Positions 1 through 64,000 of a stretch of 64,000 bases of DNA are shown in pieces (position 1 is the first letter of the stretch; each line of letters begins with the position of its first letter). The notes below the pieces were generated by a model. The model was not told the DNA's origin. It made no database searches and saw nothing but the letters and a program-made list of their open reading frames with translations. This DNA is from Enterococcaceae bacterium OF42-14pH9A. GTDB lineage: Bacteria > Bacillota > Bacilli > Lactobacillales > Enterococcaceae. A program made the translations under genes and the position numbers. The stretch lies in assembly GCA_027692465.1 (NCBI GenBank), contig JAQEYU010000001.1, positions 1,654,963 to 1,718,962 of the forward strand, given 5' to 3'.

Positions 1-338
1 ATTCCACTCGTGAGATCGGGATCAACCCGTTTGTTATGGGGATGCCTGCCGATGTCATCGATAAAAAAGCGGATGCCGTCAAAGGAATGTATGAGGCGTA
101 CAATGAAGCAGTCGACTACATTAAAGAGCATGACAAATCCGACTATATTCAGCTGTTCATCGATGAAGTCGGTTTCCCGGAAACTTTGAAAGATCAGATC
201 ACTGTGCCGGATTACACCCATGCGGAACAAGCAACGGATGAAGATATCACTTCCGCTTTTGCTTGGGCGAAAGCGCACGACCTGCTCACCAAAGAGCTGA
301 AACCGGCCGATGTCTTGTCAGACGTTTATTTCAAGTAA
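1..338 (+). CDS. ABC transporter substrate-binding protein, C-terminal part (cut by window edge)
   Basis: The frame is open from base 3 to the TAA at 336-338 and has no start inside the window that looks like a translation start, so this is the 3' end of a longer gene. The visible 112 residues (TREIGINPFVMG, then amphipathic helices with KGMYEAYNEAVDYIKEH) resemble the last domain of NMT1/NitT-TauT type periplasmic-binding proteins, which as lipoproteins deliver nitrogen- or sulfur-containing small molecules to an ABC permease. Substrate cannot be told from this fragment. A terminator follows at once, so it ends its transcription unit. Another binding-protein family remains possible. Confidence 0.55.
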   Translation, partial: STREIGINPFVMGMPADVIDKKADAVKGMYEAYNEAVDYIKEHDKSDYIQLFIDEVGFPETLKDQITVPDYTHAEQATDEDITSAFAWAKAHDLLTKELKPADVLSDVYFK

Positions 339-387
339 TAGCTGCATCTGTCGATTTTCGGCAGAGACTTTGATAAAAAAACGACTT

Positions 388-421
388 CAGCGGCCTGCAT
401 TTGTTTGGGCCGCTGTTCTTA
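388..421 (+). terminator. Rho-independent terminator after the ABC binding protein
   Basis: The 8-bp perfect stem CAGCGGCC/GGCCGCTG (388-395 with 408-415, 12-nt loop) is followed by a short U-rich run (TTCTT). It separates the binding-protein gene from the U32 gene. Confidence 0.65.
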
Positions 422-467
422 ATAAGCGGCAGCGATAGTAAGTCGGGGCCATAGGAGGAAACAAGAC

Positions 468-2528
468 ATGACACGTATGTATCAAGGACGCACCATTGAA
501 CTTTTGGCACCGGTGGGGACGTATGCAGATTTTCAACAGGTGATCAAAAGTGCGGCCGACGCTGTATATCTTGGCGGCAAAAAATTCAATATGCGCATGC
601 ACAACCCGAAACACAATCTGACCAATGACGAGATCTCCGCTGCGGTGGCGACTGCCCACAGCCTGGGCAAAAAAGTTTATGTGACCTTCAATAATATGAT
701 GACTGATGCCGAATTGGCAGCTGCTGAAGACTATCTGCGTTTTTTGGAAGGGGCGGGGGTCGATGCATTGATTATCCAGGATTTCGGCGCAGTCCAGCTG
801 ATCAAGGAATTGGGCCTGGATCTGGAGCTGCATCTGAGTGTGATGGCCAATGTCCACAACGATGAAATGCTGGCCAGCGCACAGGAATTGGGTGTGACTC
901 GTTGTGTGATCTCGCGGGAAGCCTCATTGAAGGATGTTCAGGATTTTGTCAGGGAGTTTCCGGATTTGGAATATGAATACTTCATCCACGGCGACATGTG
1001 TATTGCCCACGGGGCCCAGTGCTATGCCAGCGGTGTTTATTTTGGGAAAAGCGGCAATCGCGGTCTGTGCATGAAGCCTTGTCGCTGGGGGTATCAGGAT
1101 CCGCAAAAGTCAGCTGCCGACAACGAAGACGGTTTGATCTATCCGCTGGCAGTCAAGGACATGTCTTTGTATCAGCACATTCCCCAGTTGATTATGTCCG
1201 GCGTGAATTCCTATAAAATCGAAGGCCGGATGCGGGGAGCCGATTACCTGATCGAATTGATCAATCTTTACGGGGAAGCCATCGACCGCTTTTTGGCAGA
1301 TCCGGTCAGTTATCAGACGGATCAGCAGAAAGTCGCCTTTTTGGAGGAAAATCGGGTGCGGGATCTGTCCACTGCTTACGCATTCGGCAAGCCCGGTTTG
1401 ACCAATATCGCCATCGATGGCAAGCGGGAACCTCGGGTCTTTTCCCGTCCGCTGGAGGAACCGGCTATGAAACCGCGGCGGGTCGAAAAAGTCGCCGCCC
1501 ACCTGCAGGAACTGCTGGCGCAAGAGCAGCAGGTGGAGAACACAGGTGTGGCGCGTCTTCAGAGGTCTGCGGCAGCAGGCGCTGAGGTTGCGGCGGGTTC
1601 AGCAACGACGGTAATGGCTGTCACCGCTCACCCCTGCGCCGAGACAGCTCCGGAAATCCGTGTGACAGTGGACAACCAAGAAGCTGCTTTGGCGGCTTTG
1701 GCCAGCGGGATCGACAGCTTGTATCTTTCCGGTGAAGTTCTGGCACCGCAGCCGGCGTTTGGCAGACAGGCACTGCAGGAGCTTGCGGCTCGCGGGAAAG
1801 CTGTGGGCACGGCAGTCTTGTATGTCCTGCCGCGAATGGTCAATGAAGACCAGCTGCGTTTGTTGGATGGCTTGGTAGCTGAACTGCCGGCCCTTGGAAT
1901 CGACGGTCTGCTGGTCTCCAATATCGGTGAGATTCATCGTTATAAAAACAGCGGACTCAAACTGCGGGGCGATTATGGTTTGAATGTCTACAATCACCTC
2001 AGCGGACGCTTTTATCAAGAGCAGGGCTTGGAATCGGTGACCCTTTCCATCGAAGCCCCGGCTGCAATCGTGGCCCAGACGCCTTCATTGATGCCGCTGG
2101 CTACCGAGTTGATCGTGCAGGGGGCACCGACATTGATGTACATGGAACACTCTTTCAAAAAAGCAGAGGCTGATCGGACGGATCGGGACTGGATCGACGG
2201 CGGGACAGGGGATGACAAGCTTGACCTGACGGACGAAAACGGCTTTGTTCGCAAGATTCGGGCCGATCAGTATGGGAAGAACCATCTGTTGCCGACAAAA
2301 GATTTCTCTTATGCAGTCTTAATGCCGGAACTGATACAGACGGGGCTGACCGCTGTCCGTATCGAAGGTAAAGAATACGGCCCGGCTGCTTTGGCCAAAG
2401 TGATCGCGGTTTACAGGGAGGCACTTGGGACACCAGTTGCTGAGCTGTCACAACGCATGGCTTGGGCGCAACAGTTGGCAGAAGCCACTGGACATGAACA
2501 GAGTTTGCAGACAATGATCTTTGAGTAG
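468..2528 (+). CDS. U32 family peptidase-like protein
   Basis: This 686-residue protein belongs to the U32 'collagenase-like' family, whose characterised members (TrhP, RlhA, UbiU/V) are mostly Fe-S enzymes of RNA or quinone hydroxylation rather than proteases. The N-terminal TIM-barrel core is clear (ELLAPVGTYADFQQVIKSAAD, residues 10-30). The four family cysteines are C178, C185, C201 and C205 (GDMCIAHGAQC, GLCMKPCRWGY), fitting an Fe-S cluster. A low-complexity Ala-rich linker (about 340-385) leads to a second barrel-like half. The ATG at 468 has AGGAGG upstream (452-457). It stands between terminators and the aminotransferase, with no clear partner. Substrate unknown; tRNA modification is the nearest precedent. 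Confidence 0.8.
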   Translation: MTRMYQGRTIELLAPVGTYADFQQVIKSAADAVYLGGKKFNMRMHNPKHNLTNDEISAAVATAHSLGKKVYVTFNNMMTDAELAAAEDYLRFLEGAGVDALIIQDFGAVQLIKELGLDLELHLSVMANVHNDEMLASAQELGVTRCVISREASLKDVQDFVREFPDLEYEYFIHGDMCIAHGAQCYASGVYFGKSGNRGLCMKPCRWGYQDPQKSAADNEDGLIYPLAVKDMSLYQHIPQLIMSGVNSYKIEGRMRGADYLIELINLYGEAIDRFLADPVSYQTDQQKVAFLEENRVRDLSTAYAFGKPGLTNIAIDGKREPRVFSRPLEEPAMKPRRVEKVAAHLQELLAQEQQVENTGVARLQRSAAAGAEVAAGSATTVMAVTAHPCAETAPEIRVTVDNQEAALAALASGIDSLYLSGEVLAPQPAFGRQALQELAARGKAVGTAVLYVLPRMVNEDQLRLLDGLVAELPALGIDGLLVSNIGEIHRYKNSGLKLRGDYGLNVYNHLSGRFYQEQGLESVTLSIEAPAAIVAQTPSLMPLATELIVQGAPTLMYMEHSFKKAEADRTDRDWIDGGTGDDKLDLTDENGFVRKIRADQYGKNHLLPTKDFSYAVLMPELIQTGLTAVRIEGKEYGPAALAKVIAVYREALGTPVAELSQRMAWAQQLAEATGHEQSLQTMIFE

Positions 2529-2647
2529 GACACTACAATGAAATGAGCTGTCAGGAAATGCTGACAACAGGCCCGGAAGCTTTGGCTGCTGTTTATTTTA
2601 ACGGCAACCCGGTTTCATTTCACAAAAACAGGAAAGGAAGATCACAT

Positions 2648-3952
2648 ATGAGCTACTTGGGACCAGAGGGCGTTATCGCTAAGAAAAATGAATACTTTGT
2701 CCCTTGCATCAATCATTTTTATAAAAATCCGCCGCAATTTGTCAAAGGAGAAATGCAGTACCTCTTTGACTCCACCGGTAAAAAGTACTTGGATTTCTTC
2801 GCCGGTGTTTCTGTCATGAACTGTGGCCACTCCAATCCGGCCATTATCGAACCGGTGATGGCTCAGATTCGCAATCTGCAGCATGTCTGTAATATTTACC
2901 TGACAGAAAACGGCGTCAATCTGGCAGAAGCCTTGGCAGAAGTGACCCCGGGGGAATTGAAGCGGACGTTCTTTGTCAACTCCGGAACTGAAGCCAACGA
3001 AGGTGCGCTGTTGATGGCGCAACTGTATACCGGTGCCCATGAATTCATCGCACTGGATCTGGGGCTGCATGGTCGGACCCAACTGACAATGAGCCTGACG
3101 GGGATCGGAATGTGGCGCACCACGGATACACCGAACGGCGGTATCCATTTTGCCCGCAATCCGTATTTCTACCGGGATGGCCGGCGAGACAGTGAGCAGA
3201 GCCGGGAAGAATTTGAAGATGAATGTATTGCCGATGTGGAACGGGTGATTCGCCGCCGGACCTCCGGCAAGATCGCTGCCATGATTGTCGAACCGATCCA
3301 GGGGAATGCCGGAATCGTAACGCCGACCCCTCATTATTTCCAAAAGTTAAAGGCACTGCTGGAAAAACACGGCATCCTGCTGATCGTCGATGAGGTGCAG
3401 ACCGGTTTTGCCCGTACCGGCAAGCTGTTTGCCATCGAAAATTTTGGTGTCGTACCGGATATCCTGACGGTCGCCAAAGCACTGGGCAATGGCTTTCCAA
3501 TTGGAGCTTACATCACCACTGATAAGATTGCCGCTGCCTTTACCCGCCCGTCCGCTTCCACGCTGGGAGGTAATCCGGTGTCTTCAGCAGCCGGTTTGGC
3601 GGTCCTTGACTATATCAAGAAAGCCGGCTTGACCGAAAATGCCGAAGTTCGTGGAAAACAATTGCGGCAAGGACTTTTGGAATTGGCTGCAAAACATCCG
3701 TTAATCGGCGATGTCCGCGGCTTGGGGCTGATGTTGGGGGCAGAAATGGTGACCGACCGCCAAACGCTGGCACCGGCGGCCGAACAAGTGGACGAGATCT
3801 TGGAACGAATGAAAGACCGCGGTATCATCGTCGGTAAAAACGGTGAAAACCGCAACGTCATCGCCATGCAGCCGCCTTTGGTGATCACGGAAGCAGACGT
3901 TCGCTTCTTCCTGGAAAATCTGGATGAAGTGCTGACAGAAATCGAAGGATAG
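2648..3952 (+). CDS. Class III PLP-dependent aminotransferase (AGXT2-like)
   Basis: A 434-residue class III aminotransferase of the ornithine/beta-alanine/alanine-glyoxylate group. It has the substrate-side motif [14 protein letters not shown], the metal-free cofactor aspartate in [15 protein letters not shown], and the Schiff-base lysine K277 in [16 protein letters not shown] chose the ATG at 2648 (GGAAAGGAAG upstream) over an in-frame ATG at 2543, because family similarity starts at MSYLGPEG and the upstream stretch has no good Shine-Dalgarno site. The donor and acceptor cannot be read from sequence; beta-alanine or 4-aminobutyrate with pyruvate or glyoxylate would be typical. A terminator lies at 4163-4205. 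Confidence 0.85.
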
Positions 3953-3978
3953 TGAGGGTTCTGCTGAACAGCAGAACT

Positions 3979-4140
3979 TAGGGCATGTCTGAGAATGCCG
4001 GGGAATTCAGATTATTACGGGCCTGCGGAAATTAATGAATAAAGCGCAGTTTGTGCGGTGTAAAGCGGCACATGTACGACGCAGCTTGCGGTGAAAAGGA
4101 CCAAAATAGCTGCCACCGGCGTTTTCTGCCGCACCCTGGA
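3979..4140 (+). repeat. Dispersed TIR repeat, copy A
   Basis: About 162 bp. The left end AGGGCATGTCTGAGAATGCC is roughly the inverse of the right end GGCGTTTTCTGCCGCACCC. The interior carries the shared blocks GGAATTCAGA, AAAGCGCAG, TGCGGTGAAAAGGAC and AAAATAGCTGCCACCGG, seen again in copies at about 8.7, 11.9, 39.9 and 60.3 kb. It begins 26 bp after the aminotransferase stop. It has no coding capacity. Confidence 0.75.
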
Positions 4141-4162
4141 CCACTAAATAATCCTAAAGCAA

Positions 4163-4205
4163 AAAGCTTGCCGTTGATGACAACAACGACAGGCTTTCTT
4201 TTTTT
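4163..4205 (+). terminator. Rho-independent terminator of the class III aminotransferase gene
   Basis: A 14-bp stem with two G-U pairs (4163-4176 with 4184-4197, 7-nt loop) runs into an eight-T tract. The rest of the 438-bp gap holds repeat copy A, a solo repeat end at 4283-4298 (TTCAGACACGCCCTA), and a weak promoter for aspD (TTGTCA at 4329). Confidence 0.8.
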
Positions 4206-4390
4206 ATAGGATCAGCTCCGGCCCTGATCAGCAGACTTGCGAATTTTGCTGCGGCTGCGGCTTTTTCGGGATGCATGAATAAATTCAGACACGCCCTAGG
4301 ATGTTCATCTCAAAAAAGGCGCAATAATTTGTCAAAAATGACCGAAAAGAGTAGCCTGAAATTGTAAGAAAAAACAATGGAGGGATCAAG

Positions 4391-5980
4391 ATGAAAATAG
4401 ACAAACAGGCGGAAAAACGTTTGGAGACGCTGGGTGCGTTTGAAATCAGCAATGAGATGCTGGGGCTGGCCCGCAAAAACGAAAAAAGCAATATTTTCCT
4501 GAATGCCGGTCGCGGAAATCCCAACTGGATCAACACGCAGGCGCGGTTGGCATTTGCCCGGCTGCTGGCATTTGGTGTAGCCGAATCCCAACGGACAATT
4601 GCTCAAGGAACGATGGCAGGCTACACCGAACAAGCGGGGATCAGAGAACGATTCGAGGCATTTTTAGATCCGGAAAACGATCCGACAGATGTTTTTTTGA
4701 CACGTGCTTTGGCTTATCTGAAGGAAACACTGGCGCTGGATCTGGATGAGACGGTGAAAGAATTCGTTGACGGGATCATCGGCAACAACTATCCGGTTCC
4801 GAACCGGGTCCTGAAAAACAGCGAGACGATCATCAATCGCTACCTGCAGGAAACATTGTATAATGGGGTTCAATTAGCTGATCAGACGCAGCTTTTTCCA
4901 ACAGAAGGCGGGACTGCTGCGATCGTTTATATCTTCAACTCGCTGAAGGAAAACAAGCTGATCAAAGCCGGCGACAAGATTGCGATCAATACGCCGATCT
5001 TCACGCCTTATCTGCAAATCCCCGAGCTGAACGATTACGAGATGGTGGAGATCGATCTGCGTTCCAGTGAAGAGACCGGCTGGGAGATCACTCCACAAGC
5101 CATCGACAAACTGCAAGATCCTGAGATCAAAGCCTTTTTTATTGTCAATCCCTCCAACCCGGGTTCAAAAGCCTTTGATGAAAAAGCGTTGCAGGAAATC
5201 AGTAAAGCAGTTGCCAAAAATCCTGATCTGATGGTAATCACTGACGATGTTTACGGGACATTTGTTGACGGCTTCCAAACCGTATACAGTGTCGTTCCCC
5301 ACAATACGTTGTTGGTATACTCTTATTCAAAACTTTTCGGAGCTACCGGTTGGCGCCTGGGCGTGATTGCCATCCACCGGGAAAATGTCTTTGATCGCTT
5401 GATCAAAAATCTGGATCCTGCTGATCAGAAGGCTCTGGCAAAGCGCTACGATTTGGTCGTCTTGGAGCCTGAAAAGATGAAATTCATCGATCGCATGGTA
5501 GCTGACAGCCGTTCCATCGGGCTGTACCACACTTCAGGATTATCTACCCCGCAGCAGCTGATGGAAGTCCTGTTCAGCCTGACCCATCTGATAGCCGGCG
5601 ACCAGGATCCGTATATTGCCTCATCGAAAGAATTAGTAAATACCCGGTATGAAGATTTGTATGCCTCTTTAGCAATCACGCCGGATGAAAGTCGTGAGAA
5701 TGCGAAATACTACGCCATCATCGATATCTATCGGTTGGCAGAAAAGCATTACGGTCCTGATTTTCGTAAATATCTGGAGTATAATTTCGAACAGGTTGAT
5801 TTTCTGCTGAAATTAGCGGAAAAAAATGGGGTCGTACTGATGGATGGCGTCGGTTTCGGGGCGGCGGCTGGTGATTTGCGGGTGTCAGAAGCCAATCTGC
5901 CAACCGAGGACTATCGTCTGATCGGCAAGCAGATCTTGGAATTGCTGCAGGAATATCACAAAGATTATCAGGCAGAATAG
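4391..5980 (+). CDS. aspD: Bifunctional aspartate aminotransferase / L-aspartate 4-decarboxylase
   Basis: This 529-residue fold-type I PLP enzyme decarboxylates L-aspartate to L-alanine and CO2, with transaminase side activity. Length and internal order match the large AspD/Asd family, not ordinary aspartate aminotransferases of about 390 residues. The Schiff-base lysine is K314 in VYSYSKLFGATGWRLG; NPSNPGSKAF and ITDDVYGTF provide the cofactor Asn and Asp. The start ATG has GGAGGG 6-7 nt upstream. The stop is 11 bp before aspT, the exchanger that brings aspartate in and takes alanine out, so the pair forms one operon. In the cytoplasm the reaction consumes a proton, which supports pH homeostasis. 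Confidence 0.93.
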   Translation: MKIDKQAEKRLETLGAFEISNEMLGLARKNEKSNIFLNAGRGNPNWINTQARLAFARLLAFGVAESQRTIAQGTMAGYTEQAGIRERFEAFLDPENDPTDVFLTRALAYLKETLALDLDETVKEFVDGIIGNNYPVPNRVLKNSETIINRYLQETLYNGVQLADQTQLFPTEGGTAAIVYIFNSLKENKLIKAGDKIAINTPIFTPYLQIPELNDYEMVEIDLRSSEETGWEITPQAIDKLQDPEIKAFFIVNPSNPGSKAFDEKALQEISKAVAKNPDLMVITDDVYGTFVDGFQTVYSVVPHNTLLVYSYSKLFGATGWRLGVIAIHRENVFDRLIKNLDPADQKALAKRYDLVVLEPEKMKFIDRMVADSRSIGLYHTSGLSTPQQLMEVLFSLTHLIAGDQDPYIASSKELVNTRYEDLYASLAITPDESRENAKYYAIIDIYRLAEKHYGPDFRKYLEYNFEQVDFLLKLAEKNGVVLMDGVGFGAAAGDLRVSEANLPTEDYRLIGKQILELLQEYHKDYQAE

Positions 5981-5991
5981 GAGGAGCAGGT

Positions 5992-7659
5992 ATGGTGAAG
6001 ACAATCACGACTTTTTTGCTGGAAACTCCTGTCTTGATGATTTTCTTGTGTCTGTGTCTGGGATATCTTTTCGGTCAGGTGAAAATCAAGAGCTTCACCG
6101 TTGGTTCGACTGTCGGTGTACTGGTGATTGGGCTGCTTTTGGGGCAGCTGGGGACCATTAAGATCGACCCGATCATTAAGGATGTCTTTTTTGACTTGTT
6201 CATCTTTGCCATCGGTTATGAGGTGGGCCCGTCATTTGTCCGGAGTCTGAAAAGTAACGGAATCAAATTAGTGATCCAAAGCGTCTTTTTCGGCGGTGTG
6301 GCTTTGGTGGTTGCTATCGGGCTGTTCAAGATCTTCAAAGTCGGGCCGGGTGAAGCGGCGGGTATCACAGCCGGAGCTTTGACACAATCGGCGACGATCG
6401 GGACGGCAACTTCAGCGATTAACGGGCTGAATATTTCGGCGGCCGCAAAAGCTGCGTATACTTCGGAGGCAGCGATCGCTTATGCGCTGACCTATGTTTT
6501 CGGGACCGTCGGAGTTTTGATCTTTTTGAAAAATATCGCACCGGTGATCCTGCGGGTGGACTTAAAAGAAGAGACCAAGAAACTGACTGAGGCTTTGAAC
6601 TTTACCGGCGGCAGTTCCCGTTCGGCTTTGACAGCCAAAGTCGGTCTGCGGGTCTTTGATATCGGTGAGGCTGCAGCGATCGAGGGCCACAGCGTCAAAC
6701 AGTTGGAAAAACAATTCAATGGTGATTTCGTCATCGAGACCATCGTCCGCAATCAACAGACCTTTACCGCCACAGCCGATACGCTGTTGCAAGCCCATGA
6801 TTATATCGTAGCAGTCGGAGATGTGGATGATTTTCTGGCATTTTTACAAAAAGATCCTACCGCTAAAGAGATTGTCGGCACACCCTATCGTCAAATTGAC
6901 TTGAAGACCACGACAGTCATGCTGACACGGGTTTTCAGTCATCATGCGTTGACCACACTTTTGAAAAACGGGGTCTTAATCACGGAAGCGACTCGAAACG
7001 GAAATCCGGTCACTGATCTGACTACTTTACGGACGGGGGACCGCTTGACCCTCACCGGAACGGCACGGGCGATCCAAGCCAGTTTACCGGAGATGGGCTA
7101 TGAAGTAGCAGACGGTCCGCAGACAGATATCAGTTACCTGTCTATCGGGATCGTTTTGGGGATTTTGCTGGGATCGATCGTGATCCATGCCGGCAGTATC
7201 CCTGTTACTCTGGGAACCGGGGGCGGCGCCTTGTTTGCCGGTCTGTTTTTAGGCTGGTATCAAGACCAGCATGCCGATCGTGGTCAGATTCCGCCGGCTA
7301 CCCGATGGTTTTTGAAGAGTATCGGTTTGAATCTTTTTATCGCAGTGGTAGGCTTGCAGGCAGGTGCGCAGTTTTTGCCGGCATTGCAGAAAATGGGGGC
7401 GGTCGTTTTGCTGATCGGCGCGATTTTATCGATCCTGCCTCATCTGGTGACACTGTTGTTCGGTAAATACGTCCTGAAACTCAATCCCATCGATAATATC
7501 GGTTCCCTGACCGGTGCCGGCACCATTACTGCAGCTATGAATGCATTAAGTGAGGAAACCGGCAGCAGTATTTTCGGATTGAGCTATACACCGGCCTTTG
7601 CAGTGGGCAATATCCTGCTGACGGTTTTAGGACCTTTAGTCGTTGCCCTGATCCAATGA
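5992..7659 (+). CDS. aspT: Aspartate:alanine exchanger AspT
   Basis: This 555-residue membrane protein of the aspartate:alanine exchanger family swaps external aspartate(1-) for internal alanine. With AspD the electrogenic exchange builds proton motive force. The order is typical: N-terminal membrane block (residues 1-185) with GITAGALTQSATIGTATSAI, a central cytosolic region (about 200-385) of two TrkA-C-like segments, and a second membrane block with the internally repeated motif GSLTGAGTITAAMNAL near residue 510. AGGAGGAG lies 7 nt before the ATG. It is directly downstream of aspD. The family also holds transporters of unknown substrate, but the aspD neighbour makes the assignment firm. 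Confidence 0.93.
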   Translation: MVKTITTFLLETPVLMIFLCLCLGYLFGQVKIKSFTVGSTVGVLVIGLLLGQLGTIKIDPIIKDVFFDLFIFAIGYEVGPSFVRSLKSNGIKLVIQSVFFGGVALVVAIGLFKIFKVGPGEAAGITAGALTQSATIGTATSAINGLNISAAAKAAYTSEAAIAYALTYVFGTVGVLIFLKNIAPVILRVDLKEETKKLTEALNFTGGSSRSALTAKVGLRVFDIGEAAAIEGHSVKQLEKQFNGDFVIETIVRNQQTFTATADTLLQAHDYIVAVGDVDDFLAFLQKDPTAKEIVGTPYRQIDLKTTTVMLTRVFSHHALTTLLKNGVLITEATRNGNPVTDLTTLRTGDRLTLTGTARAIQASLPEMGYEVADGPQTDISYLSIGIVLGILLGSIVIHAGSIPVTLGTGGGALFAGLFLGWYQDQHADRGQIPPATRWFLKSIGLNLFIAVVGLQAGAQFLPALQKMGAVVLLIGAILSILPHLVTLLFGKYVLKLNPIDNIGSLTGAGTITAAMNALSEETGSSIFGLSYTPAFAVGNILLTVLGPLVVALIQ

Positions 7660-7724
7660 GGTCTGGTAGCTGAAGTCCGTAAAGCCGACGTTTTTGTAAT
7701 TCTCCAGCCACAGCTGTTTAAAAC

Positions 7725-7774
7725 AAGACAACCGCAACCCTCCGTTCTGGTGAATGGAGGGTTGCGGTTGTCTT
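7725..7774. terminator. Perfect 19-bp hairpin after aspT
   Basis: The 19-bp uninterrupted stem (7725-7743 with 7756-7774) has a 12-nt loop. No T-tract follows on either strand, so it may stabilise the aspDT 3' end or terminate poorly. A solo end of the dispersed repeat (TTAGAGTGGGTCTGAAAA) starts at 7773, abutting the hairpin. Confidence 0.6.
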
Positions 7775-8288
7775 AGAGTGGGTCTGAAAATATCATTGGC
7801 AGATTTTTTAAGATGCTTCAGCGCAATCCCAGTCATAAAAGGGCAGCATTCACGTCAGATAAGTTGCCCGTCACTTTTTGATCGCAGCAGGCCTTCCAAA
7901 AAAGAATTCGATCGGCGTTTCCAGACCTGTATCAGCCAAAGAGCAAAAAGGCAGCCGTCAGGATTCCGGAGGCTGGTGACGGAAATAAAAAAAGACCTAC
8001 TGGCGGGGGACCAGTAGGCAGGAGTAAAAATGAAAAAGTGTTAGGGTTTGTCTTGGAATAAGACAGGTTGTTTGTTGGTACACTGATAATATACAATTTA
8101 AATGTGAATAAATTGTGAACAGTGTTTTGCATCCGGGTAAAGTTTCTGTTGCAAATTCTTTACGAAGCATGCCGGCCTTTTTTAAAGAAAAAATCTGTGC
8201 TTTTTTGATCAAAACTGCTGGCGAAAAAGTGAGGATTACGACTCCGAAAAAAATTTGGTTTGAAGCCGCGAAAATTTACCTTTCCTGC
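7775..8288. other. Gene-free stretch with a minus-strand terminator-like hairpin
   Basis: I see no convincing gene in these 514 bp; the short open frames lack Shine-Dalgarno sites and family resemblance. The only clear structure is an 8-bp GC-rich hairpin (CCTACTGG/CCAGTAGG, 7996-8003 with 8011-8018). Read on the minus strand it is followed by seven Ts, i.e. a terminator for minus-strand transcription, although no minus-strand gene lies within 2 kb to the right. A plus-strand promoter-like pair (TTGTTT, TATACA) lies near 8070-8096. Confidence 0.5.
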
Positions 8289-8317
8289 TTGCATTTTCAA
8301 AATCGGAGTGCTAACAT
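8289..8317 (+). promoter_or_regulatory. Sigma-A promoter of tRNA-Lys
   Basis: TTGCAT (8289-8294), 17-bp spacer, TAACAT (8312-8317). It lies 31 bp before the tRNA gene. Confidence 0.65.
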
Positions 8318-8348
8318 AAGAAAGTACTTTTCTTACTGAATTGCACAC

Positions 8349-8421
<73 letters not shown>

Positions 8422-8439
8422 TTGGGTGCCAAACCCACG

Positions 8440-8503
8440 CCACCGGTAAACTCTTGGTCTCCTCGGAGATTTTGAAAAGAGTTTGCGCGGTGGTATTTTT
8501 TTG
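8440..8503 (+). terminator. Terminator of tRNA-Lys
   Basis: A long interrupted stem (CCACCG..AAACTCTT, 8440-8455, with AAGAGTTT..CGGTGG, 8477-8493) and an inner TCTCC/GGAGA hairpin are followed by TATTTTTTT. Confidence 0.85.
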
Positions 8504-8626
8504 CACATTTTCGGCAGTTGGGAATCAACCAGCTGCCTTTTTAAACTGATTCGGCTAACGGTTCAAGAGACCGCTCAAATCAATTTGTATTGAAAAAATG
8601 AGCGAACTGCCGCTGCTGTTTTCAGA

Positions 8627-8785
8627 TAAGGTGTATTCAAAAACGCCAGCAGCATGCGATTTGGGTCCCTTTCAACGCCAGCTCCGCCGCAAACGGACTG
8701 CCGCGCACATCAGATGGGCTGCCCATAACACCTTGATGCGGCAAGTACGCAAGCCTCTGAATCCCACCGAGTTTCCACACAGCTA
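8627..8785 (-). repeat. Dispersed TIR repeat, copy F (inverted orientation, diverged)
   Basis: About 159 bp in the opposite orientation to copy A. On the plus strand it starts AAGGTGTATTCAAAAACGCC and ends TCTGAATCCCACCGAGTTT; the reverse complement of the latter matches the GGTGGAATTCAGA block of copies A and C. The middle is the most diverged of the set. Confidence 0.6.
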
Positions 8786-8801
8786 AAGTTTTTGATCTTT
8801 C

Positions 8802-8824
8802 GCCGGCAAAAACCGGCTTTTTTT
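8802..8824 (+). terminator. Short terminator-like hairpin
   Basis: GCCGG/CCGGC (8802-8806 with 8813-8817) followed by seven Ts. No gene precedes it closely, only repeat copy F. Confidence 0.6.
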
Positions 8825-8837
8825 GTACCTTGTTTTG

Positions 8838-8846
8838 TGCTATAAT
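8838..8846 (+). promoter_or_regulatory. Extended -10 promoter of the DUF1836-degV unit
   Basis: TGCTATAAT is a perfect extended -10. No good -35 is seen, as expected for this class. It lies 58 bp before the GTG start. Confidence 0.65.
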
Positions 8847-8903
8847 TTATCTGGTTTTAAAAACTAGATGTAATGATCATCAGAATTCAGAAGGTGATAC
8901 TGC

Positions 8904-9452
8904 GTGGAAAAAATGACTGCAAAACTGCAGGAGTGGGGGATCGAGATGGCCCAGAGCCGGTTGCCCCGCTGGTCTGAACTGCCGGATCTGGAATTGTATA
9001 TGGACCAGGTAATCAATCTGGTGGATGTGTATTTGACACCCTTTATCAAACCGGAAAAACATAATCTGCTGACAAAATCCATGGTGAACAATTACGTGAA
9101 ATTGGGAATGATCCCGGCTCCTAAAAAGAAACGCTACACCCGTACCCATGTGGCTTTTTTGATCGCTATCACCACCTTGAAACAGGTCCTCACTATCAAT
9201 GAAATCAAGGAAGGCATCTTGTTTCAGGGAAAAGTCGACGGCATCCAGCAGGCATATGATCTTTTTTGTGAAGAAACAGAACAGGCAGTCGGCAGAATTG
9301 CTGCCTTGGCGCAGGGAAAGACCGTCGCAGAAACAGAAGGAGCGATTCCCGTACGGTATTTGGCTGTTCGATCGGCTACGATGTCCTTTGCCAATAAATT
9401 ATTGGCGGAAAAAGCGATTCAATTGGAGATCGACTATCTGCAGGAAGCCTAA
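8904..9452 (+). CDS. DUF1836 domain-containing protein
   Basis: This 182-residue protein starts at GTG 8904, with AAGGTGAT 7 nt upstream. The region LLTKSMVNNYVKLGMIPAPKKKRYTRTHVAFLI (residues 49-82, quoted here in outline) has the look of the winged-helix/MerR-like DNA-binding start typical of DUF1836: a helix that ends in a Lys-rich turn before YTRTHVAFL. The C-terminal half is helical. It is probably a small transcription factor of unknown target. It is cotranscribed with the DegV protein 26 bp downstream, a pairing common in Firmicutes, so its role may be tied to fatty-acid handling. Confidence 0.75.
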   Translation: MEKMTAKLQEWGIEMAQSRLPRWSELPDLELYMDQVINLVDVYLTPFIKPEKHNLLTKSMVNNYVKLGMIPAPKKKRYTRTHVAFLIAITTLKQVLTINEIKEGILFQGKVDGIQQAYDLFCEETEQAVGRIAALAQGKTVAETEGAIPVRYLAVRSATMSFANKLLAEKAIQLEIDYLQEA

Positions 9453-9478
9453 CTTTTGAAGATAAGGAGCAAACTTCT

Positions 9479-10339
9479 ATGAATAAAGAAAAAATCGCTG
9501 TGTTAGCAGATTCGGGCAGTGATGTACCGCAGGATTTTGCGGCTGCCCATCAAGTGTTCACCCTGCCTTTAAAGGTGATCTATCCGGAAGGGGAATATAT
9601 CGATAAGTTGGAGATCACGACCGATGAGGTGATTGCTCGTATGCCCGGAGAGATCCCGTCCACCTCGTTGCCGGACGGACAAGCGATTCTGTCGATTTTT
9701 GACCGGATCAAAGCAGCCGGGTATGAAAAAGTCATCGCAGTTACCATCTCCAGCGGTCTTTCCGGAACCAATAATATGGTGCGGCTGATGGCCGACGAGT
9801 ATCCGGCGTTGGATATTTTTGTGCTGGACACTAAAAATATCGGGATTGCCTCCGGTCTGCAGGCGATCCGGGCAGTCGAGCTCATCGAGTCCGGATTGCC
9901 TTTTACGGAGATCTGTGCAACTTTAGCCAAGGAAGTCCCGCAAAACAAGGTCTTTTTCAATGTTGCGACCCTGGAATATCTGCAAAAGGGCGGCCGTATC
10001 GGCATGGTGACTGCCATTTTGGGAACCGCTTTGAAATTGAACCCGATCATCTCGTGTAATGATGAAGGGGTCTACTATACGGTAGCCAAGGCACGAGGAC
10101 GAGCCAAAAGTCTCGCCAAATCGCTGGAGCTGGTCAAGCAGTTTGCGGCAAGCCATAAAAAATACCGGCTGGCAGTGGCCCATGCCGGCGCAGAAAATGA
10201 AGCCCGGGAAATTGCCCGTCTGTTAAAAGAGATGCTGCCTAATGCCGTAGAAGAGGTGTTGTTTGGTGAGATTTCACCGGCTTTGGTTGTCCACACCGGT
10301 CCGCAGCTTCTCGGTGTCGGTGTGCAGGTGTTGGACTGA
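9479..10339 (+). CDS. DegV family fatty-acid-binding protein
   Basis: A 286-residue DegV-fold protein. Family members (FakB) bind a fatty acid and present it to the kinase FakA for entry into phospholipid synthesis. The N-terminal AVLADSGSDVPQDF, the ligand-site loop TISSGLSGTNNMVRL (residues 83-97) and the second-domain NVATLEYLQKGGRIG match the family. The ATG has AAGGAGC 10 nt upstream. It sits behind DUF1836 and ends before a very strong terminator. No fakA is in the window. Which fatty acid it binds cannot be told. Confidence 0.88.
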   Translation: MNKEKIAVLADSGSDVPQDFAAAHQVFTLPLKVIYPEGEYIDKLEITTDEVIARMPGEIPSTSLPDGQAILSIFDRIKAAGYEKVIAVTISSGLSGTNNMVRLMADEYPALDIFVLDTKNIGIASGLQAIRAVELIESGLPFTEICATLAKEVPQNKVFFNVATLEYLQKGGRIGMVTAILGTALKLNPIISCNDEGVYYTVAKARGRAKSLAKSLELVKQFAASHKKYRLAVAHAGAENEAREIARLLKEMLPNAVEEVLFGEISPALVVHTGPQLLGVGVQVLD

Positions 10340-10463
10340 TCACCAGACTGTGAGAGTTGATTTGGCAAGCGGTTCTGCCGCTCTTGCAGCCGCAATCCAC
10401 AGGTGGGCGATGTGATGGGTTTAAACCATTTAACCGAATACCGAATTTTAAAATTAACGTGAA

Positions 10464-10514
10464 ATGGCTCCCGACAGCAATCAGTAGTGATTGCTGTCGG
10501 GAGCCATTTTTTTG
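10464..10514 (+). terminator. Strong terminator of the DUF1836-degV operon
   Basis: A perfect 20-bp stem (10464-10483 with 10488-10507) with the 4-nt loop GTAG and a seven-T tract. It also insulates the convergent amidohydrolase gene. Confidence 0.92.
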
Positions 10515-10545
10515 GTTTTCATTTTGCAGCTGTGCGAGGCTGTAT

Positions 10546-11748
10546 TCAACGCCGGTCGAGGATTGGGCGGCCTTTGAAATAGCTGGCCGTCACAGGGATC
10601 TTGCGGGCGACAAATTCAGCTGTTGAAGCGGCAGCTGCCAACGTGAAGTTTGCCGGCATGCCGGGTTTGATCCATCCGGAGGGGTCGATCAGTTTTTGAC
10701 CGGTCACCAGTTCGAGACTTTCGGTCAGTGCGTTTTGGGAGGTCTGGTCAAAGATCTCAGCGTAACGGTTCAATTTGTCCATGACATCGCCATTGCCAAA
10801 GGGTGACCAGCAGTCGTAGATATTGTCACAACCAATGAAGGTCTTGACTCCGGCTGCTTTCAACTCTGTCAAAGGCGGGATTACAAAATTCAAAGGGATA
10901 CTGGAGATGATGGAAATGTCGTTGGCTGCAAGCCGCTCAAAAAGGGCCTGCCGTTCTTCTTTGGCAAGATCTCTCAATCCGTAAGCATGGCTGATCGTGA
11001 CCTGCCCCTGCCAGTTTGTTTCCTCGGTCAATGACAATAATTTCTCAAAGAAAGCACGGGCATTGTCTCCCCGCTCGTGCAAATGAAAATCGATCGGAGC
11101 GGCAAACTGAGTGGCTAAATCAAAAGTTTGGGATAAGGATTTTTCCAGATCCTTGTCCAAGGAAATCGGATCGACGCCGCCGACTAGTGAAGCCCCGTTT
11201 TGCAGAGCCCGCTTCATTTCCTGATAGGCATTGGAGCGCAGCAGACCATGCTGCGGAAAAGCCACCAGCTCATAATCGAAGGTCTCCTGATAGCGGCTGA
11301 GGACCTCTTGGGCGGATTCTAAATAACGCTGCCCGACAGTCGGATGGATATCGATGTGGGAACGAAAGTGGGTGACACCGTGGGAAAGCTCCAGCTGGAT
11401 TAGATTTTCCATGCGCTGTGAGAACGAAACCGGTGCCTGTTCCAAGTAGGCAAATTCATCCGTGAAACGGTCCACCAGTGTTTCAGCCGGCCGAATAGGA
11501 GACCAGGGGATCCCTAATTTGCTTTTATCAAAGTGGACATGCATTTCTCTCAGTTGGGGCAAAAGCAGTAAATCGTGCCCATCAATCACCTGTACGTTTT
11601 CCGGAACCGGCAATGCATTGTCAGTGACAGCGGTTATGCTGCCATCTTCAAAAGTGATGGCGACCTCTCGGACAGCTGTTTTGTAGTTGAAACCTCCTGC
11701 GTAAAGATAACCGGTTTCAATTCGCAGATTTTTGATTACTGTTTTCAT
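10546..11748 (-). CDS. Amidohydrolase of the cytosine-deaminase-like group
   Basis: This 400-residue metal-dependent hydrolase has an N-terminal small beta domain, then the metal pair H70/H72 in REMHVHFDKS, DFHLHERGD, the SHAYGL histidine, and the late metal aspartate in FIGCDNIYDCW. The set fits the CodA/AtzC-like branch that deaminates rings or removes amines from N-heterocycles. The substrate is not deducible. The ATG has GGAGG 5 nt upstream. It is a single minus-strand gene, convergent with degV. No transporter neighbour suggests a substrate. Confidence 0.78.
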   Translation of the reverse strand: MKTVIKNLRIETGYLYAGGFNYKTAVREVAITFEDGSITAVTDNALPVPENVQVIDGHDLLLLPQLREMHVHFDKSKLGIPWSPIRPAETLVDRFTDEFAYLEQAPVSFSQRMENLIQLELSHGVTHFRSHIDIHPTVGQRYLESAQEVLSRYQETFDYELVAFPQHGLLRSNAYQEMKRALQNGASLVGGVDPISLDKDLEKSLSQTFDLATQFAAPIDFHLHERGDNARAFFEKLLSLTEETNWQGQVTISHAYGLRDLAKEERQALFERLAANDISIISSIPLNFVIPPLTELKAAGVKTFIGCDNIYDCWSPFGNGDVMDKLNRYAEIFDQTSQNALTESLELVTGQKLIDPSGWIKPGMPANFTLAAAASTAEFVARKIPVTASYFKGRPILDRR

Positions 11749-11839
11749 AGTGACCTCCGTTGGTTTTTATAGTCCAAAGCATTTTCAGCCATAGGGTACT
11801 CCATAGCTGTCATAAAAGCTATTTTTTATCATCGGGATC

Positions 11840-11959
11840 AGGATTTGTCTGAAAACGCCAGTGGCAGCTATTTTAGTCTTTTCACCATAAGCTGTTCGTA
11901 ACTCCGCAGCTTTGCACCACATAAGCTGAGCTTTACTCCTTGTTTTCGGACACGGCCTA
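11840..11959 (-). repeat. Dispersed TIR repeat, copy D (inverted, internally deleted)
   Basis: 120 bp between AGGATTTGTCTGAAAACGCC on the left and GTTTTCGGACACGGCCTA on the right, the cleanest pair of inverted ends in the window. On the minus strand it has AAAGCTCAGCTTATGTGGTG and GGTGAAAAGACTAAAATAGC as in copies A and C, but it lacks their GGAATTCAGA-CCGAAAG segment. Confidence 0.75.
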
Positions 11960-12085
11960 AAAAAGGAGGCTGCGGCTGTTGTTTTGCCGCCGAAACGAAA
12001 AATCAAAAAATGCCGGTATTTTAAATTTTCGTTGCGACAGATCAGCGGTTTTGGAGCTTTTAATGAAAACCTTGTGAAAATAAGG

Positions 12086-12228
12086 TATAATAACAAGGAC
12101 GAACCAGGGACGGTGGATTTGGCGACAGCAGCCGAGGGTAACGTTTACCGATGCAATGCGGCAGACGAATCAAAAAGCTGCTGCTGCTTTTTACCTTTCG
12201 CCGGCAGACCGGCTATGATCTGCCGGCG
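12086..12228 (+). promoter_or_regulatory. walR upstream region: -10 element and leader hairpin
   Basis: TATAAT at 12086-12091 (no strong -35; a 17-bp spacer would put ATGAAA there) gives a leader of about 180 nt. The leader holds a perfect 10-bp GC-rich stem CGCCGGCAGA/TCTGCCGGCG (12199-12208 with 12219-12228) 50 nt before the walR start. No T-run follows, so it is not a terminator. Confidence 0.5.
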
Positions 12229-12278
12229 CTCGGCATGATCCGCTGCTCCCTGACAGAACAGTAGAAGAGGTGTTTTTT

Positions 12279-12983
12279 TTGAAAAAAATTCTAGTAGTCG
12301 ATGACGAAAAACCGATCTCTGATATCGTAAAATTCAACCTGACCAAAGAAGGCTATGAAGTCTATACCGCTTATGACGGGGAAGAAGCGTTGGAGAAGGT
12401 CAAAGAAGTGGAACCGGATCTGATCTTGCTGGATCTGATGCTGCCGAAGATTGACGGGTTGGAAGTAGCCCGGGAAGTCCGCAAAAATTACGACATGCCG
12501 ATCATTATGGTGACTGCCAAAGATTCCGAAATCGATAAGGTTTTGGGCTTGGAATTGGGGGCAGACGACTATGTCACCAAACCGTTTTCCAATCGGGAAC
12601 TGGTGGCCCGTGTCAAGGCCAATCTCCGTCGCGGTTCTCAGGCTGCCAAAGAAGCGGAAGAACCGGCGACCACCGATCTGGCTATCGGCGATTTGACTAT
12701 TTTGCCGGATGCCTACATGGTGACTAAAAACGGTACTGCTATCGAGCTGACCCACCGGGAGTTCGAGCTGCTGCATTATCTGGCCAAGCACCTGGGGCAG
12801 GTCATGACTCGTGAGCATTTGCTGCAAACCGTGTGGGGCTACGATTATTTCGGAGATGTACGGACAGTAGATGTCACCGTTCGCCGCCTGCGGGAAAAAA
12901 TCGAAGACAATCCCAGCCACCCCAACTACCTGGTAACTCGCCGCGGGGTCGGTTATTACCTGCGCAACCCGGAACAGGAGTAA
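12279..12983 (+). CDS. walR: Response regulator WalR (YycF)
   Basis: This 234-residue OmpR-family regulator is the essential controller of cell-wall hydrolase genes in low-GC Gram-positives. The receiver domain has DDEKP, phospho-acceptor D52 in LLDLMLPK and the switch-end K in [10 protein letters not shown]. The C-terminal winged helix includes [22 protein letters not shown] place the start at TTG 12279 ([11 protein letters not shown]), because AAGAGG at 12265-12270 is 8 nt before it and family proteins start there; the in-frame GTG at 12270 lies inside that site. It heads walRKHIJ. Confidence 0.95.
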
Positions 12984-12990
12984 ACTCTCA

Positions 12991-14832
12991 ATGAAAAAGA
13001 AAGTTCGCTTTTTTCAATCGGTGAACTTTAAAATCGCCCTGGCATTTATCTTGATCCTGTTGATTTCGATCGAGATTATCGGGGCGTATTTTATTCGCGG
13101 ATTGGAACGCAATACTATCAAGACCTTCACGGACAATATGAAAGATCAGGCTTCCCGGGTAGCACCGGAATTTGCCAACGACATCACCCATAAAAACGGT
13201 GAGGATGCCACCGGTGATGAGTTGTCCAATATCCAGCTGCGGTTGGAAAACAGTGTTTCCTCCGACGTACTGGAGATGCGGGTGGTGGATGCCAGTGGGA
13301 TCGTTTTGGGAGCGACACCTTTGACGGACAAGTCTCTTATCGGCAAGAAAAACGATTACCGGGATATCAATGATCTGGCTTTTGTTGCCAAGACGGCCTA
13401 CGATGAAACCACCAATAAACGGGTTTACATCGTGGTGCAGCCCATCCAGTCGGCCACCGGAGATACTGTCATCGGGGCGCTGTTCATGAAAAGCGACATC
13501 GAAGACCGCTATGAAGAAATCCACGAGACCGCATTGATCTTCGTCTTTGCTTCTTTGATCGCAGCGGGGATCTCGATTGTCGTCGCGGTACTGGTTTCTC
13601 GTTCCATCACACAACCGATCGTGGAAATGCGGGAGCAGGCGTTGCGGATCGCTCGCGGCGATTACAGTCGACGGGTGACGGTTTACGGTGGCGACGAATT
13701 GGGTCAGCTGGCTGAAACTTTTAATCAGCTGGGAGATCGGATCGCCGAGACACAAGATGCGATGGAATCTGAGCGTAATCGGCTGGACAGTGTCTTGTCT
13801 CATATGACAGACGGGGTGATTGCCACCGATCGTCGCGGCAAGGTGATTACTATCAATGAGATGGCGCTAACCTTGTTGAATGTCAAACGGGAGGAAGTTA
13901 TCGGCGAATCGATCTTGGAACTTTTGGCGATTGATGAAGATTATACCTTGCGCAAATTGTTGGAAAATCCTGATGAGATGCTGATTGAGCGGGACAATCC
14001 CTATCGCGGGCATGTGATCTTGCGGACCGATTTTTCCATGATTCGCCGGGAATCCGGCTTTATCTCCGGCTTGGTAGCGGTGATGCATGATGTTACCGAA
14101 CAGGAGAAAACCGAGCAGGAGCGGCGGGATTTCGTATCCAATGTGTCCCACGAACTGCGGACCCCTCTTACCAGTATGCGCAGCTATATCGAAGCACTGA
14201 GTGAAGGAGCCTGGAAAGATGAAGAGATTGCACCGAACTTTTTAAAGGTGACCTTGGATGAGACTGATCGGATGATCCGGATGATCAACGATCTGTTGGA
14301 TCTTTCCCGCATGGACAGCGGCAAATCAGTGATGCAGCTGGAGTATGTCAACTTTAACGAGCTGGTGAACTTTGTTTTGGATCGTTTTGATATGATCGTA
14401 GAAAATCAGGATGCCGGTAAAAAATACCGAATTCGTCGTGATTTCACCAAGCGGGATTTGTGGGCCGAAGTGGATACCGATAAGATTATCCAAGTGGTCG
14501 ACAATATCATGAACAATGCCATCAAGTACTCCCCGGACGGAGGCACGATCACCGTCCGGCTTTCAGAGACCCACAACAATATCGTCTTGAGCATCACCGA
14601 TCAAGGTCTGGGAATTCCCAAAAAGGATTTGGGACGGGTTTTTGACCGCTTCTATCGAGTGGATAAGGCCCGAGCCCGCAAACAGGGGGGGACCGGACTG
14701 GGGCTGGCCATCTCCAAGGAGGTCATCAAAGCTCATGGCGGCAATATCTGGGTGGAAAGTCAGGAAGGCCGTGGCTCGACATTTTATATCACGCTGCCTT
14801 ACGAACCTTATGAGGAGGATTGGTGGGAATGA
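12991..14832 (+). CDS. walK: Sensor histidine kinase WalK (YycG)
   Basis: A 613-residue membrane kinase that phosphorylates WalR. Order: TM1 (about 11-34), extracellular Cache-like domain, TM2 (about 178-200), HAMP (RSITQPIVEMREQALRIARGDYSRRV), PAS (about 265-370), HisKA with H387 in SNVSHELRTPL, and HATPase with N, G1 and G2 boxes (NNAIKYSPDGGT, DQGLGIPKKD, GTGLGLAISKEV). Starts 7 bp after walR. Domain content and length match enterococcal and bacillary WalK, the extracellular domain included. Confidence 0.95.
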   Translation: MKKKVRFFQSVNFKIALAFILILLISIEIIGAYFIRGLERNTIKTFTDNMKDQASRVAPEFANDITHKNGEDATGDELSNIQLRLENSVSSDVLEMRVVDASGIVLGATPLTDKSLIGKKNDYRDINDLAFVAKTAYDETTNKRVYIVVQPIQSATGDTVIGALFMKSDIEDRYEEIHETALIFVFASLIAAGISIVVAVLVSRSITQPIVEMREQALRIARGDYSRRVTVYGGDELGQLAETFNQLGDRIAETQDAMESERNRLDSVLSHMTDGVIATDRRGKVITINEMALTLLNVKREEVIGESILELLAIDEDYTLRKLLENPDEMLIERDNPYRGHVILRTDFSMIRRESGFISGLVAVMHDVTEQEKTEQERRDFVSNVSHELRTPLTSMRSYIEALSEGAWKDEEIAPNFLKVTLDETDRMIRMINDLLDLSRMDSGKSVMQLEYVNFNELVNFVLDRFDMIVENQDAGKKYRIRRDFTKRDLWAEVDTDKIIQVVDNIMNNAIKYSPDGGTITVRLSETHNNIVLSITDQGLGIPKKDLGRVFDRFYRVDKARARKQGGTGLGLAISKEVIKAHGGNIWVESQEGRGSTFYITLPYEPYEEDWWE

Positions 14833-16145
14833 AATTATCCGAAAAAATCATTCGTTACGGCTTGATCGCATTGATTGCTATGAGCCTGTACCTTTCCTAC
14901 AAGATCTGGCTGAGCCCTAATGCCCGGACTTATTTGGGGGATGATCAAAGCACGGTTGTCGCCAGCACTGCCAATCTGCGCAAAGCCGATGAAGTTTTTT
15001 TGCCTACACGGTTAGTCTGGGTAAAAAATCCTGAAGACATCAAGATGCTGTCTTCAGAAAATGCCATCAGCAAAATTCATGAGCTGGTAGTCAAGGGACG
15101 TTATGGCGCGGTCAGCGGGACCACTTATGACGATGACCAGGCTTTTTTGGAAGCGGCGGATATCCGTCACGGAATCGAGATGAGTTATTTCGGCTCCTTC
15201 CAGCTTTACGAATACGTGAAAATGTTTAATCTGAAAATCGATACTGATGAAGTTGCAGACGGCAAAGAGATCTTTTTTACCAAGGTTCAGTGGGATTTTG
15301 ACAACAGTCGAATCCGGTTTATCAATACCCGAAGACACCAGATCTATGAGGCAGCGATGACTATGGAATTGGATCCCGTGGAGCAAAAACTGCGGCAGCT
15401 GGACGAACCCTGGATGGCGATGACGCCCACCAATCGCTTGTCCAGCCTGCAATACAATACCAGTGAGAAAGTCGAGCTGAAACTTTACAGTTATATTGCC
15501 TCGACCCAGACCTACACTGTCTTTAGAAATGCTTTTTTCCAAGATCCGGAAAATGTGAAGAGCAGTGAGGAAAGCCGAGATATCGTCTTGTACGGCGGAT
15601 CAGAGACGATGCATGTCCAGGAAAATCAGCAGATCGTTGATTTTCAGGGACAATTGGAGACGACTGCCGACGCAGAAGCGGATATCTACGACCGCAGTTA
15701 TCACTACATCAGCCGTCTGGGCACCGGGATCGGCTACCTGCGCTTTTTTGATCGCAGCAAAGAAGGGATCACCTACCGTACCTTTATCGAAGGGTTTCCG
15801 GTCTTTGGGGATGCTTACCAGGGGGAAGTCACTTTCGATATTCGCGATACCGGCGTCGGGACCCCGCAAATCGATATCCGCAGCAGCCTGAATACCATCC
15901 AGATTCCGATCCCGTCAGAGGAGACGGTAACCTTGGATTCCAGCGGTGCGGTGATCCGGGAATTGACGGAAAAAGGTGCCCAGGCGGATCTTTGGCAGTC
16001 GATGGTCATCGGTTACCAACGTCAGGATGTCAAAAATGCAGACGGGATCGTTGACATGGTGCCTACTTGGTACATCAAGTATGATGACAGCTGGTATTCG
16101 TATCAACAGCTTTTGGAACGTCTGGCACAAAAGGAGGGAGCCTGA
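14829..16145 (+). CDS. walH: WalK-associated regulator WalH (YycH)
   Basis: A 438-residue protein with one N-terminal membrane helix (about 10-25) and a large extracytoplasmic domain. The YycH family contacts WalK together with YycI and tunes its activity: inhibitory in Bacillus, activating in Staphylococcus. The ATG at 14829 overlaps the walK stop (ATGA) and has GGAGG upstream. An in-frame TTG at 14820 is less likely. Position and topology are the main evidence, since the family is poorly conserved. Confidence 0.9.
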   Translation: MKLSEKIIRYGLIALIAMSLYLSYKIWLSPNARTYLGDDQSTVVASTANLRKADEVFLPTRLVWVKNPEDIKMLSSENAISKIHELVVKGRYGAVSGTTYDDDQAFLEAADIRHGIEMSYFGSFQLYEYVKMFNLKIDTDEVADGKEIFFTKVQWDFDNSRIRFINTRRHQIYEAAMTMELDPVEQKLRQLDEPWMAMTPTNRLSSLQYNTSEKVELKLYSYIASTQTYTVFRNAFFQDPENVKSSEESRDIVLYGGSETMHVQENQQIVDFQGQLETTADAEADIYDRSYHYISRLGTGIGYLRFFDRSKEGITYRTFIEGFPVFGDAYQGEVTFDIRDTGVGTPQIDIRSSLNTIQIPIPSEETVTLDSSGAVIRELTEKGAQADLWQSMVIGYQRQDVKNADGIVDMVPTWYIKYDDSWYSYQQLLERLAQKEGA

Positions 16146-17006
16146 TTGGATTTTAAACGAATCGAGTGGATCTTCTTTCTGGCCTTTCTGGGCGTGAATA
16201 TTTTCCTGCTGAGCATTTATCGTTCCGCAAAAACGGAAGAAAACAACGTCGCGGCTTCCAATCAGAAGATTGCGATCGAGCAGCGATTGAGAGCAGATGA
16301 TATCAAGTACGAAAACGAACTCTCCACCAAAAAAGCGGAAGGCTATTATCTCAGCGGCGAGCCTACCGATATGCAGCAGGCAGTCCGGGAATACCGGGAT
16401 CAGCTCGAAGACAGCACGGCTTTTCGCCTGGGAGTCAAGATCGAAAGCAACCAGCTGACCCGCAATGTTTCCGATGGGTTCAATATTACCGATGACGGCA
16501 AGACTGCTGAGACATTGGCTAAATTTTTGGATCAGCAAGGTGAGTTCCTGTTCGGCAGCGAGTACCAATATCTGCCGCAGCTCTCCTTTCAAGACAAGGA
16601 ATACCCGGAGATTATCGCCGCTCAAAGCTATGAAGGAATCCCCTTCAACGATGACTCCAGCCGCTTGGATATCACCTTGGAAAACACCGACAATCTCTTG
16701 AAGATCACCCGCTATACGCAAACCCATATCGGGAACATTGAAAAGCTGCGGGACAAGGTAAATCTGTATACAGAACGGGATGCGATCGATACCCTGTATG
16801 TCAACAACCGGATTCCACCGAAGTCCACTATCGCTTGGCGGCAGCTGGTCTATACCTTGAGCCTGCAGTTTCGCGGAACCAATGTCTATATCCCTGCATG
16901 GTTTATCGCCGTTGACACCGGCAGCAGCCTGCAAGTGGAAAAAGTCAACGCAATCACCAACCGGGTCTTCACCAACAATCCCGTTCAAAAGGTGGAAAAA
17001 AACTGA
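16146..17006 (+). CDS. walI: WalK-associated regulator WalI (YycI)
   Basis: 286 residues: short cytoplasmic start, one membrane helix (WIFFLAFLGVNIFLLSIY, residues 9-26), and an extracytoplasmic YycI domain. Starts at TTG directly after the walH stop, with GGAGGGA 6 nt upstream. It partners WalH at WalK. The coding order walRKHI is the conserved one. A possible internal promoter (TATAAT at about 17016) lies after this gene. Confidence 0.9.
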   Translation: MDFKRIEWIFFLAFLGVNIFLLSIYRSAKTEENNVAASNQKIAIEQRLRADDIKYENELSTKKAEGYYLSGEPTDMQQAVREYRDQLEDSTAFRLGVKIESNQLTRNVSDGFNITDDGKTAETLAKFLDQQGEFLFGSEYQYLPQLSFQDKEYPEIIAAQSYEGIPFNDDSSRLDITLENTDNLLKITRYTQTHIGNIEKLRDKVNLYTERDAIDTLYVNNRIPPKSTIAWRQLVYTLSLQFRGTNVYIPAWFIAVDTGSSLQVEKVNAITNRVFTNNPVQKVEKN

Positions 17007-17158
17007 CGATGGCCTTATAATGGAAAACGATCTGCAGGCAGCAGGCAAAAGCGTCGAAATGTGTCTTTTTGCTGCGGAGGCCTGCTACCAAAAATCCAGC
17101 CGGTAAACGAAGTGCAGGCAGCAGCTGGATGCAGTTAAAAGAAGGGAAGTTTCAACTC

Positions 17159-17974
17159 ATGACCACCACAACGGCGACGGCAACAATGAATATTTCGATC
17201 TTAGCCAGCGGCAGTTCGGGAAATTCCCTCTACATCGAAAGTGAAAAAAAGAAGATTCTGGTGGATGCCGGTCTTTCCGGTAAAAAAATAACCTCGCTCT
17301 TGGCAGAAGTCGGTCGTAAACCGGAAGATCTCGATGCGATCCTAGTGACCCACGAGCATCGGGACCATATCCACGGCGTCGGCGTCATGGCCCGCAAGTA
17401 TAAACTGGATGTCTATGCTAATGAGAAGACCTGGGAAGCGATGGATCCATTGATCGGCAATGTCCCGCTGGAGCAAAAGCAGATCTTTGAGATGGGCAAA
17501 GTCTTGACGATGGGGGATCTGGATATCGAAAGTTTCGGTGTTTCCCACGATGCGGCGGCTCCGCAGTTTTACAGCTTTCATAAAAATGGTAAAAAATTCG
17601 TGATGCTGACGGATACCGGGTATTGTTCCGATCACATCCGTGGAGTGATTCGGGGTGCCGATGCCTATCTGATGGAATCCAACCATGATTTGGAGATGCT
17701 GCGGATGGGGCCGTATCCTTGGAGTTTGAAACAGCGTATCCTGGGGGACCGGGGACACTTGTCAAATGAAGACGGCGCTCTGGTAATCACCGATATTATC
17801 GGTGACAATACCAAACGAATCTACCTGGGCCATCTGAGTAAAGAAAACAACTTGAAAGAGCTGGCTCACATGACTATGGAAGGTACGCTGAGAGAACATG
17901 ATCTGGGTGTCGGCGTGGATTTTGATATCTTTGATACCGATCCGGATCGAGCCTGCGAAATGTTCAGTCTTTAA
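17159..17974 (+). CDS. walJ: MBL-fold hydrolase WalJ (YycJ)
   Basis: A 271-residue metallo-beta-lactamase-fold protein, the usual fifth member of the wal operon and probably a nuclease. Metal motif THEHRDHIHG and the later MLTDTGYCSDH, ESNHD and YLGHLSKENN are the family set. I chose ATG 17159 (GAAGGGAAG 8 nt upstream), which gives a Thr/Ala-rich leader TTTTATAT before the conserved NISILASGSSGNS; a second ATG at 17186 has no ribosome site. The gap to walI (152 bp) is unusually long. The usual next gene, htrA, is absent: the mobA operon follows instead. Confidence 0.9.
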   Translation: MTTTTATATMNISILASGSSGNSLYIESEKKKILVDAGLSGKKITSLLAEVGRKPEDLDAILVTHEHRDHIHGVGVMARKYKLDVYANEKTWEAMDPLIGNVPLEQKQIFEMGKVLTMGDLDIESFGVSHDAAAPQFYSFHKNGKKFVMLTDTGYCSDHIRGVIRGADAYLMESNHDLEMLRMGPYPWSLKQRILGDRGHLSNEDGALVITDIIGDNTKRIYLGHLSKENNLKELAHMTMEGTLREHDLGVGVDFDIFDTDPDRACEMFSL

Positions 17975-17998
17975 GGGATGGTCGGAATATACGGTGGT
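17971..17998 (+). repeat. Possible solo end of the dispersed repeat at the walJ stop
   Basis: TTAAGGGATGGTCGGAATAT then ACGGTGG resembles the left end of the repeat family (TTAGGGYRTGTCYGAAAA-GCCGGTGG). The TAA stop of walJ is its first part. No right end was recognised. Confidence 0.4.
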
Positions 17999-18061
17999 CT
18001 GTTTGTGTAAATATCTGTCGGAACCAGAGTGTAACGGATTGCTCAGGTAGTGTTTTATTTG

Positions 18062-18227
18062 GACAGTTTTCAAAGTAAGCGGTCAAGTGCCGAAAAGTTC
18101 CAGAAGACGCTCCGACCTGAACCCCGACAGACAGCTGCAGCCGAAGCCAGCGAGCAATGCCACTTGAACTGTCGACCATTAGAAGAAGATCTTTTTGGAA
18201 GTACTGCTTCCAAAGAGGTCTTTTTTT
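18062..18227 (+). other. Structured untranslated element ending in a terminator, upstream of mobA
   Basis: TCAAGTG (18083-18089) can pair with CACTTGA (18161-18167), closing an 85-nt GC-rich region. Alternatively ACAGTT..CAA (18063-18073) can pair with TTGAACTGT (18164-18172). The two helices share bases and exclude each other. A strong terminator hairpin (18188-18201 with 18207-18220, seven Ts) follows. This looks like a riboswitch or an independent RNA, but I recognise no known class and no clear promoter. Confidence 0.4.
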
Positions 18228-18390
18228 GCGTCGGCAAAACTTTGTGGCGGATGACAGGTGCGATTTCAAACGGATTGAGGGCAGGAAAACATCGATATTC
18301 TCAATGCCGGACAATCAAAATCCGGCTCAAAACAAACCCTGGCAGTGACACGGGAGCAACAATTGAATAATAACGCTTTCATTTTTCTTG

Positions 18391-18419
18391 TTGACCCCGC
18401 CGGAAAACACGACTATACT
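18391..18419 (+). promoter_or_regulatory. Promoter of the mobA-formate dehydrogenase operon
   Basis: TTGACC (18391-18396), 17-bp spacer, TATACT (18414-18419): near consensus, 40 bp before mobA. No clear Fnr- or CRP-type palindrome is seen. Confidence 0.8.
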
Positions 18420-18459
18420 GAGACTGAAAAAAAGTTAGATAAACAAAAAAATAGTTAGG

Positions 18460-19056
18460 ATGTTGGCGGTGGAATTACAGGATGCAACGGCGGTGATTTT
18501 ATGCGGGGGCAAGAGCAGTCGGATGGGCTTCAACAAGGCACTGCTGCAGATCAACGATCGTTATGTGGTGGCTGAAAGAGGCCGGCAACTGCAGCAGATT
18601 TTTCCCGCAGTTGTCTTGATGACCGATCGGCGAGAGCACTTTTTCGAAAAACCAGCTTTTACCGAGCTGACGATCTGGGAGGACAGCTATCCCGAGTGCG
18701 GTCCTTTGGGGGGGATTGCATCAGCTTTGGAAAAAGTTGCGACTCCTTATGTCTTCGTGACAGCCTGCGATATGCCGGGACTGTCTGTTGCGGCAATCAG
18801 CAGATTGGCACAGGCTGCCCAAAAGCCGCAGGTCCTGCTTTACCGCAGTGAGGACCATTTGGAGACGTTGTTCGGCTTTTATCACCGCTCCTGTCTGCCG
18901 CTCTTCAAAAGGCAGCTGCAGCAGGGCAACCGGCAGATTCGACAACAGTTTTCTCAGCTGCAGGTGACAACAGTTGCTACGACGGCGCAGTTATTTACCA
19001 ATGTCAATACACCGGATGAACTCATCTATTGGAAGAAAACGGAGGGAATGCTATGA
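18460..19056 (+). CDS. mobA: Molybdenum cofactor guanylyltransferase MobA
   Basis: A 198-residue nucleotidyltransferase that joins GMP to molybdopterin to make the guanine dinucleotide cofactor needed by the formate dehydrogenase encoded downstream. The nucleotide loop is ILCGGKSSRMGFNK. YPECGPLGGIASAL and VTACDMPGLS follow in the right places. Either ATG 18460 or GTG 18469 could be the start; TAGGATG just before favours the GTG slightly. The stop overlaps the focA start (ATGA), giving translational coupling. Confidence 0.9.
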   Translation: MLAVELQDATAVILCGGKSSRMGFNKALLQINDRYVVAERGRQLQQIFPAVVLMTDRREHFFEKPAFTELTIWEDSYPECGPLGGIASALEKVATPYVFVTACDMPGLSVAAISRLAQAAQKPQVLLYRSEDHLETLFGFYHRSCLPLFKRQLQQGNRQIRQQFSQLQVTTVATTAQLFTNVNTPDELIYWKKTEGML

Positions 19057-19847
19057 ACAGTTATACCACCAGAGAAGCCATCGATATTTTGATCGCCAAA
19101 GCCAAAGGGAAAACGAAACTGCCGCTGCCTCAGCTTCTTTTGTTGGGAATCAATGCCGGCGGATTGATCGCTTTCGGCTATTTGGCCTTTTTGCGGGTCA
19201 GCGGTGCGGTTCCTAAAGAATGGGGCAGTGTGGCGACTTTTTTGGGAGCCTGTGTGTTTCCCATCGGACTGATTGCATTATCGTTTTTGGGCGGGGAGCT
19301 GCTCACCGGCAATATGATGGTCATGACGATGGCGCTGTTGGATAAACAGATTCGCTTGCGGGAACTTGCGAAAAACTGGCTGCTGGTATTTTTGACCAAT
19401 GTTGTCGGCGGAACGCTGGTGGCCTTTTTCTTCGGACATTTTGTCGGCTTGAGTGAAGGCGGCTTTCTCGCTAAGACCGGTGCAGTAGCTGCTGCCAAGC
19501 TGGCAGACGGGCCGCTGATGATGGTGGTCTCCGGGATCGGCTGCAATATTTTTGTCTGTATGGCAGTCTTTATGGCTACCGTCAGTAAGGATTATCTAGG
19601 CAAGATGTTCAGTCTCTGGTTTCCGGTAATGATCTTTGTCGTCTGCGGTTTTCAGCATGTGGTGGCCAATGCCTTTATCCTGCCGGCCTACTTTTTTGCC
19701 GGCGGTCCAATCACGATTGCACAGATTATCGAGAATTTGATTTTCGTAGGCCTGGGTAATGCAGTGGGCGGCGCTTTGTTCGTGGCGTTTCCACTGATCC
19801 TGTTGAATCCGCGGGCCAAGGAGGCAGAACATGAAAGCAGAGCCTGA
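19053..19847 (+). CDS. focA: Formate/nitrite family channel (FocA-like)
   Basis: A 264-residue FNT-family membrane protein with six membrane segments and the family signatures NAGGLIAFGYLAF, GNMMVMTMALLDKQI and FVGLGNAVGGALFVAFPLI. It moves formate (possibly nitrite) across the cytoplasmic membrane. ATG 19053 has GGAGGG 6 nt upstream. Sited between mobA and the dehydrogenase genes, it most likely supplies formate for oxidation. The direction is inferred from context, since FNT channels are bidirectional. Confidence 0.88.
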   Translation: MNSYTTREAIDILIAKAKGKTKLPLPQLLLLGINAGGLIAFGYLAFLRVSGAVPKEWGSVATFLGACVFPIGLIALSFLGGELLTGNMMVMTMALLDKQIRLRELAKNWLLVFLTNVVGGTLVAFFFGHFVGLSEGGFLAKTGAVAAAKLADGPLMMVVSGIGCNIFVCMAVFMATVSKDYLGKMFSLWFPVMIFVVCGFQHVVANAFILPAYFFAGGPITIAQIIENLIFVGLGNAVGGALFVAFPLILLNPRAKEAEHESRA

Positions 19848-20379
19848 AGTCCAATTGCCGAATCTGATCCAGATCGGTTCGACCGGACGCAACAGCGGCA
19901 AGACTACCTTGGCGTTGAGCTTGATCCGGCAGTTGCAGCAGGAGCGGCCGGTCTACAGTCTCAAGATTATTACCATCAGCGGGCAGCAAAAAGGCCACTG
20001 TCAGCGAGGCGGTGCCGGTTGCGGAATCTGCACGGCATTTACCGGCGGATACGAGCTGTCAGAAGAAGTTTCGGCAGTCGGCAACAAAGATACCTGCCGC
20101 ATGCTGGCAGCCGGCAGCACCAAGACCTTCTTGTTAAAAGCGCTGACGGAAAATCTGGCAGAAGGCTTCGCGGCAGCTTATCGGCAGGTACCGCCGGGGG
20201 CCTGGCTGATCTGCGAGTCCAATTCGCTGCGACACTTTGTCCGACCTCGGCTGTTTATCATGATGGACAATCAAAAAAAAGCCAAACCCAGTGCAGCAGC
20301 AGTACTGTCTAAAGCCGATCTGCGGATCCGGCGGGCAGAAGATTTCGACTGCCGACAGCTGCTGCAATGGGATGTCTGA
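19831..20379 (+). CDS. P-loop NTPase of the formate dehydrogenase operon (MobB-like, Cys-rich)
   Basis: 182 residues with an early Walker A (GSTGRNSGKTTLA, residues 16-28) as in MobB and other small P-loop adaptors, then a cysteine group C57, C64, C67 (GHCQRGGAGCGIC) and C89 (KDTC). I see no closer family. MobB-like help in cofactor insertion or a metal-handling role would fit the operon. It overlaps focA by 17 bp, with AAGGAGG inside focA. Shorter than the MobB usual fold in its second half, and the cysteines are not a MobB feature I know. Confidence 0.6.
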   Translation: MKAEPEVQLPNLIQIGSTGRNSGKTTLALSLIRQLQQERPVYSLKIITISGQQKGHCQRGGAGCGICTAFTGGYELSEEVSAVGNKDTCRMLAAGSTKTFLLKALTENLAEGFAAAYRQVPPGAWLICESNSLRHFVRPRLFIMMDNQKKAKPSAAAVLSKADLRIRRAEDFDCRQLLQWDV

Positions 20380-20397
20380 AATTATTTGGAGGAAAAA

Positions 20398-20886
20398 ATG
20401 ACAAATCTAACATTGGATCAACAATTGGACATCATCGAAAAATACGACGCCAATCCCGAGCAGATCCTGAATATTCTGGTAGATCTGCAGTTTGCCTCGG
20501 CAGCCGGCTATCTGGATGACGGGACCATCAAGCTGGTGGCGGACTGCCTGCATCTCACCCAAACCCGGGTTTTTGAGATTGTCAGCTTTTATTCAATCTT
20601 AAAAGACCGTCCGCAAGCCAAATATGTGATCAAAGTCTGCAACAGCAGTCCTTGTCGTTTTTCCCATGGGCCGCTGGTTTTTGCGGAGTTGGAAAAGCAG
20701 CTGGGGGTCAAAGAATACCAGACGACAGCGGACGGCCTGTTTATGTACCATGGGATTCCCTGCTTCGGAGCTTGTGATCGCGATCCGGTGATAAAGATCA
20801 AGGATACCGTTTTTGATCAGCTGACCGCTGAAACGATTGGGGAACTGTTGACGGCGCTGCGAAACGGAGACTACCCGGAACTTTAG
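20398..20886 (+). CDS. NuoE-like [2Fe-2S] thioredoxin-fold subunit
   Basis: 162 residues: helical N-terminal domain, then a thioredoxin-like domain with the four cluster cysteines C81, C86, C122 and C126 (CNSSPC and CFGAC), as in NuoE, HoxE and the gamma subunits of NAD-linked formate dehydrogenases. It relays electrons between the molybdenum subunit and the flavin subunit. ATG 20398 has GGAGG 6 nt upstream; the in-frame TTG at 20386 covers that site and is rejected. Starts 18 bp after the P-loop gene. Confidence 0.9.
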   Translation: MTNLTLDQQLDIIEKYDANPEQILNILVDLQFASAAGYLDDGTIKLVADCLHLTQTRVFEIVSFYSILKDRPQAKYVIKVCNSSPCRFSHGPLVFAELEKQLGVKEYQTTADGLFMYHGIPCFGACDRDPVIKIKDTVFDQLTAETIGELLTALRNGDYPEL

Positions 20887-20897
20887 GAGGTTCGAAA

Positions 20898-22196
20898 ATG
20901 AAAGAAGAAAAAGTGCTGACGGCCCGCTTCGGTCGTTTGAAGGACCCGGCGGCTGTGGCCGAATATCGCCAGCTGGCCGGCTATGAGGGCTTGGAAAAGA
21001 CGCTCCGATTGTCGGGGGAGGAAATCTTGGACGAACTGGATGAGGCCCTGCTTTTGGGGCGCGGAGGTGCTTCTTATCCACTGGGGAAAAAATGGCGGCA
21101 CCTGTATCAGGCGGCCGGACCGGACAAATATATCGTCTGCAATGCCGATGAAGGGGAACCTGGTACCTATAAGGACAAGGCGTTGCTGGAACAAGATCCT
21201 TTGGCTGTCATTGAAGGGATGACCATTGCCGGGCGCCTGTTCGCTGCTCGTCAAGGATATATCTATATCCGGGGAGAATATCGGCAGGTCCATCAGATTT
21301 TCACGCGTGCGTTGGAAAATGCCCGAAAGGCCCATCTGCTGGGAAAAAACATCCTGGGGATCCCGGGGTTTGATTATGATATTCGGATCATTTCCGGTGC
21401 GGGGGCTTATGTGTGCGGGGAAAATTCAGCACTTTTGAATTCTATCGAAGGCAAGACCGGGCGTCCGCGGGTCAAACCGCCCCATTTGGCAGATGTCGGT
21501 CTTTACGGCAAGCCGACACTGGTGAATAACGTGGAATCCTTCGCCGGAATCCCGGTGATTTTGCGGGAAGGGGGCCGTTTTTATCGTCAATTGGGAACCG
21601 ACGGCGGAGGCGGGACCAAGCTGGTCTGTCTGACCGGCCATCTCAAACACCGGGGCCTGTATGAAGTCAAATTGGGAACGCCGCTTGAAGAGCTGATCTA
21701 TGGTGAAACTTTTGGCGGCGGCAGCAGTACCGGCCGGCCGTTGAAATTTGCTCATTTTGGCGGACAATCGGGAATGATCGGGGATCTGCAGCAGTTGACG
21801 GATTGCCGGTATTCTTACGAGGACCTGTGGGAGCATGGCGTTTCTGTGGGTTGCGGGGCCGTGGTGGTCTTGGATGACAGTGTCAATCTGGTAGATTATC
21901 TGACCAGTGTCGCCGCCTTTTTTGCCCATGAATCATGCGGCAAGTGTACGCCTTGTCGAATCGGAACGTTGCGACAGTTGGAGCTGATGGAAAAAATTCG
22001 TGACGGACAAGCCGAAGAGGCGGATCTTGAGGTGCTGACTGCAATGATTGGTCACATCACCACGTTGTCTGCCTGTGGGTTGGGGCAGTCGGCGGGCAAT
22101 GCCATCCGCAGCGGGCTGGCCTGTTTCCCGCAAGATTTTCAAGAAAAATTGGCGATCACAACGAATCGTCGGAAAGTCGAGGTAGCCTGGTTATGA
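20898..22196 (+). CDS. NuoF-like NAD(P)H/FMN-binding subunit
   Basis: This 432-residue flavoprotein subunit passes electrons from formate to NAD(P)+. The Gly-rich NADH site is GRGGASYPLGKKW (from residue 54); the FMN region has CNADEGEPGTYKDK and GAGAYVCGENSALLNSIEG. The [4Fe-4S] ligands are C347, C350, C353 and C393 (ESCGKCTPCRIG, SACGLGQ). Together with the preceding NuoE-like and following alpha subunits it matches soluble NAD-dependent formate dehydrogenases and electron-bifurcating relatives. GGAGG 10 nt upstream. Confidence 0.92.
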   Translation: MKEEKVLTARFGRLKDPAAVAEYRQLAGYEGLEKTLRLSGEEILDELDEALLLGRGGASYPLGKKWRHLYQAAGPDKYIVCNADEGEPGTYKDKALLEQDPLAVIEGMTIAGRLFAARQGYIYIRGEYRQVHQIFTRALENARKAHLLGKNILGIPGFDYDIRIISGAGAYVCGENSALLNSIEGKTGRPRVKPPHLADVGLYGKPTLVNNVESFAGIPVILREGGRFYRQLGTDGGGGTKLVCLTGHLKHRGLYEVKLGTPLEELIYGETFGGGSSTGRPLKFAHFGGQSGMIGDLQQLTDCRYSYEDLWEHGVSVGCGAVVVLDDSVNLVDYLTSVAAFFAHESCGKCTPCRIGTLRQLELMEKIRDGQAEEADLEVLTAMIGHITTLSACGLGQSAGNAIRSGLACFPQDFQEKLAITTNRRKVEVAWL

Positions 22197-24913
22197 TCGA
22201 AACAAAAGAAAAACCGTTGACTGTTACGCTGTGCATCGACGATCAGGAAGTGACCGTTGCCAAAGGACAGACGATTCTGGAGGCGGCGCAGCAAGCCGGG
22301 ATCACGATCCCGACACTGTGTCATTTGAAGGAACTGTCACCGGACGGCTCCTGCCGCATGTGTACCGTCGAAGTTGAAGGCGGCCGCAAAGGCGGGTTGG
22401 TGACCGCTTGTACCGCTCATGCTCAGGATCAGATGGTGATCCATACCCAAAGCGAGAAAGTCCGCAGTGCCCGCCGCTTTATCCTGGACCTGCTTCTCAG
22501 CAATCACAAGCTGGACTGCTTTGCCTGCAGCGCAAACGGCGATTGCCGCCTTCAGGAATATTGTATCGAATACGGCCTGGAAGCGACCAGTTTTACCGGC
22601 CGCCGGCAACTGCCGGATCAGCAGGATACAAGCAATCCGTTCTTTGACTATGACCCGGAAAAATGTATCATGTGCCGCCGCTGTGCCCGCGTCTGTCAAA
22701 TGCGTCAGGGGCGTGATGTCATCAGCACGGCGAATCGCGGGTTCGATACCAAAATGCTGCCTTGCGGAGGAGAAGACTGGAGTGAATCCATGTGCGAATC
22801 CTGTGGCAATTGCGTGTCTGTCTGTCCTACCGGGGCATTGAGTACAAAAGCCCATAAAACATACCGCAAATGGCAGACAGAAAAAGTATTGACGACCTGC
22901 CCTCATTGCGGAACCGGCTGTCAATTTTACTTTGTGGTCAAAGATGGAAAAATCGTCGACGTCGAGCCGGCAGACGGACCGGCAAATGAGAACCTGCTAT
23001 GTGTCAAAGGAAAATTTGCTTCTTATAAATTTGTGACTGCAGGCGATCGGTTGCAGACGCCGCTGATCAAACGAAACGGCCGCTTTGAGGAAGCAAGTTG
23101 GGATGAAGCATTAGAGGCGGTTGCCAACGGTTTCAGCCGCCTGAAGGAACAATACGGCGGCGACAGTCTGGCGGGCTTTTCCTGCTCCCGTTCCACCAAC
23201 GAAGACAACTATGTTTTCCAAAAAATGGTCCGCACCGTTTTTCAAACCAACAACGTGGACAATTGTGCTCGAGTTTGTCATTCGGCATCCGTGCACGGTC
23301 TGGCGCTGACTCTGGGCAGTGGCGCCATGACCAATCCAATCGCCGATATCACTGATGATGTCGATGTGATCTTATTGGTAGGCTCCAATCCGACTGAGGC
23401 CCATCCGGTGATCGGTGCGCGAATCCGTCAGGCCGTTCAAAAAGGCACCAAGCTGATCGTCGTGGATCCCCGCAAGATCGACCTGGCACGGCAGGCAACA
23501 CTGCATCTGCAGGTCAAAGCCGGTACCAACGTGGCCTTTGCTAATGGACTGATGCATGTCATCATAGCAGAAGGATTGGCAGATATGGACTTCATCACCC
23601 GCCGTACGGAAGGCTTCGAAGCGTTGCGGGATCTGGTAGCCGACTATACCCCTGCTCGTGTTGCAGCCATTTGTGAGATCGACGAGGCCGATCTGATCGC
23701 CGCCGCCCGGCTCTATGCCAAAGCCGATAAAGCGCCGATCATTTACTGCCTGGGTGTAACAGAACACTCCAGCGGGACTGAAGGCGTGATGAGTATGTCC
23801 AACATTGCGATGCTGGTGGGCAAATTAGGCCGCTCCGGCTGCGGTGTCAATCCGTTGCGGGGGCAGAACAATGTCCAAGGCGCTTGCGATATGGGCTGTT
23901 CACCATTTGACTTCCCGGGCTATCAAAAAGTTGCGGATCCGGCGACAATCGAAAAATTCAGCCGTGCCTGGCAGACTCGGCTCAATCCGCAGATTGGCTT
24001 GACTTCAACGCAGGTACTGCCGGCTGCCAGTCGCGGAGAGATCAAAGGTCTGTATATTTTCGGTGAGGATCCGGCTGTGACAGATCCGGACCTGTCTCAT
24101 GTCCGCCATGCCTTGGAAAGTCTGGAATTTCTGGTGGTTCAGGATCTGTTCATGACCGAGACCGCCAAATATGCCGACGTGGTCCTACCGGGGATCAGTT
24201 TTGCGGAAAAAGACGGGACCTTCACCAATACGGAACGCCGCATCCAGCGGATCCGTCAAGCTGTCGCACCGGTAGGGGAAGGTCGGGAGGATTTCCGCGT
24301 TTTCTGCCAGGTCGCAACGAAAATGGGTTATCCGCTGAATTACGCAGGACCAAAGGAAATCATGGATGAGATCGCCGCAGTTGTGCCGACATTTGCCGGT
24401 GTCAATTATGGTCGTTTGGAAGACATCAACGGTCTGCAGTGGCCCTGCCGCAGTCTGACCGATCCGGGAACTGCCATCATGCATGTCGGGGAGTTTTCCC
24501 GCGGCAAAGGGCTGTTCAAGGCATTGGCGTACAAACCAGCCAAAGAACTGCCGGATGAAGATTATCCGTATCTGATGTCTACCGGACGGATGCTTTATCA
24601 ATACAATACCGGAGCCATGACCAAACGAACAGAAGGCATCAACGAATTGGCCGGCAGCTCCTATATCGAGCTCAATCAAGAGGATGCCCGTCGTCTGGGG
24701 ATCGCTGACGGTAGTCGAGTCCGGGTTTCTTCTCGTCGGGGTATGATTGAGACGCGTGCAATCGTCGGGGACAAGGTTCTTCCGGGAGCTTCATTTATGA
24801 CGTTTCACTTTGAAGACGGCAATGTCAACGAACTGACCAATGCAGTCTTTGATGACATTGCCATCATTCCGGAATATAAAGTGTGTGCCGTGGCCATCGA
24901 AGCACTGCACTGA
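22193..24913 (+). CDS. Molybdenum-dependent formate dehydrogenase alpha subunit, Cys type
   Basis: 906 residues that oxidise formate to CO2. Order: N-terminal NuoG-like [2Fe-2S] domain (CRMCTVEVEGG), His/Cys cluster (HKLDCFACSANGDCRLQEYC), two [4Fe-4S] ferredoxin motifs (CIMCRRCARVC, CESCGNCVSVC), the molybdoenzyme Fe4S4 motif C236/C239/C243 (CPHCGTGC), and a bis-MGD catalytic domain. The residue at the Mo site is Cys362 in NCARVCHSASV, where selenoenzymes have Sec; there is no in-frame TGA. The ATG overlaps the NuoF-like stop. No fdhD sulfurtransferase gene, normally required, is in the operon. Confidence 0.94.
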   Translation: MIETKEKPLTVTLCIDDQEVTVAKGQTILEAAQQAGITIPTLCHLKELSPDGSCRMCTVEVEGGRKGGLVTACTAHAQDQMVIHTQSEKVRSARRFILDLLLSNHKLDCFACSANGDCRLQEYCIEYGLEATSFTGRRQLPDQQDTSNPFFDYDPEKCIMCRRCARVCQMRQGRDVISTANRGFDTKMLPCGGEDWSESMCESCGNCVSVCPTGALSTKAHKTYRKWQTEKVLTTCPHCGTGCQFYFVVKDGKIVDVEPADGPANENLLCVKGKFASYKFVTAGDRLQTPLIKRNGRFEEASWDEALEAVANGFSRLKEQYGGDSLAGFSCSRSTNEDNYVFQKMVRTVFQTNNVDNCARVCHSASVHGLALTLGSGAMTNPIADITDDVDVILLVGSNPTEAHPVIGARIRQAVQKGTKLIVVDPRKIDLARQATLHLQVKAGTNVAFANGLMHVIIAEGLADMDFITRRTEGFEALRDLVADYTPARVAAICEIDEADLIAAARLYAKADKAPIIYCLGVTEHSSGTEGVMSMSNIAMLVGKLGRSGCGVNPLRGQNNVQGACDMGCSPFDFPGYQKVADPATIEKFSRAWQTRLNPQIGLTSTQVLPAASRGEIKGLYIFGEDPAVTDPDLSHVRHALESLEFLVVQDLFMTETAKYADVVLPGISFAEKDGTFTNTERRIQRIRQAVAPVGEGREDFRVFCQVATKMGYPLNYAGPKEIMDEIAAVVPTFAGVNYGRLEDINGLQWPCRSLTDPGTAIMHVGEFSRGKGLFKALAYKPAKELPDEDYPYLMSTGRMLYQYNTGAMTKRTEGINELAGSSYIELNQEDARRLGIADGSRVRVSSRRGMIETRAIVGDKVLPGASFMTFHFEDGNVNELTNAVFDDIAIIPEYKVCAVAIEALH

Positions 24914-24931
24914 GGAAACAGGGGGAGCAAG

Positions 24932-26143
24932 ATGATCGAATTGGAAGCAGCCGTCTCAAAACTGAAGGAACGTCTTCGCCCTCAAACGCAAGTCGAGAAT
25001 ATCCCATTAGCTGATTGTGTCGGAAGGATTACCGGGGCAGCTGTCACTGCTGCGGCGCCGGTTCCGGCTTTTCCCCGCGCCGCCATGGACGGTTATGCCG
25101 TGGCTGCTGAAAGTACCGTTGGCGCAACCGAGATGCAGCCGGCCGTTTTGAAGGTGATCGGAACCTTGTATGCCGGTGACGATCCGGAGGGGCTTTGCCC
25201 GCTGACCGGAGAAGCCGTCCGAGTAATGACCGGCGCTGCTCTGCCGCCGGGTACCGACAGTGTTGTTCCTCAGGAGTGGACGGATTACGGCAGCGCTCGT
25301 GTTCAGATCACCCGGGAGATTACCCGGGGAAAACACTACGTTGCTGTCGGTGAAGACCTCAAAGCCTGTGAGACAATCATTGAAGCCGCCAGTTATCTGA
25401 GCAGTGAAAGTTTGGGGGTTCTGGCCAGTATCGGTTGTGCCGAGATTTCTGTCAAAAAGAAACTGCGAGTGGGAATCATTGCTACCGGCAGCGAATTGGC
25501 AGAAGTCGGTACACCTCTAAAAACAGCGCAGGTCTACAACAGCACGGCCTACGTTTTGGCTTCGTATATCCAACGTTCCGGTGGGGAGGTCGTTTTCCAG
25601 ACGATCTGCGAAGATGATCCCCGGCAATTTGCCAAGCTGCTGCAGACCGTAGGAAAAACAGCAGATCTGATCATTACTACCGGCGGTGTTTCTGTTGGAC
25701 AAAAAGACTTTCTGCCGACAGCAATCACTGAAAACAAAGGGGAGATTCTGTTTCATTTCGTCGCCTTCAAACCCGGCACCCCGGTGATGGGAGCTGTTTG
25801 GGAAGGAATTCCGTTGCTGTGCTTGTCCGGCAATCCTTTTGCTGCTTTGGTAGATTTCCACTTGTTCTATTGGCCGCTGGCAGCACATTTTTATCGGGCA
25901 CCGATCTTTGAACTAAAAAAAGAACAGCAGCTGCTGCGCTCAGAAGACTTGAAAAGCGGCAGCCTGAGGCGTTTTATCAGCGGTTATTGTGAAAATGGTC
26001 AGGTCACAATCGACAAAAAGCCGCACCGGGTTTCCCGTTTTCAGCAGATCCTTCACAGCAATTGCCTGGTGGAACAACCGCCACAGCAGTCTTTGCAGGC
26101 AGGCCAACAAGTCACAGTCTATCGTTGGTTTCAGGGTGGGTAG
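24932..26143 (+). CDS. moeA: Molybdopterin molybdenumtransferase MoeA
   Basis: A 403-residue enzyme that inserts molybdenum into adenylated molybdopterin. Conserved stretches: FPRAAMDGYAVAA, RVMTGAALPPGTDSVV, IATGSELAEVG with VYNSTAYVLASYI, ITTGGVSVGQKDFLP, KPGTPVMGAVW and LSGNPFAALVDFHLF, then the small domain IV. GGGGGAG 6 nt before the ATG. Last gene of the mobA-focA-fdh operon, so the locus carries the late cofactor steps but not moaABCDE, which must lie elsewhere. Confidence 0.93.
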   Translation: MIELEAAVSKLKERLRPQTQVENIPLADCVGRITGAAVTAAAPVPAFPRAAMDGYAVAAESTVGATEMQPAVLKVIGTLYAGDDPEGLCPLTGEAVRVMTGAALPPGTDSVVPQEWTDYGSARVQITREITRGKHYVAVGEDLKACETIIEAASYLSSESLGVLASIGCAEISVKKKLRVGIIATGSELAEVGTPLKTAQVYNSTAYVLASYIQRSGGEVVFQTICEDDPRQFAKLLQTVGKTADLIITTGGVSVGQKDFLPTAITENKGEILFHFVAFKPGTPVMGAVWEGIPLLCLSGNPFAALVDFHLFYWPLAAHFYRAPIFELKKEQQLLRSEDLKSGSLRRFISGYCENGQVTIDKKPHRVSRFQQILHSNCLVEQPPQQSLQAGQQVTVYRWFQGG

Positions 26144-26157
26144 TGAGTGATGTAGGT

Positions 26158-26203
26158 AAAAACCTCTCTCCAAGATGAATTTTCGTCTTGGAGAGAGGTT
26201 TTT
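26158..26203. terminator. Bidirectional terminator between moeA and the convergent oxidoreductase gene
   Basis: A perfect 18-bp stem (26158-26175 with 26186-26203) with terminal A and T runs serves both strands. Confidence 0.9.
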
Positions 26204-26237
26204 CAATGGCTTTAAGCAATCAGTTTGGCAGGAGTCC

Positions 26238-26864
26238 TCAGATTCCCACCACACCTGTATGTTGTTTTTCGTAGAGATCTTTTTGAGCGATATCCAGCAT
26301 GGCAATCGCAAAATCAGCCATGCTGATCTCGCTTTGTCCGGCGGCGTTGAAGCCCAGTTGTTCACCGGTGAAACGGTACTCGCCGGTGCGGGGGCCGTTT
26401 GGATTGAAGTAGGCTGCCGGAGAAAGGTAAGTCCAGCGCAGGACGCTGCTGTTCTTGAGTTCTTCAAAGGCTTTGTACATATGATACGCAGTCGGATAAT
26501 AAGGGGCATCAGCCGGAGCCTGATCAATCATGCGGGTGCCTTTGTCATCGATAAACAAAGAGCTGGAGCCGCCGACGACCAACAGGCGGGTAGCGGTATT
26601 TTGCAGTAAGGTGATCAGATGAGCCAAGCTGGTTTCGTGCATGTCTTCTTTTCCTGTCGGCGCCCGAAAGGCATCGATGACCACGTCAAAACCCGCCAGA
26701 TCAGCGGCGGTCAAATCGTATAAGTCTTTTTCGATAAAAGGCACGTCGAAGGTCAGCTTGGCGGCATTGCGCATGACAGCTGTGACTGACAGCCCCCGAT
26801 CCAATGCTTCTTTTGTCAATAATGTACCGGCGTGACCGGTAGCGCCGATGATGGCGATTTTCAT
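26238..26864 (-). CDS. NAD(P)-binding atypical short-chain dehydrogenase (NmrA-like)
   Basis: A 208-residue Rossmann protein. It has the nucleotide loop IGATGHAGTLLTKEAL at the start, VVIDAFRAP and a VVGGSSSLFID strand, with no Tyr-x-x-x-Lys pair in the classical place, as in NmrA/YwnB-type proteins. These are often redox sensors or quinone/nitroalkane reductase-like enzymes; the substrate is unknown. GGAGGG 6 nt before the ATG. Single gene, convergent with moeA and divergent from groES. Confidence 0.78.
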   Translation of the reverse strand: MKIAIIGATGHAGTLLTKEALDRGLSVTAVMRNAAKLTFDVPFIEKDLYDLTAADLAGFDVVIDAFRAPTGKEDMHETSLAHLITLLQNTATRLLVVGGSSSLFIDDKGTRMIDQAPADAPYYPTAYHMYKAFEELKNSSVLRWTYLSPAAYFNPNGPRTGEYRFTGEQLGFNAAGQSEISMADFAIAMLDIAQKDLYEKQHTGVVGI

Positions 26865-27075
26865 AATGATCCCTCCAGATTTGTCAGGCTGGCTGCAGCG
26901 CGCCCGCTTTTGCCGACGGGTTTCACCGGGACAAAAAAGCGGTCAGGCAAAAAGCAGCTGCCTGGTTTCCTTCATTCTATGGTGGAAAGTTGATTGGGGT
27001 CAATGAATACGTCTTGTCACAGGGGAATTCATGGATCCTTCACAATTTTTTCGCTGTTTTTTGAAGTAAAAAAAC

Positions 27076-27143
27076 TTGCCAATGACCGGCAAAATGAGTA
27101 TCATAAGTTTTGTAGGTTAGCACTCGTGATAAGAGAGTGCTAA
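27076..27143 (+). promoter_or_regulatory. groESL promoter with CIRCE operator (HrcA target)
   Basis: TTGCCA (27076-27081), 17-bp spacer, TATCAT (27099-27104), then a perfect CIRCE element, TTAGCACTC-N9-GAGTGCTAA (27117-27143), over the transcription start. This element is the binding site of the heat-shock repressor HrcA. hrcA itself is not in the window. The 366-bp gap otherwise shows nothing. Confidence 0.97.
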
Positions 27144-27230
27144 TTCCCAAAAACACAAAATCGTAACAACATGTTGGGGCTGTCTTTTTGATTAAGCGGC
27201 TGCAGCAAACAAAAATTGGAGGGATTTATC

Positions 27231-27515
27231 GTGTTAAAACCATTAGGTGATCGCGTCATCATCAAAGTCGCGAAGGAAGAAGAAAAAACAATCGGCGGCA
27301 TCGTATTGGCCTCTTCGGCTCAAGAAAAACCGCAAACCGGTGAAGTCGTAGCTGTCGGCGAAGGTCGGACGTTGGATAATGGTGAAAAAGCACCGTTGGA
27401 AGTCAAAGTCGGCGACCAGGTCATGTTTGAAAAATATGCCGGCTCCGAAGTGAAATTCGATGGCCAGGAATACTTGATCGTTAATGGCAAAGATATCATG
27501 GCGATCGTTGAATAA
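27231..27515 (+). CDS. groES: Co-chaperonin GroES
   Basis: The 94-residue co-chaperonin forms the heptameric lid of Gro[27 protein letters not shown] contains the mobile loop (quoted in outline; loop residues about 15-30), and the end is [18 protein letters not shown]. Start is GTG 27231 with GGAGGG 7 nt upstream; an in-frame TTG at 27216 overlaps that site. Under CIRCE control, 73 bp before groEL. Confidence 0.97.
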
Positions 27516-27579
27516 TCAGCAATCCTGCTCTCTTCCCCAAATGCTCCCACTAATCGTAAACAATAAACTTATGAGGTGA

Positions 27580-29208
<1,629 letters not shown>

Positions 29209-29217
29209 TTTGCTGAT

Positions 29218-29287
29218 TAGGGATATTCGGAAACGCCGGTGAAGCGGATCAACACAGCTGCCACCGATGTTGTCAGGTACATCCCTC
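29218..29287 (+). repeat. Dispersed TIR repeat, copy E (short, internally deleted)
   Basis: 70 bp with left end TTAGGGATATTCGGAAACGCC in outline (29217-29237) and right end TTGTCAGGTACATCCCT. Only the GGTGAAGCGGATCAACACAG-CTGCCACCG interior remains. It begins 9 bp after the groEL stop. Confidence 0.6.
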
Positions 29288-29332
29288 AAAAACTGCAGGC
29301 CTGCTGATCAATCAGCGGCCTGCAGTTTTTTT
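29288..29332 (+). terminator. groESL terminator
   Basis: Stem AAAAACTGCAGGCC with GGCCTGCAGTTTTT (29288-29301, 29317-29330) and following Ts; the loop holds a smaller TGATCA palindrome. Confidence 0.88.
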
Positions 29333-29368
29333 CTGTGAGGCAGTGACGCAGCGAATTCGAAGATAAAA

Positions 29369-29403
29369 ACCGCTTTTGATCAGTTGTTTCTGATCAAAAG
29401 CGG
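29369..29403 (-). terminator. Terminator of the MerR/TipAS gene
   Basis: A perfect 14-bp stem (29370-29383 with 29390-29403), followed on the minus strand by TTTTTATCTT. Confidence 0.85.
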
Positions 29404-29429
29404 CAGCGTGCGCATTGGAGACTCCTTAT

Positions 29430-30200
29430 TTAAGCTTCAGTATAGTGAAAGATGATGTCCCGCATGATGCTTACCGAGGGCTGGCTGGTGCGGTCGTTGT
29501 AGTAAGCCGCAAAACGTTCGTCATTGACATACATGTCTGCCAGACCGCGATGGTAGTCGGTATTGTAAAAAGGGGCAGCCAGCGTCAGCCATTCTTTATG
29601 AGCTTCAAAGACTTGGCGGGCAGCTTGGGAATCAAGGTCTGCCGGCTGCGGCCCGCTGCTCAGAATTTCCAGTGCCGAAAATAAACGTGCTTCCGCATCT
29701 TGCAGCTGCCGGTATTCTTTGGGAGTCAGCTGCAGCCATTTTTGATTAGCTGCGGCCACTGTTTCTTCGCCGTATTTTTCGCGGATTTCTTTTCCGTAAT
29801 GGGCTTCGTTTTCCTGCAGCTTCTCATTCTTGAAGGCAGTGAATTTTTCTTTGTCGGTCATGTTTTTTTCTCCTTTATAGTAAGCAAGTGTCTGATTCAG
29901 TGAACGGATCAGCGCAGTCAGTTGTGTCAGCTGCTGCTCTAACTGATTCCGCTGCTGCTCCAGCAGGTCGGTGATGTCAAAAGTCGGATCCGCCAAGGTG
30001 GTCTTGATTTCTTCCAACTTGACACCAAAATTTTTTAGGAACAGGATCTGTTGGAGCCGGTCGACTTCAGCTTGTCCGTAGATCCGATAACCGGAAGAAT
30101 TGATGCGTTTTGGGGGCAGCAGGCCAATCTGGTCGTAATAGCGCAACGTGCGGCTGGAGACTCCGGAGAGACGGGCCAGTTTTTGAATGGTATATTCCAT
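29430..30200 (-). CDS. MerR family regulator with TipAS effector domain
   Basis: 256 residues. N-terminal MerR winged helix (YTIQKLARLSGVSSRTLRYYD, in outline, then IGLLPPKRINSSGYRIYG), a long dimerisation helix (about 75-112), and a C-terminal all-helical TipAS domain, which in TipA and Mta-type proteins binds drugs. It is expected to activate promoters with overlong spacers, including its own. Start at 30200 (AAGGAG 10 nt upstream) fits the family; an in-frame ATG 36 bp upstream is less likely. No efflux pump gene is adjacent, so targets are unknown. Confidence 0.88.
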   Translation of the reverse strand: MEYTIQKLARLSGVSSRTLRYYDQIGLLPPKRINSSGYRIYGQAEVDRLQQILFLKNFGVKLEEIKTTLADPTFDITDLLEQQRNQLEQQLTQLTALIRSLNQTLAYYKGEKNMTDKEKFTAFKNEKLQENEAHYGKEIREKYGEETVAAANQKWLQLTPKEYRQLQDAEARLFSALEILSSGPQPADLDSQAARQVFEAHKEWLTLAAPFYNTDYHRGLADMYVNDERFAAYYNDRTSQPSVSIMRDIIFHYTEA

Positions 30201-30255
30201 AAGCGGATTGCTCCTTGTAAAAGATTTGCTGTGCATAGGCGGTGATCACACTCTG

Positions 30256-30286
30256 AGAATACCTGTTGACGCCGCGTCAAGGTCAA
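30256..30286 (-). promoter_or_regulatory. MerR-type autoregulated promoter with 19-bp spacer and dyad
   Basis: On the minus strand TTGACC (30281-30286) and TATTCT (30256-30261) are separated by 19 bp. The spacer contains the dyad TTGACGC-C-GCGTCAA (30266-30280). This is the diagnostic layout of promoters remodelled by MerR-family activators. Confidence 0.85.
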
Positions 30287-30481
30287 GAGAAAAAACATAA
30301 AAAATTCAAAAACTTGTGCTATACTTTTGTTGTGAAACGAACGCAACGTTGTATATCGTTGATTTGTCAGTGATAAAAAAGATATAAAATAACTGGTAGA
30401 CACCAGAGCTTGGCAGTCTCTTACGCAAAAAGGCTGTTAGCGCCTGTCTGCCGCTACTTTTATTAAAAGGAAGGTCATGCT

Positions 30482-30841
30482 ATGAAATTAATCGAATCAC
30501 CTGTCAATAAAAACTTGAATATGGAAACTTTCTATCCTAATATTACCAAATTTCTCTTTGATTATACGGCTATCAGATTTTATAAAATGTATGCACTGGA
30601 TCGCGTGCAAATCGTTTATGTAGATGCTTATGAAAAAATTTGTCTGGTTATGATCGACTCCCGGAAAAAAATCAAGCGCAGCGAAGTCGACTTTGCGATT
30701 CATCGACTACTGAAGACAGATCGGGACCATGTCAAAGTAGATGTCGGCGTCAAAGCCCGGATGGAAGCTGCCGGAATCAAATTTACCCAGCAGCGCAAGG
30801 ACATCATCTTGGTGACGATGGATGCTCCCAAGGCCGAGTAA
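30482..30841 (+). CDS. Small conserved protein, DUF1827-like
   Basis: 119 residues, acidic-basic mixed, no membrane segment and no catalytic motif that I can see. The MKLIESP start and the IRFYKMYALDRVQIVYVDAYEKICLV core suggest the DUF1827 family of Lactobacillales; I am moderately sure. Function unknown. It has an extended -10 (TGCTATACT, about 30318-30326), a leader of about 150 nt that can fold (GGCAG with CTGCC around 30411-30459), AAAGGAAGG at the start, and its own terminator: a monocistronic gene. Confidence 0.55.
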   Translation: MKLIESPVNKNLNMETFYPNITKFLFDYTAIRFYKMYALDRVQIVYVDAYEKICLVMIDSRKKIKRSEVDFAIHRLLKTDRDHVKVDVGVKARMEAAGIKFTQQRKDIILVTMDAPKAE

Positions 30842-30854
30842 GCAGCTCCTTTCA

Positions 30855-30905
30855 AAAAAAGCTCATCGAATTCGCTAATTTAGCAGATTCGATGAGCTTT
30901 TTTTT
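30855..30905 (+). terminator. Terminator of the DUF1827-like gene
   Basis: A long stem (AAAAAAGCTCATCGAAT with ATTCGATGAGCTTTTTT, about 30855-30871 and 30886-30902) with an inner GCTAA/TTAGC extension. Confidence 0.9.
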
Positions 30906-31007
30906 GATTTTTGAGGCGAAAAAGCGAAGATAAATCTCCACCTAACGAAATTTTCCCTCCAGTTTAGCGATGAACAGCCGCCGTTGCCCCGTTATGAGGG
31001 ATTTTTT

Positions 31008-31015
31008 GTTATAAT
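31008..31015 (+). promoter_or_regulatory. Extended -10 promoter of pncB-nadE
   Basis: TGTTATAAT (TATAAT at 31010-31015) with a TTGCCC 20 bp upstream. It gives a 5' leader of about 115 nt. No NadR/NiaR-type operator was recognised. Confidence 0.6.
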
Positions 31016-31137
31016 GGGGGGCGAATATACGGATGCAGCGATGAAACATCGAAAAGACGGTCAGGCTTTTTACGGCGGTCTACAGTCGGCTTTTAAAATG
31101 CTGCCGATTGCTGCAGAGACAGAAAGGGAGAAAATTC

Positions 31138-32619
31138 ATGAAACGATACCCGGACGACAGTTTGACGCTGCATACGGATCTTTATCAGATCAATATGATG
31201 CAGACTTATTGGGAGTTGGGTCGAGCTGACCGCAACGCCGTTTTTGAATGCTATTTCCGTGAAATGCCCTTCAACCACGGTTATGCGATCTTTGCCGGCC
31301 TCGAACGACTGGTTCACTACTTGGAAAATCTAAAATTCAGTGAGAGCGATCTTGCGTATTTGCGGGAAGTCGGTGGCTATCCGGAAGATTTTCTGCAGTA
31401 TTTGGCGGACTTTGAATTCAAATGTTCGGTCCGTTCAGCCTTAGAAGGAGATCTGGTTTTCGCCAACGAACCTATCGTTCAGATAGAAGGACCGCTGGGA
31501 CAGGCGCAGCTGATTGAAACCGCGCTGTTGAACATGGTGAACTTTCAAACGCTGATCGCTACCAAAGCGGCTCGCATTAAATCAGTGATTGGTGATGATC
31601 CGCTGTTGGAATTCGGCTCACGGCGGGCACAGGAAGTGGACGCTGCCTTTTGGGGGACTCGTGCTGCTTACATCGGTGGTGCGGATGCTACCAGTAATGT
31701 GCGTGCCGGCAAAGTTTTTGGGATTCCGGCCAGCGGCACCCATGCCCATTCCCTGGTCCAATCTTACGGCAATGACTACGATGCTTTCATGGCCTATGCT
31801 AAAACCCACAAAGATTGCGTTTTTCTGGTGGATACTTACGATACGCTGAAACTGGGTGTTCCGACTGCGATTCGTGTTGCTAAGGAAATGGGGGATAAGA
31901 TCAATTTCCTCGGTGTGCGGATCGATTCCGGTGATATGGCCTATATTTCCAAACGGGTACGGGAACAATTGGATGAAGCCGGTTTTCCGGATGCTAAAGT
32001 GTATGCTTCCAATGATCTGGATGAAAATACGATCCTCAGCCTGAAGATGCAAAAAGCCAAAATCGACGTTTGGGGTGTCGGGACCAAGCTGATCACGGCT
32101 TATGATCAACCGGCACTGGGAGCGGTGTACAAGCTGGTCTCCATCGAAAACGACGAGGGTGTGATGGAAGATACCATCAAGCTCTCCAGCAATGCGGAAA
32201 AAGTCACCACGCCGGGTAAAAAACAGGTGTGGCGGATCAACCGTAAATCAGACGGAAAATCAGAAGGGGATTACGTGACCTTGGTGGATGAGGATCCGCG
32301 GGAGGAAGCCGAAATCTTTATGTTCCATCCGGTCCATACCTTCATCAACAAAACGGTTCGGGACTTTGATGCCCGTCCGGTATTGGTACCGATCATTGAA
32401 GACGGCCGTCTGATCTATGACCTGCCGGATCTGGAACATATCAAAGCCTATGCGCAAGACTGTCTGAGCTCGCTTTGGGAAGAATACAAGCGGGATCTCA
32501 ATCCGCAACAATATCCGGTGGACTTGTCTACGGATTGCTGGAATCACAAAATGGCTATCATGGAGAAAGTCCGCAAGCGGGTAGCGGCTTCGAGTGAGAA
32601 AGGAGACAACGAACTGTGA
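31138..32619 (+). CDS. pncB: Nicotinate phosphoribosyltransferase
   Basis: A 493-residue enzyme that converts nicotinate and PRPP, with ATP, into nicotinate mononucleotide in NAD salvage. [18 protein letters not shown] and the FFE-less start [15 protein letters not shown] are the family N-terminus. [15 protein letters not shown] carries the phospho-accepting His region; [14 protein letters not shown] and [14 protein letters not shown] form the PRPP site. ATG 31138 has AAAGGGAG 7 nt upstream. It overlaps nadE by 4 bp, so two successive steps to NAD are coupled. Confidence 0.95.
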
Positions 32620-33440
32620 GTTTACAAACTGAAATCATCAAAGAACTGGGGGTCAAACCCGAAATCAATCCGAAAGAGGAAATCCGGGTCAGCGTAGACT
32701 TCATGAAGGAATATCTGCGTAAATATTCCTTTTTGAAAACGCTGGTGTTGGGGATATCCGGTGGGCAAGACTCGTCTTTGGCCGGCCGGCTGGCACAAAT
32801 CACGATGGAAGAGCTGCGGGCAGAAACTGGTGACGACAGCTATCAGTTCATCGCAGTGCGCCTACCTTACGGCGAACAAGCGGACGAAGCCGATGCCCAG
32901 CGCGCGTTGGCTTTCATTCGACCAGATGTGAGTCTGGCAGTGAATATCAAGCCGGCAGTGGATGCGCAGGAAGCGGCTGTTGAAGCTGTCGGGATTGACA
33001 TCTCCGACTTTAACAAAGGCAATATCAAAGCGCGACAGCGAATGATCACCCAATATGCTGTCGCCGGCGCTCGTGCCGGCGCGGTGATCGGGACGGATCA
33101 CGCAGCGGAAAATGTCACCGGCTTTTTCACTAAATTCGGTGACGGCGGTGCGGATATTCTGCCGCTGTTTCGCTTAAATAAACGTCAAGGAAAAATGTTG
33201 CTGCAGGAGCTTGGTGCCCCGGCAGAATTGTACACCAAGATCCCGACTGCCGATCTGGAAGACGACAAGCCACTGGTGGCAGATGAAGCTGCCCTTGGTG
33301 TTACTTATGATGAAATCGATGATTATCTGGAGGGACGTGAGGTTTCCGACGCAGCCCGCCAGACCATTGAAAACTGGTGGAACAAGACTCAACATAAGCG
33401 TCATTTGCCGATTTCAGTCTTGGATGACTTCTGGAAATAA
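32616..33440 (+). CDS. nadE: NH3-dependent NAD+ synthetase
   Basis: A 274-residue enzyme that amidates deamido-NAD to NAD+ with ATP and ammonia. The PP-loop is [12 protein letters not shown] (from residue 48); [21 protein letters not shown] and [12 protein letters not shown] are conserved. There is no glutaminase domain, so it is the short, ammonia-using form. Starts at GTG overlapping the pncB stop (GTGA), with AAAGGAG upstream. Deamido-NAD adenylyltransferase (nadD) is not in the window. Confidence 0.95.
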
Positions 33441-33452
33441 ACAAAAAACAGC

Positions 33453-33503
33453 GAAAACCCGAATATTCTGATAATTTTTTAGCAGAATTTTGGGTTTTCT
33501 TTT
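33453..33503 (+). terminator. pncB-nadE terminator
   Basis: Stem GAAAACCC..ATTCTG (33453-33470) with CAGAAT..GGGTTTTC (33483-33499), followed by TTTT. The -35 of the next promoter starts inside this U-tract. Confidence 0.8.
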
Positions 33504-33530
33504 GCATAATAACTCATCCTATTTTATACT
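33502..33530 (+). promoter_or_regulatory. Promoter of a small transcript
   Basis: TTGCAT (33502-33507), 17-bp spacer, TATACT (33525-33530). Confidence 0.75.
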
Positions 33531-33536
33531 ATAAGT

Positions 33537-33600
33537 GGGAGTTTTGGGGAAGACTCCGTCAACAACGGCTAGAGGATACCATTTTGGTTCCTCTTTTTTT
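33537..33600 (+). ncRNA. Candidate small RNA of about 65 nt
   Basis: A near-consensus promoter ends 7 bp before, and a terminator (AGAGGA-ACC with GGTTCCTCT, one bulged T, 33571-33592, then eight Ts) closes the unit. The 5' part can form GGAGT/ACTCC (33538-33557) or the competing CCGT/ACGG (33556-33568). There is no ribosome site or open frame. It may be a stand-alone sRNA or an attenuated leader; the next gene, 360 bp on, has its own promoter. I recognise no known family. Confidence 0.5.
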
Positions 33601-33787
33601 ATTGCCGTAAACCAGGGCTATATCCAAACAGAAATCAAAACAATTTGTCCAAAGACTCCAGAGCCAGCCGGCATGCCAATCATCGTTATGCACGGCCGGT
33701 TCCAACCACGGCAGGCAATTCCAATGATGCGCGTGATGAGGCAACGGCGATTGGTATTTTCAGACACTGACAGATTATTCGAAAAGA

Positions 33788-33816
33788 TTGTTTTTCCGCT
33801 AAAGAAACATTATAAT
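33788..33816 (+). promoter_or_regulatory. Promoter of the GntR gene with an operator half-site
   Basis: TTGTTT (33788-33793), 17-bp spacer, TATAAT (33811-33816). AAACATTATAAT over the -10 repeats most of the palindrome found in front of the PTS operon, suggesting autoregulation. The 33601-33787 stretch shows nothing else. Confidence 0.7.
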
Positions 33817-33962
33817 TTTTTCGTTGGAGCATTATCGGTATTGAACCTGTGAGGAAGAGGCACAACACCGGTCAGATAAGCTGGCCGAACCGGGGCTGGT
33901 CGCAGCAAGGAAATCCTGTGTGATTGGTGTGTCTAAGAGGATCAAAAAAGAGGAGGCGGGAA

Positions 33963-34664
33963 ATGAAACGGGCAAAAATCATGTATCTGGAGATTGCAGA
34001 CCAGCTCAAAGAGGAGATCATCAACGGCAAGTATCCTGTCGGTAGTTTTTTACCTACTGAAAATGAACTGGAGGAGCGGTTTGACGTCAGTAAAATCACT
34101 GTTCGTAAAGCCATTGAAATTTTGGCAGCCGACGAATATGTGGAGAAAAAAAGCGGCAAGGGAACGACTGTCTTGAGTGATCGTCCTTATAATAAACTGT
34201 CCAAAGCAGCCAGTTTTTCGCAGCTGTTGAAGGAATCTGACCTGCAGTTGGAAACGCGGATCTTGAATCTGAAGAAGGAAAAGCTGACTCCGGCTGATCC
34301 GCTTTATCCGTATTTCGGCAAAGAAATGCTGGTGTATGATCGACTGTATTTGCTGGAAGGGCGGCCCTATATCTTATTCAGCCACCATCTGCCGGCTGAG
34401 TTGGGCACACTGCCCCAAGAAGAGTTTGCGGCCAATTCGCTGTATCGGCTGCTGATTTTGCAGGGTTTTGAGATTGAAAGCTTTGCAGATGATTTTATCG
34501 CGGTGCAGCTGAGTCCCGAGGAGCGGCAGTTGCTGGAAACCGACAGTACTATCGGACTCAAGCGAATCCGCAAGTCCACCGCAGCTGACGGCAGTCTGGT
34601 GGAATATTCGACAGCGATTTACGATACGGCCCACCATCCTTATCAGATTGCTTATGAGACTTGA
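33963..34664 (+). CDS. GntR family regulator, HutC/UTRA type
   Basis: 233 residues. Winged helix with YLEIADQLKEEIINGKYPVG, FLPTENELEERFDVSKITVR in outline (residues 8-60), then a UTRA effector domain (about 85-230) that in this class binds a phosphorylated sugar or sugar acid. ATG 33963 has GGAGGCGGGAA just upstream; a longer in-frame start at 33924 is rejected. It precedes the PTS/MupG/Dga operon in the same direction, separated by a terminator, and is its likely local repressor. Confidence 0.88.
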   Translation: MKRAKIMYLEIADQLKEEIINGKYPVGSFLPTENELEERFDVSKITVRKAIEILAADEYVEKKSGKGTTVLSDRPYNKLSKAASFSQLLKESDLQLETRILNLKKEKLTPADPLYPYFGKEMLVYDRLYLLEGRPYILFSHHLPAELGTLPQEEFAANSLYRLLILQGFEIESFADDFIAVQLSPEERQLLETDSTIGLKRIRKSTAADGSLVEYSTAIYDTAHHPYQIAYET

Positions 34665-34717
34665 TAAGACTGGATAGATAAAGTTGGGATGCATTTTTGC
34701 TTCTATTTAAGATACTC

Positions 34718-34760
34718 AAACCTCTGTAGACGATAATTTTCGTTTGACAGAGGTTTTTTC
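34718..34760 (+). terminator. Terminator of the GntR gene
   Basis: AAACCTCTGT (34718-34727) pairs with ACAGAGGTTT (34747-34756), with an inner ACG/CGT, and is followed by Ts. Confidence 0.85.
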
Positions 34761-34781
34761 AATAAATATAAAAAAATTACA

Positions 34782-34842
34782 AAAAAACGTTTACAACTTT
34801 CGGGAAGCGTGTTATATTTCTTCTTGTAAACATTATAATGTT
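34782..34842 (+). promoter_or_regulatory. PTS operon promoter with cre-like site and 14-bp palindromic operator
   Basis: TTTACA (34790-34795), 17-bp spacer, TATATT (34813-34818). A perfect palindrome AACATTATAATGTT (34829-34842) covers the start region and is the probable GntR operator. AAAAAACGTTTACAA (34783-34797) over the -35 resembles a CcpA cre box, which would add catabolite repression. Confidence 0.75.
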
Positions 34843-34870
34843 ATGAACTAAAAAGTAGGAGGGTATCGAA

Positions 34871-36208
34871 ATGAAAGGATTTGTAGGGGTCATCGAGCAG
34901 AAGATCATGCCGCTGGCCAATAAGATGGGCAATCAACGTCATATGGTAGCCATTAGAAAAGGGATCATCGCCACCATGCCGCTGACCATCGTAGGATCGT
35001 TTTTCACGATTCTTTTGAATATTCCGGTTGAGTCGATTGCTGCCGTAATCGAGCCTTATCGGGAAGTATTGGATGTGCCGTTTCGTTATACTGTCGGTAT
35101 TTTGGCCTTGTATGCTACTTTCGGAATCGCATCTTCTTTAGCTCGTTCGTATAAGTTGGATTCTCTAACAGCAGGTATCTTAGCCACCATGGCTTTCCTG
35201 GTGACTGCTGCTCCGCCGCTCAGAGTATTGGAGAATGTTGACGGTGTGATTGCAGCAGGGCGTTATATCAACATTGCCAATCTGGGATCAAGCTCGTTGT
35301 TTGGTTCTATTGTTACAGCAATTGTATCAGTTGAAATTTATCGTTTCTTCATTGTGAAAAATATTACTATTAAAATGCCTGACGGAGTACCACCGGAAGT
35401 TTCGAATTCCTTTATCGCATTGATTCCCGGTGCAGCGATCTTGATCCTTTTTTGGGTGATCCGCCATATGATCGGTTTTGATCTGAACGGTTTCTTGAGT
35501 AATCTATTGATGCCATTAAAAGGAATCCTAGCCGGAAACAGTCTTTTTGGCGGACTTCTTACCGTATTTTTAATCTGTTTCTTCTGGGTTTTGGGAATTC
35601 ATGGCCCAGCGATTATGGGTCCGGTTATTCGACCGTTTTGGGATATGTCCATTGCAGAAAATATGGAAGCTTTCCAAGCCGGAACCAGCGCGCATGATCT
35701 GCCAAACTTGTTCACAGAACAGTTCTTACAATGGTTTATCTGGATCGGCGGTGCCGGGACGACATTAGCACTGGTTGTTTTGTTCTTATTCTCAAAATCG
35801 AAATATTTGAAAAAATTGGGTCAATTATCGATTTTGCCTGGATTGTTCAATATCAATGAGCCAGTAATTTTTGGAGCGCCCATTGTAATGAATCCAGTTC
35901 TGGCGATTCCGTTTATCGGTGCGCCCTTGATCACTACAACGATTTCGTATTTTGCCACTGTTTCGGGATTGGTTCCCCGCATGGCTGCACGTCTTGGTTT
36001 TGCCATGCCGGCACCGATTGCGGCATGGATGAGTACGGACTGGAGCATTGCCGCAGCGATTTTAGTGATTTTCAATTTTGTATTGACGCTGGGCATTTAC
36101 TATCCGTTCTTTAAAGCTTTTGAAAAACAACAGTTGGAAAAGGAAGCCGAAGAGTTGGCCCTTGAAGCTGCGGCAAAAGCGAAGCCGCAGAATGTTACCG
36201 TATCTTAA
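34871..36208 (+). CDS. PTS EIIC component, lactose/cellobiose/chitobiose family
   Basis: A 445-residue membrane transporter that imports and, with EIIA and EIIB, phosphorylates a disaccharide. About ten membrane segments; KGIIATMPLTIVGSFF near the start, ILGIHGPAIMGPVIRPFWD-like loop (FWVLGIHGPAIMGPV, in outline, about residues 238-252), and LPGLFNINEPVIFGAPIVMNP with the conserved N-E-P. There is no EIIA or EIIB gene here, so they must be shared from another cellobiose-type system. AGGAGGG lies 9 nt before the ATG. First gene of the operon. Confidence 0.92.
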   Translation: MKGFVGVIEQKIMPLANKMGNQRHMVAIRKGIIATMPLTIVGSFFTILLNIPVESIAAVIEPYREVLDVPFRYTVGILALYATFGIASSLARSYKLDSLTAGILATMAFLVTAAPPLRVLENVDGVIAAGRYINIANLGSSSLFGSIVTAIVSVEIYRFFIVKNITIKMPDGVPPEVSNSFIALIPGAAILILFWVIRHMIGFDLNGFLSNLLMPLKGILAGNSLFGGLLTVFLICFFWVLGIHGPAIMGPVIRPFWDMSIAENMEAFQAGTSAHDLPNLFTEQFLQWFIWIGGAGTTLALVVLFLFSKSKYLKKLGQLSILPGLFNINEPVIFGAPIVMNPVLAIPFIGAPLITTTISYFATVSGLVPRMAARLGFAMPAPIAAWMSTDWSIAAAILVIFNFVLTLGIYYPFFKAFEKQQLEKEAEELALEAAAKAKPQNVTVS

Positions 36209-36273
36209 AAAGGGGAGGTTGGGTCTGCGGTCGATGGATTTCGACTGTCGACTTGACCTTTTTGGTGATTAAA

Positions 36274-36534
36274 ATGATGATTTTAGTGATAATCCTGTTT
36301 AGTGTCTTACAGATTTTTATAGCGAAAAAAGGCTTGCCGCCACAATTAGCTGCTGTCAAACTGCGATATCTGCTTTTAGGAAGCATCCTATTGATTGCTG
36401 GCTGCATGCTGTTAGGAATCCTATTGAATATCGCAGTACCGTTGACGGCTGTTGCTACGGTGACTACCAGTGTGGTGATCAGTTATCGTTTTCGAATCAG
36501 CTATGCGGAAATAGAGAAAGGAAAAATCATATGA
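36274..36534 (+). CDS. Small membrane protein in the PTS operon
   Basis: 86 residues, or a few more if an upstream TTG at 36253 is used; the ATGs at 36274 and 36277 have only GGTGAT nearby. Two hydrophobic segments: ILVIILFSVLQIFIA (about 3-17) and a long second block (about 37-75) that could cross twice, with a short charged tail. I recognise no family. It overlaps the MupG-like gene start by 4 bp (ATGA), so it is translated with the operon. It may assist the PTS permease. Confidence 0.6.
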   Translation: MMILVIILFSVLQIFIAKKGLPPQLAAVKLRYLLLGSILLIAGCMLLGILLNIAVPLTAVATVTTSVVISYRFRISYAEIEKGKII

Positions 36535-37622
36535 AACGAAAATTAGGAATTTCCCTTTATCCGGATCACAGTGATCCGCAGATTGATAGAAACTACCTGA
36601 AGACAGCTCAAAAATATGGTTTTAGTCGTATTTTCATGAGTATGTTGGAGGTTACAGAAGGAAAAGAAGCTGTTGCTGCAAAATTTAAAGAGTTGATCTT
36701 TTTTGCAAAAGCGCTGGGGTATGAGACAATCTTAGATGTAGCACCATCGATTTTTGACGAATTGGGCATCAGCTATGATGATATGGGTTTTTTCCATGAG
36801 TTGGGAGCTGACGGGATTCGTCTTGATGTTGGCTTCGACGGCAATAAGGAGGCCATGCTGACTTATAATCCACAGCAAGTTGCCATTGAACTGAACATGA
36901 GCAATGATGTGGCATACTTAGACAATATTTTGTCATATCAAGCAAATCGACCGTTTCTATTTGGCTGTCATAATTTTTACCCACAAGCAGGAACGGCGCT
37001 TCCATATGAATTTTTTGCCAGCTGCAGCCGTCGTTTCAAAGAACAGGGAATCCGGACTGCTGCTTTTGTCTCCTCCCAGGTGGGAACAATCGGACCGTGG
37101 GATGTCAATGACGGTCTGCCCAGTTTGGAAATGCATCGAAATCTGGCTCCGGCAACGGCGGCCAAGCATTTGTTTGCTACTGGCTTAATTGATGATGTGA
37201 TTATTGGTAATGCGTATGCTTCTGAAGCGGAGTTGGCAGAGCTGGGCTCCATCAATCGCTATCAGACAGAATTCTCAGTGGAATTTTTGCCATCAGCCAG
37301 TGAACTTGAAAAACAGATCGTTTTGAAAGAACAGCATTTTCGTCGGGGTGATATCACGGAAATGGTGATTCGTTCCACAGAGGTCCGAAAGAAATACAAG
37401 TCTGCGGATAATCAGCCTCATGATAATCTGGAAGCATTTCAACCGGGGGATATTGTAATCGGGAACAATGATTTCGGCAAATATAAGAATGAATTACAGT
37501 TAGTGTTGCAGACTCATAAAGACAGCCGTAAGAACAAAGTTGGTGCTATCAGAACAGCAGAACAGATTTTACTGCCGTTTATCGCACCGTGGTCGAAGTT
37601 TCGTTTCACAGAAAAAAACTAA
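36531..37622 (+). CDS. MupG-like 6-phospho-glycosidase (DUF871)
   Basis: A 363-residue TIM-barrel protein plus a small C-terminal beta domain, of the DUF871/MupG family. The known member hydrolyses MurNAc-6-phosphate-GlcNAc made by PTS uptake of wall disaccharide. Signature stretches: KLGISLYPDHSD, FSRIFMSMLEV, LDVAPSIFDELGIS, GADGIRLDVGFDG, LFGCHNFYPQAGTALPY. Here no MurNAc-6P etherase (murQ) is adjacent. The neighbours are instead an N-deacetylase-like protein and the glucosaminate branch, so the natural disaccharide may carry an aldonic amino sugar. AAAGGA 8 nt before the ATG. Confidence 0.85.
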   Translation: MKRKLGISLYPDHSDPQIDRNYLKTAQKYGFSRIFMSMLEVTEGKEAVAAKFKELIFFAKALGYETILDVAPSIFDELGISYDDMGFFHELGADGIRLDVGFDGNKEAMLTYNPQQVAIELNMSNDVAYLDNILSYQANRPFLFGCHNFYPQAGTALPYEFFASCSRRFKEQGIRTAAFVSSQVGTIGPWDVNDGLPSLEMHRNLAPATAAKHLFATGLIDDVIIGNAYASEAELAELGSINRYQTEFSVEFLPSASELEKQIVLKEQHFRRGDITEMVIRSTEVRKKYKSADNQPHDNLEAFQPGDIVIGNNDFGKYKNELQLVLQTHKDSRKNKVGAIRTAEQILLPFIAPWSKFRFTEKN

Positions 37623-37661
37623 GGGACGACTTGTTCAAGTCCCGGAAGAAGGATGAAGAAG

Positions 37662-38774
37662 ATGTATGATTTGGTGATCAGAAACGGACGCACAATCAGA
37701 GGTGAGCGCTTGGAGATTGCTGTCACTGATGGGAAAATCAGCGAGGTAGCTGCAGTTGTCAGCGGCCGCGGTCAAAAAGAGCTGACGCTTGCTCCTGGAG
37801 AGCTGTTGTCTGCCGGCTGGATCGATGATCACGTTCACTGTTTTGAAGAAATGGATCTGTATTACGATTATCCCGATGCCATCGGGGTTGAAAAAGGGGT
37901 CACTACGGTAATCGATGCCGGCACGACCGGTGCGGAAAATGTCGGTCGTTTTTATCAGCTGGCCAAGGCTGCTAAAACCAATGTCTATGCGTTGGTGAAT
38001 ATTTCAAAATACGGGATTGTCGAACAAGATGAACTGGCCGATCTGACGAAAGTCCAGTCGCAGCTGGTGGCTGAGGCCTTAAAGCAATATCCTGATTTTA
38101 TTGTCGGAATCAAAGCCCGTATGAGCAGGACTGTGATTGGCGACAATGGGATTAAGCCGCTGCTTATGGCAAAAGAGATCCAAGCAGCAAATGAAAAGCT
38201 GCCGCTGATGGTCCACATCGGCTCCAATCCCCCGGAACTGGCGGATATTTTGGCGGTGATGGAGAAAAAGGATGTACTGACCCATTGCTTCAACGGCAAA
38301 CCAAACGGAATTTTGGACCAGCAGACAGATTGCATCAAAGATTTTGCCAAAGACGCCTATGAGCGGGGAGTAATCTTTGATATCGGTCACGGTACCGACA
38401 GCTTCAACTTTCACGTTGCTGAGAAGGCGCTGGCTGCCGGGATCAAATGCCACAGTATCAGTACCGATATCTACATCCGCAATCGGCAGAACGGACCGGT
38501 CTATGATATGGCGACTACTCTGGAAAAGCTGCACTTGGTGGGTTATTCTTGGGAGGAAATCATCAACAAGATCACGCTGGCGCCGGCTGAGAATTTCAAC
38601 TTGGCGAAAAAAGGCCGGCTCCAGCCGGGGATGGATGCGGACTTCACCATCTTCACTATCGCTGACGGACAAAAGCAGCTGATCGATTCCAACGGTAATG
38701 TCCGGACGACTGCGGAAGTGATTCAACCGGTCAAAACGATTATAGGAGGCAGAATCTATGACAATCAGTTATGA
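37662..38774 (+). CDS. Amidohydrolase/deacetylase family metallohydrolase (EF0837-like)
   Basis: A 370-residue amidohydrolase with H57/H59 (DDHVHCFEE), probable carbamylated K151 (VGIKARMS), VHIGSNPP, THCFNGKPNG, and the late Asp in SISTDIYI. It belongs with the enterococcal protein once labelled adenine deaminase that regularly precedes a DgaE-like lyase. From context I infer N-deacetylation of an N-acetylated amino-sugar acid. The ATG at 37662 is 9 nt after AGAAGG; the in-frame ATG at 37653 sits directly on that site. It overlaps dgaE by 17 bp. Confidence 0.85.
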   Translation: MYDLVIRNGRTIRGERLEIAVTDGKISEVAAVVSGRGQKELTLAPGELLSAGWIDDHVHCFEEMDLYYDYPDAIGVEKGVTTVIDAGTTGAENVGRFYQLAKAAKTNVYALVNISKYGIVEQDELADLTKVQSQLVAEALKQYPDFIVGIKARMSRTVIGDNGIKPLLMAKEIQAANEKLPLMVHIGSNPPELADILAVMEKKDVLTHCFNGKPNGILDQQTDCIKDFAKDAYERGVIFDIGHGTDSFNFHVAEKALAAGIKCHSISTDIYIRNRQNGPVYDMATTLEKLHLVGYSWEEIINKITLAPAENFNLAKKGRLQPGMDADFTIFTIADGQKQLIDSNGNVRTTAEVIQPVKTIIGGRIYDNQL

Positions 38775-39846
38775 GAAATTCGGCTTGAAGGAAGTCATCA
38801 ATGCTTCGGGACGGATGACAATTCTGGGCGTTTCGAAGGTATCCGAGTCGGTACTGGCAGCTCAGCGTTTCGGTGGCGAGCATTTTTTTGAGATGGCGGA
38901 TCTTTCGGAAAAGACCGGTGCTTATTTAGCCGGGCTTTTGGATGTCGAAGATGCCCAGATCGTCTCCTCGGCTTCTGCTGGAATCGCCCAATCGGTGGCA
39001 GCTGTTATCGGCCAAGGAGAGGAGTACCATGCCTATCATCCGTACACGCCGCGTATCACTCGGCGGGAGATTGTCTTACCGAAGGGGCATAACGTGGATT
39101 ACGGTACACCGGTAGAAGTTATGGTGGAAATGGGCGGCGGTACAGTAGTTGAAGCCGGCTATGCCAACATGTGCACGCCGGAACATATCGAGATGATGCT
39201 GACGGAAGAGACCGCTGCTGTTTTGTACATCAAGAGCCATCATACAGTGCAAAAGAGTATGCTGACGGTGAAGGAAGCCGCGGCGGCAGCTCACCGTGGA
39301 GGCGTGCCCCTGATCGTTGATGCGGCAGCCGAAGAAGACCTCTTCAAATATATCCGCGACGGCGCTGATCTGGTGATCTACTCCGGAGCCAAAGCGATTG
39401 AAGGCCCTAGTGCCGGACTGGTGATTGGTAAAAAAGAGCTGGTCGGTTGGGTTCGCCTCCAAGGCAAGGGAATCGGCCGCAGCATGAAGATTGGCAAAGA
39501 CAATATCCTGGGCTTCACCCAGGCAGTTGAAGATTATCTGGCAAACGGCAGTGAGTCCGGTGCGGCCATGAAGGAACGCTTGGCACCTTTTGTCGCCGCA
39601 GTCAACGAAATTCCCGGATTAGCGGCTACAATTGTACAGGACAGCGCTGGGCGGGATATCTATCGGGCCAGTGTCAAAGTCACCGGCTCACAGACTGCTA
39701 AAGAAGTGATTCAACGGTTGAAGCAGGGCAATCCTGCCGTCTATACGCGGGAATACCAGGCAAACAACGGAATCATCGAATTTGATGTCCGGTCGGTAAA
39801 TGAAAATGAACTACAAAAAATCGTCAAGCAATTAGCGCACATCTGA
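38758..39846 (+). CDS. dgaE: DgaE-like D-glucosaminate(-6-phosphate) ammonia-lyase
   Basis: A 362-residue SelA-like PLP enzyme. DgaE in Salmonella removes ammonia from D-glucosaminate-6-phosphate to give KDPG. Landmarks: NASGRMTILGVSKVS, AGIAQSVAAVIG, PLIVDAAAEEDL and the Schiff-base K212 in YSGAKAIEGPSAGLV. AGGAGG 8 nt upstream, inside the preceding gene. As a KDG kinase is encoded three genes on, the substrate here may be the unphosphorylated acid. The TGA stop is inside the left end of repeat copy B. Confidence 0.85.
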   Translation: MTISYEKFGLKEVINASGRMTILGVSKVSESVLAAQRFGGEHFFEMADLSEKTGAYLAGLLDVEDAQIVSSASAGIAQSVAAVIGQGEEYHAYHPYTPRITRREIVLPKGHNVDYGTPVEVMVEMGGGTVVEAGYANMCTPEHIEMMLTEETAAVLYIKSHHTVQKSMLTVKEAAAAAHRGGVPLIVDAAAEEDLFKYIRDGADLVIYSGAKAIEGPSAGLVIGKKELVGWVRLQGKGIGRSMKIGKDNILGFTQAVEDYLANGSESGAAMKERLAPFVAAVNEIPGLAATIVQDSAGRDIYRASVKVTGSQTAKEVIQRLKQGNPAVYTREYQANNGIIEFDVRSVNENELQKIVKQLAHI

Positions 39847-39975
39847 AAACGTCGGCGGGATTCGGAGTTTTGCGTTCCTTTCGCCGAAAGCGAGAATAAA
39901 GTGCAGCTTATGCGGTGCGCATTCCGGTGAAAGGAACTAAAACAGCTGCCGCTGGCGTTTTTTTAGACACATCCG
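39833..39975 (+). repeat. Dispersed TIR repeat, copy B, inserted within the operon
   Basis: About 143 bp. The left end TAGCGCACATCTGAAAACG covers the last codons and stop of dgaE; the right end is GGCGTTTTTTTAGACACATCC. The interior shows GGGATTCGGAGTTTTGCG, TCGCCGAAAGCGAG, AAAGTGCAGCTTATGCGGTG and AACTAAAACAGCTGCCGCTG. It is the only insertion between dgaE and dgaF, where other genes of the operon overlap or lie within 40 bp. Confidence 0.75.
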
Positions 39976-40010
39976 AAAAGAAACCATTTATTTAAAAAGG
40001 AGAACACATC

Positions 40011-40751
40011 ATGTCATTGACCCCAAATTATTTAGAAGATCGTATTTGTTTGAATGTATTGGCCAACTCTGTTGAAAATGCCAAAGCCTGCTACGAAGCT
40101 GCCGAGGGACATGTGGTCCTGGGCGTTTTGTCGAAAAATTACGAAACTGACGAAGCGGCGATTGCCGATATGAAAAAATACCAGGAAGCTTGCGACAATG
40201 CGCTCTCAGTAGGGCTGGGTGCCGGCGATCCCAATCAAAGCCAAATGGTTTCCCGCTTAGCCGGCGTATTGCAGCCCCAGCATGTCAATCAGGTCTTCAC
40301 CGGAGTCGGCACATCCCGGGCACTTCTGGGGCAGGAGGAGACAGTGATCAATGGTCTGGTTTCGCCGACAGGAAAAGTCGGCTATGTCAATATCGCCACC
40401 GGTCCATTGAGCTCGAAATCACCGGAAGCCATTGTTCCTATTGAAACGGCGATTGCTCTGTTGAAGGATATGGGAGGCAGCTCTATTAAATATTTCCCGA
40501 TGAAGGGGTTGGCTCATAAAGAAGAGTACCAAGCGGTGGCCGAGGCGTGTGCCAAGCATGATTTCTATCTGGAACCGACCGGGGGTATCGATCTGGAGAA
40601 TTTCGAGGAGATCCTGCAGATTGCAGTAGCTGCCGGCGTCAAAAAGATCATTCCCCACGTGTACAGCTCGATCATTGACAAAGCCACCGGAGATACTCGT
40701 ACTGAAGATGTCAAAACACTGTTGCAAATGATGAAAAATACACTGGACTAA
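40011..40751 (+). CDS. dgaF: DgaF-like 2-dehydro-3-deoxy-phosphogluconate aldolase
   Basis: A 246-residue aldolase that cleaves KDPG to pyruvate and glyceraldehyde 3-phosphate. Family landmarks: LNVLANSVENAKACYEAAEG, SVGLGAGDPNQ, VFTGVGTSRALLGQ, a Schiff-base Lys candidate K160 in SSIKYFPMKG, and YLEPTGGIDLENF. This is the DgaF family, distinct in sequence from the short Eda aldolase. AAGGAG 8 nt before the ATG. Separated from dgaE only by repeat copy B, and 10 bp before the kinase. Confidence 0.88.
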   Translation: MSLTPNYLEDRICLNVLANSVENAKACYEAAEGHVVLGVLSKNYETDEAAIADMKKYQEACDNALSVGLGAGDPNQSQMVSRLAGVLQPQHVNQVFTGVGTSRALLGQEETVINGLVSPTGKVGYVNIATGPLSSKSPEAIVPIETAIALLKDMGGSSIKYFPMKGLAHKEEYQAVAEACAKHDFYLEPTGGIDLENFEEILQIAVAAGVKKIIPHVYSSIIDKATGDTRTEDVKTLLQMMKNTLD

Positions 40752-40761
40752 GGAGTCGACC

Positions 40762-41772
40762 ATGATGAAAATCGGTGCTTTCGGAGAAGTGATGCTGCGT
40801 TTGACGCCGCCGGAATACCTGCTTTTGGAACAAACCAATACCTTGCGGATGGAATTCACCGGGACCGGCGTAAATCTCCTGAGCAATCTCAGTCATTTGG
40901 GACAGCCGGTCAGCCTGATGACCAAGTTGCCGGATAATCGTTTGGGTCAGGCTGCCTGCGCCAATCTCAAACGCTTGGGAATCGCCCCGGACTATATTGG
41001 GTACAGCGGGGATCACCTGGGCAGTTTTTTTGCCGAAGTCGGTTATGGGCCCAGGGCAACTCAAGTCACTTACCAAAACCGCCGCAACAGTGCTTTCAGT
41101 CTGTCGCCGGCCGCAGCCTATGACTTGGAGGGGTTCGTTTCCGAAATGGATCTGATTCATATCTGCGGGATCACTCTTAGTCTGACTGAAGAAACGGCAG
41201 CGGCTGCTCAGGCATTGGCAAAAACGGCAGCGGCTGCCGGCAAGCAGGTCTGCTTCGACTTTAATTTCCGCCCCAGCCTGAATGATAAACCCGGTCAAAG
41301 AGCAGTGATGAAGCAGCGCTATCTGGCAATCCTGCCTCATACCGATCTGGTATTCGGCTCTGTGCGGGATCTGGTAGAACTGCTGGAATTCGGTGCGACT
41401 CCGAGTACGGCAGCTGAAGAAGAAGCTTTGATTCGGTCATTTCTGAAACAGTTTCACATCCGCCATTTTGCCGGTACCAGGCGTAGCCATGAGGCATCCG
41501 TTCCGACATTGACCGGGTGTCTGTATACCCGGACAGCGACTTATTTTTCTCAAACTTATCCTCTGCAGGTGCTGGATCGTATCGGGGCCGGGGATGCATT
41601 TGCGGCGGGGATCTTGTGGGGACTGGCCGAAGCAGCCGAGCCGCAGGAGACCGTGGAGTTTGCCTGCGCCAATGCGGTCCTGGCCCACACGATCGCCGGC
41701 GACGTGCCGCTGACCACAGAAAAAATGGTCCGCCACTTTATGACAGCTCCTCATGCCGATCTGCTGCGCTGA
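40762..41772 (+). CDS. kdgK: PfkB family sugar kinase, probably 2-keto-3-deoxygluconate kinase
   Basis: A 336-residue ribokinase-like kinase that should make KDPG from KDG and ATP, feeding the aldolase encoded just upstream. N-terminal GAFGEVMLRLTPPEY, substrate-loop GTGVNLLSNLSHLG, CFDFNFRPSL, and the anion hole/catalytic Asp in DRIGAGDAFAAGILWG. AAGGAG 9 nt before the ATG. Last gene of the operon before a good terminator. The gene symbol rests on context: PfkB kinases are hard to tell apart by sequence. Confidence 0.82.
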   Translation: MMKIGAFGEVMLRLTPPEYLLLEQTNTLRMEFTGTGVNLLSNLSHLGQPVSLMTKLPDNRLGQAACANLKRLGIAPDYIGYSGDHLGSFFAEVGYGPRATQVTYQNRRNSAFSLSPAAAYDLEGFVSEMDLIHICGITLSLTEETAAAAQALAKTAAAAGKQVCFDFNFRPSLNDKPGQRAVMKQRYLAILPHTDLVFGSVRDLVELLEFGATPSTAAEEEALIRSFLKQFHIRHFAGTRRSHEASVPTLTGCLYTRTATYFSQTYPLQVLDRIGAGDAFAAGILWGLAEAAEPQETVEFACANAVLAHTIAGDVPLTTEKMVRHFMTAPHADLLR

Positions 41773-41854
41773 TTAAATGAGACTTGCTTCGACACTTGGC
41801 CTATTATTTGTGAACTCTCTGGCTGTAACAGCCTGAAATCTGAATATTTAAAAG

Positions 41855-41897
41855 CGGAGCAGTCTTCCGAAGTTTTCGGATGGCTGCTCCGTTTTTT
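41855..41897 (+). terminator. Terminator of the PTS-mupG-dga operon
   Basis: CGGAGCAG (41855-41862) pairs with CTGCTCCG (41884-41891), extended inside by TCCG/CGGA, then six Ts. Confidence 0.9.
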
Positions 41898-42041
41898 GCA
41901 GTATCCAAAAAAAGTGAAACCAGACATACCAAACCAGCCGTTATTGAGGCTTTTTGATACCTTCTAAGGAATCTGCTTCGAAGGACGAGTAGATTGATCG
42001 TCAAAATTCTTATAAAAGAACGTCCAGGATCTCCGGGATGC

Positions 42042-42070
42042 TTTACAAGGTTCGGGGAACAGACTAAAAT
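42042..42070 (+). promoter_or_regulatory. Promoter of the LTA-synthase-like gene
   Basis: TTTACA (42042-42047), 17-bp spacer, TAAAAT (42065-42070). It gives a leader of about 150 nt. The rest of the 453-bp gap shows nothing beyond the preceding terminator. Confidence 0.6.
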
Positions 42071-42225
42071 AAGGGCTATTGGTGAGAAAAGTGACGTGCC
42101 GGCGAAGCTGTTTTTCTTTTGAGCTGAACTGGTCGGTTAAGCGGACAGCTCTATCGAAGAAGATTACAGCTGAGACAGCGGCCAGTGTTTTTGTTGGTAA
42201 ATCTAACAGTTGGGAATGACGGAAT

Positions 42226-44067
42226 GTGTTGAAGAATCATAACAAGCTGCGCTGGTTTTTGAAGGGTGTCGGAATCTTTTTTCTGATTCTTTTCAGCAAC
42301 CTGTACTTGCAGTTGTGTCAAAATAACTTGTCATTGGATCTGGCGTTGAAGTTTGCCTTTTCCTGGCATGAACAGAAATTTTTCCTGGGTTGTCTGGTGC
42401 TGCTGGTGCTCTATGGTGTGATTGCGGCAGTGATCGGATCGGTAGGGATGGGGGCGGTCGTTTATGGTGTGTTTATCGGAATCCTGGGTTTTGCCGATCA
42501 TATGAAGATGACTTATCGCCAGGAGCCGGTCTATCCGGATGATCTGAAAATGGTGGCTAACCTGGGGATGATGAAAGACTTGGTGGGGATGCCGCTGTTT
42601 CTTTTGCTGCTGGGTTTGATTCTGGCGGCTTTGGCCGGGATGGTGTGGATGTTTGTCCGCAGTTTGCGACTGACACGTAAGCAGCAGTTTTTCCGCGGGG
42701 GCGTCTTTTTGGTTTGTGTGCTGCTTTTAGGCTACTTCAGCAATTTCAATGACGAAAATAATTTGTTGCGCAAAGGCTATAATAAAACGGCATTGTGGAT
42801 TCCTTATTCCCAGAAAATGAACTATTACAACGTCGGTTTTGTCGGAGGTTTTTTGTATAATCTGAAGGTGATACCGATGGATGAACCAGCCGGCTATTCT
42901 GAAGCGGCGGTCAAAAAAGTCGTTCAGCGTTATCAAAAAACCGCTGCAGCCAACAATCAAAAAGCCGCTGCTTTGTCTGCCGAAGAGGCGCCGAACATCA
43001 TCTATGTCATGAGTGAAAGCTTTTCCGACCCCAACCGCTTGAAAGGGGTCGATATCAGCAATGATCCGTTGAAAGACTATTATGCTGTTGCTGACAAAAC
43101 TTACAGCGGTCAGATGCTCTCCCAGAACTACGGCGGCGGAACGGCCAATATTGAATTTGAAGCTTTGACGGGTTTTTCAATGGCGCTCTTCAATCCGCAA
43201 ATGACTACACCGTATACGCTTCTGGTTCCCAAGCTGGAGCAGCTGCCTTCGCTGGTTTCGTTATTGAAAGACCAGGGCTACGGCACGACCGCAATCCATC
43301 CTTACGATACGTCGATGTATAAGCGCAAAGACGTGTATCAGGTGCTGGGTTTTGATGAGTTTTTAGATCAGGACACGATGAAACATACCGGAAAACTGGC
43401 AAATAATCCTTATATCTCCGATGAAGCAGCTTATGAGGAGATCATGGACCGTTTGACGAAAGCCAAGACGCCGCAGTTCGTTCATCTGGTAACGATGCAG
43501 ACGCATATGCCTTATGGAGGAAAATACGATGAGATTCCCTATCAAGTGACTGCTGCCAACGGTAATCTTTCAGCTATTGCCAATTACGCCCAGGATGTTG
43601 CTTATGCCGGCGCGGCTTTGCAGGATTTCGTGAATAAGTTGGAGCAGCTGCCGCGGCGGACACTGGTGGTCTTCTGGGGAGATCATCTGCCGGGGATCTA
43701 CTCTGATGAAATCCAAAAGGCCAACGAGGGCACTCAGCTTCACGAAACGGAATTTCTGATGGTCGACAGCCAAGGCGCGCTTGCAACCAGCGCCAACAAT
43801 CACTTGACCAGTCCCTTTTATTTTGCCCCTACACTGCTGCAACAAGCCGGACAACAAGTGAGCGGTTTTTACCAGCTGTTATTGGAGCTGCAAAAACAAC
43901 TGCCGGCTTTTGAAAAAGGAATGTACCTGCAAGACGGCCAGTGGCAGAAAAATGTTGACCTGGATCAGGCGACAAAAACTTTGTATCAAGACTATCAGCT
44001 GATTCAATACGACGTGCTGGCGGGCAAGCAGTACAGTTTGAAAAGTGATTTTTTCAAAGAACAGTAA
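42226..44067 (+). CDS. LTA synthase family sulfatase-fold membrane protein
   Basis: 613 residues: five N-terminal membrane segments (to about residue 165), a linker helix, then an extracellular alkaline-phosphatase/sulfatase-fold domain. Metal and nucleophile positions are visible: E in YVMSESFSDP, Thr in GGGTANIEFEALTG, and DH in VVFWGDHLPGIYSD. LtaS-type enzymes polymerise glycerol phosphate from phosphatidylglycerol onto glycolipid; LtaP and other phosphoglycerol transferases share the fold. Start is GTG 42226 (or TTG 42229), with a weak upstream GGGA. Single gene; the precise role is open. Confidence 0.85.
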   Translation: MLKNHNKLRWFLKGVGIFFLILFSNLYLQLCQNNLSLDLALKFAFSWHEQKFFLGCLVLLVLYGVIAAVIGSVGMGAVVYGVFIGILGFADHMKMTYRQEPVYPDDLKMVANLGMMKDLVGMPLFLLLLGLILAALAGMVWMFVRSLRLTRKQQFFRGGVFLVCVLLLGYFSNFNDENNLLRKGYNKTALWIPYSQKMNYYNVGFVGGFLYNLKVIPMDEPAGYSEAAVKKVVQRYQKTAAANNQKAAALSAEEAPNIIYVMSESFSDPNRLKGVDISNDPLKDYYAVADKTYSGQMLSQNYGGGTANIEFEALTGFSMALFNPQMTTPYTLLVPKLEQLPSLVSLLKDQGYGTTAIHPYDTSMYKRKDVYQVLGFDEFLDQDTMKHTGKLANNPYISDEAAYEEIMDRLTKAKTPQFVHLVTMQTHMPYGGKYDEIPYQVTAANGNLSAIANYAQDVAYAGAALQDFVNKLEQLPRRTLVVFWGDHLPGIYSDEIQKANEGTQLHETEFLMVDSQGALATSANNHLTSPFYFAPTLLQQAGQQVSGFYQLLLELQKQLPAFEKGMYLQDGQWQKNVDLDQATKTLYQDYQLIQYDVLAGKQYSLKSDFFKEQ

Positions 44068-44195
44068 ATCATCGAGGCTGGCGTTTATCAGCGCAGCCTC
44101 CTACATAGCGACAGGCAGTTTCTCGGTTTTTGAGCTTGCCGACTGACTGCGGCGCAAAGTGACGGTACACGAAAAAACAATCGAGGAGTTTCAAC

Positions 44196-44948
44196 ATGAG
44201 TTTTGTAAAAAAAGACAATCAACGGTATTTCAACCCGATGCGACGGGCGATTTTGAATCATGGGATGATCCAGCCGGGTGACAAAGTTGCGGTCGGGATG
44301 TCCGGCGGCAAAGACAGTACGGCACTTTTGTACCTGTTGGACACGATTCGACGACAAAAACGCCTGGGCTTTGACTTTGAGATTCAGCCTATTTCTTTGG
44401 ACATGGGCTTTGAAGGGGTCGATCTCAAGCCGCTACAAGAATTTGTTTCCAACTTGGGTTATGAGTTGGAAGTCGTTCCCACCAATATCGCCAAAGTTGT
44501 TTTTGATATTCGTGAAGAGCGCTCCCCCTGCTCGCTTTGTGCGAAATTGCGCCGAGGCACCCTTTACACTCGTGCCAAAGAACTGGGCTGCAACAAGGTA
44601 GCGCTGGGGCATCATCTGGATGATGCGATCGAAACCTATTTTATGAATTTTCTCTTTCATGGCCAGATGAACAGTTTTGAGCCGGTCAGTTACCTGACCA
44701 AGACGGAGGTCACGTTGATTCGACCGCTGTTGTATATCGAAGAAAACGAGATCATCCGTTACGTGAAACGGGAACTGCTGCCGGTGATCTTCAATCCCTG
44801 CCCGGTGGACAAGCAGACCAAGCGGGAAGAGATCAAACACTTCGTCACGACGATTGCTGAAAGCTATCCGGATGTCCGGGAAAAATTCATCATGGGAATG
44901 GAGCAGGGAACCGCAGCAGATTTTTGGCAGAAGAGTCTGCTTGTATAA
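44196..44948 (+). CDS. TtcA-type tRNA 2-thiolation PP-loop protein
   Basis: A 250-residue N-type ATP pyrophosphatase. PP-loop MSGGKDSTALLYLL (S36-S41), a cysteine pair in CSLCAKLRRGTLY and the ALGHHLDDAIETYFMNFLF stretch match the TtcA family, which thiolates cytidine 32 of tRNA with an Fe-S cluster. A third conserved Cys, in NPCPVDKQTKR, is present. GAGGAG 9 nt before the ATG. It could equally be one of the TtcA paralogues of unknown target found in Firmicutes. Confidence 0.8.
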   Translation: MSFVKKDNQRYFNPMRRAILNHGMIQPGDKVAVGMSGGKDSTALLYLLDTIRRQKRLGFDFEIQPISLDMGFEGVDLKPLQEFVSNLGYELEVVPTNIAKVVFDIREERSPCSLCAKLRRGTLYTRAKELGCNKVALGHHLDDAIETYFMNFLFHGQMNSFEPVSYLTKTEVTLIRPLLYIEENEIIRYVKRELLPVIFNPCPVDKQTKREEIKHFVTTIAESYPDVREKFIMGMEQGTAADFWQKSLLV

Positions 44949-44998
44949 AAAACAGGAGGCACCGGTTGAGGGATGAACCGGGAGCCTCCTGTTTTTTA
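44947..44998. terminator. Bidirectional terminator between ttcA-like and sulfatase genes
   Basis: A long stem (AAAAAACAGGAGGC with GCCTCCTGTTTTTT, plus inner ACCGGTT/GAACCGG), flanked by A and T runs. It spans the 3' ends of both convergent genes. Confidence 0.92.
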
Positions 44999-46450
44999 AT
45001 TCAGCTGAAAACGTTCAAAAAGTTCTGCGGGGGCTTCAAGTTCGATCAGGAGCTCACGCATTTTTTTAGTCAGCTGTGCTTCTAATTTTGCTTCACGAAA
45101 CGGCAGCAGCTGCTGGGGGTCACGCTTTAGATCATAGATTGCCGTGTAGGTTTCACTGCTGAAATTGCCATTTGTAAAATCGATTTCGGCAGCTGGTATC
45201 TTCATCGCGTGGAGGCCTTGCATAAACGCAAATCCTTGGACCCACGAGGCTTGGCGCAGCTCTTCGATTGAGAAAAAGCTGCGCATGTGTGTCGGCATCA
45301 AGGTGTAATCCCAGCACATTGCCTGCTTTGTAGCAGGACCTCGCATATAGACATAGCGTCCGTCTGTCAGATTCAGCTGCCCGCCATGGATTCCGAACAG
45401 GCCATAACGATGCGATGGCTTGGCAACAGCCCTTTGCAAAGGCTGTCCGGTCATCCATTTTCCGCGGGCCATCCCGAAAAGATCCAGCAGAGTCGGCGCC
45501 AAGTCAATGGTTTGAGTCAGACCGGTGGCTGCCGTATTTTTTTCTTTTGTGCGGGGATCCCAGTAAAAAAGGGGAATATGGGCGATTTCATTGTAAAAGG
45601 GATGAACTGCTTTGGCCCAACTGTCATGTTCCCCCAGAAGAAAGCCGTGATCAGTTGTCACGATCAGTGCGGTATCTTCCCAGAGCTGCTGCTCATCGAA
45701 TATGCGCAGCAGCGTACCTAATTTCTCATCGCATTTTTTCAACAAGGCCGCATACTGACTGCGCAAATGAGCAACAGCTGCGGGGCTTTCCGTGACTTTC
45801 CGGTATTCCGGCCAGTCAAAACGCAGGCTCAGCCGGTCTTCTTCAGGGAGGTCACTGTAATGCTCTTCAACATCGAAGGGTTCATGAGGATCGAAGCATT
45901 CGATCTGCAACAGCCAATCGGAAGCCTGCCCGTTGGTTTCGAGAAACTCTTCTGCTAATTGAAAGACATTGTCCAGCGGGTAGGCGGCCTGTTGTTGATA
46001 GAACTGGCGGTTGCTTTCATCTTGCAGCTCGGCACGACCGAGATGTGGCGGAAGTTTTTTTAAATTGAGATCGGTTTTCCAAAGATCGCCTTCTTGTCCG
46101 CGGACAAATTCATAACTGGAGTAGCGATTGTGATAGGTGGCACCGCCGTCTTCCCAGTAATGCTGGTGATCTGTAATCAGATGGGAGGAAATGCCATTTT
46201 GCTTCAGCATTTCGAAGACTGATTCATCAAAAGGCTCCAAGGGTCCCCATGAACGGTGGAGAAAATTGCAACGACCAGTGTGCAGGTCGCGGCGGGCCGG
46301 CATGCAGGGGAGACTGGCAGCATAATGATTTTCAAAGGTGACGGTCTGTTCCGCCAGTTTATCAAAATTCGGTGTCACAGCCTCCGTCTTGCCATAAGGG
46401 GACAGAAAATGGCGATTGAGTGAATCAAACAGCAGTAAAACAACTTTCAT
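44996..46450 (-). CDS. Formylglycine-type sulfatase family hydrolase
   Basis: A 484-residue cytoplasmic-looking enzyme (no signal peptide) of the type I sulfatase/phosphonate monoester hydrolase superfamily. Early metal site LLLFDSLNRH, modifiable C49 in LPCMPARRDLHTGR (C-x-P-x-R), and later TTDHGFLLGEHDSWAKA. Activity would need a maturase (anSME), not seen here. Starts at 46450, with AGGAGG 8 nt upstream. Divergent from the ABC/GH94 operon, with an operator-like palindrome on each side of the intergenic region, so it is probably part of that regulon and may clip sulfate or phosphodiester groups from glycans. Confidence 0.82.
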   Translation of the reverse strand: MKVVLLLFDSLNRHFLSPYGKTEAVTPNFDKLAEQTVTFENHYAASLPCMPARRDLHTGRCNFLHRSWGPLEPFDESVFEMLKQNGISSHLITDHQHYWEDGGATYHNRYSSYEFVRGQEGDLWKTDLNLKKLPPHLGRAELQDESNRQFYQQQAAYPLDNVFQLAEEFLETNGQASDWLLQIECFDPHEPFDVEEHYSDLPEEDRLSLRFDWPEYRKVTESPAAVAHLRSQYAALLKKCDEKLGTLLRIFDEQQLWEDTALIVTTDHGFLLGEHDSWAKAVHPFYNEIAHIPLFYWDPRTKEKNTAATGLTQTIDLAPTLLDLFGMARGKWMTGQPLQRAVAKPSHRYGLFGIHGGQLNLTDGRYVYMRGPATKQAMCWDYTLMPTHMRSFFSIEELRQASWVQGFAFMQGLHAMKIPAAEIDFTNGNFSSETYTAIYDLKRDPQQLLPFREAKLEAQLTKKMRELLIELEAPAELFERFQLN

Positions 46451-46514
46451 GAGCAATTCCTCCTGGTTTTCCATTCAAACTTTATAAGAAGCATAGCATG
46501 AAACCGATTAAATA

Positions 46515-46720
46515 AAAACGTTTCTATTGAGAAAAATTCATTTTTAGATGGATAAGAAATGGATTTTAGCGTTTTCAAGAAATTCAGATGTAAATTCATC
46601 TTTTTAAAACGTTGATACATAGCTGTTTTGTACGCTTTAAAGGACCGTAATAAAGTTTTTTATCTGAAAGGGGTTGCATTTTTCGTCCGCTGCAATTATA
46701 CTCATCCATAGAAACGTTTC
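46515..46720. promoter_or_regulatory. Divergent regulatory region with two LacI-type operators
   Basis: The plus-strand promoter is TTGCAT (46674-46679), 17 bp, TATACT (46697-46702). The perfect palindrome GAAACGTTTC (46711-46720) covers its start point. A second site, AAAACGTTTC (46515-46524), lies 65 bp before the sulfatase start. Both have the central CG of LacI-family operators; the regulator encoded at 58.1 kb is the obvious candidate. Confidence 0.8.
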
Positions 46721-46776
46721 ACCAAGTTCTGAATGGAGTCTGCTTACAAAAGTGAACAGTAGGAGAGGAACAGTAT

Positions 46777-47688
46777 ATGAAGAAATTATCTGAGATTTGG
46801 AAGCAACGGCAACTGCATTGGATGGTTCTCCCGGGTGTCGCATTTATGATCGTGTTCAACTATATCCCCATATATGGGATCGTTATTGCATTTAAGAACT
46901 ATACGATCGTAGATACCATTACCTCGGCACCTTGGGTAGGATTGGACAACTTCAAGATCATAATGGAAGACGCCTTCTTTTGGGAAGCAGTCCGCAACAC
47001 TTTGGGAATCAGCCTGTTGAAGTTGGGGCTGGGCTTTATGATTCCCATCGTACTGGCCATTATGATTTTTGAAATGAAGGATGGACCATTGAAAAAATTC
47101 ATTCAAACCGTTTCCTATATTCCCCACTTTTTCTCATGGATCGTGTTGGGCGGGATGCTGATCTCCTGGCTGTCCTCCAGCGGTTTTTTGAATCAGGTGC
47201 TGATCTCGTTGGGAGTGATGGACAAAGGAGTCAACCATCTGCTGGATCCGGACAAGTATTGGTGGATCGCCGTGTTGTCTGACCTTTGGAAAGAAGTCGG
47301 CTGGGGAACAATCCTTTATCTGGCAGGGATGTCCCGGATCGATCCGACATTTTATGAAGCCGCCCGAATCGACGGTGCGACTAAACTGATGCAGATCAGA
47401 AAAATCACGCTGCCTTTGTTGACGCCGATCATTTCGTTGAATCTGATCTTGAATGTCAGCGGGATCTTGGGTTCCAATCTGGATCAGACATTGGTCTTGA
47501 TGAATTCACAAAACCAAAGCAAATCCGAAGTTATCAACTCCTTCGTCTATCGAATGGGGCTGGCACAAGGGGACTTCTCTTATGCAACGGCTGTCGGTTT
47601 GGGGATTTCAGTAATTTCGGTCATCCTGCTGGTAATCACGGACCGGGTAACCCGTAATCTGAACAATGGTAAATCAGTTATTTTATAG
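46777..47688 (+). CDS. Sugar ABC transporter permease (LplB type)
   Basis: A 303-residue inner-membrane subunit with six membrane segments and the ATPase-contact EAA loop YEAARIDGATKLMQIRKITLPLL in outline (about residues 190-212). The N-terminal PGVAFMIVFNYIPIYGIVIAF is typical of the LplB/YtcP class, which imports oligosaccharides. AGGAGAGG 9 nt upstream. No ATPase gene is in the locus; a shared MsmX/MsmK-type ATPase is expected. First gene of the operon. Confidence 0.92.
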   Translation: MKKLSEIWKQRQLHWMVLPGVAFMIVFNYIPIYGIVIAFKNYTIVDTITSAPWVGLDNFKIIMEDAFFWEAVRNTLGISLLKLGLGFMIPIVLAIMIFEMKDGPLKKFIQTVSYIPHFFSWIVLGGMLISWLSSSGFLNQVLISLGVMDKGVNHLLDPDKYWWIAVLSDLWKEVGWGTILYLAGMSRIDPTFYEAARIDGATKLMQIRKITLPLLTPIISLNLILNVSGILGSNLDQTLVLMNSQNQSKSEVINSFVYRMGLAQGDFSYATAVGLGISVISVILLVITDRVTRNLNNGKSVIL

Positions 47689-47699
47689 GAGGTGGCGAA

Positions 47700-48581
47700 A
47701 TGATCAAACGACATTCACAAGAAAACAAATGGTTTTACTTTTTCAACACGCTGATCCTGATTTTGTTCTCACTGCTGATCATCGTGCCCATCTGGAACAT
47801 TCTGGTGTCTTCTTTTTCAGCCAACTCCGGTTTGGGACAAGACGGCATGGTACTCTGGCCGAAAAACTTTACTCTCGAAAATTACAAAAAGGTTTTCTCC
47901 GACGCCAGTATTCCACGGGCTTTTGGAGTCTCCATTTTGAAGACGGTGATCGGGGCCTTGACCCATACGCTGTTTTGTTCGATCGTGGCTTACGGGTTGA
48001 GTAAATCTCATCTGATCGGCCGCAGCTTTTATACTACGCTGGGAGTTATCACGATGTACTTTGGCGGTGGGATGATCCCCACCTATCTCTTGATTAAGTC
48101 GTTGGGACTGCTGGATACTTTTTGGGTCTACATCATTCCGGCACTGTTTTCTTATTATGACACAGTGATTCTGATGAACTTCTTTCGGGAGATTCCACCT
48201 TCTTTGGAGGAGTCGGCAAAAATCGATGGGGCTTCGGAATTCACCATTTTCGCCAAAATCTTCCTGCCGCTGACCAAGCCGGCATTGGCGACCATCATTT
48301 TATTCAATGGGGTCGGGCAGTGGAATGATTTTATGACCACAAAATTGTATATCACCAAAGAATCCCTCTACCCGCTGCAGATGAAGATTTACGAAATCAT
48401 CGTACAGTCCAATCTCAGCACCATGACAGAAAGCGGCAGTACCGACGTGGTTGTTCAAGCAACCACTCGCGGAGTGCAGCTGGCCACCATTGTGATCACA
48501 ACAATTCCGATATTGGTGATCTATCCGCTGCTGCAAAAGCACTTCATCGGCGGCATGATGGCAGGGGCAGTCAAAGAATAA
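47700..48581 (+). CDS. Sugar ABC transporter permease (LplC type)
   Basis: The 293-residue second permease of the importer. Six membrane segments; EAA loop LEESAKIDGASEFTIFAKIFLPL in outline (about 170-192); C-terminal PLLQKHFIGGMMAGAVKE, the usual end of this class. It begins 11 bp after the first permease, with AGGAGG 8 nt upstream. The 87-bp gap that follows can form a GC-rich hairpin, commonly found between permease and binding-protein genes. Confidence 0.92.
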   Translation: MIKRHSQENKWFYFFNTLILILFSLLIIVPIWNILVSSFSANSGLGQDGMVLWPKNFTLENYKKVFSDASIPRAFGVSILKTVIGALTHTLFCSIVAYGLSKSHLIGRSFYTTLGVITMYFGGGMIPTYLLIKSLGLLDTFWVYIIPALFSYYDTVILMNFFREIPPSLEESAKIDGASEFTIFAKIFLPLTKPALATIILFNGVGQWNDFMTTKLYITKESLYPLQMKIYEIIVQSNLSTMTESGSTDVVVQATTRGVQLATIVITTIPILVIYPLLQKHFIGGMMAGAVKE

Positions 48582-48668
48582 GTTCGGTTTTTGCGGCGCA
48601 GGACCGCCGAAAGCGCGCCGGCGATCTGAAAGCGTTGTTTCAACACTAAAAAGAAAGAGGTCAAAGAA

Positions 48669-50270
48669 ATGAAAAAAATACTGACAGGCACATTGTTGGC
48701 AGCAGCAGTCTTAGGTTTGGCTGCCTGCGGAAATGGCGGCGACAAAGATCAAGCGGCGGATTTTTCCATCAAAGACCGTTACGAACTGGATGAAAACACG
48801 CCAGCTTGGAAATTGGACAAAAAAGAAGAAACGACCAAAATCCGCTGGTATATCAATTCCGACTGGACAGCACTACCCTTTGGTAAAGATGTCACCACCG
48901 CCCAGATCAAAAAAGATCTTAATATCGATATCGAATTTCTTTCCGGTGACGACTCCAAACTCAATGCGATGATCTCAGGCGGCGACCTGCCTGATATCGT
49001 GACGCTCACCAGCAAGACCGGCCAAGCGGCTTTGAAGGCCGACAGCTGGGCCTATTCTTTGAACGATTTGGCTGAGAAATACGATCCTTACTTGATGAAA
49101 GCAGTTACTGAGGACACCTTTAAATGGTATTCATTGGACAACGGCAAGACATATGGTTACCCCAACTATTCCAATACTGCTGCGGACTATGAAAGCGGCA
49201 ATATTCCGGTAAACGATAATTTTGTGATCAGAGAAGATGTCTACGAAGCACTGGGTAAACCCGATGTTTCCAAACCGGAAGATTTCGTAAAAGTCATGCA
49301 AGATATCAAAGCTAAATTTCCTGATCTGACACCGATGGGCTTCACCACGGTTGGCGACGGCGCCGGTCCATTCACAGACAAGCTGCAGGACTTTTTGGGA
49401 GTTCCTTTAGAAGATGCCGATGGAAATTTCTATGACCGTAACTTGGATGAAGAGTATATCAACTGGTTATCAACACTGAATCAGGTTTATCGGGACGGCA
49501 ACATTTCCGATGACAGCTTCACTGATGACGGACCGACTTATGATGAAAAAGTCAAACAAGGCCAGTATGCAACGATCCTGGTAGCCGGCACCAGCGGGCA
49601 AGGCGGCAATTTCACCGAATTCAATAAAAATTCCGGCACGAAATATATTGCCATCGACGGTCCGGAGAGCACCAGTGACCGCAAGCCGACAATGAACCAA
49701 ACCGGGATCTCCGGCTGGTTGAGCAACTATATCACCAAAGATGCCAAAGATCCGGCAAAAGTAACAGAATTGTTCACTTATCTCATTGACGAACCGGGCC
49801 AGATCCTGACGAAATACGGCGTCGAAGGGGTAACCTATGAATACAATAAAGACGGCAAGATTGATTATCTGCCGGAAGTCAAAGCGATGGAACAAACCGA
49901 CAATGACGGTTACAACAAAAAATACGGCATCAGCCGCTTCAACTACTTTAACAACGACCGAGTCAATGCTTTGAAAGTCAGCACGGAATCTGCCCTGACT
50001 CAAATGCAGGAATGGGGCAAAGGCAAGCTGGTACCGCATTTCGTGATTGAAAACATCAATCCGGATCTGGGAACTCCGGAAGCCCGCTCCAATGAAGCAA
50101 TCGAAACCAAGCTGAACTCAAGCGTGATCTCCATGATCCGTGCCAAAGATGAGGGCGGTTTTACCAAAACTTTGGACGAATTCAAGAAATTCCTGGATGA
50201 CAACAAATGGGATGCGATTAAGAAGATCAAATCCGAAAAAATGACTGAAAACCGGGAAAAACTCCAATAA
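48669..50270 (+). CDS. Extracellular solute-binding lipoprotein of the ABC importer
   Basis: 533 residues with a lipoprotein signal (MKKILTGTLLAAAVLGLAAC, lipid-attached C20), a short Gly/Asp linker, and a long type-1 sugar-binding fold of the LplA/YtcQ class. It captures an oligosaccharide outside the cell for the two permeases. In the similar Listeria locus the binding protein takes sophorooligosaccharides, which fits the GH94 enzyme here. AAAGAGG 6-7 nt upstream. Confidence 0.92.
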   Translation: MKKILTGTLLAAAVLGLAACGNGGDKDQAADFSIKDRYELDENTPAWKLDKKEETTKIRWYINSDWTALPFGKDVTTAQIKKDLNIDIEFLSGDDSKLNAMISGGDLPDIVTLTSKTGQAALKADSWAYSLNDLAEKYDPYLMKAVTEDTFKWYSLDNGKTYGYPNYSNTAADYESGNIPVNDNFVIREDVYEALGKPDVSKPEDFVKVMQDIKAKFPDLTPMGFTTVGDGAGPFTDKLQDFLGVPLEDADGNFYDRNLDEEYINWLSTLNQVYRDGNISDDSFTDDGPTYDEKVKQGQYATILVAGTSGQGGNFTEFNKNSGTKYIAIDGPESTSDRKPTMNQTGISGWLSNYITKDAKDPAKVTELFTYLIDEPGQILTKYGVEGVTYEYNKDGKIDYLPEVKAMEQTDNDGYNKKYGISRFNYFNNDRVNALKVSTESALTQMQEWGKGKLVPHFVIENINPDLGTPEARSNEAIETKLNSSVISMIRAKDEGGFTKTLDEFKKFLDDNKWDAIKKIKSEKMTENREKLQ

Positions 50271-50289
50271 GCCACAGAGAGGAGACAAG

Positions 50290-50319
50290 AGAAGGACGGC
50301 CTCCGCAAGCCGCCCTTCT
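50290..50319 (+). terminator. Hairpin between binding-protein and DUF624 genes
   Basis: AGAAGGACGGC (50290-50300) pairs with GCCGCCCTTCT (50309-50319) through one mismatch, followed by a pyrimidine-rich but not pure T run. It is a probable partial terminator or 3' stabiliser that raises binding-protein mRNA over the downstream genes. Confidence 0.55.
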
Positions 50320-50329
50320 TCTACTTACT

Positions 50330-50929
50330 ATGATTGAAAAACTATTTTCTTTTGACGGTTGGTATTACCGCACCTTCACCTTTGCTGCCAATCTGATCAT
50401 CTTAAATCTGCTGTTTCTGACTACCGCCTGGACGGTAGTTTTAACGGGGCCTTCGCTGGCGGCATTGTATCAAAGTATCAATCGGCTTTTAAAAGAACAG
50501 GGGAATTCAGTGGTCAGGGATTATTATCGATTGCTGGCAGCCAATTTGAAGCGAGGCACGCTGCTGGTCCTTTTTCTGGCAGCCGTAACGGTATTTTTTG
50601 GCGGCAGTGTCTATTTGCTGATGGGTCTTTCCACCTCGTTAGGCTTTTTGGCGGTGGTGGCTGCGGCTTTGATGCTCTTGTTTCTGTCGATAGTGACAGT
50701 CGTCTACAACACATTGCCGTTGGCGTTCAAACCGGCCCTGCGCGATGCAGCTTATGTTCTGTTGGCCAGTACGGCTCATGGCATCATTTTGTTGATGATT
50801 CCGGTACTGGTGGCCGTTCTTTTGATCAAGGTCAACCTGATGCTGTACCTCATCGTCGGTTTTGCTGTGACTATCTGGCTGCAGCTGGTTTTCTTCAATA
50901 AAGTATTGGTGGTAAATGCAGATGAATAA
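50330..50929 (+). CDS. DUF624 (YesL-like) membrane protein
   Basis: 199 residues with four or five hydrophobic segments. The DUF624 opening FSFDGWYYRTFTFAANLIILNLLFLTT is recognisable (residues 5-31, in outline). These proteins accompany LplBC-type oligosaccharide importers; function unknown. The ATG at 50330 has no Shine-Dalgarno sequence; the nearest purine-rich site (GAGAGGAG) is before the hairpin at 50290, so translation may depend on folding of that hairpin bringing the site near. Confidence 0.8.
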   Translation: MIEKLFSFDGWYYRTFTFAANLIILNLLFLTTAWTVVLTGPSLAALYQSINRLLKEQGNSVVRDYYRLLAANLKRGTLLVLFLAAVTVFFGGSVYLLMGLSTSLGFLAVVAAALMLLFLSIVTVVYNTLPLAFKPALRDAAYVLLASTAHGIILLMIPVLVAVLLIKVNLMLYLIVGFAVTIWLQLVFFNKVLVVNADE

Positions 50930-51830
50930 CCCGGAGCGAGAACGCTTTTGGACGGCAACTGCTGCTCAGCTGGCGGCTGTACCCTTGGAGTTGGAGATTC
51001 GGCCGACAACCCCGCAGCCGGTAAAGTTTAAAAGTTTTTCAATCAGTTTCAACAGCTTGTACCATGAACGGATCCATGGCCTGCTGCTCTTGCCGGTGAC
51101 GGCCCGCAGCAAAGTGCCGGTGGTTCTGGATATCCTGGGCTATATGACACATATTCAACATGCGGAGGAATTCGCCCGCTGGCCAAAGATCGGCTGCGGC
51201 TGTCTGGTGATTGACAATCGTGGCCAGGGAGGTCAGACAGCAGATTCAGCACCTTATTTGAGTACAATGGCGGACCAACCGATGGGACGAGGGCTTTTGA
51301 CTGCTGCCGACAGCTATATGCATCGAATCACGGCTGATCAGCTGCGACTGTTGGAAGTAGTGGATCAGATTCCTGAATTGGACCGTGAGCAGCTCTTTCT
51401 TCACGGAAATTCCCAAGGCGGCGGGTTGGCACTCTTAGTGAACGGGATCTGTCGTCGCCCGATCCGAGCAGCTTTGGTCAATGTACCAAGCCATTCGAAT
51501 ATCCCGCAACGGATTAAGAAAAGGACCGGTTCCTACGGGGTGGTAGCAGATTTTTTGCAGCAGCATCCCGAAGAAAGAGCGGCTGTGCTGGCAGCAATGG
51601 CGATGTTTGATACAAAGTATTATGCTGCCGATATTGCCAATCCGGTCTTTGCTTCAGCAGCCAGTAAGGATCGCGTTTGCCCTGCGAAGGATTTTTTTGC
51701 GACCTACCAGCGTCTGACGGTTCCGAAAAGACTGACTGTCTATTGGGGAAAAGGACACGAAGGTGGCGGCAGTCGTCAACTGGTCCGTGAAATTGCACTG
51801 GTACAACAGCTGACAAAGGAGTTGAACTGA
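50922..51830 (+). CDS. Acetyl esterase of carbohydrate esterase family 7 (AXE1)
   Basis: A 302-residue alpha/beta-hydrolase that removes acetyl groups from sugars. The family 7 triad motifs are all present: RGQ in VIDNRGQGGQ, nucleophile S164 in HGNSQGGG, and HE in GKGHEGGG, with the acid Asp in ASKDRVCP. No signal peptide, so it acts in the cytoplasm on imported oligosaccharides. The start overlaps the DUF624 stop; ATG 50916 is the alternative. Its presence suggests the imported glycan is acylated. Confidence 0.88.
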   Translation: MNNPERERFWTATAAQLAAVPLELEIRPTTPQPVKFKSFSISFNSLYHERIHGLLLLPVTARSKVPVVLDILGYMTHIQHAEEFARWPKIGCGCLVIDNRGQGGQTADSAPYLSTMADQPMGRGLLTAADSYMHRITADQLRLLEVVDQIPELDREQLFLHGNSQGGGLALLVNGICRRPIRAALVNVPSHSNIPQRIKKRTGSYGVVADFLQQHPEERAAVLAAMAMFDTKYYAADIANPVFASAASKDRVCPAKDFFATYQRLTVPKRLTVYWGKGHEGGGSRQLVREIALVQQLTKELN

Positions 51831-51831
51831 A

Positions 51832-52599
51832 ATGCGCATCGCAACTTACAATGTCCGTGTCGATACGGATTTTGACGAAAGCTGGCAGTGGCCTTTTCGC
51901 AGTCGTTACGTTTTAGAACTGTTGGCATATCACGAATGGGACCTGGTGGGCATTCAGGAAGTCAGACCCAATCAAGTGTCCGATTTGAAAACAGTGACAG
52001 CTTACGAATGTCTCAGTGCAGAAAGAGACGGAGACGGTCATGGTGAAGGGCTGGCACTCTTGTACAAAAAGGAACGACTGCAGCTGAAAGACAGCGGCTT
52101 TTTCTGGCTTTCGGATACTCCGGAGCAACCGAGTATCCATCCGGAAGCCGGCTGCCCCCGGATTTGTTTGTGGGGGATCTTTACAGAAAGAAGCAGCGGT
52201 GCCGATTTTCTAGTAATCAATACGCACTTGGATCACGTTTCCGAAGCTGCCCGCCGAACCGGCATGCAGGTGATCTTGCAGCAGTTGGCAGAAAAGATTC
52301 GCCAGCTGCCTGCGATCCTGTTGGGAGATTTCAACGCACTGCCGGACGAAGCTGTCCATCGATTGATAAAACAGGACTTTGTAAACGGTAAAGTCCTCAG
52401 CCGACAGTCTCATTACGGACCTGACGGCACCTTTCAGGATTTCGATTATCGCTTGCCCTGGTCTCGGTTGGAAGAGATCGATTATATTTATCTTAAAAAT
52501 TTTACCGTCCAAAAAACGGCCGTACTGACGGATGCTTGTGATCGGCGCTTTCCTTCCGATCATTTTCCGCTGGCTATGACTGTCAATCTGAATGAATAG
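51832..52599 (+). CDS. Endonuclease/exonuclease/phosphatase-fold hydrolase
   Basis: A 255-residue EEP enzyme. The fold signature is clear: ATYNVRVDTD, metal Glu in GIQEVRPNQ, LVINTHLDHVSEAAR, GDFNALPDEA and the terminal SDHFPLAM. Members cleave phosphodiesters in nucleic acids, lipids or sugar phosphates. Cytoplasmic; starts 2 bp after the esterase. In a sugar operon a glycan or glycerophosphate diester is a more likely substrate than DNA, but this is inference. Confidence 0.82.
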   Translation: MRIATYNVRVDTDFDESWQWPFRSRYVLELLAYHEWDLVGIQEVRPNQVSDLKTVTAYECLSAERDGDGHGEGLALLYKKERLQLKDSGFFWLSDTPEQPSIHPEAGCPRICLWGIFTERSSGADFLVINTHLDHVSEAARRTGMQVILQQLAEKIRQLPAILLGDFNALPDEAVHRLIKQDFVNGKVLSRQSHYGPDGTFQDFDYRLPWSRLEEIDYIYLKNFTVQKTAVLTDACDRRFPSDHFPLAMTVNLNE

Positions 52600-52608
52600 G
52601 TGAGAAAA

Positions 52609-54756
52609 ATGGAAAAGACACAATTGAAGGAACTTTTAGCACAAATGACCCTGCAAGAGAAAATCGACCAGCTGTTGCAGCTGATGGCGGCTTTCTACTC
52701 AGAAAAGGCGGAGGAAAAGACCGGCCCCATGAGTGACTTAGACTTGTCGGAAGAAACTATCCGTAATGCAGGTTCTACATTGGGAGTCTCAGGTGCCAAA
52801 GAGGCAATCCGGGTCCAAAAAAGTTACATGGCCAACAATCGTCTGCACATTCCTACGATACTGATGGCAGACATCATTCACGGTTTTCGAACGATTTTTC
52901 CGATTCCTTTGGCACTGGGAGCAACTTGGGATCTGCAGGCAGCAGAAGAGATGGCGCGGATTTCGGCCAAAGAGGCCGCCGTTTCCGGACTACATGTGAC
53001 TTTTTCGCCGATGGTGGATCTGGTGCGCGATCCTCGATGGGGACGTGTGCTGGAATCTACCGGCGAAGATCCTTTTTTGAACAGCCGCTTTGCTGAAGCC
53101 TTTGTCAAAGGTTATCAGGGCGAGGATCTGGCCCATGATTTTCAACGTGTCGCTGCCTGTGTGAAGCATTTCGCAGCTTATGGCGGAGCGATTGGCGGAC
53201 GGGATTACAACACCGTTAATATGTCAGAGCGTCAATTGCGGGAACAGTACCTGCCAGGCTATCAAGCAGCCCTGGCTGCCGGGGCTAAATTGGTGATGAC
53301 TTCTTTCAATACGATAGACGGAATCCCGGCTACCGGCAACAAGTGGTTGTTCCGTGATGTCCTGAGGAAAGATTTCGGATTTGACGGCGTAGTGATCTCC
53401 GACTGGGGCGCAATCAAGGAGCTGATTCCTCACGGGGTAGCCGAAAATGAAAAAGAAGCCGCCGCGCTGGCAATCACAGCCGGTGTTGATATCGAAATGA
53501 TGACCTCTTGTTACAGTCATTATCTGGAGGAACTGATTACTGAAGGGCGAATCGATGCAGCCTTGGTCGATGAAGCAGCATTGCGGATTCTGGAACTGAA
53601 AAATGATTTGGGTCTTTTCGAAAACCCTTATCGCGGCGCAGACGAGGAAGCCGAAGCGGCAGTTATTCTTTGTGATGAACATCGCCGGGCTGCCCGTGAA
53701 ATTGCGGAAAAAGCGGTTGTTCTGCTGAAAAACGAGGGTCTTTTACCGCTGCAGCCAAAAGACAAGGTTGCTCTGGTAGGTCCGGGTGTCTATTCCAAAG
53801 ATGTCTTGGGAGCTTGGTCTTGGCAGGGGCAAAAAGATGAAGCTGTATCGTTGGCCGAAGCTTTTGCCGATCGAGAAAATACCACGATGGGCACGGCTCT
53901 TTTCGACTACTTCGAACCTTCCGAAAAAGCGGTGGCTGAAGCGATTGCCTTGGCAAAAGCGGCCGATAAGGTGATCGTTGCTTTGGGCGAAAGCGACTGG
54001 ATGAGCGGAGAAGCTGCCAGTGTGACAGATATTCGTCTGCCGCAAGCACAATTGGCATTTTTCCAAGCAGTCGCTGCCGTTAATCCCAATGTGATCGTGA
54101 CCTTATATAACGGTCGACCTTTGGATCTGCGGGATTTGGATGCAGCCAAAGGGATTCTTGAAGCCTGGTTCCCGGGAACCGAGGCCGGCCATGCCTTAAG
54201 CAATATTTTGGAAGGAAGTGTCAATCCTTCCGGGCGCTTGTCCATGTCGTTTCCGGAATCGGTGGGACAAGTACCGGTCTATTATAATTCGGACAATACC
54301 GGTCGTCCTTATGAATCGGCGCCGGATGAAAAATATGTTTCCAAATACCTGGACGGCAGCAATTATGCCAAATATCCCTTCGGCTTCGGTTTGAGCTACA
54401 GCCATTTCGTTTATTCGGATCTGACAGTGACGTCCGCAACCATGGCTGCCGATGAAACCATCTGCGCCACCGTTACTGTCCGCAATGATTCCCAGACAGA
54501 CGGTGTCGAAACGGTGCAGCTTTATATTCGCGATCTGGTAGGGGAAGTCGTGCGGCCGGTAAAAGAACTGAAAGGGTTCCAAAAACTGACTGTTCCGGCA
54601 GGTGAAAGCCGCCAAGCAGAATTTGTTATCAACGAGGAGCTGTTGCGCTATGTCCACAGCAATCAAAAACGGACCAGTGACCCCGGCGAATTTGAGCTGA
54701 TGATCGGTGGAAACAGCCGCGACCTTTTGACGACTGTAATCGTCTTGACTAAATAA
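52609..54756 (+). CDS. Glycoside hydrolase family 3 beta-glucosidase
   Basis: A 715-residue cytoplasmic GH3 enzyme (no signal). TIM barrel with MADIIHGFRTIFPIPLALG and the nucleophile D265 in GVVISDWGAIKEL; alpha/beta sandwich with VALVGPG and ALGESDWMSGEA; C-terminal fibronectin III-like domain (about 610-715). In the Listeria 1,2-beta-oligoglucan locus a GH3 enzyme splits the disaccharide sophorose. ATG 52609 has AGGTGAG 6 nt upstream; an in-frame GTG at 52600 overlaps it. Confidence 0.9.
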   Translation: MEKTQLKELLAQMTLQEKIDQLLQLMAAFYSEKAEEKTGPMSDLDLSEETIRNAGSTLGVSGAKEAIRVQKSYMANNRLHIPTILMADIIHGFRTIFPIPLALGATWDLQAAEEMARISAKEAAVSGLHVTFSPMVDLVRDPRWGRVLESTGEDPFLNSRFAEAFVKGYQGEDLAHDFQRVAACVKHFAAYGGAIGGRDYNTVNMSERQLREQYLPGYQAALAAGAKLVMTSFNTIDGIPATGNKWLFRDVLRKDFGFDGVVISDWGAIKELIPHGVAENEKEAAALAITAGVDIEMMTSCYSHYLEELITEGRIDAALVDEAALRILELKNDLGLFENPYRGADEEAEAAVILCDEHRRAAREIAEKAVVLLKNEGLLPLQPKDKVALVGPGVYSKDVLGAWSWQGQKDEAVSLAEAFADRENTTMGTALFDYFEPSEKAVAEAIALAKAADKVIVALGESDWMSGEAASVTDIRLPQAQLAFFQAVAAVNPNVIVTLYNGRPLDLRDLDAAKGILEAWFPGTEAGHALSNILEGSVNPSGRLSMSFPESVGQVPVYYNSDNTGRPYESAPDEKYVSKYLDGSNYAKYPFGFGLSYSHFVYSDLTVTSATMAADETICATVTVRNDSQTDGVETVQLYIRDLVGEVVRPVKELKGFQKLTVPAGESRQAEFVINEELLRYVHSNQKRTSDPGEFELMIGGNSRDLLTTVIVLTK

Positions 54757-54775
54757 GAAACGAGTGAAGAAATCC

Positions 54776-57700
54776 ATGACAATGATCAACTTAACTAAAG
54801 GCACACTGCAGGCTGACTTTTTAGCTACCGGCGACCTCTATGAATTGTCGGCTGACGGCATCATGATCAATCAATTGAACGGCAATCCGCTGGACGGCAG
54901 CTTGAATCAAATCTGGCTGCGTCTGCATACGGATAACGGCATCCAAAGTGCCCCGCTGATCGGCTCCAATTCTAACAGCCGTTTTTCAAAAGGGCAGGAT
55001 GGCCTGCTGTGGGAAGGCAGCTTCCTCCAGGTGGTCTATCAGGTCCGCTTTCTTTTGGGAGAAGGCAACTGCTGGTTTTGGCAGGTCCGCTTGGAAGGCA
55101 AAGGGGAGACCGCAGAGCTGATTTGCGGTCAGGATCTTGGAAATGCCGCCAAAGGAGCTGTTCAAGCCAATGAAGCCTATGTTTCTCAATATATCGACCA
55201 TAAAGTCTTGACGGCAGCGAGCGGTCCCTTGATCGTTTCCCGCCAAAACCAACCGCAAGCCGGACGTTTTCCAGCCATCCAGTCCGGAGCGCTTGGGACC
55301 GTCACATCTTTTGCAACCGACGGCTATCAGTTTTTCGGCAAAGAATACGTGCGTACCGGAATTCCATGGGCCTTGTCCCAAGAACAGCTGGCCAATGAAG
55401 TTTATCAATACGAATTTGCCTACATTGCCCTGCAGTCCGAGAAAATGCAATTGACAGCACCGACCGAATTTGTTTTTTACGGTAGTTTTACCGCAGATCA
55501 TCCGGCCGCTGTCAGTGAAGTACTTGTCACCGAAGCCGAACTGAAACGCGCGTTTGACAACTTGCCGCTGTTCGCAGCGGAGACAGCGGCAGCCGGCATT
55601 GTCAGTGAAAAACAAGAGAAAAGAGGACCAGTTCTTGCCGGCGAACCGCTGACAGACGACGAGATCGATGCTTTGTTCCCGGAGCGTTTGTTTATTGAAG
55701 AGGAAAACGGCCAACGCCTGGCTTTCTTCACTCCTGAGCACCATCACGTTGTCCTCCAGGAAAAAGAGCTGCGAATGGAACGTTCCCATGGCCATATCCT
55801 ATTGAGTGGCACGGATCTGACTGTCGACCGGCCGCTGATGAGTACCACGGTCTACATGAACGGCTTGTTCAACTCCCAAGTTGTCCTGGGCAATACCAGC
55901 TCCAATAAACTGATGAGCAACAGCCGCAATGCGCTGAATGCCATGCCGCATTCCGGCCAACGGATTTACCTAAAAGAAGGCGGCAAATGGCGAATGCTGG
56001 GCTTGGCCTCTTTGTTCGAAATGGGTTTGAATTCAGCAGTCTGGTATTACAAGTATCGAGGGGATCTCTTGAAGATTGAAACTTACACGGTCGCAGATGG
56101 CCGTGAAATCCGTACCGTCTTCACCAGCCGCCGCAGCCAAAACTACGACATTCTGGTCACCAACCACCTCTTGATGTCGGCGGATGAAACAGCCCGTTAT
56201 GTACTCCAAAAAGATGAGGGACTTTTGACCATCACAGCTGCTGACGATTCCGAGATCCGGGAGACTTACCCGGAGCTGGTGTATTATTTGCTGGCTGAAC
56301 AGGACTACACTTTGACCGATGAAACTGCCTTGGGAGCAACTGTAGATGAGCCTGAACTTTTGGGACTTTTGTTTGCAGCGACACCGCGGCTGAACTTGAC
56401 GATTCAAGGTTCGCTTGAAGGAGCCCCGTTTAGCCAAAAACCGACTACGGACATTGATGAAAAAGCCGCTTATCAGGCATTCATCGATGAGCTGCTGCAA
56501 GGCTTTCAGCTGTCACATCCAACCGCTGAAGTGGCCAGCTTCAATACACTGGCCCGCTGGTATTGTCATAATATGCTGGTGCACTACTTGTCACCTCACG
56601 GGTTGGAGCAATACGGCGGAGCGGCTTGGGGAACGCGGGATGTTTCTCAGGGACCTGTCGAGTTCTTTTTGGCGCTGGAGCGACCGGAGATTGTGGCAGA
56701 TATCATCGAAAAACTGTTTGCCAATCAATTTGCTGATGACGGCAACTGGCCGCAGTGGTTCATGTTTGACCGTTATGAAAAACAAAAGGCAGACGAAAGC
56801 CACGGGGATGTCATCGTCTGGCCGATGAAAGTGGTTGCGGATTATCTGACGCATAGCGGGGATTTGGGTATTTTGGAAACGATGATTCCCTATACAGACC
56901 GCACTACCTTTGAAAAGACTTCTGAGCTGTACCCGCTTTTGGACCATGTGAAAAAAGAAGTCGCCTATATTGAAGCGCATTTTCTGCCGGGAACTTACCT
57001 TTCTTGTTACGGAGACGGAGATTGGGACGATACGCTGCAGCCAAATGATGCACGCCTCAAAAAACAGATGGCTTCCAGTTGGACGGTGGCTTTGACCTGT
57101 CAGGTGATCGGTAAACTTGCGGCAGTTTTGACTGATGCAGACGCGGAATATGCTGCTCACTTGAAAGAGTTGGCAGAAAATATCAAGGTTGACTATGAAC
57201 GATATATTCTTTCAGATGAGATCTTGCCGGGATTTGTGTTGCAAGAAGGCGATCATTTTGAATTTATCATCCATCCGACAGACAAGAAAACCGGTATCGA
57301 TTACCGCCTGCTGCCGATGACTCGCAGTATGATTGCTGAGCTGCTGACACCGCAACAGGCCGAGAACCATTTAGCCGTGATCAAAGAGCAGCTGCAGTTT
57401 CCTGACGGTGTGCGTCTGATGAATCGGCCGGCCCGCTACAATGGCGGTGTCAGCACTTATTTCAAACGAGCAGAACAAGCTGCCAACTTCGGCCGTGAAA
57501 TCGGCTTACAATATGTTCATGCCCATATCCGGTTTACCGAGGCGATGGCCAAGCTGGGGAAAAATCGGGAAACCTGGAAGGCGTTGCAGACGATCAATCC
57601 GATCGGGCTGCAAGAACATGTTGCCAATGCTTCATTACGACAGTCGAATGTTTATTTCTCCAGTTCCGACGGGGATTTTAAAACGAGGTATGAAGCACAG

Positions 57701-58075
57701 GAAAACTTTGATAAACTTAGAGATGGCAGCGTTCACGTGAAAGGCGGCTGGCGGATCTATTCCAGCGGACCGGGAATCTATCTGAATCAGCTTTTGAGCA
57801 ATGTGCTGGGGATCCGTTCTGATCGGGATCACTATCAGTTTGATCCGGTGCTGCCGCAGGAATTGGATCAGCTGGTCATGGATTACCGTCTGGCAGATAA
57901 AAAAGTAACAATCCGGTTTGATTTGACCGGTGGGCGCCGATGCGTACTGTTAAACGGCCGCGAGCTGCCGCAGACGGTGCTGGATAATCCTTATCGGGCC
58001 GGTGCGATGGCAGTTGCCAAAGACGTATTGAAGGAACAGTTGAAAGACGATGACGAAATTGTCATCTGCAGCTGA
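54776..58075 (+). CDS. Large GH94 phosphorylase, probable 1,2-beta-oligoglucan phosphorylase
   Basis: About 1099 residues. It has an extended N-terminal beta-sandwich region, an (alpha/alpha)6 barrel with QYGGAAWGTRDVSQGPVEFF in outline and WPQWFMFDRYE, and the acidic motif GDGDWDDT with the catalytic Asp pair 751/752, equivalent to GDWND of GH94. The size matches the ~1110-residue sophorooligosaccharide phosphorylase of Listeria rather than cellobiose (about 800) or cyclic glucan (about 2800) enzymes. It would release glucose 1-phosphate from imported chains. The start is ATG 54776, or GTG 54764. Confidence 0.82.
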   Translation: MTMINLTKGTLQADFLATGDLYELSADGIMINQLNGNPLDGSLNQIWLRLHTDNGIQSAPLIGSNSNSRFSKGQDGLLWEGSFLQVVYQVRFLLGEGNCWFWQVRLEGKGETAELICGQDLGNAAKGAVQANEAYVSQYIDHKVLTAASGPLIVSRQNQPQAGRFPAIQSGALGTVTSFATDGYQFFGKEYVRTGIPWALSQEQLANEVYQYEFAYIALQSEKMQLTAPTEFVFYGSFTADHPAAVSEVLVTEAELKRAFDNLPLFAAETAAAGIVSEKQEKRGPVLAGEPLTDDEIDALFPERLFIEEENGQRLAFFTPEHHHVVLQEKELRMERSHGHILLSGTDLTVDRPLMSTTVYMNGLFNSQVVLGNTSSNKLMSNSRNALNAMPHSGQRIYLKEGGKWRMLGLASLFEMGLNSAVWYYKYRGDLLKIETYTVADGREIRTVFTSRRSQNYDILVTNHLLMSADETARYVLQKDEGLLTITAADDSEIRETYPELVYYLLAEQDYTLTDETALGATVDEPELLGLLFAATPRLNLTIQGSLEGAPFSQKPTTDIDEKAAYQAFIDELLQGFQLSHPTAEVASFNTLARWYCHNMLVHYLSPHGLEQYGGAAWGTRDVSQGPVEFFLALERPEIVADIIEKLFANQFADDGNWPQWFMFDRYEKQKADESHGDVIVWPMKVVADYLTHSGDLGILETMIPYTDRTTFEKTSELYPLLDHVKKEVAYIEAHFLPGTYLSCYGDGDWDDTLQPNDARLKKQMASSWTVALTCQVIGKLAAVLTDADAEYAAHLKELAENIKVDYERYILSDEILPGFVLQEGDHFEFIIHPTDKKTGIDYRLLPMTRSMIAELLTPQQAENHLAVIKEQLQFPDGVRLMNRPARYNGGVSTYFKRAEQAANFGREIGLQYVHAHIRFTEAMAKLGKNRETWKALQTINPIGLQEHVANASLRQSNVYFSSSDGDFKTRYEAQENFDKLRDGSVHVKGGWRIYSSGPGIYLNQLLSNVLGIRSDRDHYQFDPVLPQELDQLVMDYRLADKKVTIRFDLTGGRRCVLLNGRELPQTVLDNPYRAGAMAVAKDVLKEQLKDDDEIVICS

Positions 58076-58109
58076 TGGAACAAACCGTAATTTGAGGAGA
58101 GTGGAACCC

Positions 58110-59066
58110 ATGGTGGGAATCAAAGATATCGCGAAAGCTGCCGGCGTCTCCATTTCAACGGTGTCTTATGCGTTGAATGGCAGTCCCAAAGTGACCGAGC
58201 AGACCAGAAAGAAAATTCAGGATATCGCCCGTGAGATGAATTATGTTCCCAATATGGCTGCTCGTACCTTGAAAAAACAACAAACGAATATTGTAGGTGT
58301 CTATCTGGCGGATTACGGTGGCAGTTTCTACGGGGAGCTGCTGGATGGAATCAAACGAGGGCTGGCTACTTTTGATTACGAAATGATCGTCTGCAGCGGC
58401 CAGCGTTCCCATCTGTTTATTCCCGAACGGATGATCGACGGCGCCATCATTTTGGATTGGACTTTTAAAACCGAGGAGATCAATCTTCTAGCTGATCGGG
58501 GTCATCCATTGGTAGTGCTGGATCGGGAGATTGACCGGAAATCTGTTGCCAAGGTATTGCTGGACAATAAAGGCGGCTCGACGCTGGCTATCAGTAAACT
58601 GGCAGAATCCGGTTCCCGGAAGGCTTTTCTGGTGACCGGTGCCGATGGTTATGACAATCAGGAGCGCTATAAGGCCAGCATCAAAGAGTTGGAACGCTTT
58701 GGTATCGAGTATGAAGTGATTCCCGGCGAGTTCACCGAGCCTTCAGGATACCGGGCAGCCGAAACGATCATGGCGCAAAAACCGGCATTTCCGGTAGACA
58801 TCTTCAGCTTCAATGATGAGATGGCTGTCGGGATCTACAAATACTTTTCGGAGCGTCCGGAAAAAATTGGTGAAGACATCCGTCTGATGGGGTTTGATAA
58901 TATTGAGATGGGGACGTTCATGGTGCCTCGTCTGGCGACTATTTCGTATTCAAAACACCGCTGGGGGATGGTGGCTGCTGAAAAGCTGATGCAGCTGATC
59001 CGCGGAGAAGCTGCAGAAGACGAGGTCATCTACACGAGCTTCGTAGCAGGAGATTCCTTTCCCTGA
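58110..59066 (+). CDS. LacI family transcriptional regulator
   Basis: 318 residues: N-terminal helix-turn-helix with hinge (GIKDIAKAAGVSISTVSYAL, PNMAARTLKK) and a periplasmic-binding-like effector domain. ATG 58110 has GAGGAGAG upstream; an in-frame ATG at 58050 lies inside the GH94 gene end and is rejected. Last gene of the glycan operon, so it is autoregulated through the GAAACGTTTC site at 46711. The effector is probably a beta-glucooligosaccharide. Confidence 0.92.
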   Translation: MVGIKDIAKAAGVSISTVSYALNGSPKVTEQTRKKIQDIAREMNYVPNMAARTLKKQQTNIVGVYLADYGGSFYGELLDGIKRGLATFDYEMIVCSGQRSHLFIPERMIDGAIILDWTFKTEEINLLADRGHPLVVLDREIDRKSVAKVLLDNKGGSTLAISKLAESGSRKAFLVTGADGYDNQERYKASIKELERFGIEYEVIPGEFTEPSGYRAAETIMAQKPAFPVDIFSFNDEMAVGIYKYFSERPEKIGEDIRLMGFDNIEMGTFMVPRLATISYSKHRWGMVAAEKLMQLIRGEAAEDEVIYTSFVAGDSFP

Positions 59067-59410
59067 CATTCGAGAGCTACAAAACAAGAGGTGAGCGCAG
59101 GTGCAAATCTGGTCAAAAGACTGCATCTGCGCTGATTCTTGAACTGAGCGGCTGCAACTTGCTGTGCGTTTTGTAATAGTTGAAGGAGCTGACTTGTTTT
59201 CAGCTCTTGCTTAAGTACATAAGGCGTTTTTGCAAACTCCAATCGCTGATTTTTGAGGTCTGTTTACCCGAATCCACATCGTAAGTGAGCAGTTTTTGTC
59301 TCCTCTATGCTGCGCTTTACGCTTTGATTTTGGCCGGGGCTCAAAAATCTGTAACCCTGGAAGTTTTCAGACACGTTCTAATCCTTGAGACTGAATTGGG
59401 AGGCTTTTTT
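59067..59410 (+). other. Gene-free stretch with a hairpin and a repeat end
   Basis: A 12-bp stem with one G-U pair (AGCGCAGGTGCA 59095-59106 with TGCATCTGCGCT 59122-59133) lacks a T-run. A solo right end of the dispersed repeat (GTTTTCAGACACGTTCTA) lies near 59363-59380, just before the esterase ribosome site. I see no promoter I would trust. Confidence 0.5.
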
Positions 59411-60157
59411 ATGACCATCAATCGCATCACGTTTCGTTCGGAAGTGCTGGGGAAAGCAACTTCCTGTAATGTTTTTCTGCCGCGGATCAAACGGCAGAGC
59501 TATCCGGTATTGTATCTGCTGCACGGCTGGTCCGATGACTGCAATGCCTGGCTGGACAATACAGCGCTGGCCCGCTATGCCGACGAATATCCCTTTATCA
59601 TCGTGATGCCGCAGGTGGAGTTGAGTTATTACACCAATATGCGGGCCGGCGAGCGGTATTTCGACTTTTTGACAGAAGAATTGCCGGCGTTTATCCATCA
59701 GTGGTTTCCGGTCTCGAAAGATCCTGCGGTGCATTTTGTGGCGGGGTTGTCCATGGGCGGATACGGCGCTTTTAAATGGGCCTTTACTTATCCGGAGCGT
59801 TTCCGGGGAGCAGCTTCGTTTTCAGGAGCATTGGACGTGGTCGACCTTTGGCAAAATGACCGCAGCCGGGATGAACGGTTTACCCGGATTTTCGGGCCGC
59901 TGCCGGAGCTGGCTGGCGGACCGGATGATCTGAAGGCCGTCTTTGCCCGCCGTCAGGAGAATATCGCCGGTTTAACCCTGTATCAATCCTGCGGCACGGA
60001 AGATTTTCTGCTGCCGGTAAATCAAGCTTTTCGCAAACCCTTTGCAGAAGGCTTTGACGACTATCACTACAGCGAGCGAGCCGGCGATCATAATTGGGCC
60101 TTTTGGGACCAAGAAATCCGTCAGGTATTGCACCTGTTCAACGAAAAGATCCGCTAA
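59411..60157 (+). CDS. Alpha/beta-hydrolase esterase (EstA/esterase D-like)
   Basis: A 248-residue serine esterase of the tributyrin-esterase/S-formylglutathione-hydrolase group: LYLLHGWSDDCNAWLDNT oxyanion strand, nucleophile Ser in AGLSMGGYGAFKWAF, acid near GTEDFLLP, and His in GDHNWAFWDQEI. Cytoplasmic, no signal. ATG 59411 has GGGAGG 6 nt upstream; an in-frame start at 59285 lies in repeat debris. Substrate unknown; short-chain acyl esters are typical. It has its own terminator. Confidence 0.85.
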   Translation: MTINRITFRSEVLGKATSCNVFLPRIKRQSYPVLYLLHGWSDDCNAWLDNTALARYADEYPFIIVMPQVELSYYTNMRAGERYFDFLTEELPAFIHQWFPVSKDPAVHFVAGLSMGGYGAFKWAFTYPERFRGAASFSGALDVVDLWQNDRSRDERFTRIFGPLPELAGGPDDLKAVFARRQENIAGLTLYQSCGTEDFLLPVNQAFRKPFAEGFDDYHYSERAGDHNWAFWDQEIRQVLHLFNEKIR

Positions 60158-60167
60158 AAATCTATTT

Positions 60168-60212
60168 AAAAAGCTGACAAAAGGGCATGATCGCCATTTT
60201 GTCAGCTTTTTT
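60168..60212 (+). terminator. Esterase gene terminator
   Basis: AAAAAGCTGACAAAA pairs with TTTTGTCAGCTTTTT (about 60168-60182 with 60197-60211), GC/GC inner pair, followed by Ts. Confidence 0.88.
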
Positions 60213-60275
60213 AGTGGATTCAGGAAGGACGTAAGCCAAGAGTTTCAAACTTTTATTATGATAGAAGGAAAATCA

Positions 60276-60427
60276 CGAGAGCGGAAAAGTTCGGTGGAAT
60301 TCAGAATTTTGCGGATTCACCGAAAGTGAGGGGGAAAGCGCAGAGTATGTGGTGCTGAAGCTTACGATGCAGATTGCGGTGAAAAGAAGCGAAACAGCTG
60401 CTGCCGGCGTTTTCAGCCCCATCCTAG
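60276..60427 (+). repeat. Dispersed TIR repeat, copy C
   Basis: About 150 bp, left end weak (GGAAAAGTTCGGTGG), right end clear (GGCGTTTTCAGCCCCATCCTA). It shares GGAATTCAGAATTTTGCGG, TTCACCGAAAGTGAG, AAAGCGCAG and GCGGTGAAAAG with copy A. Its final CTA is, on the minus strand, the TAG stop of the membrane-protein gene. Confidence 0.7.
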
Positions 60428-61119
60428 ATTTCAGGATCGATTTCGCTTGATATTTCGGAAGTAACGGGATCGACGGGGAGACTCGGTTCTGTCTTCGGAA
60501 ACACATTTTCCCAAAAACGGATACCTCGACCGACCGTGACGGCCGCAAATAATGTTCCAATCCCGATTCCCTCCGGTCGCCCCAAAAAGAGCAAACCCAG
60601 TGCTGCAGCTGCCAAGATCATCACCAAATCGAACCGCAGCTTCATTTGACCAAAGCTTTTGCTGCTCTTCAGGCTCAGCAGTGCAACGACACCATCGGGA
60701 GCATTCATGATGAAATTTCCCCGCAGCATCAGAAAAGCTCCGGTGGCAGTAGCAGCCGTTGCCAAAAAGAGCAGCAGAACTCGAAGTATCAACGCATCCG
60801 GACGGAATTGCGCGAATCCCAGACCGATTGTATAAAAGTCCACTACACTGCCGAAAACAAAGGAAAACGGCAGCTGCAGCAGTGTTTTGAGGGTGAGTTT
60901 GAGCTGTAACAGCAGCTGCAGGAGCACCATAACACCAAAGACCAATGTCGTGGCAGTTCCCAGTGTCTGCCCGGTGATATCAGCGATGATGAATGGGACT
61001 GAGACCAAAGCACTGGTTCCTAGGCGGCAGCAGGTAAACAAAACCGTTCCCAGAGCAAGGAGAAAGATTCCGGCAATGTAGACCGTAAACCGATAAATCA
61101 AGGTTTGTACAGGTTTCAT
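60424..61119 (-). CDS. YitT/YczE-like membrane protein (DUF6198-type)
   Basis: 231 residues, five to six membrane segments: FTVYIAGIFLLALGTVLFTC, ALVSVPFIIADITG, GVMVLLQLLLQLKL, LRVLLLFLATAATATGAFLM, LVMILAAAALGLLFLG. NAPDGVVALLS and the C-terminal GIGIGTLFAAVTVGRGIRF recall the YczE/YitT group; function unknown, possibly transport. The acidic, Ser/Pro-rich last 25 residues run into repeat copy C, which provides the stop codon, so the tail may be altered from the ancestral end. AGAGGGTG lies about 8 nt before the ATG. Confidence 0.7.
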   Translation of the reverse strand: MKPVQTLIYRFTVYIAGIFLLALGTVLFTCCRLGTSALVSVPFIIADITGQTLGTATTLVFGVMVLLQLLLQLKLTLKTLLQLPFSFVFGSVVDFYTIGLGFAQFRPDALILRVLLLFLATAATATGAFLMLRGNFIMNAPDGVVALLSLKSSKSFGQMKLRFDLVMILAAAALGLLFLGRPEGIGIGTLFAAVTVGRGIRFWENVFPKTEPSLPVDPVTSEISSEIDPEI

Positions 61120-61534
61120 TTAAGAAAACACCCTCTTTTTGAAATGAAGTTATATCGATTGATCAAATAAGTAAAAGTATGTGGAAGTACCTATAATCTG
61201 CGAACGCATCATGTGTTCTGCGGCGAGAGACTTTGCGACAGATGTGAAAGTGTCGATTTATAGACAACGGAAGCTTCTCAAAGGCCCATTCTCTTTTGAA
61301 GCGCAGGCTTACGGCAAGTTGACATAGAGCGCCATGTGGAGAGTTGTCTTGATTCAAGTATATCAAGTATAAGAGCTGATTATCTGATTATTTGAAAAAT
61401 AATTGAAAAAATTCTATTTTTACTGTTGTGTGGGCAGGAATATTGGTGGCTGTCAAGGAAAGGCAGGCGGTCTTTTCAGGAAATCTGATGGATGAGAGGA
61501 GAGCGGCTGCCGGTCCTATCTTTTGGTGTATAGC
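61120..61534. other. Gene-free stretch
   Basis: 415 bp between the membrane-protein start and the terminator of the lyase gene. Open frames here lack ribosome sites and family resemblance. A-T rich 61350-61430 probably holds the minus-strand promoter(s), but no pair is good enough to name. Confidence 0.4.
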
Positions 61535-61583
61535 AAAACATCCCAAACGTCAGATTTTATGTCTGATATTTGGGATGTTTTCA
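61535..61583. terminator. Terminator-like hairpin downstream of the PatB-type gene
   Basis: AAAACATCCCAAA-GTCAGA (61535-61555) pairs with TCTGA-TTTGGGATGTTTT (61562-61582), with A and T ends on both sides, 50 bp past the lyase stop. Confidence 0.8.
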
Positions 61584-61633
61584 GAGAAGGTTGAGGTTTA
61601 TTATCGGTTGTTAGGCAAGACGGGCTCTGCATA

Positions 61634-62800
61634 TCAGCCAAAGACAGCCGCGATGCGTTCCAAGCCGGCAGTGAGGGTTTCTTTCGGACAGGCGAGATTC
61701 AGGCGCATATGACCATTGCCCTGTTTGCCAAAGATCGTACCGGCGTTTAAGACGACACCGGCTTCTTCCACCAGCCGTTTTTGCAACTGGGCATCCGTCA
61801 ATCCCAACTGGGAGAAATCCAACCAAGCCAAGTAGGTCCCCTCCGGCAGCATCATAGTCACCCGAGGCAGCTTTTCAGTCAGAAAATCATGGGTAAAGCG
61901 GCTGTTCTCTGCTAAATAAGCCAGAAGCTCTGTCAACCAAGGCTCACCGTAGCGATAGGCGGCCTCGGTACCGATCAGTCCGAATGTAGAAATAGTGGCT
62001 TGCTCGGTCATTTCCTGCACTTGGTGAAAAGTCCGCCGCAGCTCTGCGTTTTTGATATAGGCCATCGAATTTTTGATTCCGGCCAGATTGAAAGTCTTGG
62101 TCGCCGCCGTCAAAATAATCGAAAAATCGGCGAAGTCTGGGGCGACAGTATGAAAGGAGACATGCCGGTGAGGTGCAAAGACCAGGTCCTGATGGATTTC
62201 ATCGGCGACGACAGTAACCCCGTATTTTTGACAAAGACGACCGACTGCCAGCAGTTCTTCTCTGAGCCAGACCCGACCGCCGGGGTTGTGAGGGTTACAT
62301 AAGATGAAAAGTTTGATATTTTCTGCTTTGATCCGGGCTTCCATGTCCGCTAGATCCATTTCAAAATGGCCATTTTGTTCCAAAAGAGGCGAAGCCGATA
62401 CGACTCGTCCATTGGCTTTGACCATATTGGCAAAGGGGTGATAGACCGGATCGTGGATTAGTACCGTATCACCGGGAGCAGTGTAGGCTTGGATCGCCAC
62501 ACCGATACTCGGTACGACCCCGGGAGAAAATAAAATCTCTTCTTTTTTCAGTGGATAGTCGTAACGGGTTTGTTCCCAGTCAATGATTGCGTCATACAAA
62601 CTGTCGGGAAAAACACTGTAGCCGAAGATTCCTTTTTCCGTATAGTCCTGCAGAGCTTTGATTACCGGGCGGGGAGCCATAAAGTCCATATCCGCAACCC
62701 ACAGCGGAATCAGGTCATCCTTGCCATAAGTCTCACGAATGCTGTCCCACTTTACGCTGGCCGTCCCCAGTCGGGAATACTGTCGATCAAAATCTGTCAT
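61634..62800 (-). CDS. PatB/MalY family PLP enzyme (probable C-S lyase)
   Basis: A 388-residue fold-type I aminotransferase-like enzyme. PatB/MalY members split cystathionine or cysteine conjugates to pyruvate, ammonia and a thiol. WVADMDFMAPRPV, FSPGVVPSIGVAIQAYT, CNPHNPGGRVW, ADEIHQDLVF and K235 in TAATKTFNLAGIKNS are the family set. Two adjacent ATGs (62803, 62800) follow GGAGG; I chose the second (8-nt spacing). A 19-20 residue upstream extension is rejected. Regulatory MalY-type roles are also known. Confidence 0.88.
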   Translation of the reverse strand: MTDFDRQYSRLGTASVKWDSIRETYGKDDLIPLWVADMDFMAPRPVIKALQDYTEKGIFGYSVFPDSLYDAIIDWEQTRYDYPLKKEEILFSPGVVPSIGVAIQAYTAPGDTVLIHDPVYHPFANMVKANGRVVSASPLLEQNGHFEMDLADMEARIKAENIKLFILCNPHNPGGRVWLREELLAVGRLCQKYGVTVVADEIHQDLVFAPHRHVSFHTVAPDFADFSIILTAATKTFNLAGIKNSMAYIKNAELRRTFHQVQEMTEQATISTFGLIGTEAAYRYGEPWLTELLAYLAENSRFTHDFLTEKLPRVTMMLPEGTYLAWLDFSQLGLTDAQLQKRLVEEAGVVLNAGTIFGKQGNGHMRLNLACPKETLTAGLERIAAVFG

Positions 62801-62898
62801 CATCTGCGCCTCCTGTGAAAGCCCGCCTGTCAATGAAACGAACTTCTTTTTTTTCAATACATACAGTATAATGAAAAAAGTAGAAGAGAGGGAATAAA

Positions 62899-63279
62899 AT
62901 GACTTATAAAATCGGCCAGATTATACAGGGGACCGTGACCGGCATCCAGCCGTACGGTGCTTTCGTGGCATTGGACGAGAAGACGCAAGGTTTGATTCAT
63001 GTCTCGGAAATCCAATCCGGCTATACCAAAAATATCAACGAGGTAGTGAAAGTCGGTGAGAAAGTTCGTGTGCAGATCATAGATATCGATGAGTATTCAC
63101 ATAAAATCAGCCTGTCTCGTCGCACGCTGGACAGTGAACATCTCAAAAATCATCCGCATCGCAAACGGTATTTCACGAATAAAAACAAGAAGATCGGATT
63201 CCGCAGTTTGGAGAAGCAATTGCCTATCTGGGTGGATGAAGCCTTGGAAACTCTGCACAATGAAAGCTTAAAGAAATAA
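62899..63279 (+). CDS. S1-domain RNA-binding protein (GSP13/CvfD-like)
   Basis: 126 residues with one S1 domain (about 1-75: YKIGQIIQGTVTGIQPYGAF, GLIHVSEI, VKVGEKVRVQIIDID, HKISLSRRTL) and a basic C-terminal tail with HPHRKRYFTNKNKK. This matches general stress protein 13 (YugI) and streptococcal CvfD, which associate with ribosomes or mRNA and affect stress and virulence genes. A TATAAT at 62867-62872 and GAGAGGG before the ATG show that it starts its own unit, divergent from the lyase. Confidence 0.88.
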   Translation: MTYKIGQIIQGTVTGIQPYGAFVALDEKTQGLIHVSEIQSGYTKNINEVVKVGEKVRVQIIDIDEYSHKISLSRRTLDSEHLKNHPHRKRYFTNKNKKIGFRSLEKQLPIWVDEALETLHNESLKK

Positions 63280-63281
63280 TT

Positions 63282-63310
63282 TTGTACATTTTCTGAAATC
63301 ATGTTAAAAT
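63282..63310 (+). promoter_or_regulatory. Promoter of the last gene
   Basis: TTGTAC (63282-63287), 17-bp spacer, TAAAAT (63305-63310), starting 2 bp after the S1-protein stop. Confidence 0.7.
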
Positions 63311-63346
63311 TGAATAGCACGGATAAACAAAATACGAGGTGGTATC

Positions 63347-63709
63347 GTGGAAAACAAAAAAGTCGCAGGCACTGTAATGCTGCATCTGCAAGACGGCGCC
63401 AAACGTTTCTTAGTACACTCCACCGGTGAGACCCTTGAATTGGCCTCTACCGATTTCACTGCCGAGAAGACCGGACTTGCCAATATTCTGGAAATGTTGA
63501 AGGATCAAGTCCATCTCGATGTGAAGAAGATCGACCTGGTGGAACTGACGAATGGTCAGATCGATCAGGAAAATGTCCCTCTGTTTGTCTTCGAAGCACA
63601 AGAAGCCGTGCTTGACGGTGAGCTCCCCCAAGATTTCTGCTGGGAAGAGCCGCAGCGTTTTCGAGAAATCATTCGCAACTATGATATTGAAGGGGTGCCG
63701 TTCTTTTGA
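63347..63709 (+). CDS. Small conserved protein, possible degenerate Nudix fold
   Basis: 120 residues from GTG 63347, with GAGGTGG 6 nt upstream. The pattern of strands (VAGTVMLHLQDGAKRFLVHS, then LELASTDF, a helix GLANILEMLKDQV, and PLFVFEAQE) resembles Nudix hydrolases, but the catalytic REx2EExGU box is absent, so hydrolysis is unlikely. I do not recognise a named family. Monocistronic, with its own promoter and terminator. Confidence 0.55.
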   Translation: MENKKVAGTVMLHLQDGAKRFLVHSTGETLELASTDFTAEKTGLANILEMLKDQVHLDVKKIDLVELTNGQIDQENVPLFVFEAQEAVLDGELPQDFCWEEPQRFREIIRNYDIEGVPFF

Positions 63710-63722
63710 GCGACGCCAATCC

Positions 63723-63759
63723 AAGTTCTTGTTCTGGACACAGAGCAGGAACTTTTTTC
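63723..63759 (+). terminator. Terminator of the last gene
   Basis: A 14-bp stem with two G-U pairs (63723-63736 with 63741-63754), 4-nt loop GACA, then Ts. Confidence 0.88.
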
Positions 63760-63930
63760 ATTCTCAAAAATCGTACTGATTTTTGTGGATCCCTCACCTT
63801 TGTTCGCTTTTTATTAAGTTAGCTGCTTTTTTATTTGGCTTGATTGGCAGACATCGATAAAAAAACGAACTTAGGATGAAAAACAGAAAATAAGCTGTGA
63901 ATCTCTTTTGAAATTTTTCAAAGAAAACTC

Positions 63931-63959
63931 TTGACCGTTCTTTTAAGAAATGGTAAATT
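63931..63959 (+). promoter_or_regulatory. Promoter at the right edge
   Basis: TTGACC (63931-63936), 17-bp spacer, TAAATT (63954-63959). The transcript would start near 63966 with a leader that can form ACGAGA/TCTCGT; the gene it serves is outside the window. Confidence 0.7.
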
Positions 63960-64000
63960 AATCAACGTTGACGACGAGAAAGTCTCGTGGAAAACAACTT

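Follow-up and report, generated by a model that had tools for sequence, protein, structure and literature searches.

Known Systems Related to the Locus

Several described systems share parts of the bacterial operon presented here. The MupG-MurQ-MurP-MurR system of Staphylococcus aureus imports a beta-1,4-linked amino-sugar disaccharide through a PTS and then applies a GH170/DUF871 6-phosphoglycosidase, as the present operon would; compared with that system as outlined (PMC6262408), however, this operon has a lactose/cellobiose-type EIIC, lacks MurQ, and has in addition a kinase, an amidohydrolase, DgaE and DgaF that would process the aglycone. The chbRCDE/chbBA genes of Lacticaseibacillus paracasei likewise combine a cellobiose-type EIIC with a GH170 protein and are genetically needed there for diacetylchitobiose, and the genetic study concerned regards the GH170 protein as a likely 6-phospho-chitobiose hydrolase (PMC12791066). 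In that operon, as described, the aglycone is plain GlcNAc and there is no sugar kinase, amidohydrolase, DgaE or DgaF, while a DUF3284 protein and a dedicated EIIA and EIIB are present, unlike in the operon here (PMC12791066).

The later steps have counterparts elsewhere. The DgaABCDEF system of Salmonella shares the DgaE-type lyase and the DgaF aldolase, which convert glucosaminate-6-P to pyruvate and glyceraldehyde-3-P, but its PTS phosphorylates the monosaccharide itself, and the route is described without a glycosidase or deacetylase (PMC9529869). The ong pathway of Pseudoalteromonas shares the proposed chemistry, in that N-acetylglucosaminate is deacetylated, deaminated, phosphorylated and cleaved; it differs, in the published outline, in its periplasmic OngA cut, its SSS transporter, the lack of a PTS, and a kinase that acts last, on KDG (PMC9537276). 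Its OngB is a D-aminoacylase-type mononuclear enzyme, unlike the amidohydrolase of the present operon (PMC9537276). Finally, EF_0830-EF_0839 of Enterococcus faecalis and AHA_3911-3917 of Aeromonas, which are named in TIGR03577-03583, include the same EF_0837 and EF_0839 families. In the sections of the literature covered, these genes have no assigned function apart from a role in amino-sugar metabolism suggested for EF0839 and EF2975 (PMC7701990), and no description was found of chitobionate use by Gram-positive bacteria with LPMOs.

Organization and Regulation of the Operon

The window is the whole 64,000-nucleotide stretch of Enterococcaceae DNA that was analysed. According to the ORF listing, seven ORFs, all on the + strand, span positions 34871-41772. 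They encode EIIC, a small membrane protein, a MupG-family protein, an amidohydrolase, a DgaE-family lyase, DgaF and a PfkB kinase, confirming the gene set and single direction given in a preliminary description. The overlaps reported there hold for two gene pairs (4 and 17 bases), but the other neighbours are separated by 44, 30, 164 and 10 bases.

The gene content and its conservation are directly observed. The best matches to the operon proteins come from Enterococcus. In a scan of mupG loci, the amidohydrolase and dgaE genes adjoin mupG in 28 of 38, and 56 of 105 Enterococcaceae genomes (the operon genomes) have the amidohydrolase gene no more than 4 kb from mupG, so that the grouping is not due to chance. 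Among the scanned loci, the gene set is kept in Enterococcus, Companilactobacillus, Turicibacter, Stoquefichus and Clostridium. The carriers include many gut and food bacteria.

A GntR/UTRA-family transcriptional regulator (PF00392 and PF07702) is encoded 5′ of the operon at 33924..34664 on the + strand, with an uncertain start codon. Of the 17 scanned loci that lack EF_0830-33 genes, 16 have a relative adjoining the operon, and the 17th (L002) is cut by its contig. This protein is the probable regulator of the operon. Upstream of EIIC lies a promoter-like site, TTTACA-17-TATATT (34790..34818, + strand), which is only a 10/12 consensus match in a region with 13 such sites observed against 9.5 expected. 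It is followed by the palindrome ACATTATAATGT (34830..34841), which occurs upstream of EIIC as an exact copy in 22 of 28 regions examined and with at most one mismatch in all 28. Within the window there is a single exact copy, plus one more with one mismatch at 33807. In one genome, G406, the operon is split into an EIIC-small protein-mupG-kinase half and a GntR-amidohydrolase-dgaE-dgaF half, and the palindrome precedes both (one exact, one with one mismatch). Because this palindrome, a probable operator, is shared, the operon can be regarded as one regulated unit. A hairpin followed by a T run is visible near 41857-41897, although it is not among the computed terminator-like sites.

Proposed Route and Core Enzymes

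Taken together, the sequences suggest a catabolic operon, under GntR control, that serves a beta-linked disaccharide of amino sugars with an N-acetylated amino-aldonate at the reducing end. Chitobionate (GlcNAc-GlcNAc1A) is the likeliest such disaccharide, and the kinase would act first; we give this proposal about an even chance of being right. EIIC, together with EIIA and EIIB from other genomic sites, would import the disaccharide and phosphorylate its non-reducing sugar. The GH170 enzyme would then yield GlcNAc-6-P, which would pass to NagA and NagB, and free GlcNAc1A. The PfkB kinase would convert GlcNAc1A to GlcNAc1A-6-P, from which the EF_0837 amidohydrolase would remove acetate to give GlcN1A-6-P. 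The DgaE-family lyase would deaminate this to KDPG, and DgaF would split KDPG into pyruvate and glyceraldehyde-3-P. Every substrate in this series is our inference, and so is the sequence in which kinase, deacetylase and lyase act. The operon offers a specific, testable route for chitobionate use in 56 of the 105 Enterococcaceae genomes.

The EIIC gene (34871..36208, + strand) belongs to the lactose/cellobiose family (TIGR00410, 393 bits against a cut-off of 236; PDB 3qnq, 306 bits) and falls below the narrower cellobiose equivalog TIGR00359 (cut-off 434.45). It is followed by a gene for a small hydrophobic protein of 93 residues (36253..36534, + strand), which has no family match in NCBIfam or Pfam; many related loci also have an ORF of about this length separating EIIC from mupG. 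Neither EIIA nor EIIB is among the operon genes, and lactose-type EIIA genes are found at other genomic sites in all 12 operon genomes tested. All 29 operon genomes checked for NagA have it.

The proposed N-deacetylase is an EF_0837-family amidohydrolase (37653..38774, + strand; TIGR03583, 544.1 bits against 432.15) whose nearest solved relative is PDB 2ics (573 bits). Its putative metal ligands H60, H62, K154, H188, H211 and D272 are invariant in all 42 aligned sequences, the window protein included. This conserved HxH, K, H, H, D pattern differs from the Cys/His/His mononuclear site of OngB as given in the published account (PMC12017989).

The PLP ammonia-lyase (38758..39846, + strand) belongs to the DgaE family (TIGR01437, 560.3 bits against 385.3), and at 353.6 bits it does not reach the DgaE equivalog NF047797 (cut-off 600). 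Its catalytic histidine pair (H161, H162), PLP lysine (K212) and docked phosphate arginine triad (R303, R331, R345) are invariant in 41 of 41 aligned sequences, again including the window. The triad aligns with arginines 301, 332 and 346 of Salmonella DgaE, which were docked against the 6-phosphate (PMC9529869); the histidine pair was likewise carried over from that enzyme by alignment. The lysine numbered 217 in that account aligns as residue 213 of the chain. Retention of the arginines agrees with a phosphorylated substrate, without discriminating. At the position of the Salmonella carboxylate residue Arg226, 36 of the 41 sequences have lysine. The DgaF-type 2-dehydro-3-deoxy-phosphogluconate aldolase (40011..40751, + strand; PDB 3m0z, 374 bits) exceeds its equivalog cut-off (NF047796, 400.2 bits against 300).

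The PfkB Kinase and the Order of Steps

The proposed aglycone kinase (40762..41772, + strand) is a PfkB-family sugar kinase (PF00294, 110 bits against 25.8) with PDB 3ktn (390 bits) as its nearest solved relative. Both 2ics and 3ktn are E. faecalis proteins, and the operon suggests functions for the EF_0837 family and for 3ktn-type kinases. The preliminary description had named a KDG kinase, which would phosphorylate KDG after GlcNAc1A had been deacetylated in free form and converted by DgaE, so that DgaF would then split KDPG. Such an order is used in the marine ong pathway, with KdgK acting on KDG (PMC9537276), and the window kinase does show weak matches to KDG-kinase models and an alignment of 146 bits to the PDB KDG kinase 2afb. 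However, it falls far below every KDG-kinase equivalog cut-off (NF052444, 43.7/400; NF040938, 67.2/400; NF041332, 149.9/440), and its identity as a KDG kinase is not certified.

The distribution of the gene also speaks against that order. The kinase is present in 55 of the 56 operon genomes and missing in 18 of the 19 Enterococcaceae genomes (of 105) in which the amidohydrolase is not adjacent to mupG, the exception being G406, where it stays with mupG in the split operon. Likewise, all 8 loci in which the core occurs with EF_0830-33 and without mupG lack it in the stretch analysed around the locus. Since the kinase follows the EIIC/mupG module and not the core, its probable substrate is the aglycone as released, with deacetylation and deamination coming afterwards. 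The retained phosphate arginines of DgaE and the metal-site pattern unlike that of OngB (PMC12017989) also weigh against the KDG-kinase order, which we consider unlikely; kinase action before DgaE is probably the better fit. Two points count against this kinase-first order. EF_0830-33 would be at best a putative deliverer of a phosphorylated substrate, and EF_0830 folds like an isomerase; moreover, kinase-free genomes could rely on a general KDG kinase encoded at another site.

Association with LPMO Genes

LPMOs generate C1-oxidised ends. When oxidised chitin is completely hydrolysed, the oxidised sites are reported to end up as chitobionic acid (PMC8449059). The preliminary description had proposed asking whether the gene set co-occurs with LPMO genes. 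Among the 105 Enterococcaceae, 39 genomes have both the operon and an LPMO, 17 the operon only, 5 an LPMO only and 44 neither (Fisher p 2.7e-10). This link is weaker in a tree-based control but survives it: a dependent-evolution test on a groEL tree gives an LRT of 13.3 (chi-square p 0.0098), a value reached in 0 of 60 simulations, whose fits used fewer starting points than the fit to the observed genomes. Two clades carry most of the association.

On the other side, no LPMO gene is found in 17 of the 56 Enterococcaceae operon genomes, including the closest relative, or in any of the 8 non-Enterococcus carriers of the operon in a 37-genome set. An LPMO of the cell's own is therefore not required. 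Of 29 operon genomes, only 14 have GH18. The surroundings of six LPMO genes contain no copy of the palindrome within one mismatch, and three of these stretches have copies with two mismatches, so there is no sign of shared regulation. The many carriers that do without an LPMO would suit the same mechanism acting on another N-acylated amino-aldonate, differing in configuration or acyl group and with no tie to chitin. This is also favoured by the position of DgaE under its equivalog cut-off and by a locus (L075) in which the core and kinase lie downstream of a Gfo/Idh/MocA oxidoreductase, a hint of other acid sources. Against it stand the statistical LPMO link and the GH170 relatives studied so far, which in the accounts cited serve GlcNAc or MurNAc disaccharides (PMC12791066, PMC6262408), and we regard it as quite improbable.

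The GH170 Module and Its Glycone

The GH170 (MupG/DUF871) 6-phosphoglycosidase-family protein (36531..37622, + strand; PDB 1x7f, 460 bits) exceeds the curated cut-offs of both MupG domains (PF19200, 313.9 bits against 24; PF05913, 122.9 against 24.4). Sister GH170 modules have other putative aglycone kinases, NagK-like or AnmK, in place of the enzymes found here. This module structure, which is seen directly, supports the earlier suggestion that GH170 cleavage frees an amino-aldonate for the downstream enzymes, as well as consumption of the putative aglycone by neighbouring gene products.

The mupG genes of the operon do not form a separate clade, as mupGs from NagK/MurQ, AnmK and GH1 settings are interspersed with them, and therefore the glycone may differ. 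It could be MurNAc, in which case MupG would release MurNAc-6-P for MurQ from the oxidised peptidoglycan disaccharide MurNAc-GlcNAc1A, and the acid half would pass through the same core. One locus (L076) is a single same-strand run of MurQ-like, EIIBC, mupG, RpiR, amidohydrolase, dgaE, dgaF, kinase and EIIA genes; in another (L030), a mupG with 60% identity adjoins a NagK-like gene, with MurQ not far away; and MurQ exceeds its cut-off in 32 of 37 genomes. Against this, neither murQ nor murP is among the operon genes (NCBIfam and Pfam), as would be expected of a MupG-proper operon, and three operon genomes (G011, G017, G022) have no MurQ over the cut-off. Since the G022 genome is a MAG of 1.1 Mb and EIIC is missing from the operon of G017, the argument from MurQ absence rests mainly on G011. 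We know of no source of oxidised peptidoglycan, and a MurNAc glycone is, in our judgement, very unlikely. Ordinary MurNAc-GlcNAc recycling as in S. aureus, with the downstream genes as unrelated passengers, would account for the MupG_N and MupG_C domains over cut-off but is scarcely credible, since the same gene set persists from Enterococcus to Companilactobacillus, Turicibacter, Stoquefichus and Clostridium and the palindrome is common to the split halves.

Beyond the chitobionate route, EIIC, the small membrane protein and GH170 may constitute a general import-and-split cassette, with partner enzymes fitting the aglycone (NagK-like, AnmK, or the amidohydrolase/DgaE/DgaF core). Here it would serve oxidised amino-sugar disaccharides, and a hitherto undescribed sugar-acid kinase would act first, so that deacetylation, deamination and cleavage would proceed on 6-phosphates. 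The core would also have been joined, in a separate event, to a PTS of the MurNAc type, so that oxidised peptidoglycan and oxidised chitin would both be food. This wider picture is tentative, and we would sooner expect it to fail in some part than to hold throughout. One GH170 cassette would thereby link chitin and cell-wall sugar salvage.

An inverted-repeat insert (39847..39963), which is not present in the closest relative, lies between dgaE and dgaF. The segment 39847-40010 has a predicted fold of -53.3 kcal/mol (z -3.8), and partial copies of the insert occur at other places in the window.

Operon and Predicted Pathway

The window contains seven forward-strand genes at 34871–41772, with checked reading frames, which agree with the gene list of the preliminary description. 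They encode a lactose/cellobiose-family EIIC, a hydrophobic protein of 93 amino acids (36253–36534), a GH170 enzyme with MupG_N/MupG_C domains (mupG), an EF_0837-type amidohydrolase, a DgaE-family lyase, a DgaF aldolase and a PfkB-family kinase. These assignments come from NCBIfam and Pfam, in which the small protein has no family. A gene for a GntR/UTRA regulator (33924–34664) precedes the operon. The nearest solved structures are 1x7f for the GH170 enzyme, 2ics for the amidohydrolase, 7lc0 for DgaE, 3m0z for DgaF and 3ktn for the kinase. In profile searches, the window DgaE passed the broad subfamily model and failed the DgaE equivalog model, while the kinase was over the cut-off for no NCBIfam KDG-kinase model. 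Small hydrophobic proteins of 83–95 amino acids recur beside EIIC in several kinds of GH170 loci.

Among known pathways the operon is a variant of the PTS-glycosidase and Dga types, and its substrates are predicted. Chitobionate (GlcNAc-GlcNAc1A) would be imported, and the PfkB kinase would phosphorylate the released GlcNAc1A before deacetylation, deamination and cleavage. According to the accessible portions of the literature, MupG is the founding member of its family and its authors expected further specificities (PMC6262408), Lacticaseibacillus paracasei needs a GH170 protein to use diacetylchitobiose (PMC12791066), and a link to amino-sugar metabolism has been suggested for the E. faecalis counterpart EF0839 (PMC7701990). 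Oxidised chitin sites are said there to end up as chitobionic acid after complete enzymatic hydrolysis (PMC8449059, PMC13325158). Among the matches listed, the openly accessible text describes no Gram-positive PTS route for GlcNAc1A or chitobionate. The marine ong route begins with deacetylation of GlcNAc1A and ends with phosphorylation of KDG (PMC9537276, in part); its deacetylase, as far as the available text of PMC12017989 describes it, is of a different type from the window's amidohydrolase. The families of the core (amidohydrolase, dgaE and dgaF) are also named after Aeromonas AHA_3911–3917, which are known here from family names only. In two Aeromonas strains, matches to OngB/OngC are distant or absent according to the accessible part of PMC11653859, and the core might fill this gap.

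A long inverted repeat with a T run at its end lies between dgaE and dgaF (39847–39963), and partial copies occur near 4086, 11841 and 60356. It might lower expression of dgaF and the kinase. Locus L001 of the closest relative has no such insert.

Conservation of the Operon

The best mupG match, at 90%, is this same locus in Enterococcus sp. CU9D, which shares flanking neighbours with the window on both sides. A mupG scan of species-representative genomes returned 38 loci, and the amidohydrolase and dgaE adjoin mupG in 28 of them, spanning Enterococcus, Companilactobacillus, Stoquefichus, Clostridium and MAGs of Turicibacter, Lactobacillus and Streptococcaceae. A sample of the phylum provided one further operon locus (L080). 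Some of the 28 loci are incomplete: 27 have EIIC, 26 dgaF and 25 the kinase, and among them are two loci (L004, L014) whose contigs end before dgaF and the kinase. One operon lacks the kinase (L013), and another lacks both EIIC and the small protein (L017). Of 105 Enterococcaceae genomes, 75 have the amidohydrolase. The operon was called where this gene lies no more than 4 kb from mupG, which holds for 56 genomes. Only an amidohydrolase fragment is present in G387, among the 56 operon genomes, and in G381, among the 19 others.

Kinase and Order of Steps

Across the 105 Enterococcaceae genomes, the kinase goes with the glycosidase module. It occurs in 55 of the 56 operon genomes (on a different contig in G004 and G014) and, among the 19 other genomes with the amidohydrolase, only in G406, where the operon is split. 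The preliminary description had placed a KDG kinase after the deacetylase and DgaE and before the aldolase; this order should change, as the kinase tracks the mupG module and not the core. In G406, one piece (L092) contains EIIC, the small protein, mupG and the kinase, and the other (L093) contains the GntR gene, the amidohydrolase, dgaE and dgaF.

Neighbourhoods were inspected in 6 of the 19 amidohydrolase-only genomes, namely at L093 and at L084, L086, L091, L098 and L099. In the last five, and in L078, L079 and L081 from other families, the core adjoins EF_0830–33 genes, and the stretches examined at these loci contain no kinase. The EF_0830–33 genes also lie upstream of the mupG set, in a single run, in 11 scan loci (L009–L017, L019, L024). 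Most simply, the core would act on 6-phosphates, and the kinase would be required only where GH170 frees an unphosphorylated aglycone. Two caveats apply to this reading. A phosphorylating role of EF_0830–33 is putative, EF_0830 itself being predicted to have an RpiB-like isomerase fold, and a general KDG kinase could act as a stand-in in kinase-free genomes.

The arginines of Salmonella DgaE that were docked against phosphate (PMC9529869, in part) are invariant in 41 of 41 aligned DgaE-family proteins, counted in ORFs above a length limit. This would be in line with a phosphorylated substrate; because the residues never vary, they have no discriminating power. The EF_0830 family (PF14272; L012, 6022–6375) is a conserved glycine-rich SFCGS protein with an invariant cysteine within an FCGSGGAG stretch, and its predicted fold is that of RpiB/LacA sugar-phosphate isomerases.

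Shared Palindrome

A palindrome, ACATTATAATGT (34830–34841), begins 41 bases 5′ of the EIIC start and directly follows a promoter-like site. Of 28 upstream regions searched, all contain it with at most one mismatch and 22 contain it exactly. One region is from the window, one from L080 and 26 are from the scan loci, of which L002 and L017 offer no usable region. The background at this stringency is 27 of 2121 pieces of 250 bases, the operon regions themselves included. A 14-base form occurs in one or two copies in 13 of 16 operon genomes, with one copy at the operon in all 13, and a reversed control was found in 2 of the 16 (once in G010, twice in G014). The palindrome is presumably bound by the GntR protein. 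In G406 it precedes both operon halves, once exactly and once with one mismatch, which is the strongest sign that the halves form one pathway. In a distant genome with a GntR gene beside the core, a copy with one mismatch lies just 5′ of the amidohydrolase gene (L077, 10316).

GH170 in Other Gene Settings

GH170 genes 43–68% identical to that of the window also occur beside other partners: a NagK-like kinase and MurQ (L030), NagK-like and AnmK genes (L094, L096), AnmK (L034), or EIIB-EIIA-GNAT-EIIC-GH1 (L083, L085, L087, L090, L097). A tree of 53 sequences places the genes from several such settings among the operon mupGs. The GH170 enzyme is thus a common tool whose neighbour genes are fitted to the aglycone, and the earlier proposal that it frees an amino-aldonate for the downstream enzymes is sound.

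L076 (4610–13663, reverse strand) encodes a MurQ-like protein, EIIBC, mupG, RpiR, the amidohydrolase, dgaE, dgaF, the kinase and EIIA. All these genes share a strand, and no gap between them exceeds 161 bases. Here the core has been joined separately with a MurNAc-type PTS import set. Judging from this one locus, an aglycone borne by both GlcNAc and MurNAc would fit oxidised GlcNAc (GlcNAc1A).

At L034 (8336–12254), a single run of EIIC, a small membrane protein, mupG (50%) and AnmK suggests import of a GlcNAc-anhydroMurNAc-like disaccharide. In the avium-clade enterococci, the order is EIIB-EIIA-GNAT-EIIC-GH1-mupG, with mupG at 65–68%, so that an acetyltransferase gene sits inside a disaccharide PTS operon. 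At L075 (7007–13945), the core and kinase lie 3′ of several genes, one of them for a Gfo/Idh/MocA oxidoreductase; no PTS gene was recognised within this stretch, and the substrate is perhaps an amino-aldonate made inside the cell.

Possible Link to Chitin Oxidation

The preliminary description had linked the aldonic acid to LPMO action on chitin. LPMO_10 genes are present in 44 of the 105 Enterococcaceae genomes; 39 have both operon and LPMO, 17 the operon only, 5 LPMO only and 44 neither (Fisher p 2.7e-10), an association that comes mostly from two clades. When 103 of the genomes were placed on a groEL tree (G387 and G414, which have no groEL hit, were left out), a dependent model was favoured over an independent one (LRT 13.3, chi-square p 0.0098), and none of 60 simulations, fitted with fewer starts, gave an LRT as large. 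The corresponding counts are 5/15/1/43 (p 0.0096) without the two rich clades and 3/2/1/14 (p 0.032) in the avium clade, these subsets having been delimited after the tree was seen. The association is weaker, though still present, once the tree is taken into account. It does not extend to the closest relative or to the 8 operon carriers outside Enterococcus among 37 genomes searched, in which no LPMO was found. Dependence on LPMO is a tendency rather than a rule.

GH18 genes occur in 14 of 29 operon genomes, and no palindrome with at most one mismatch was found near six LPMO genes. NagA, needed for GlcNAc-6-P, is present in 29 of 29. MurQ falls below the cut-off in three operon genomes; because one of these is a small MAG and one lacks EIIC, this speaks only weakly for a GlcNAc glycone.

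Elsewhere in the Window

Genes at 46777–60157 encode a binding-protein transporter, an AXE1 esterase, a GH3 enzyme, a SOGP/GH94-like phosphorylase, a LacI regulator and an esterase, and look like a beta-glucan utilisation cluster.
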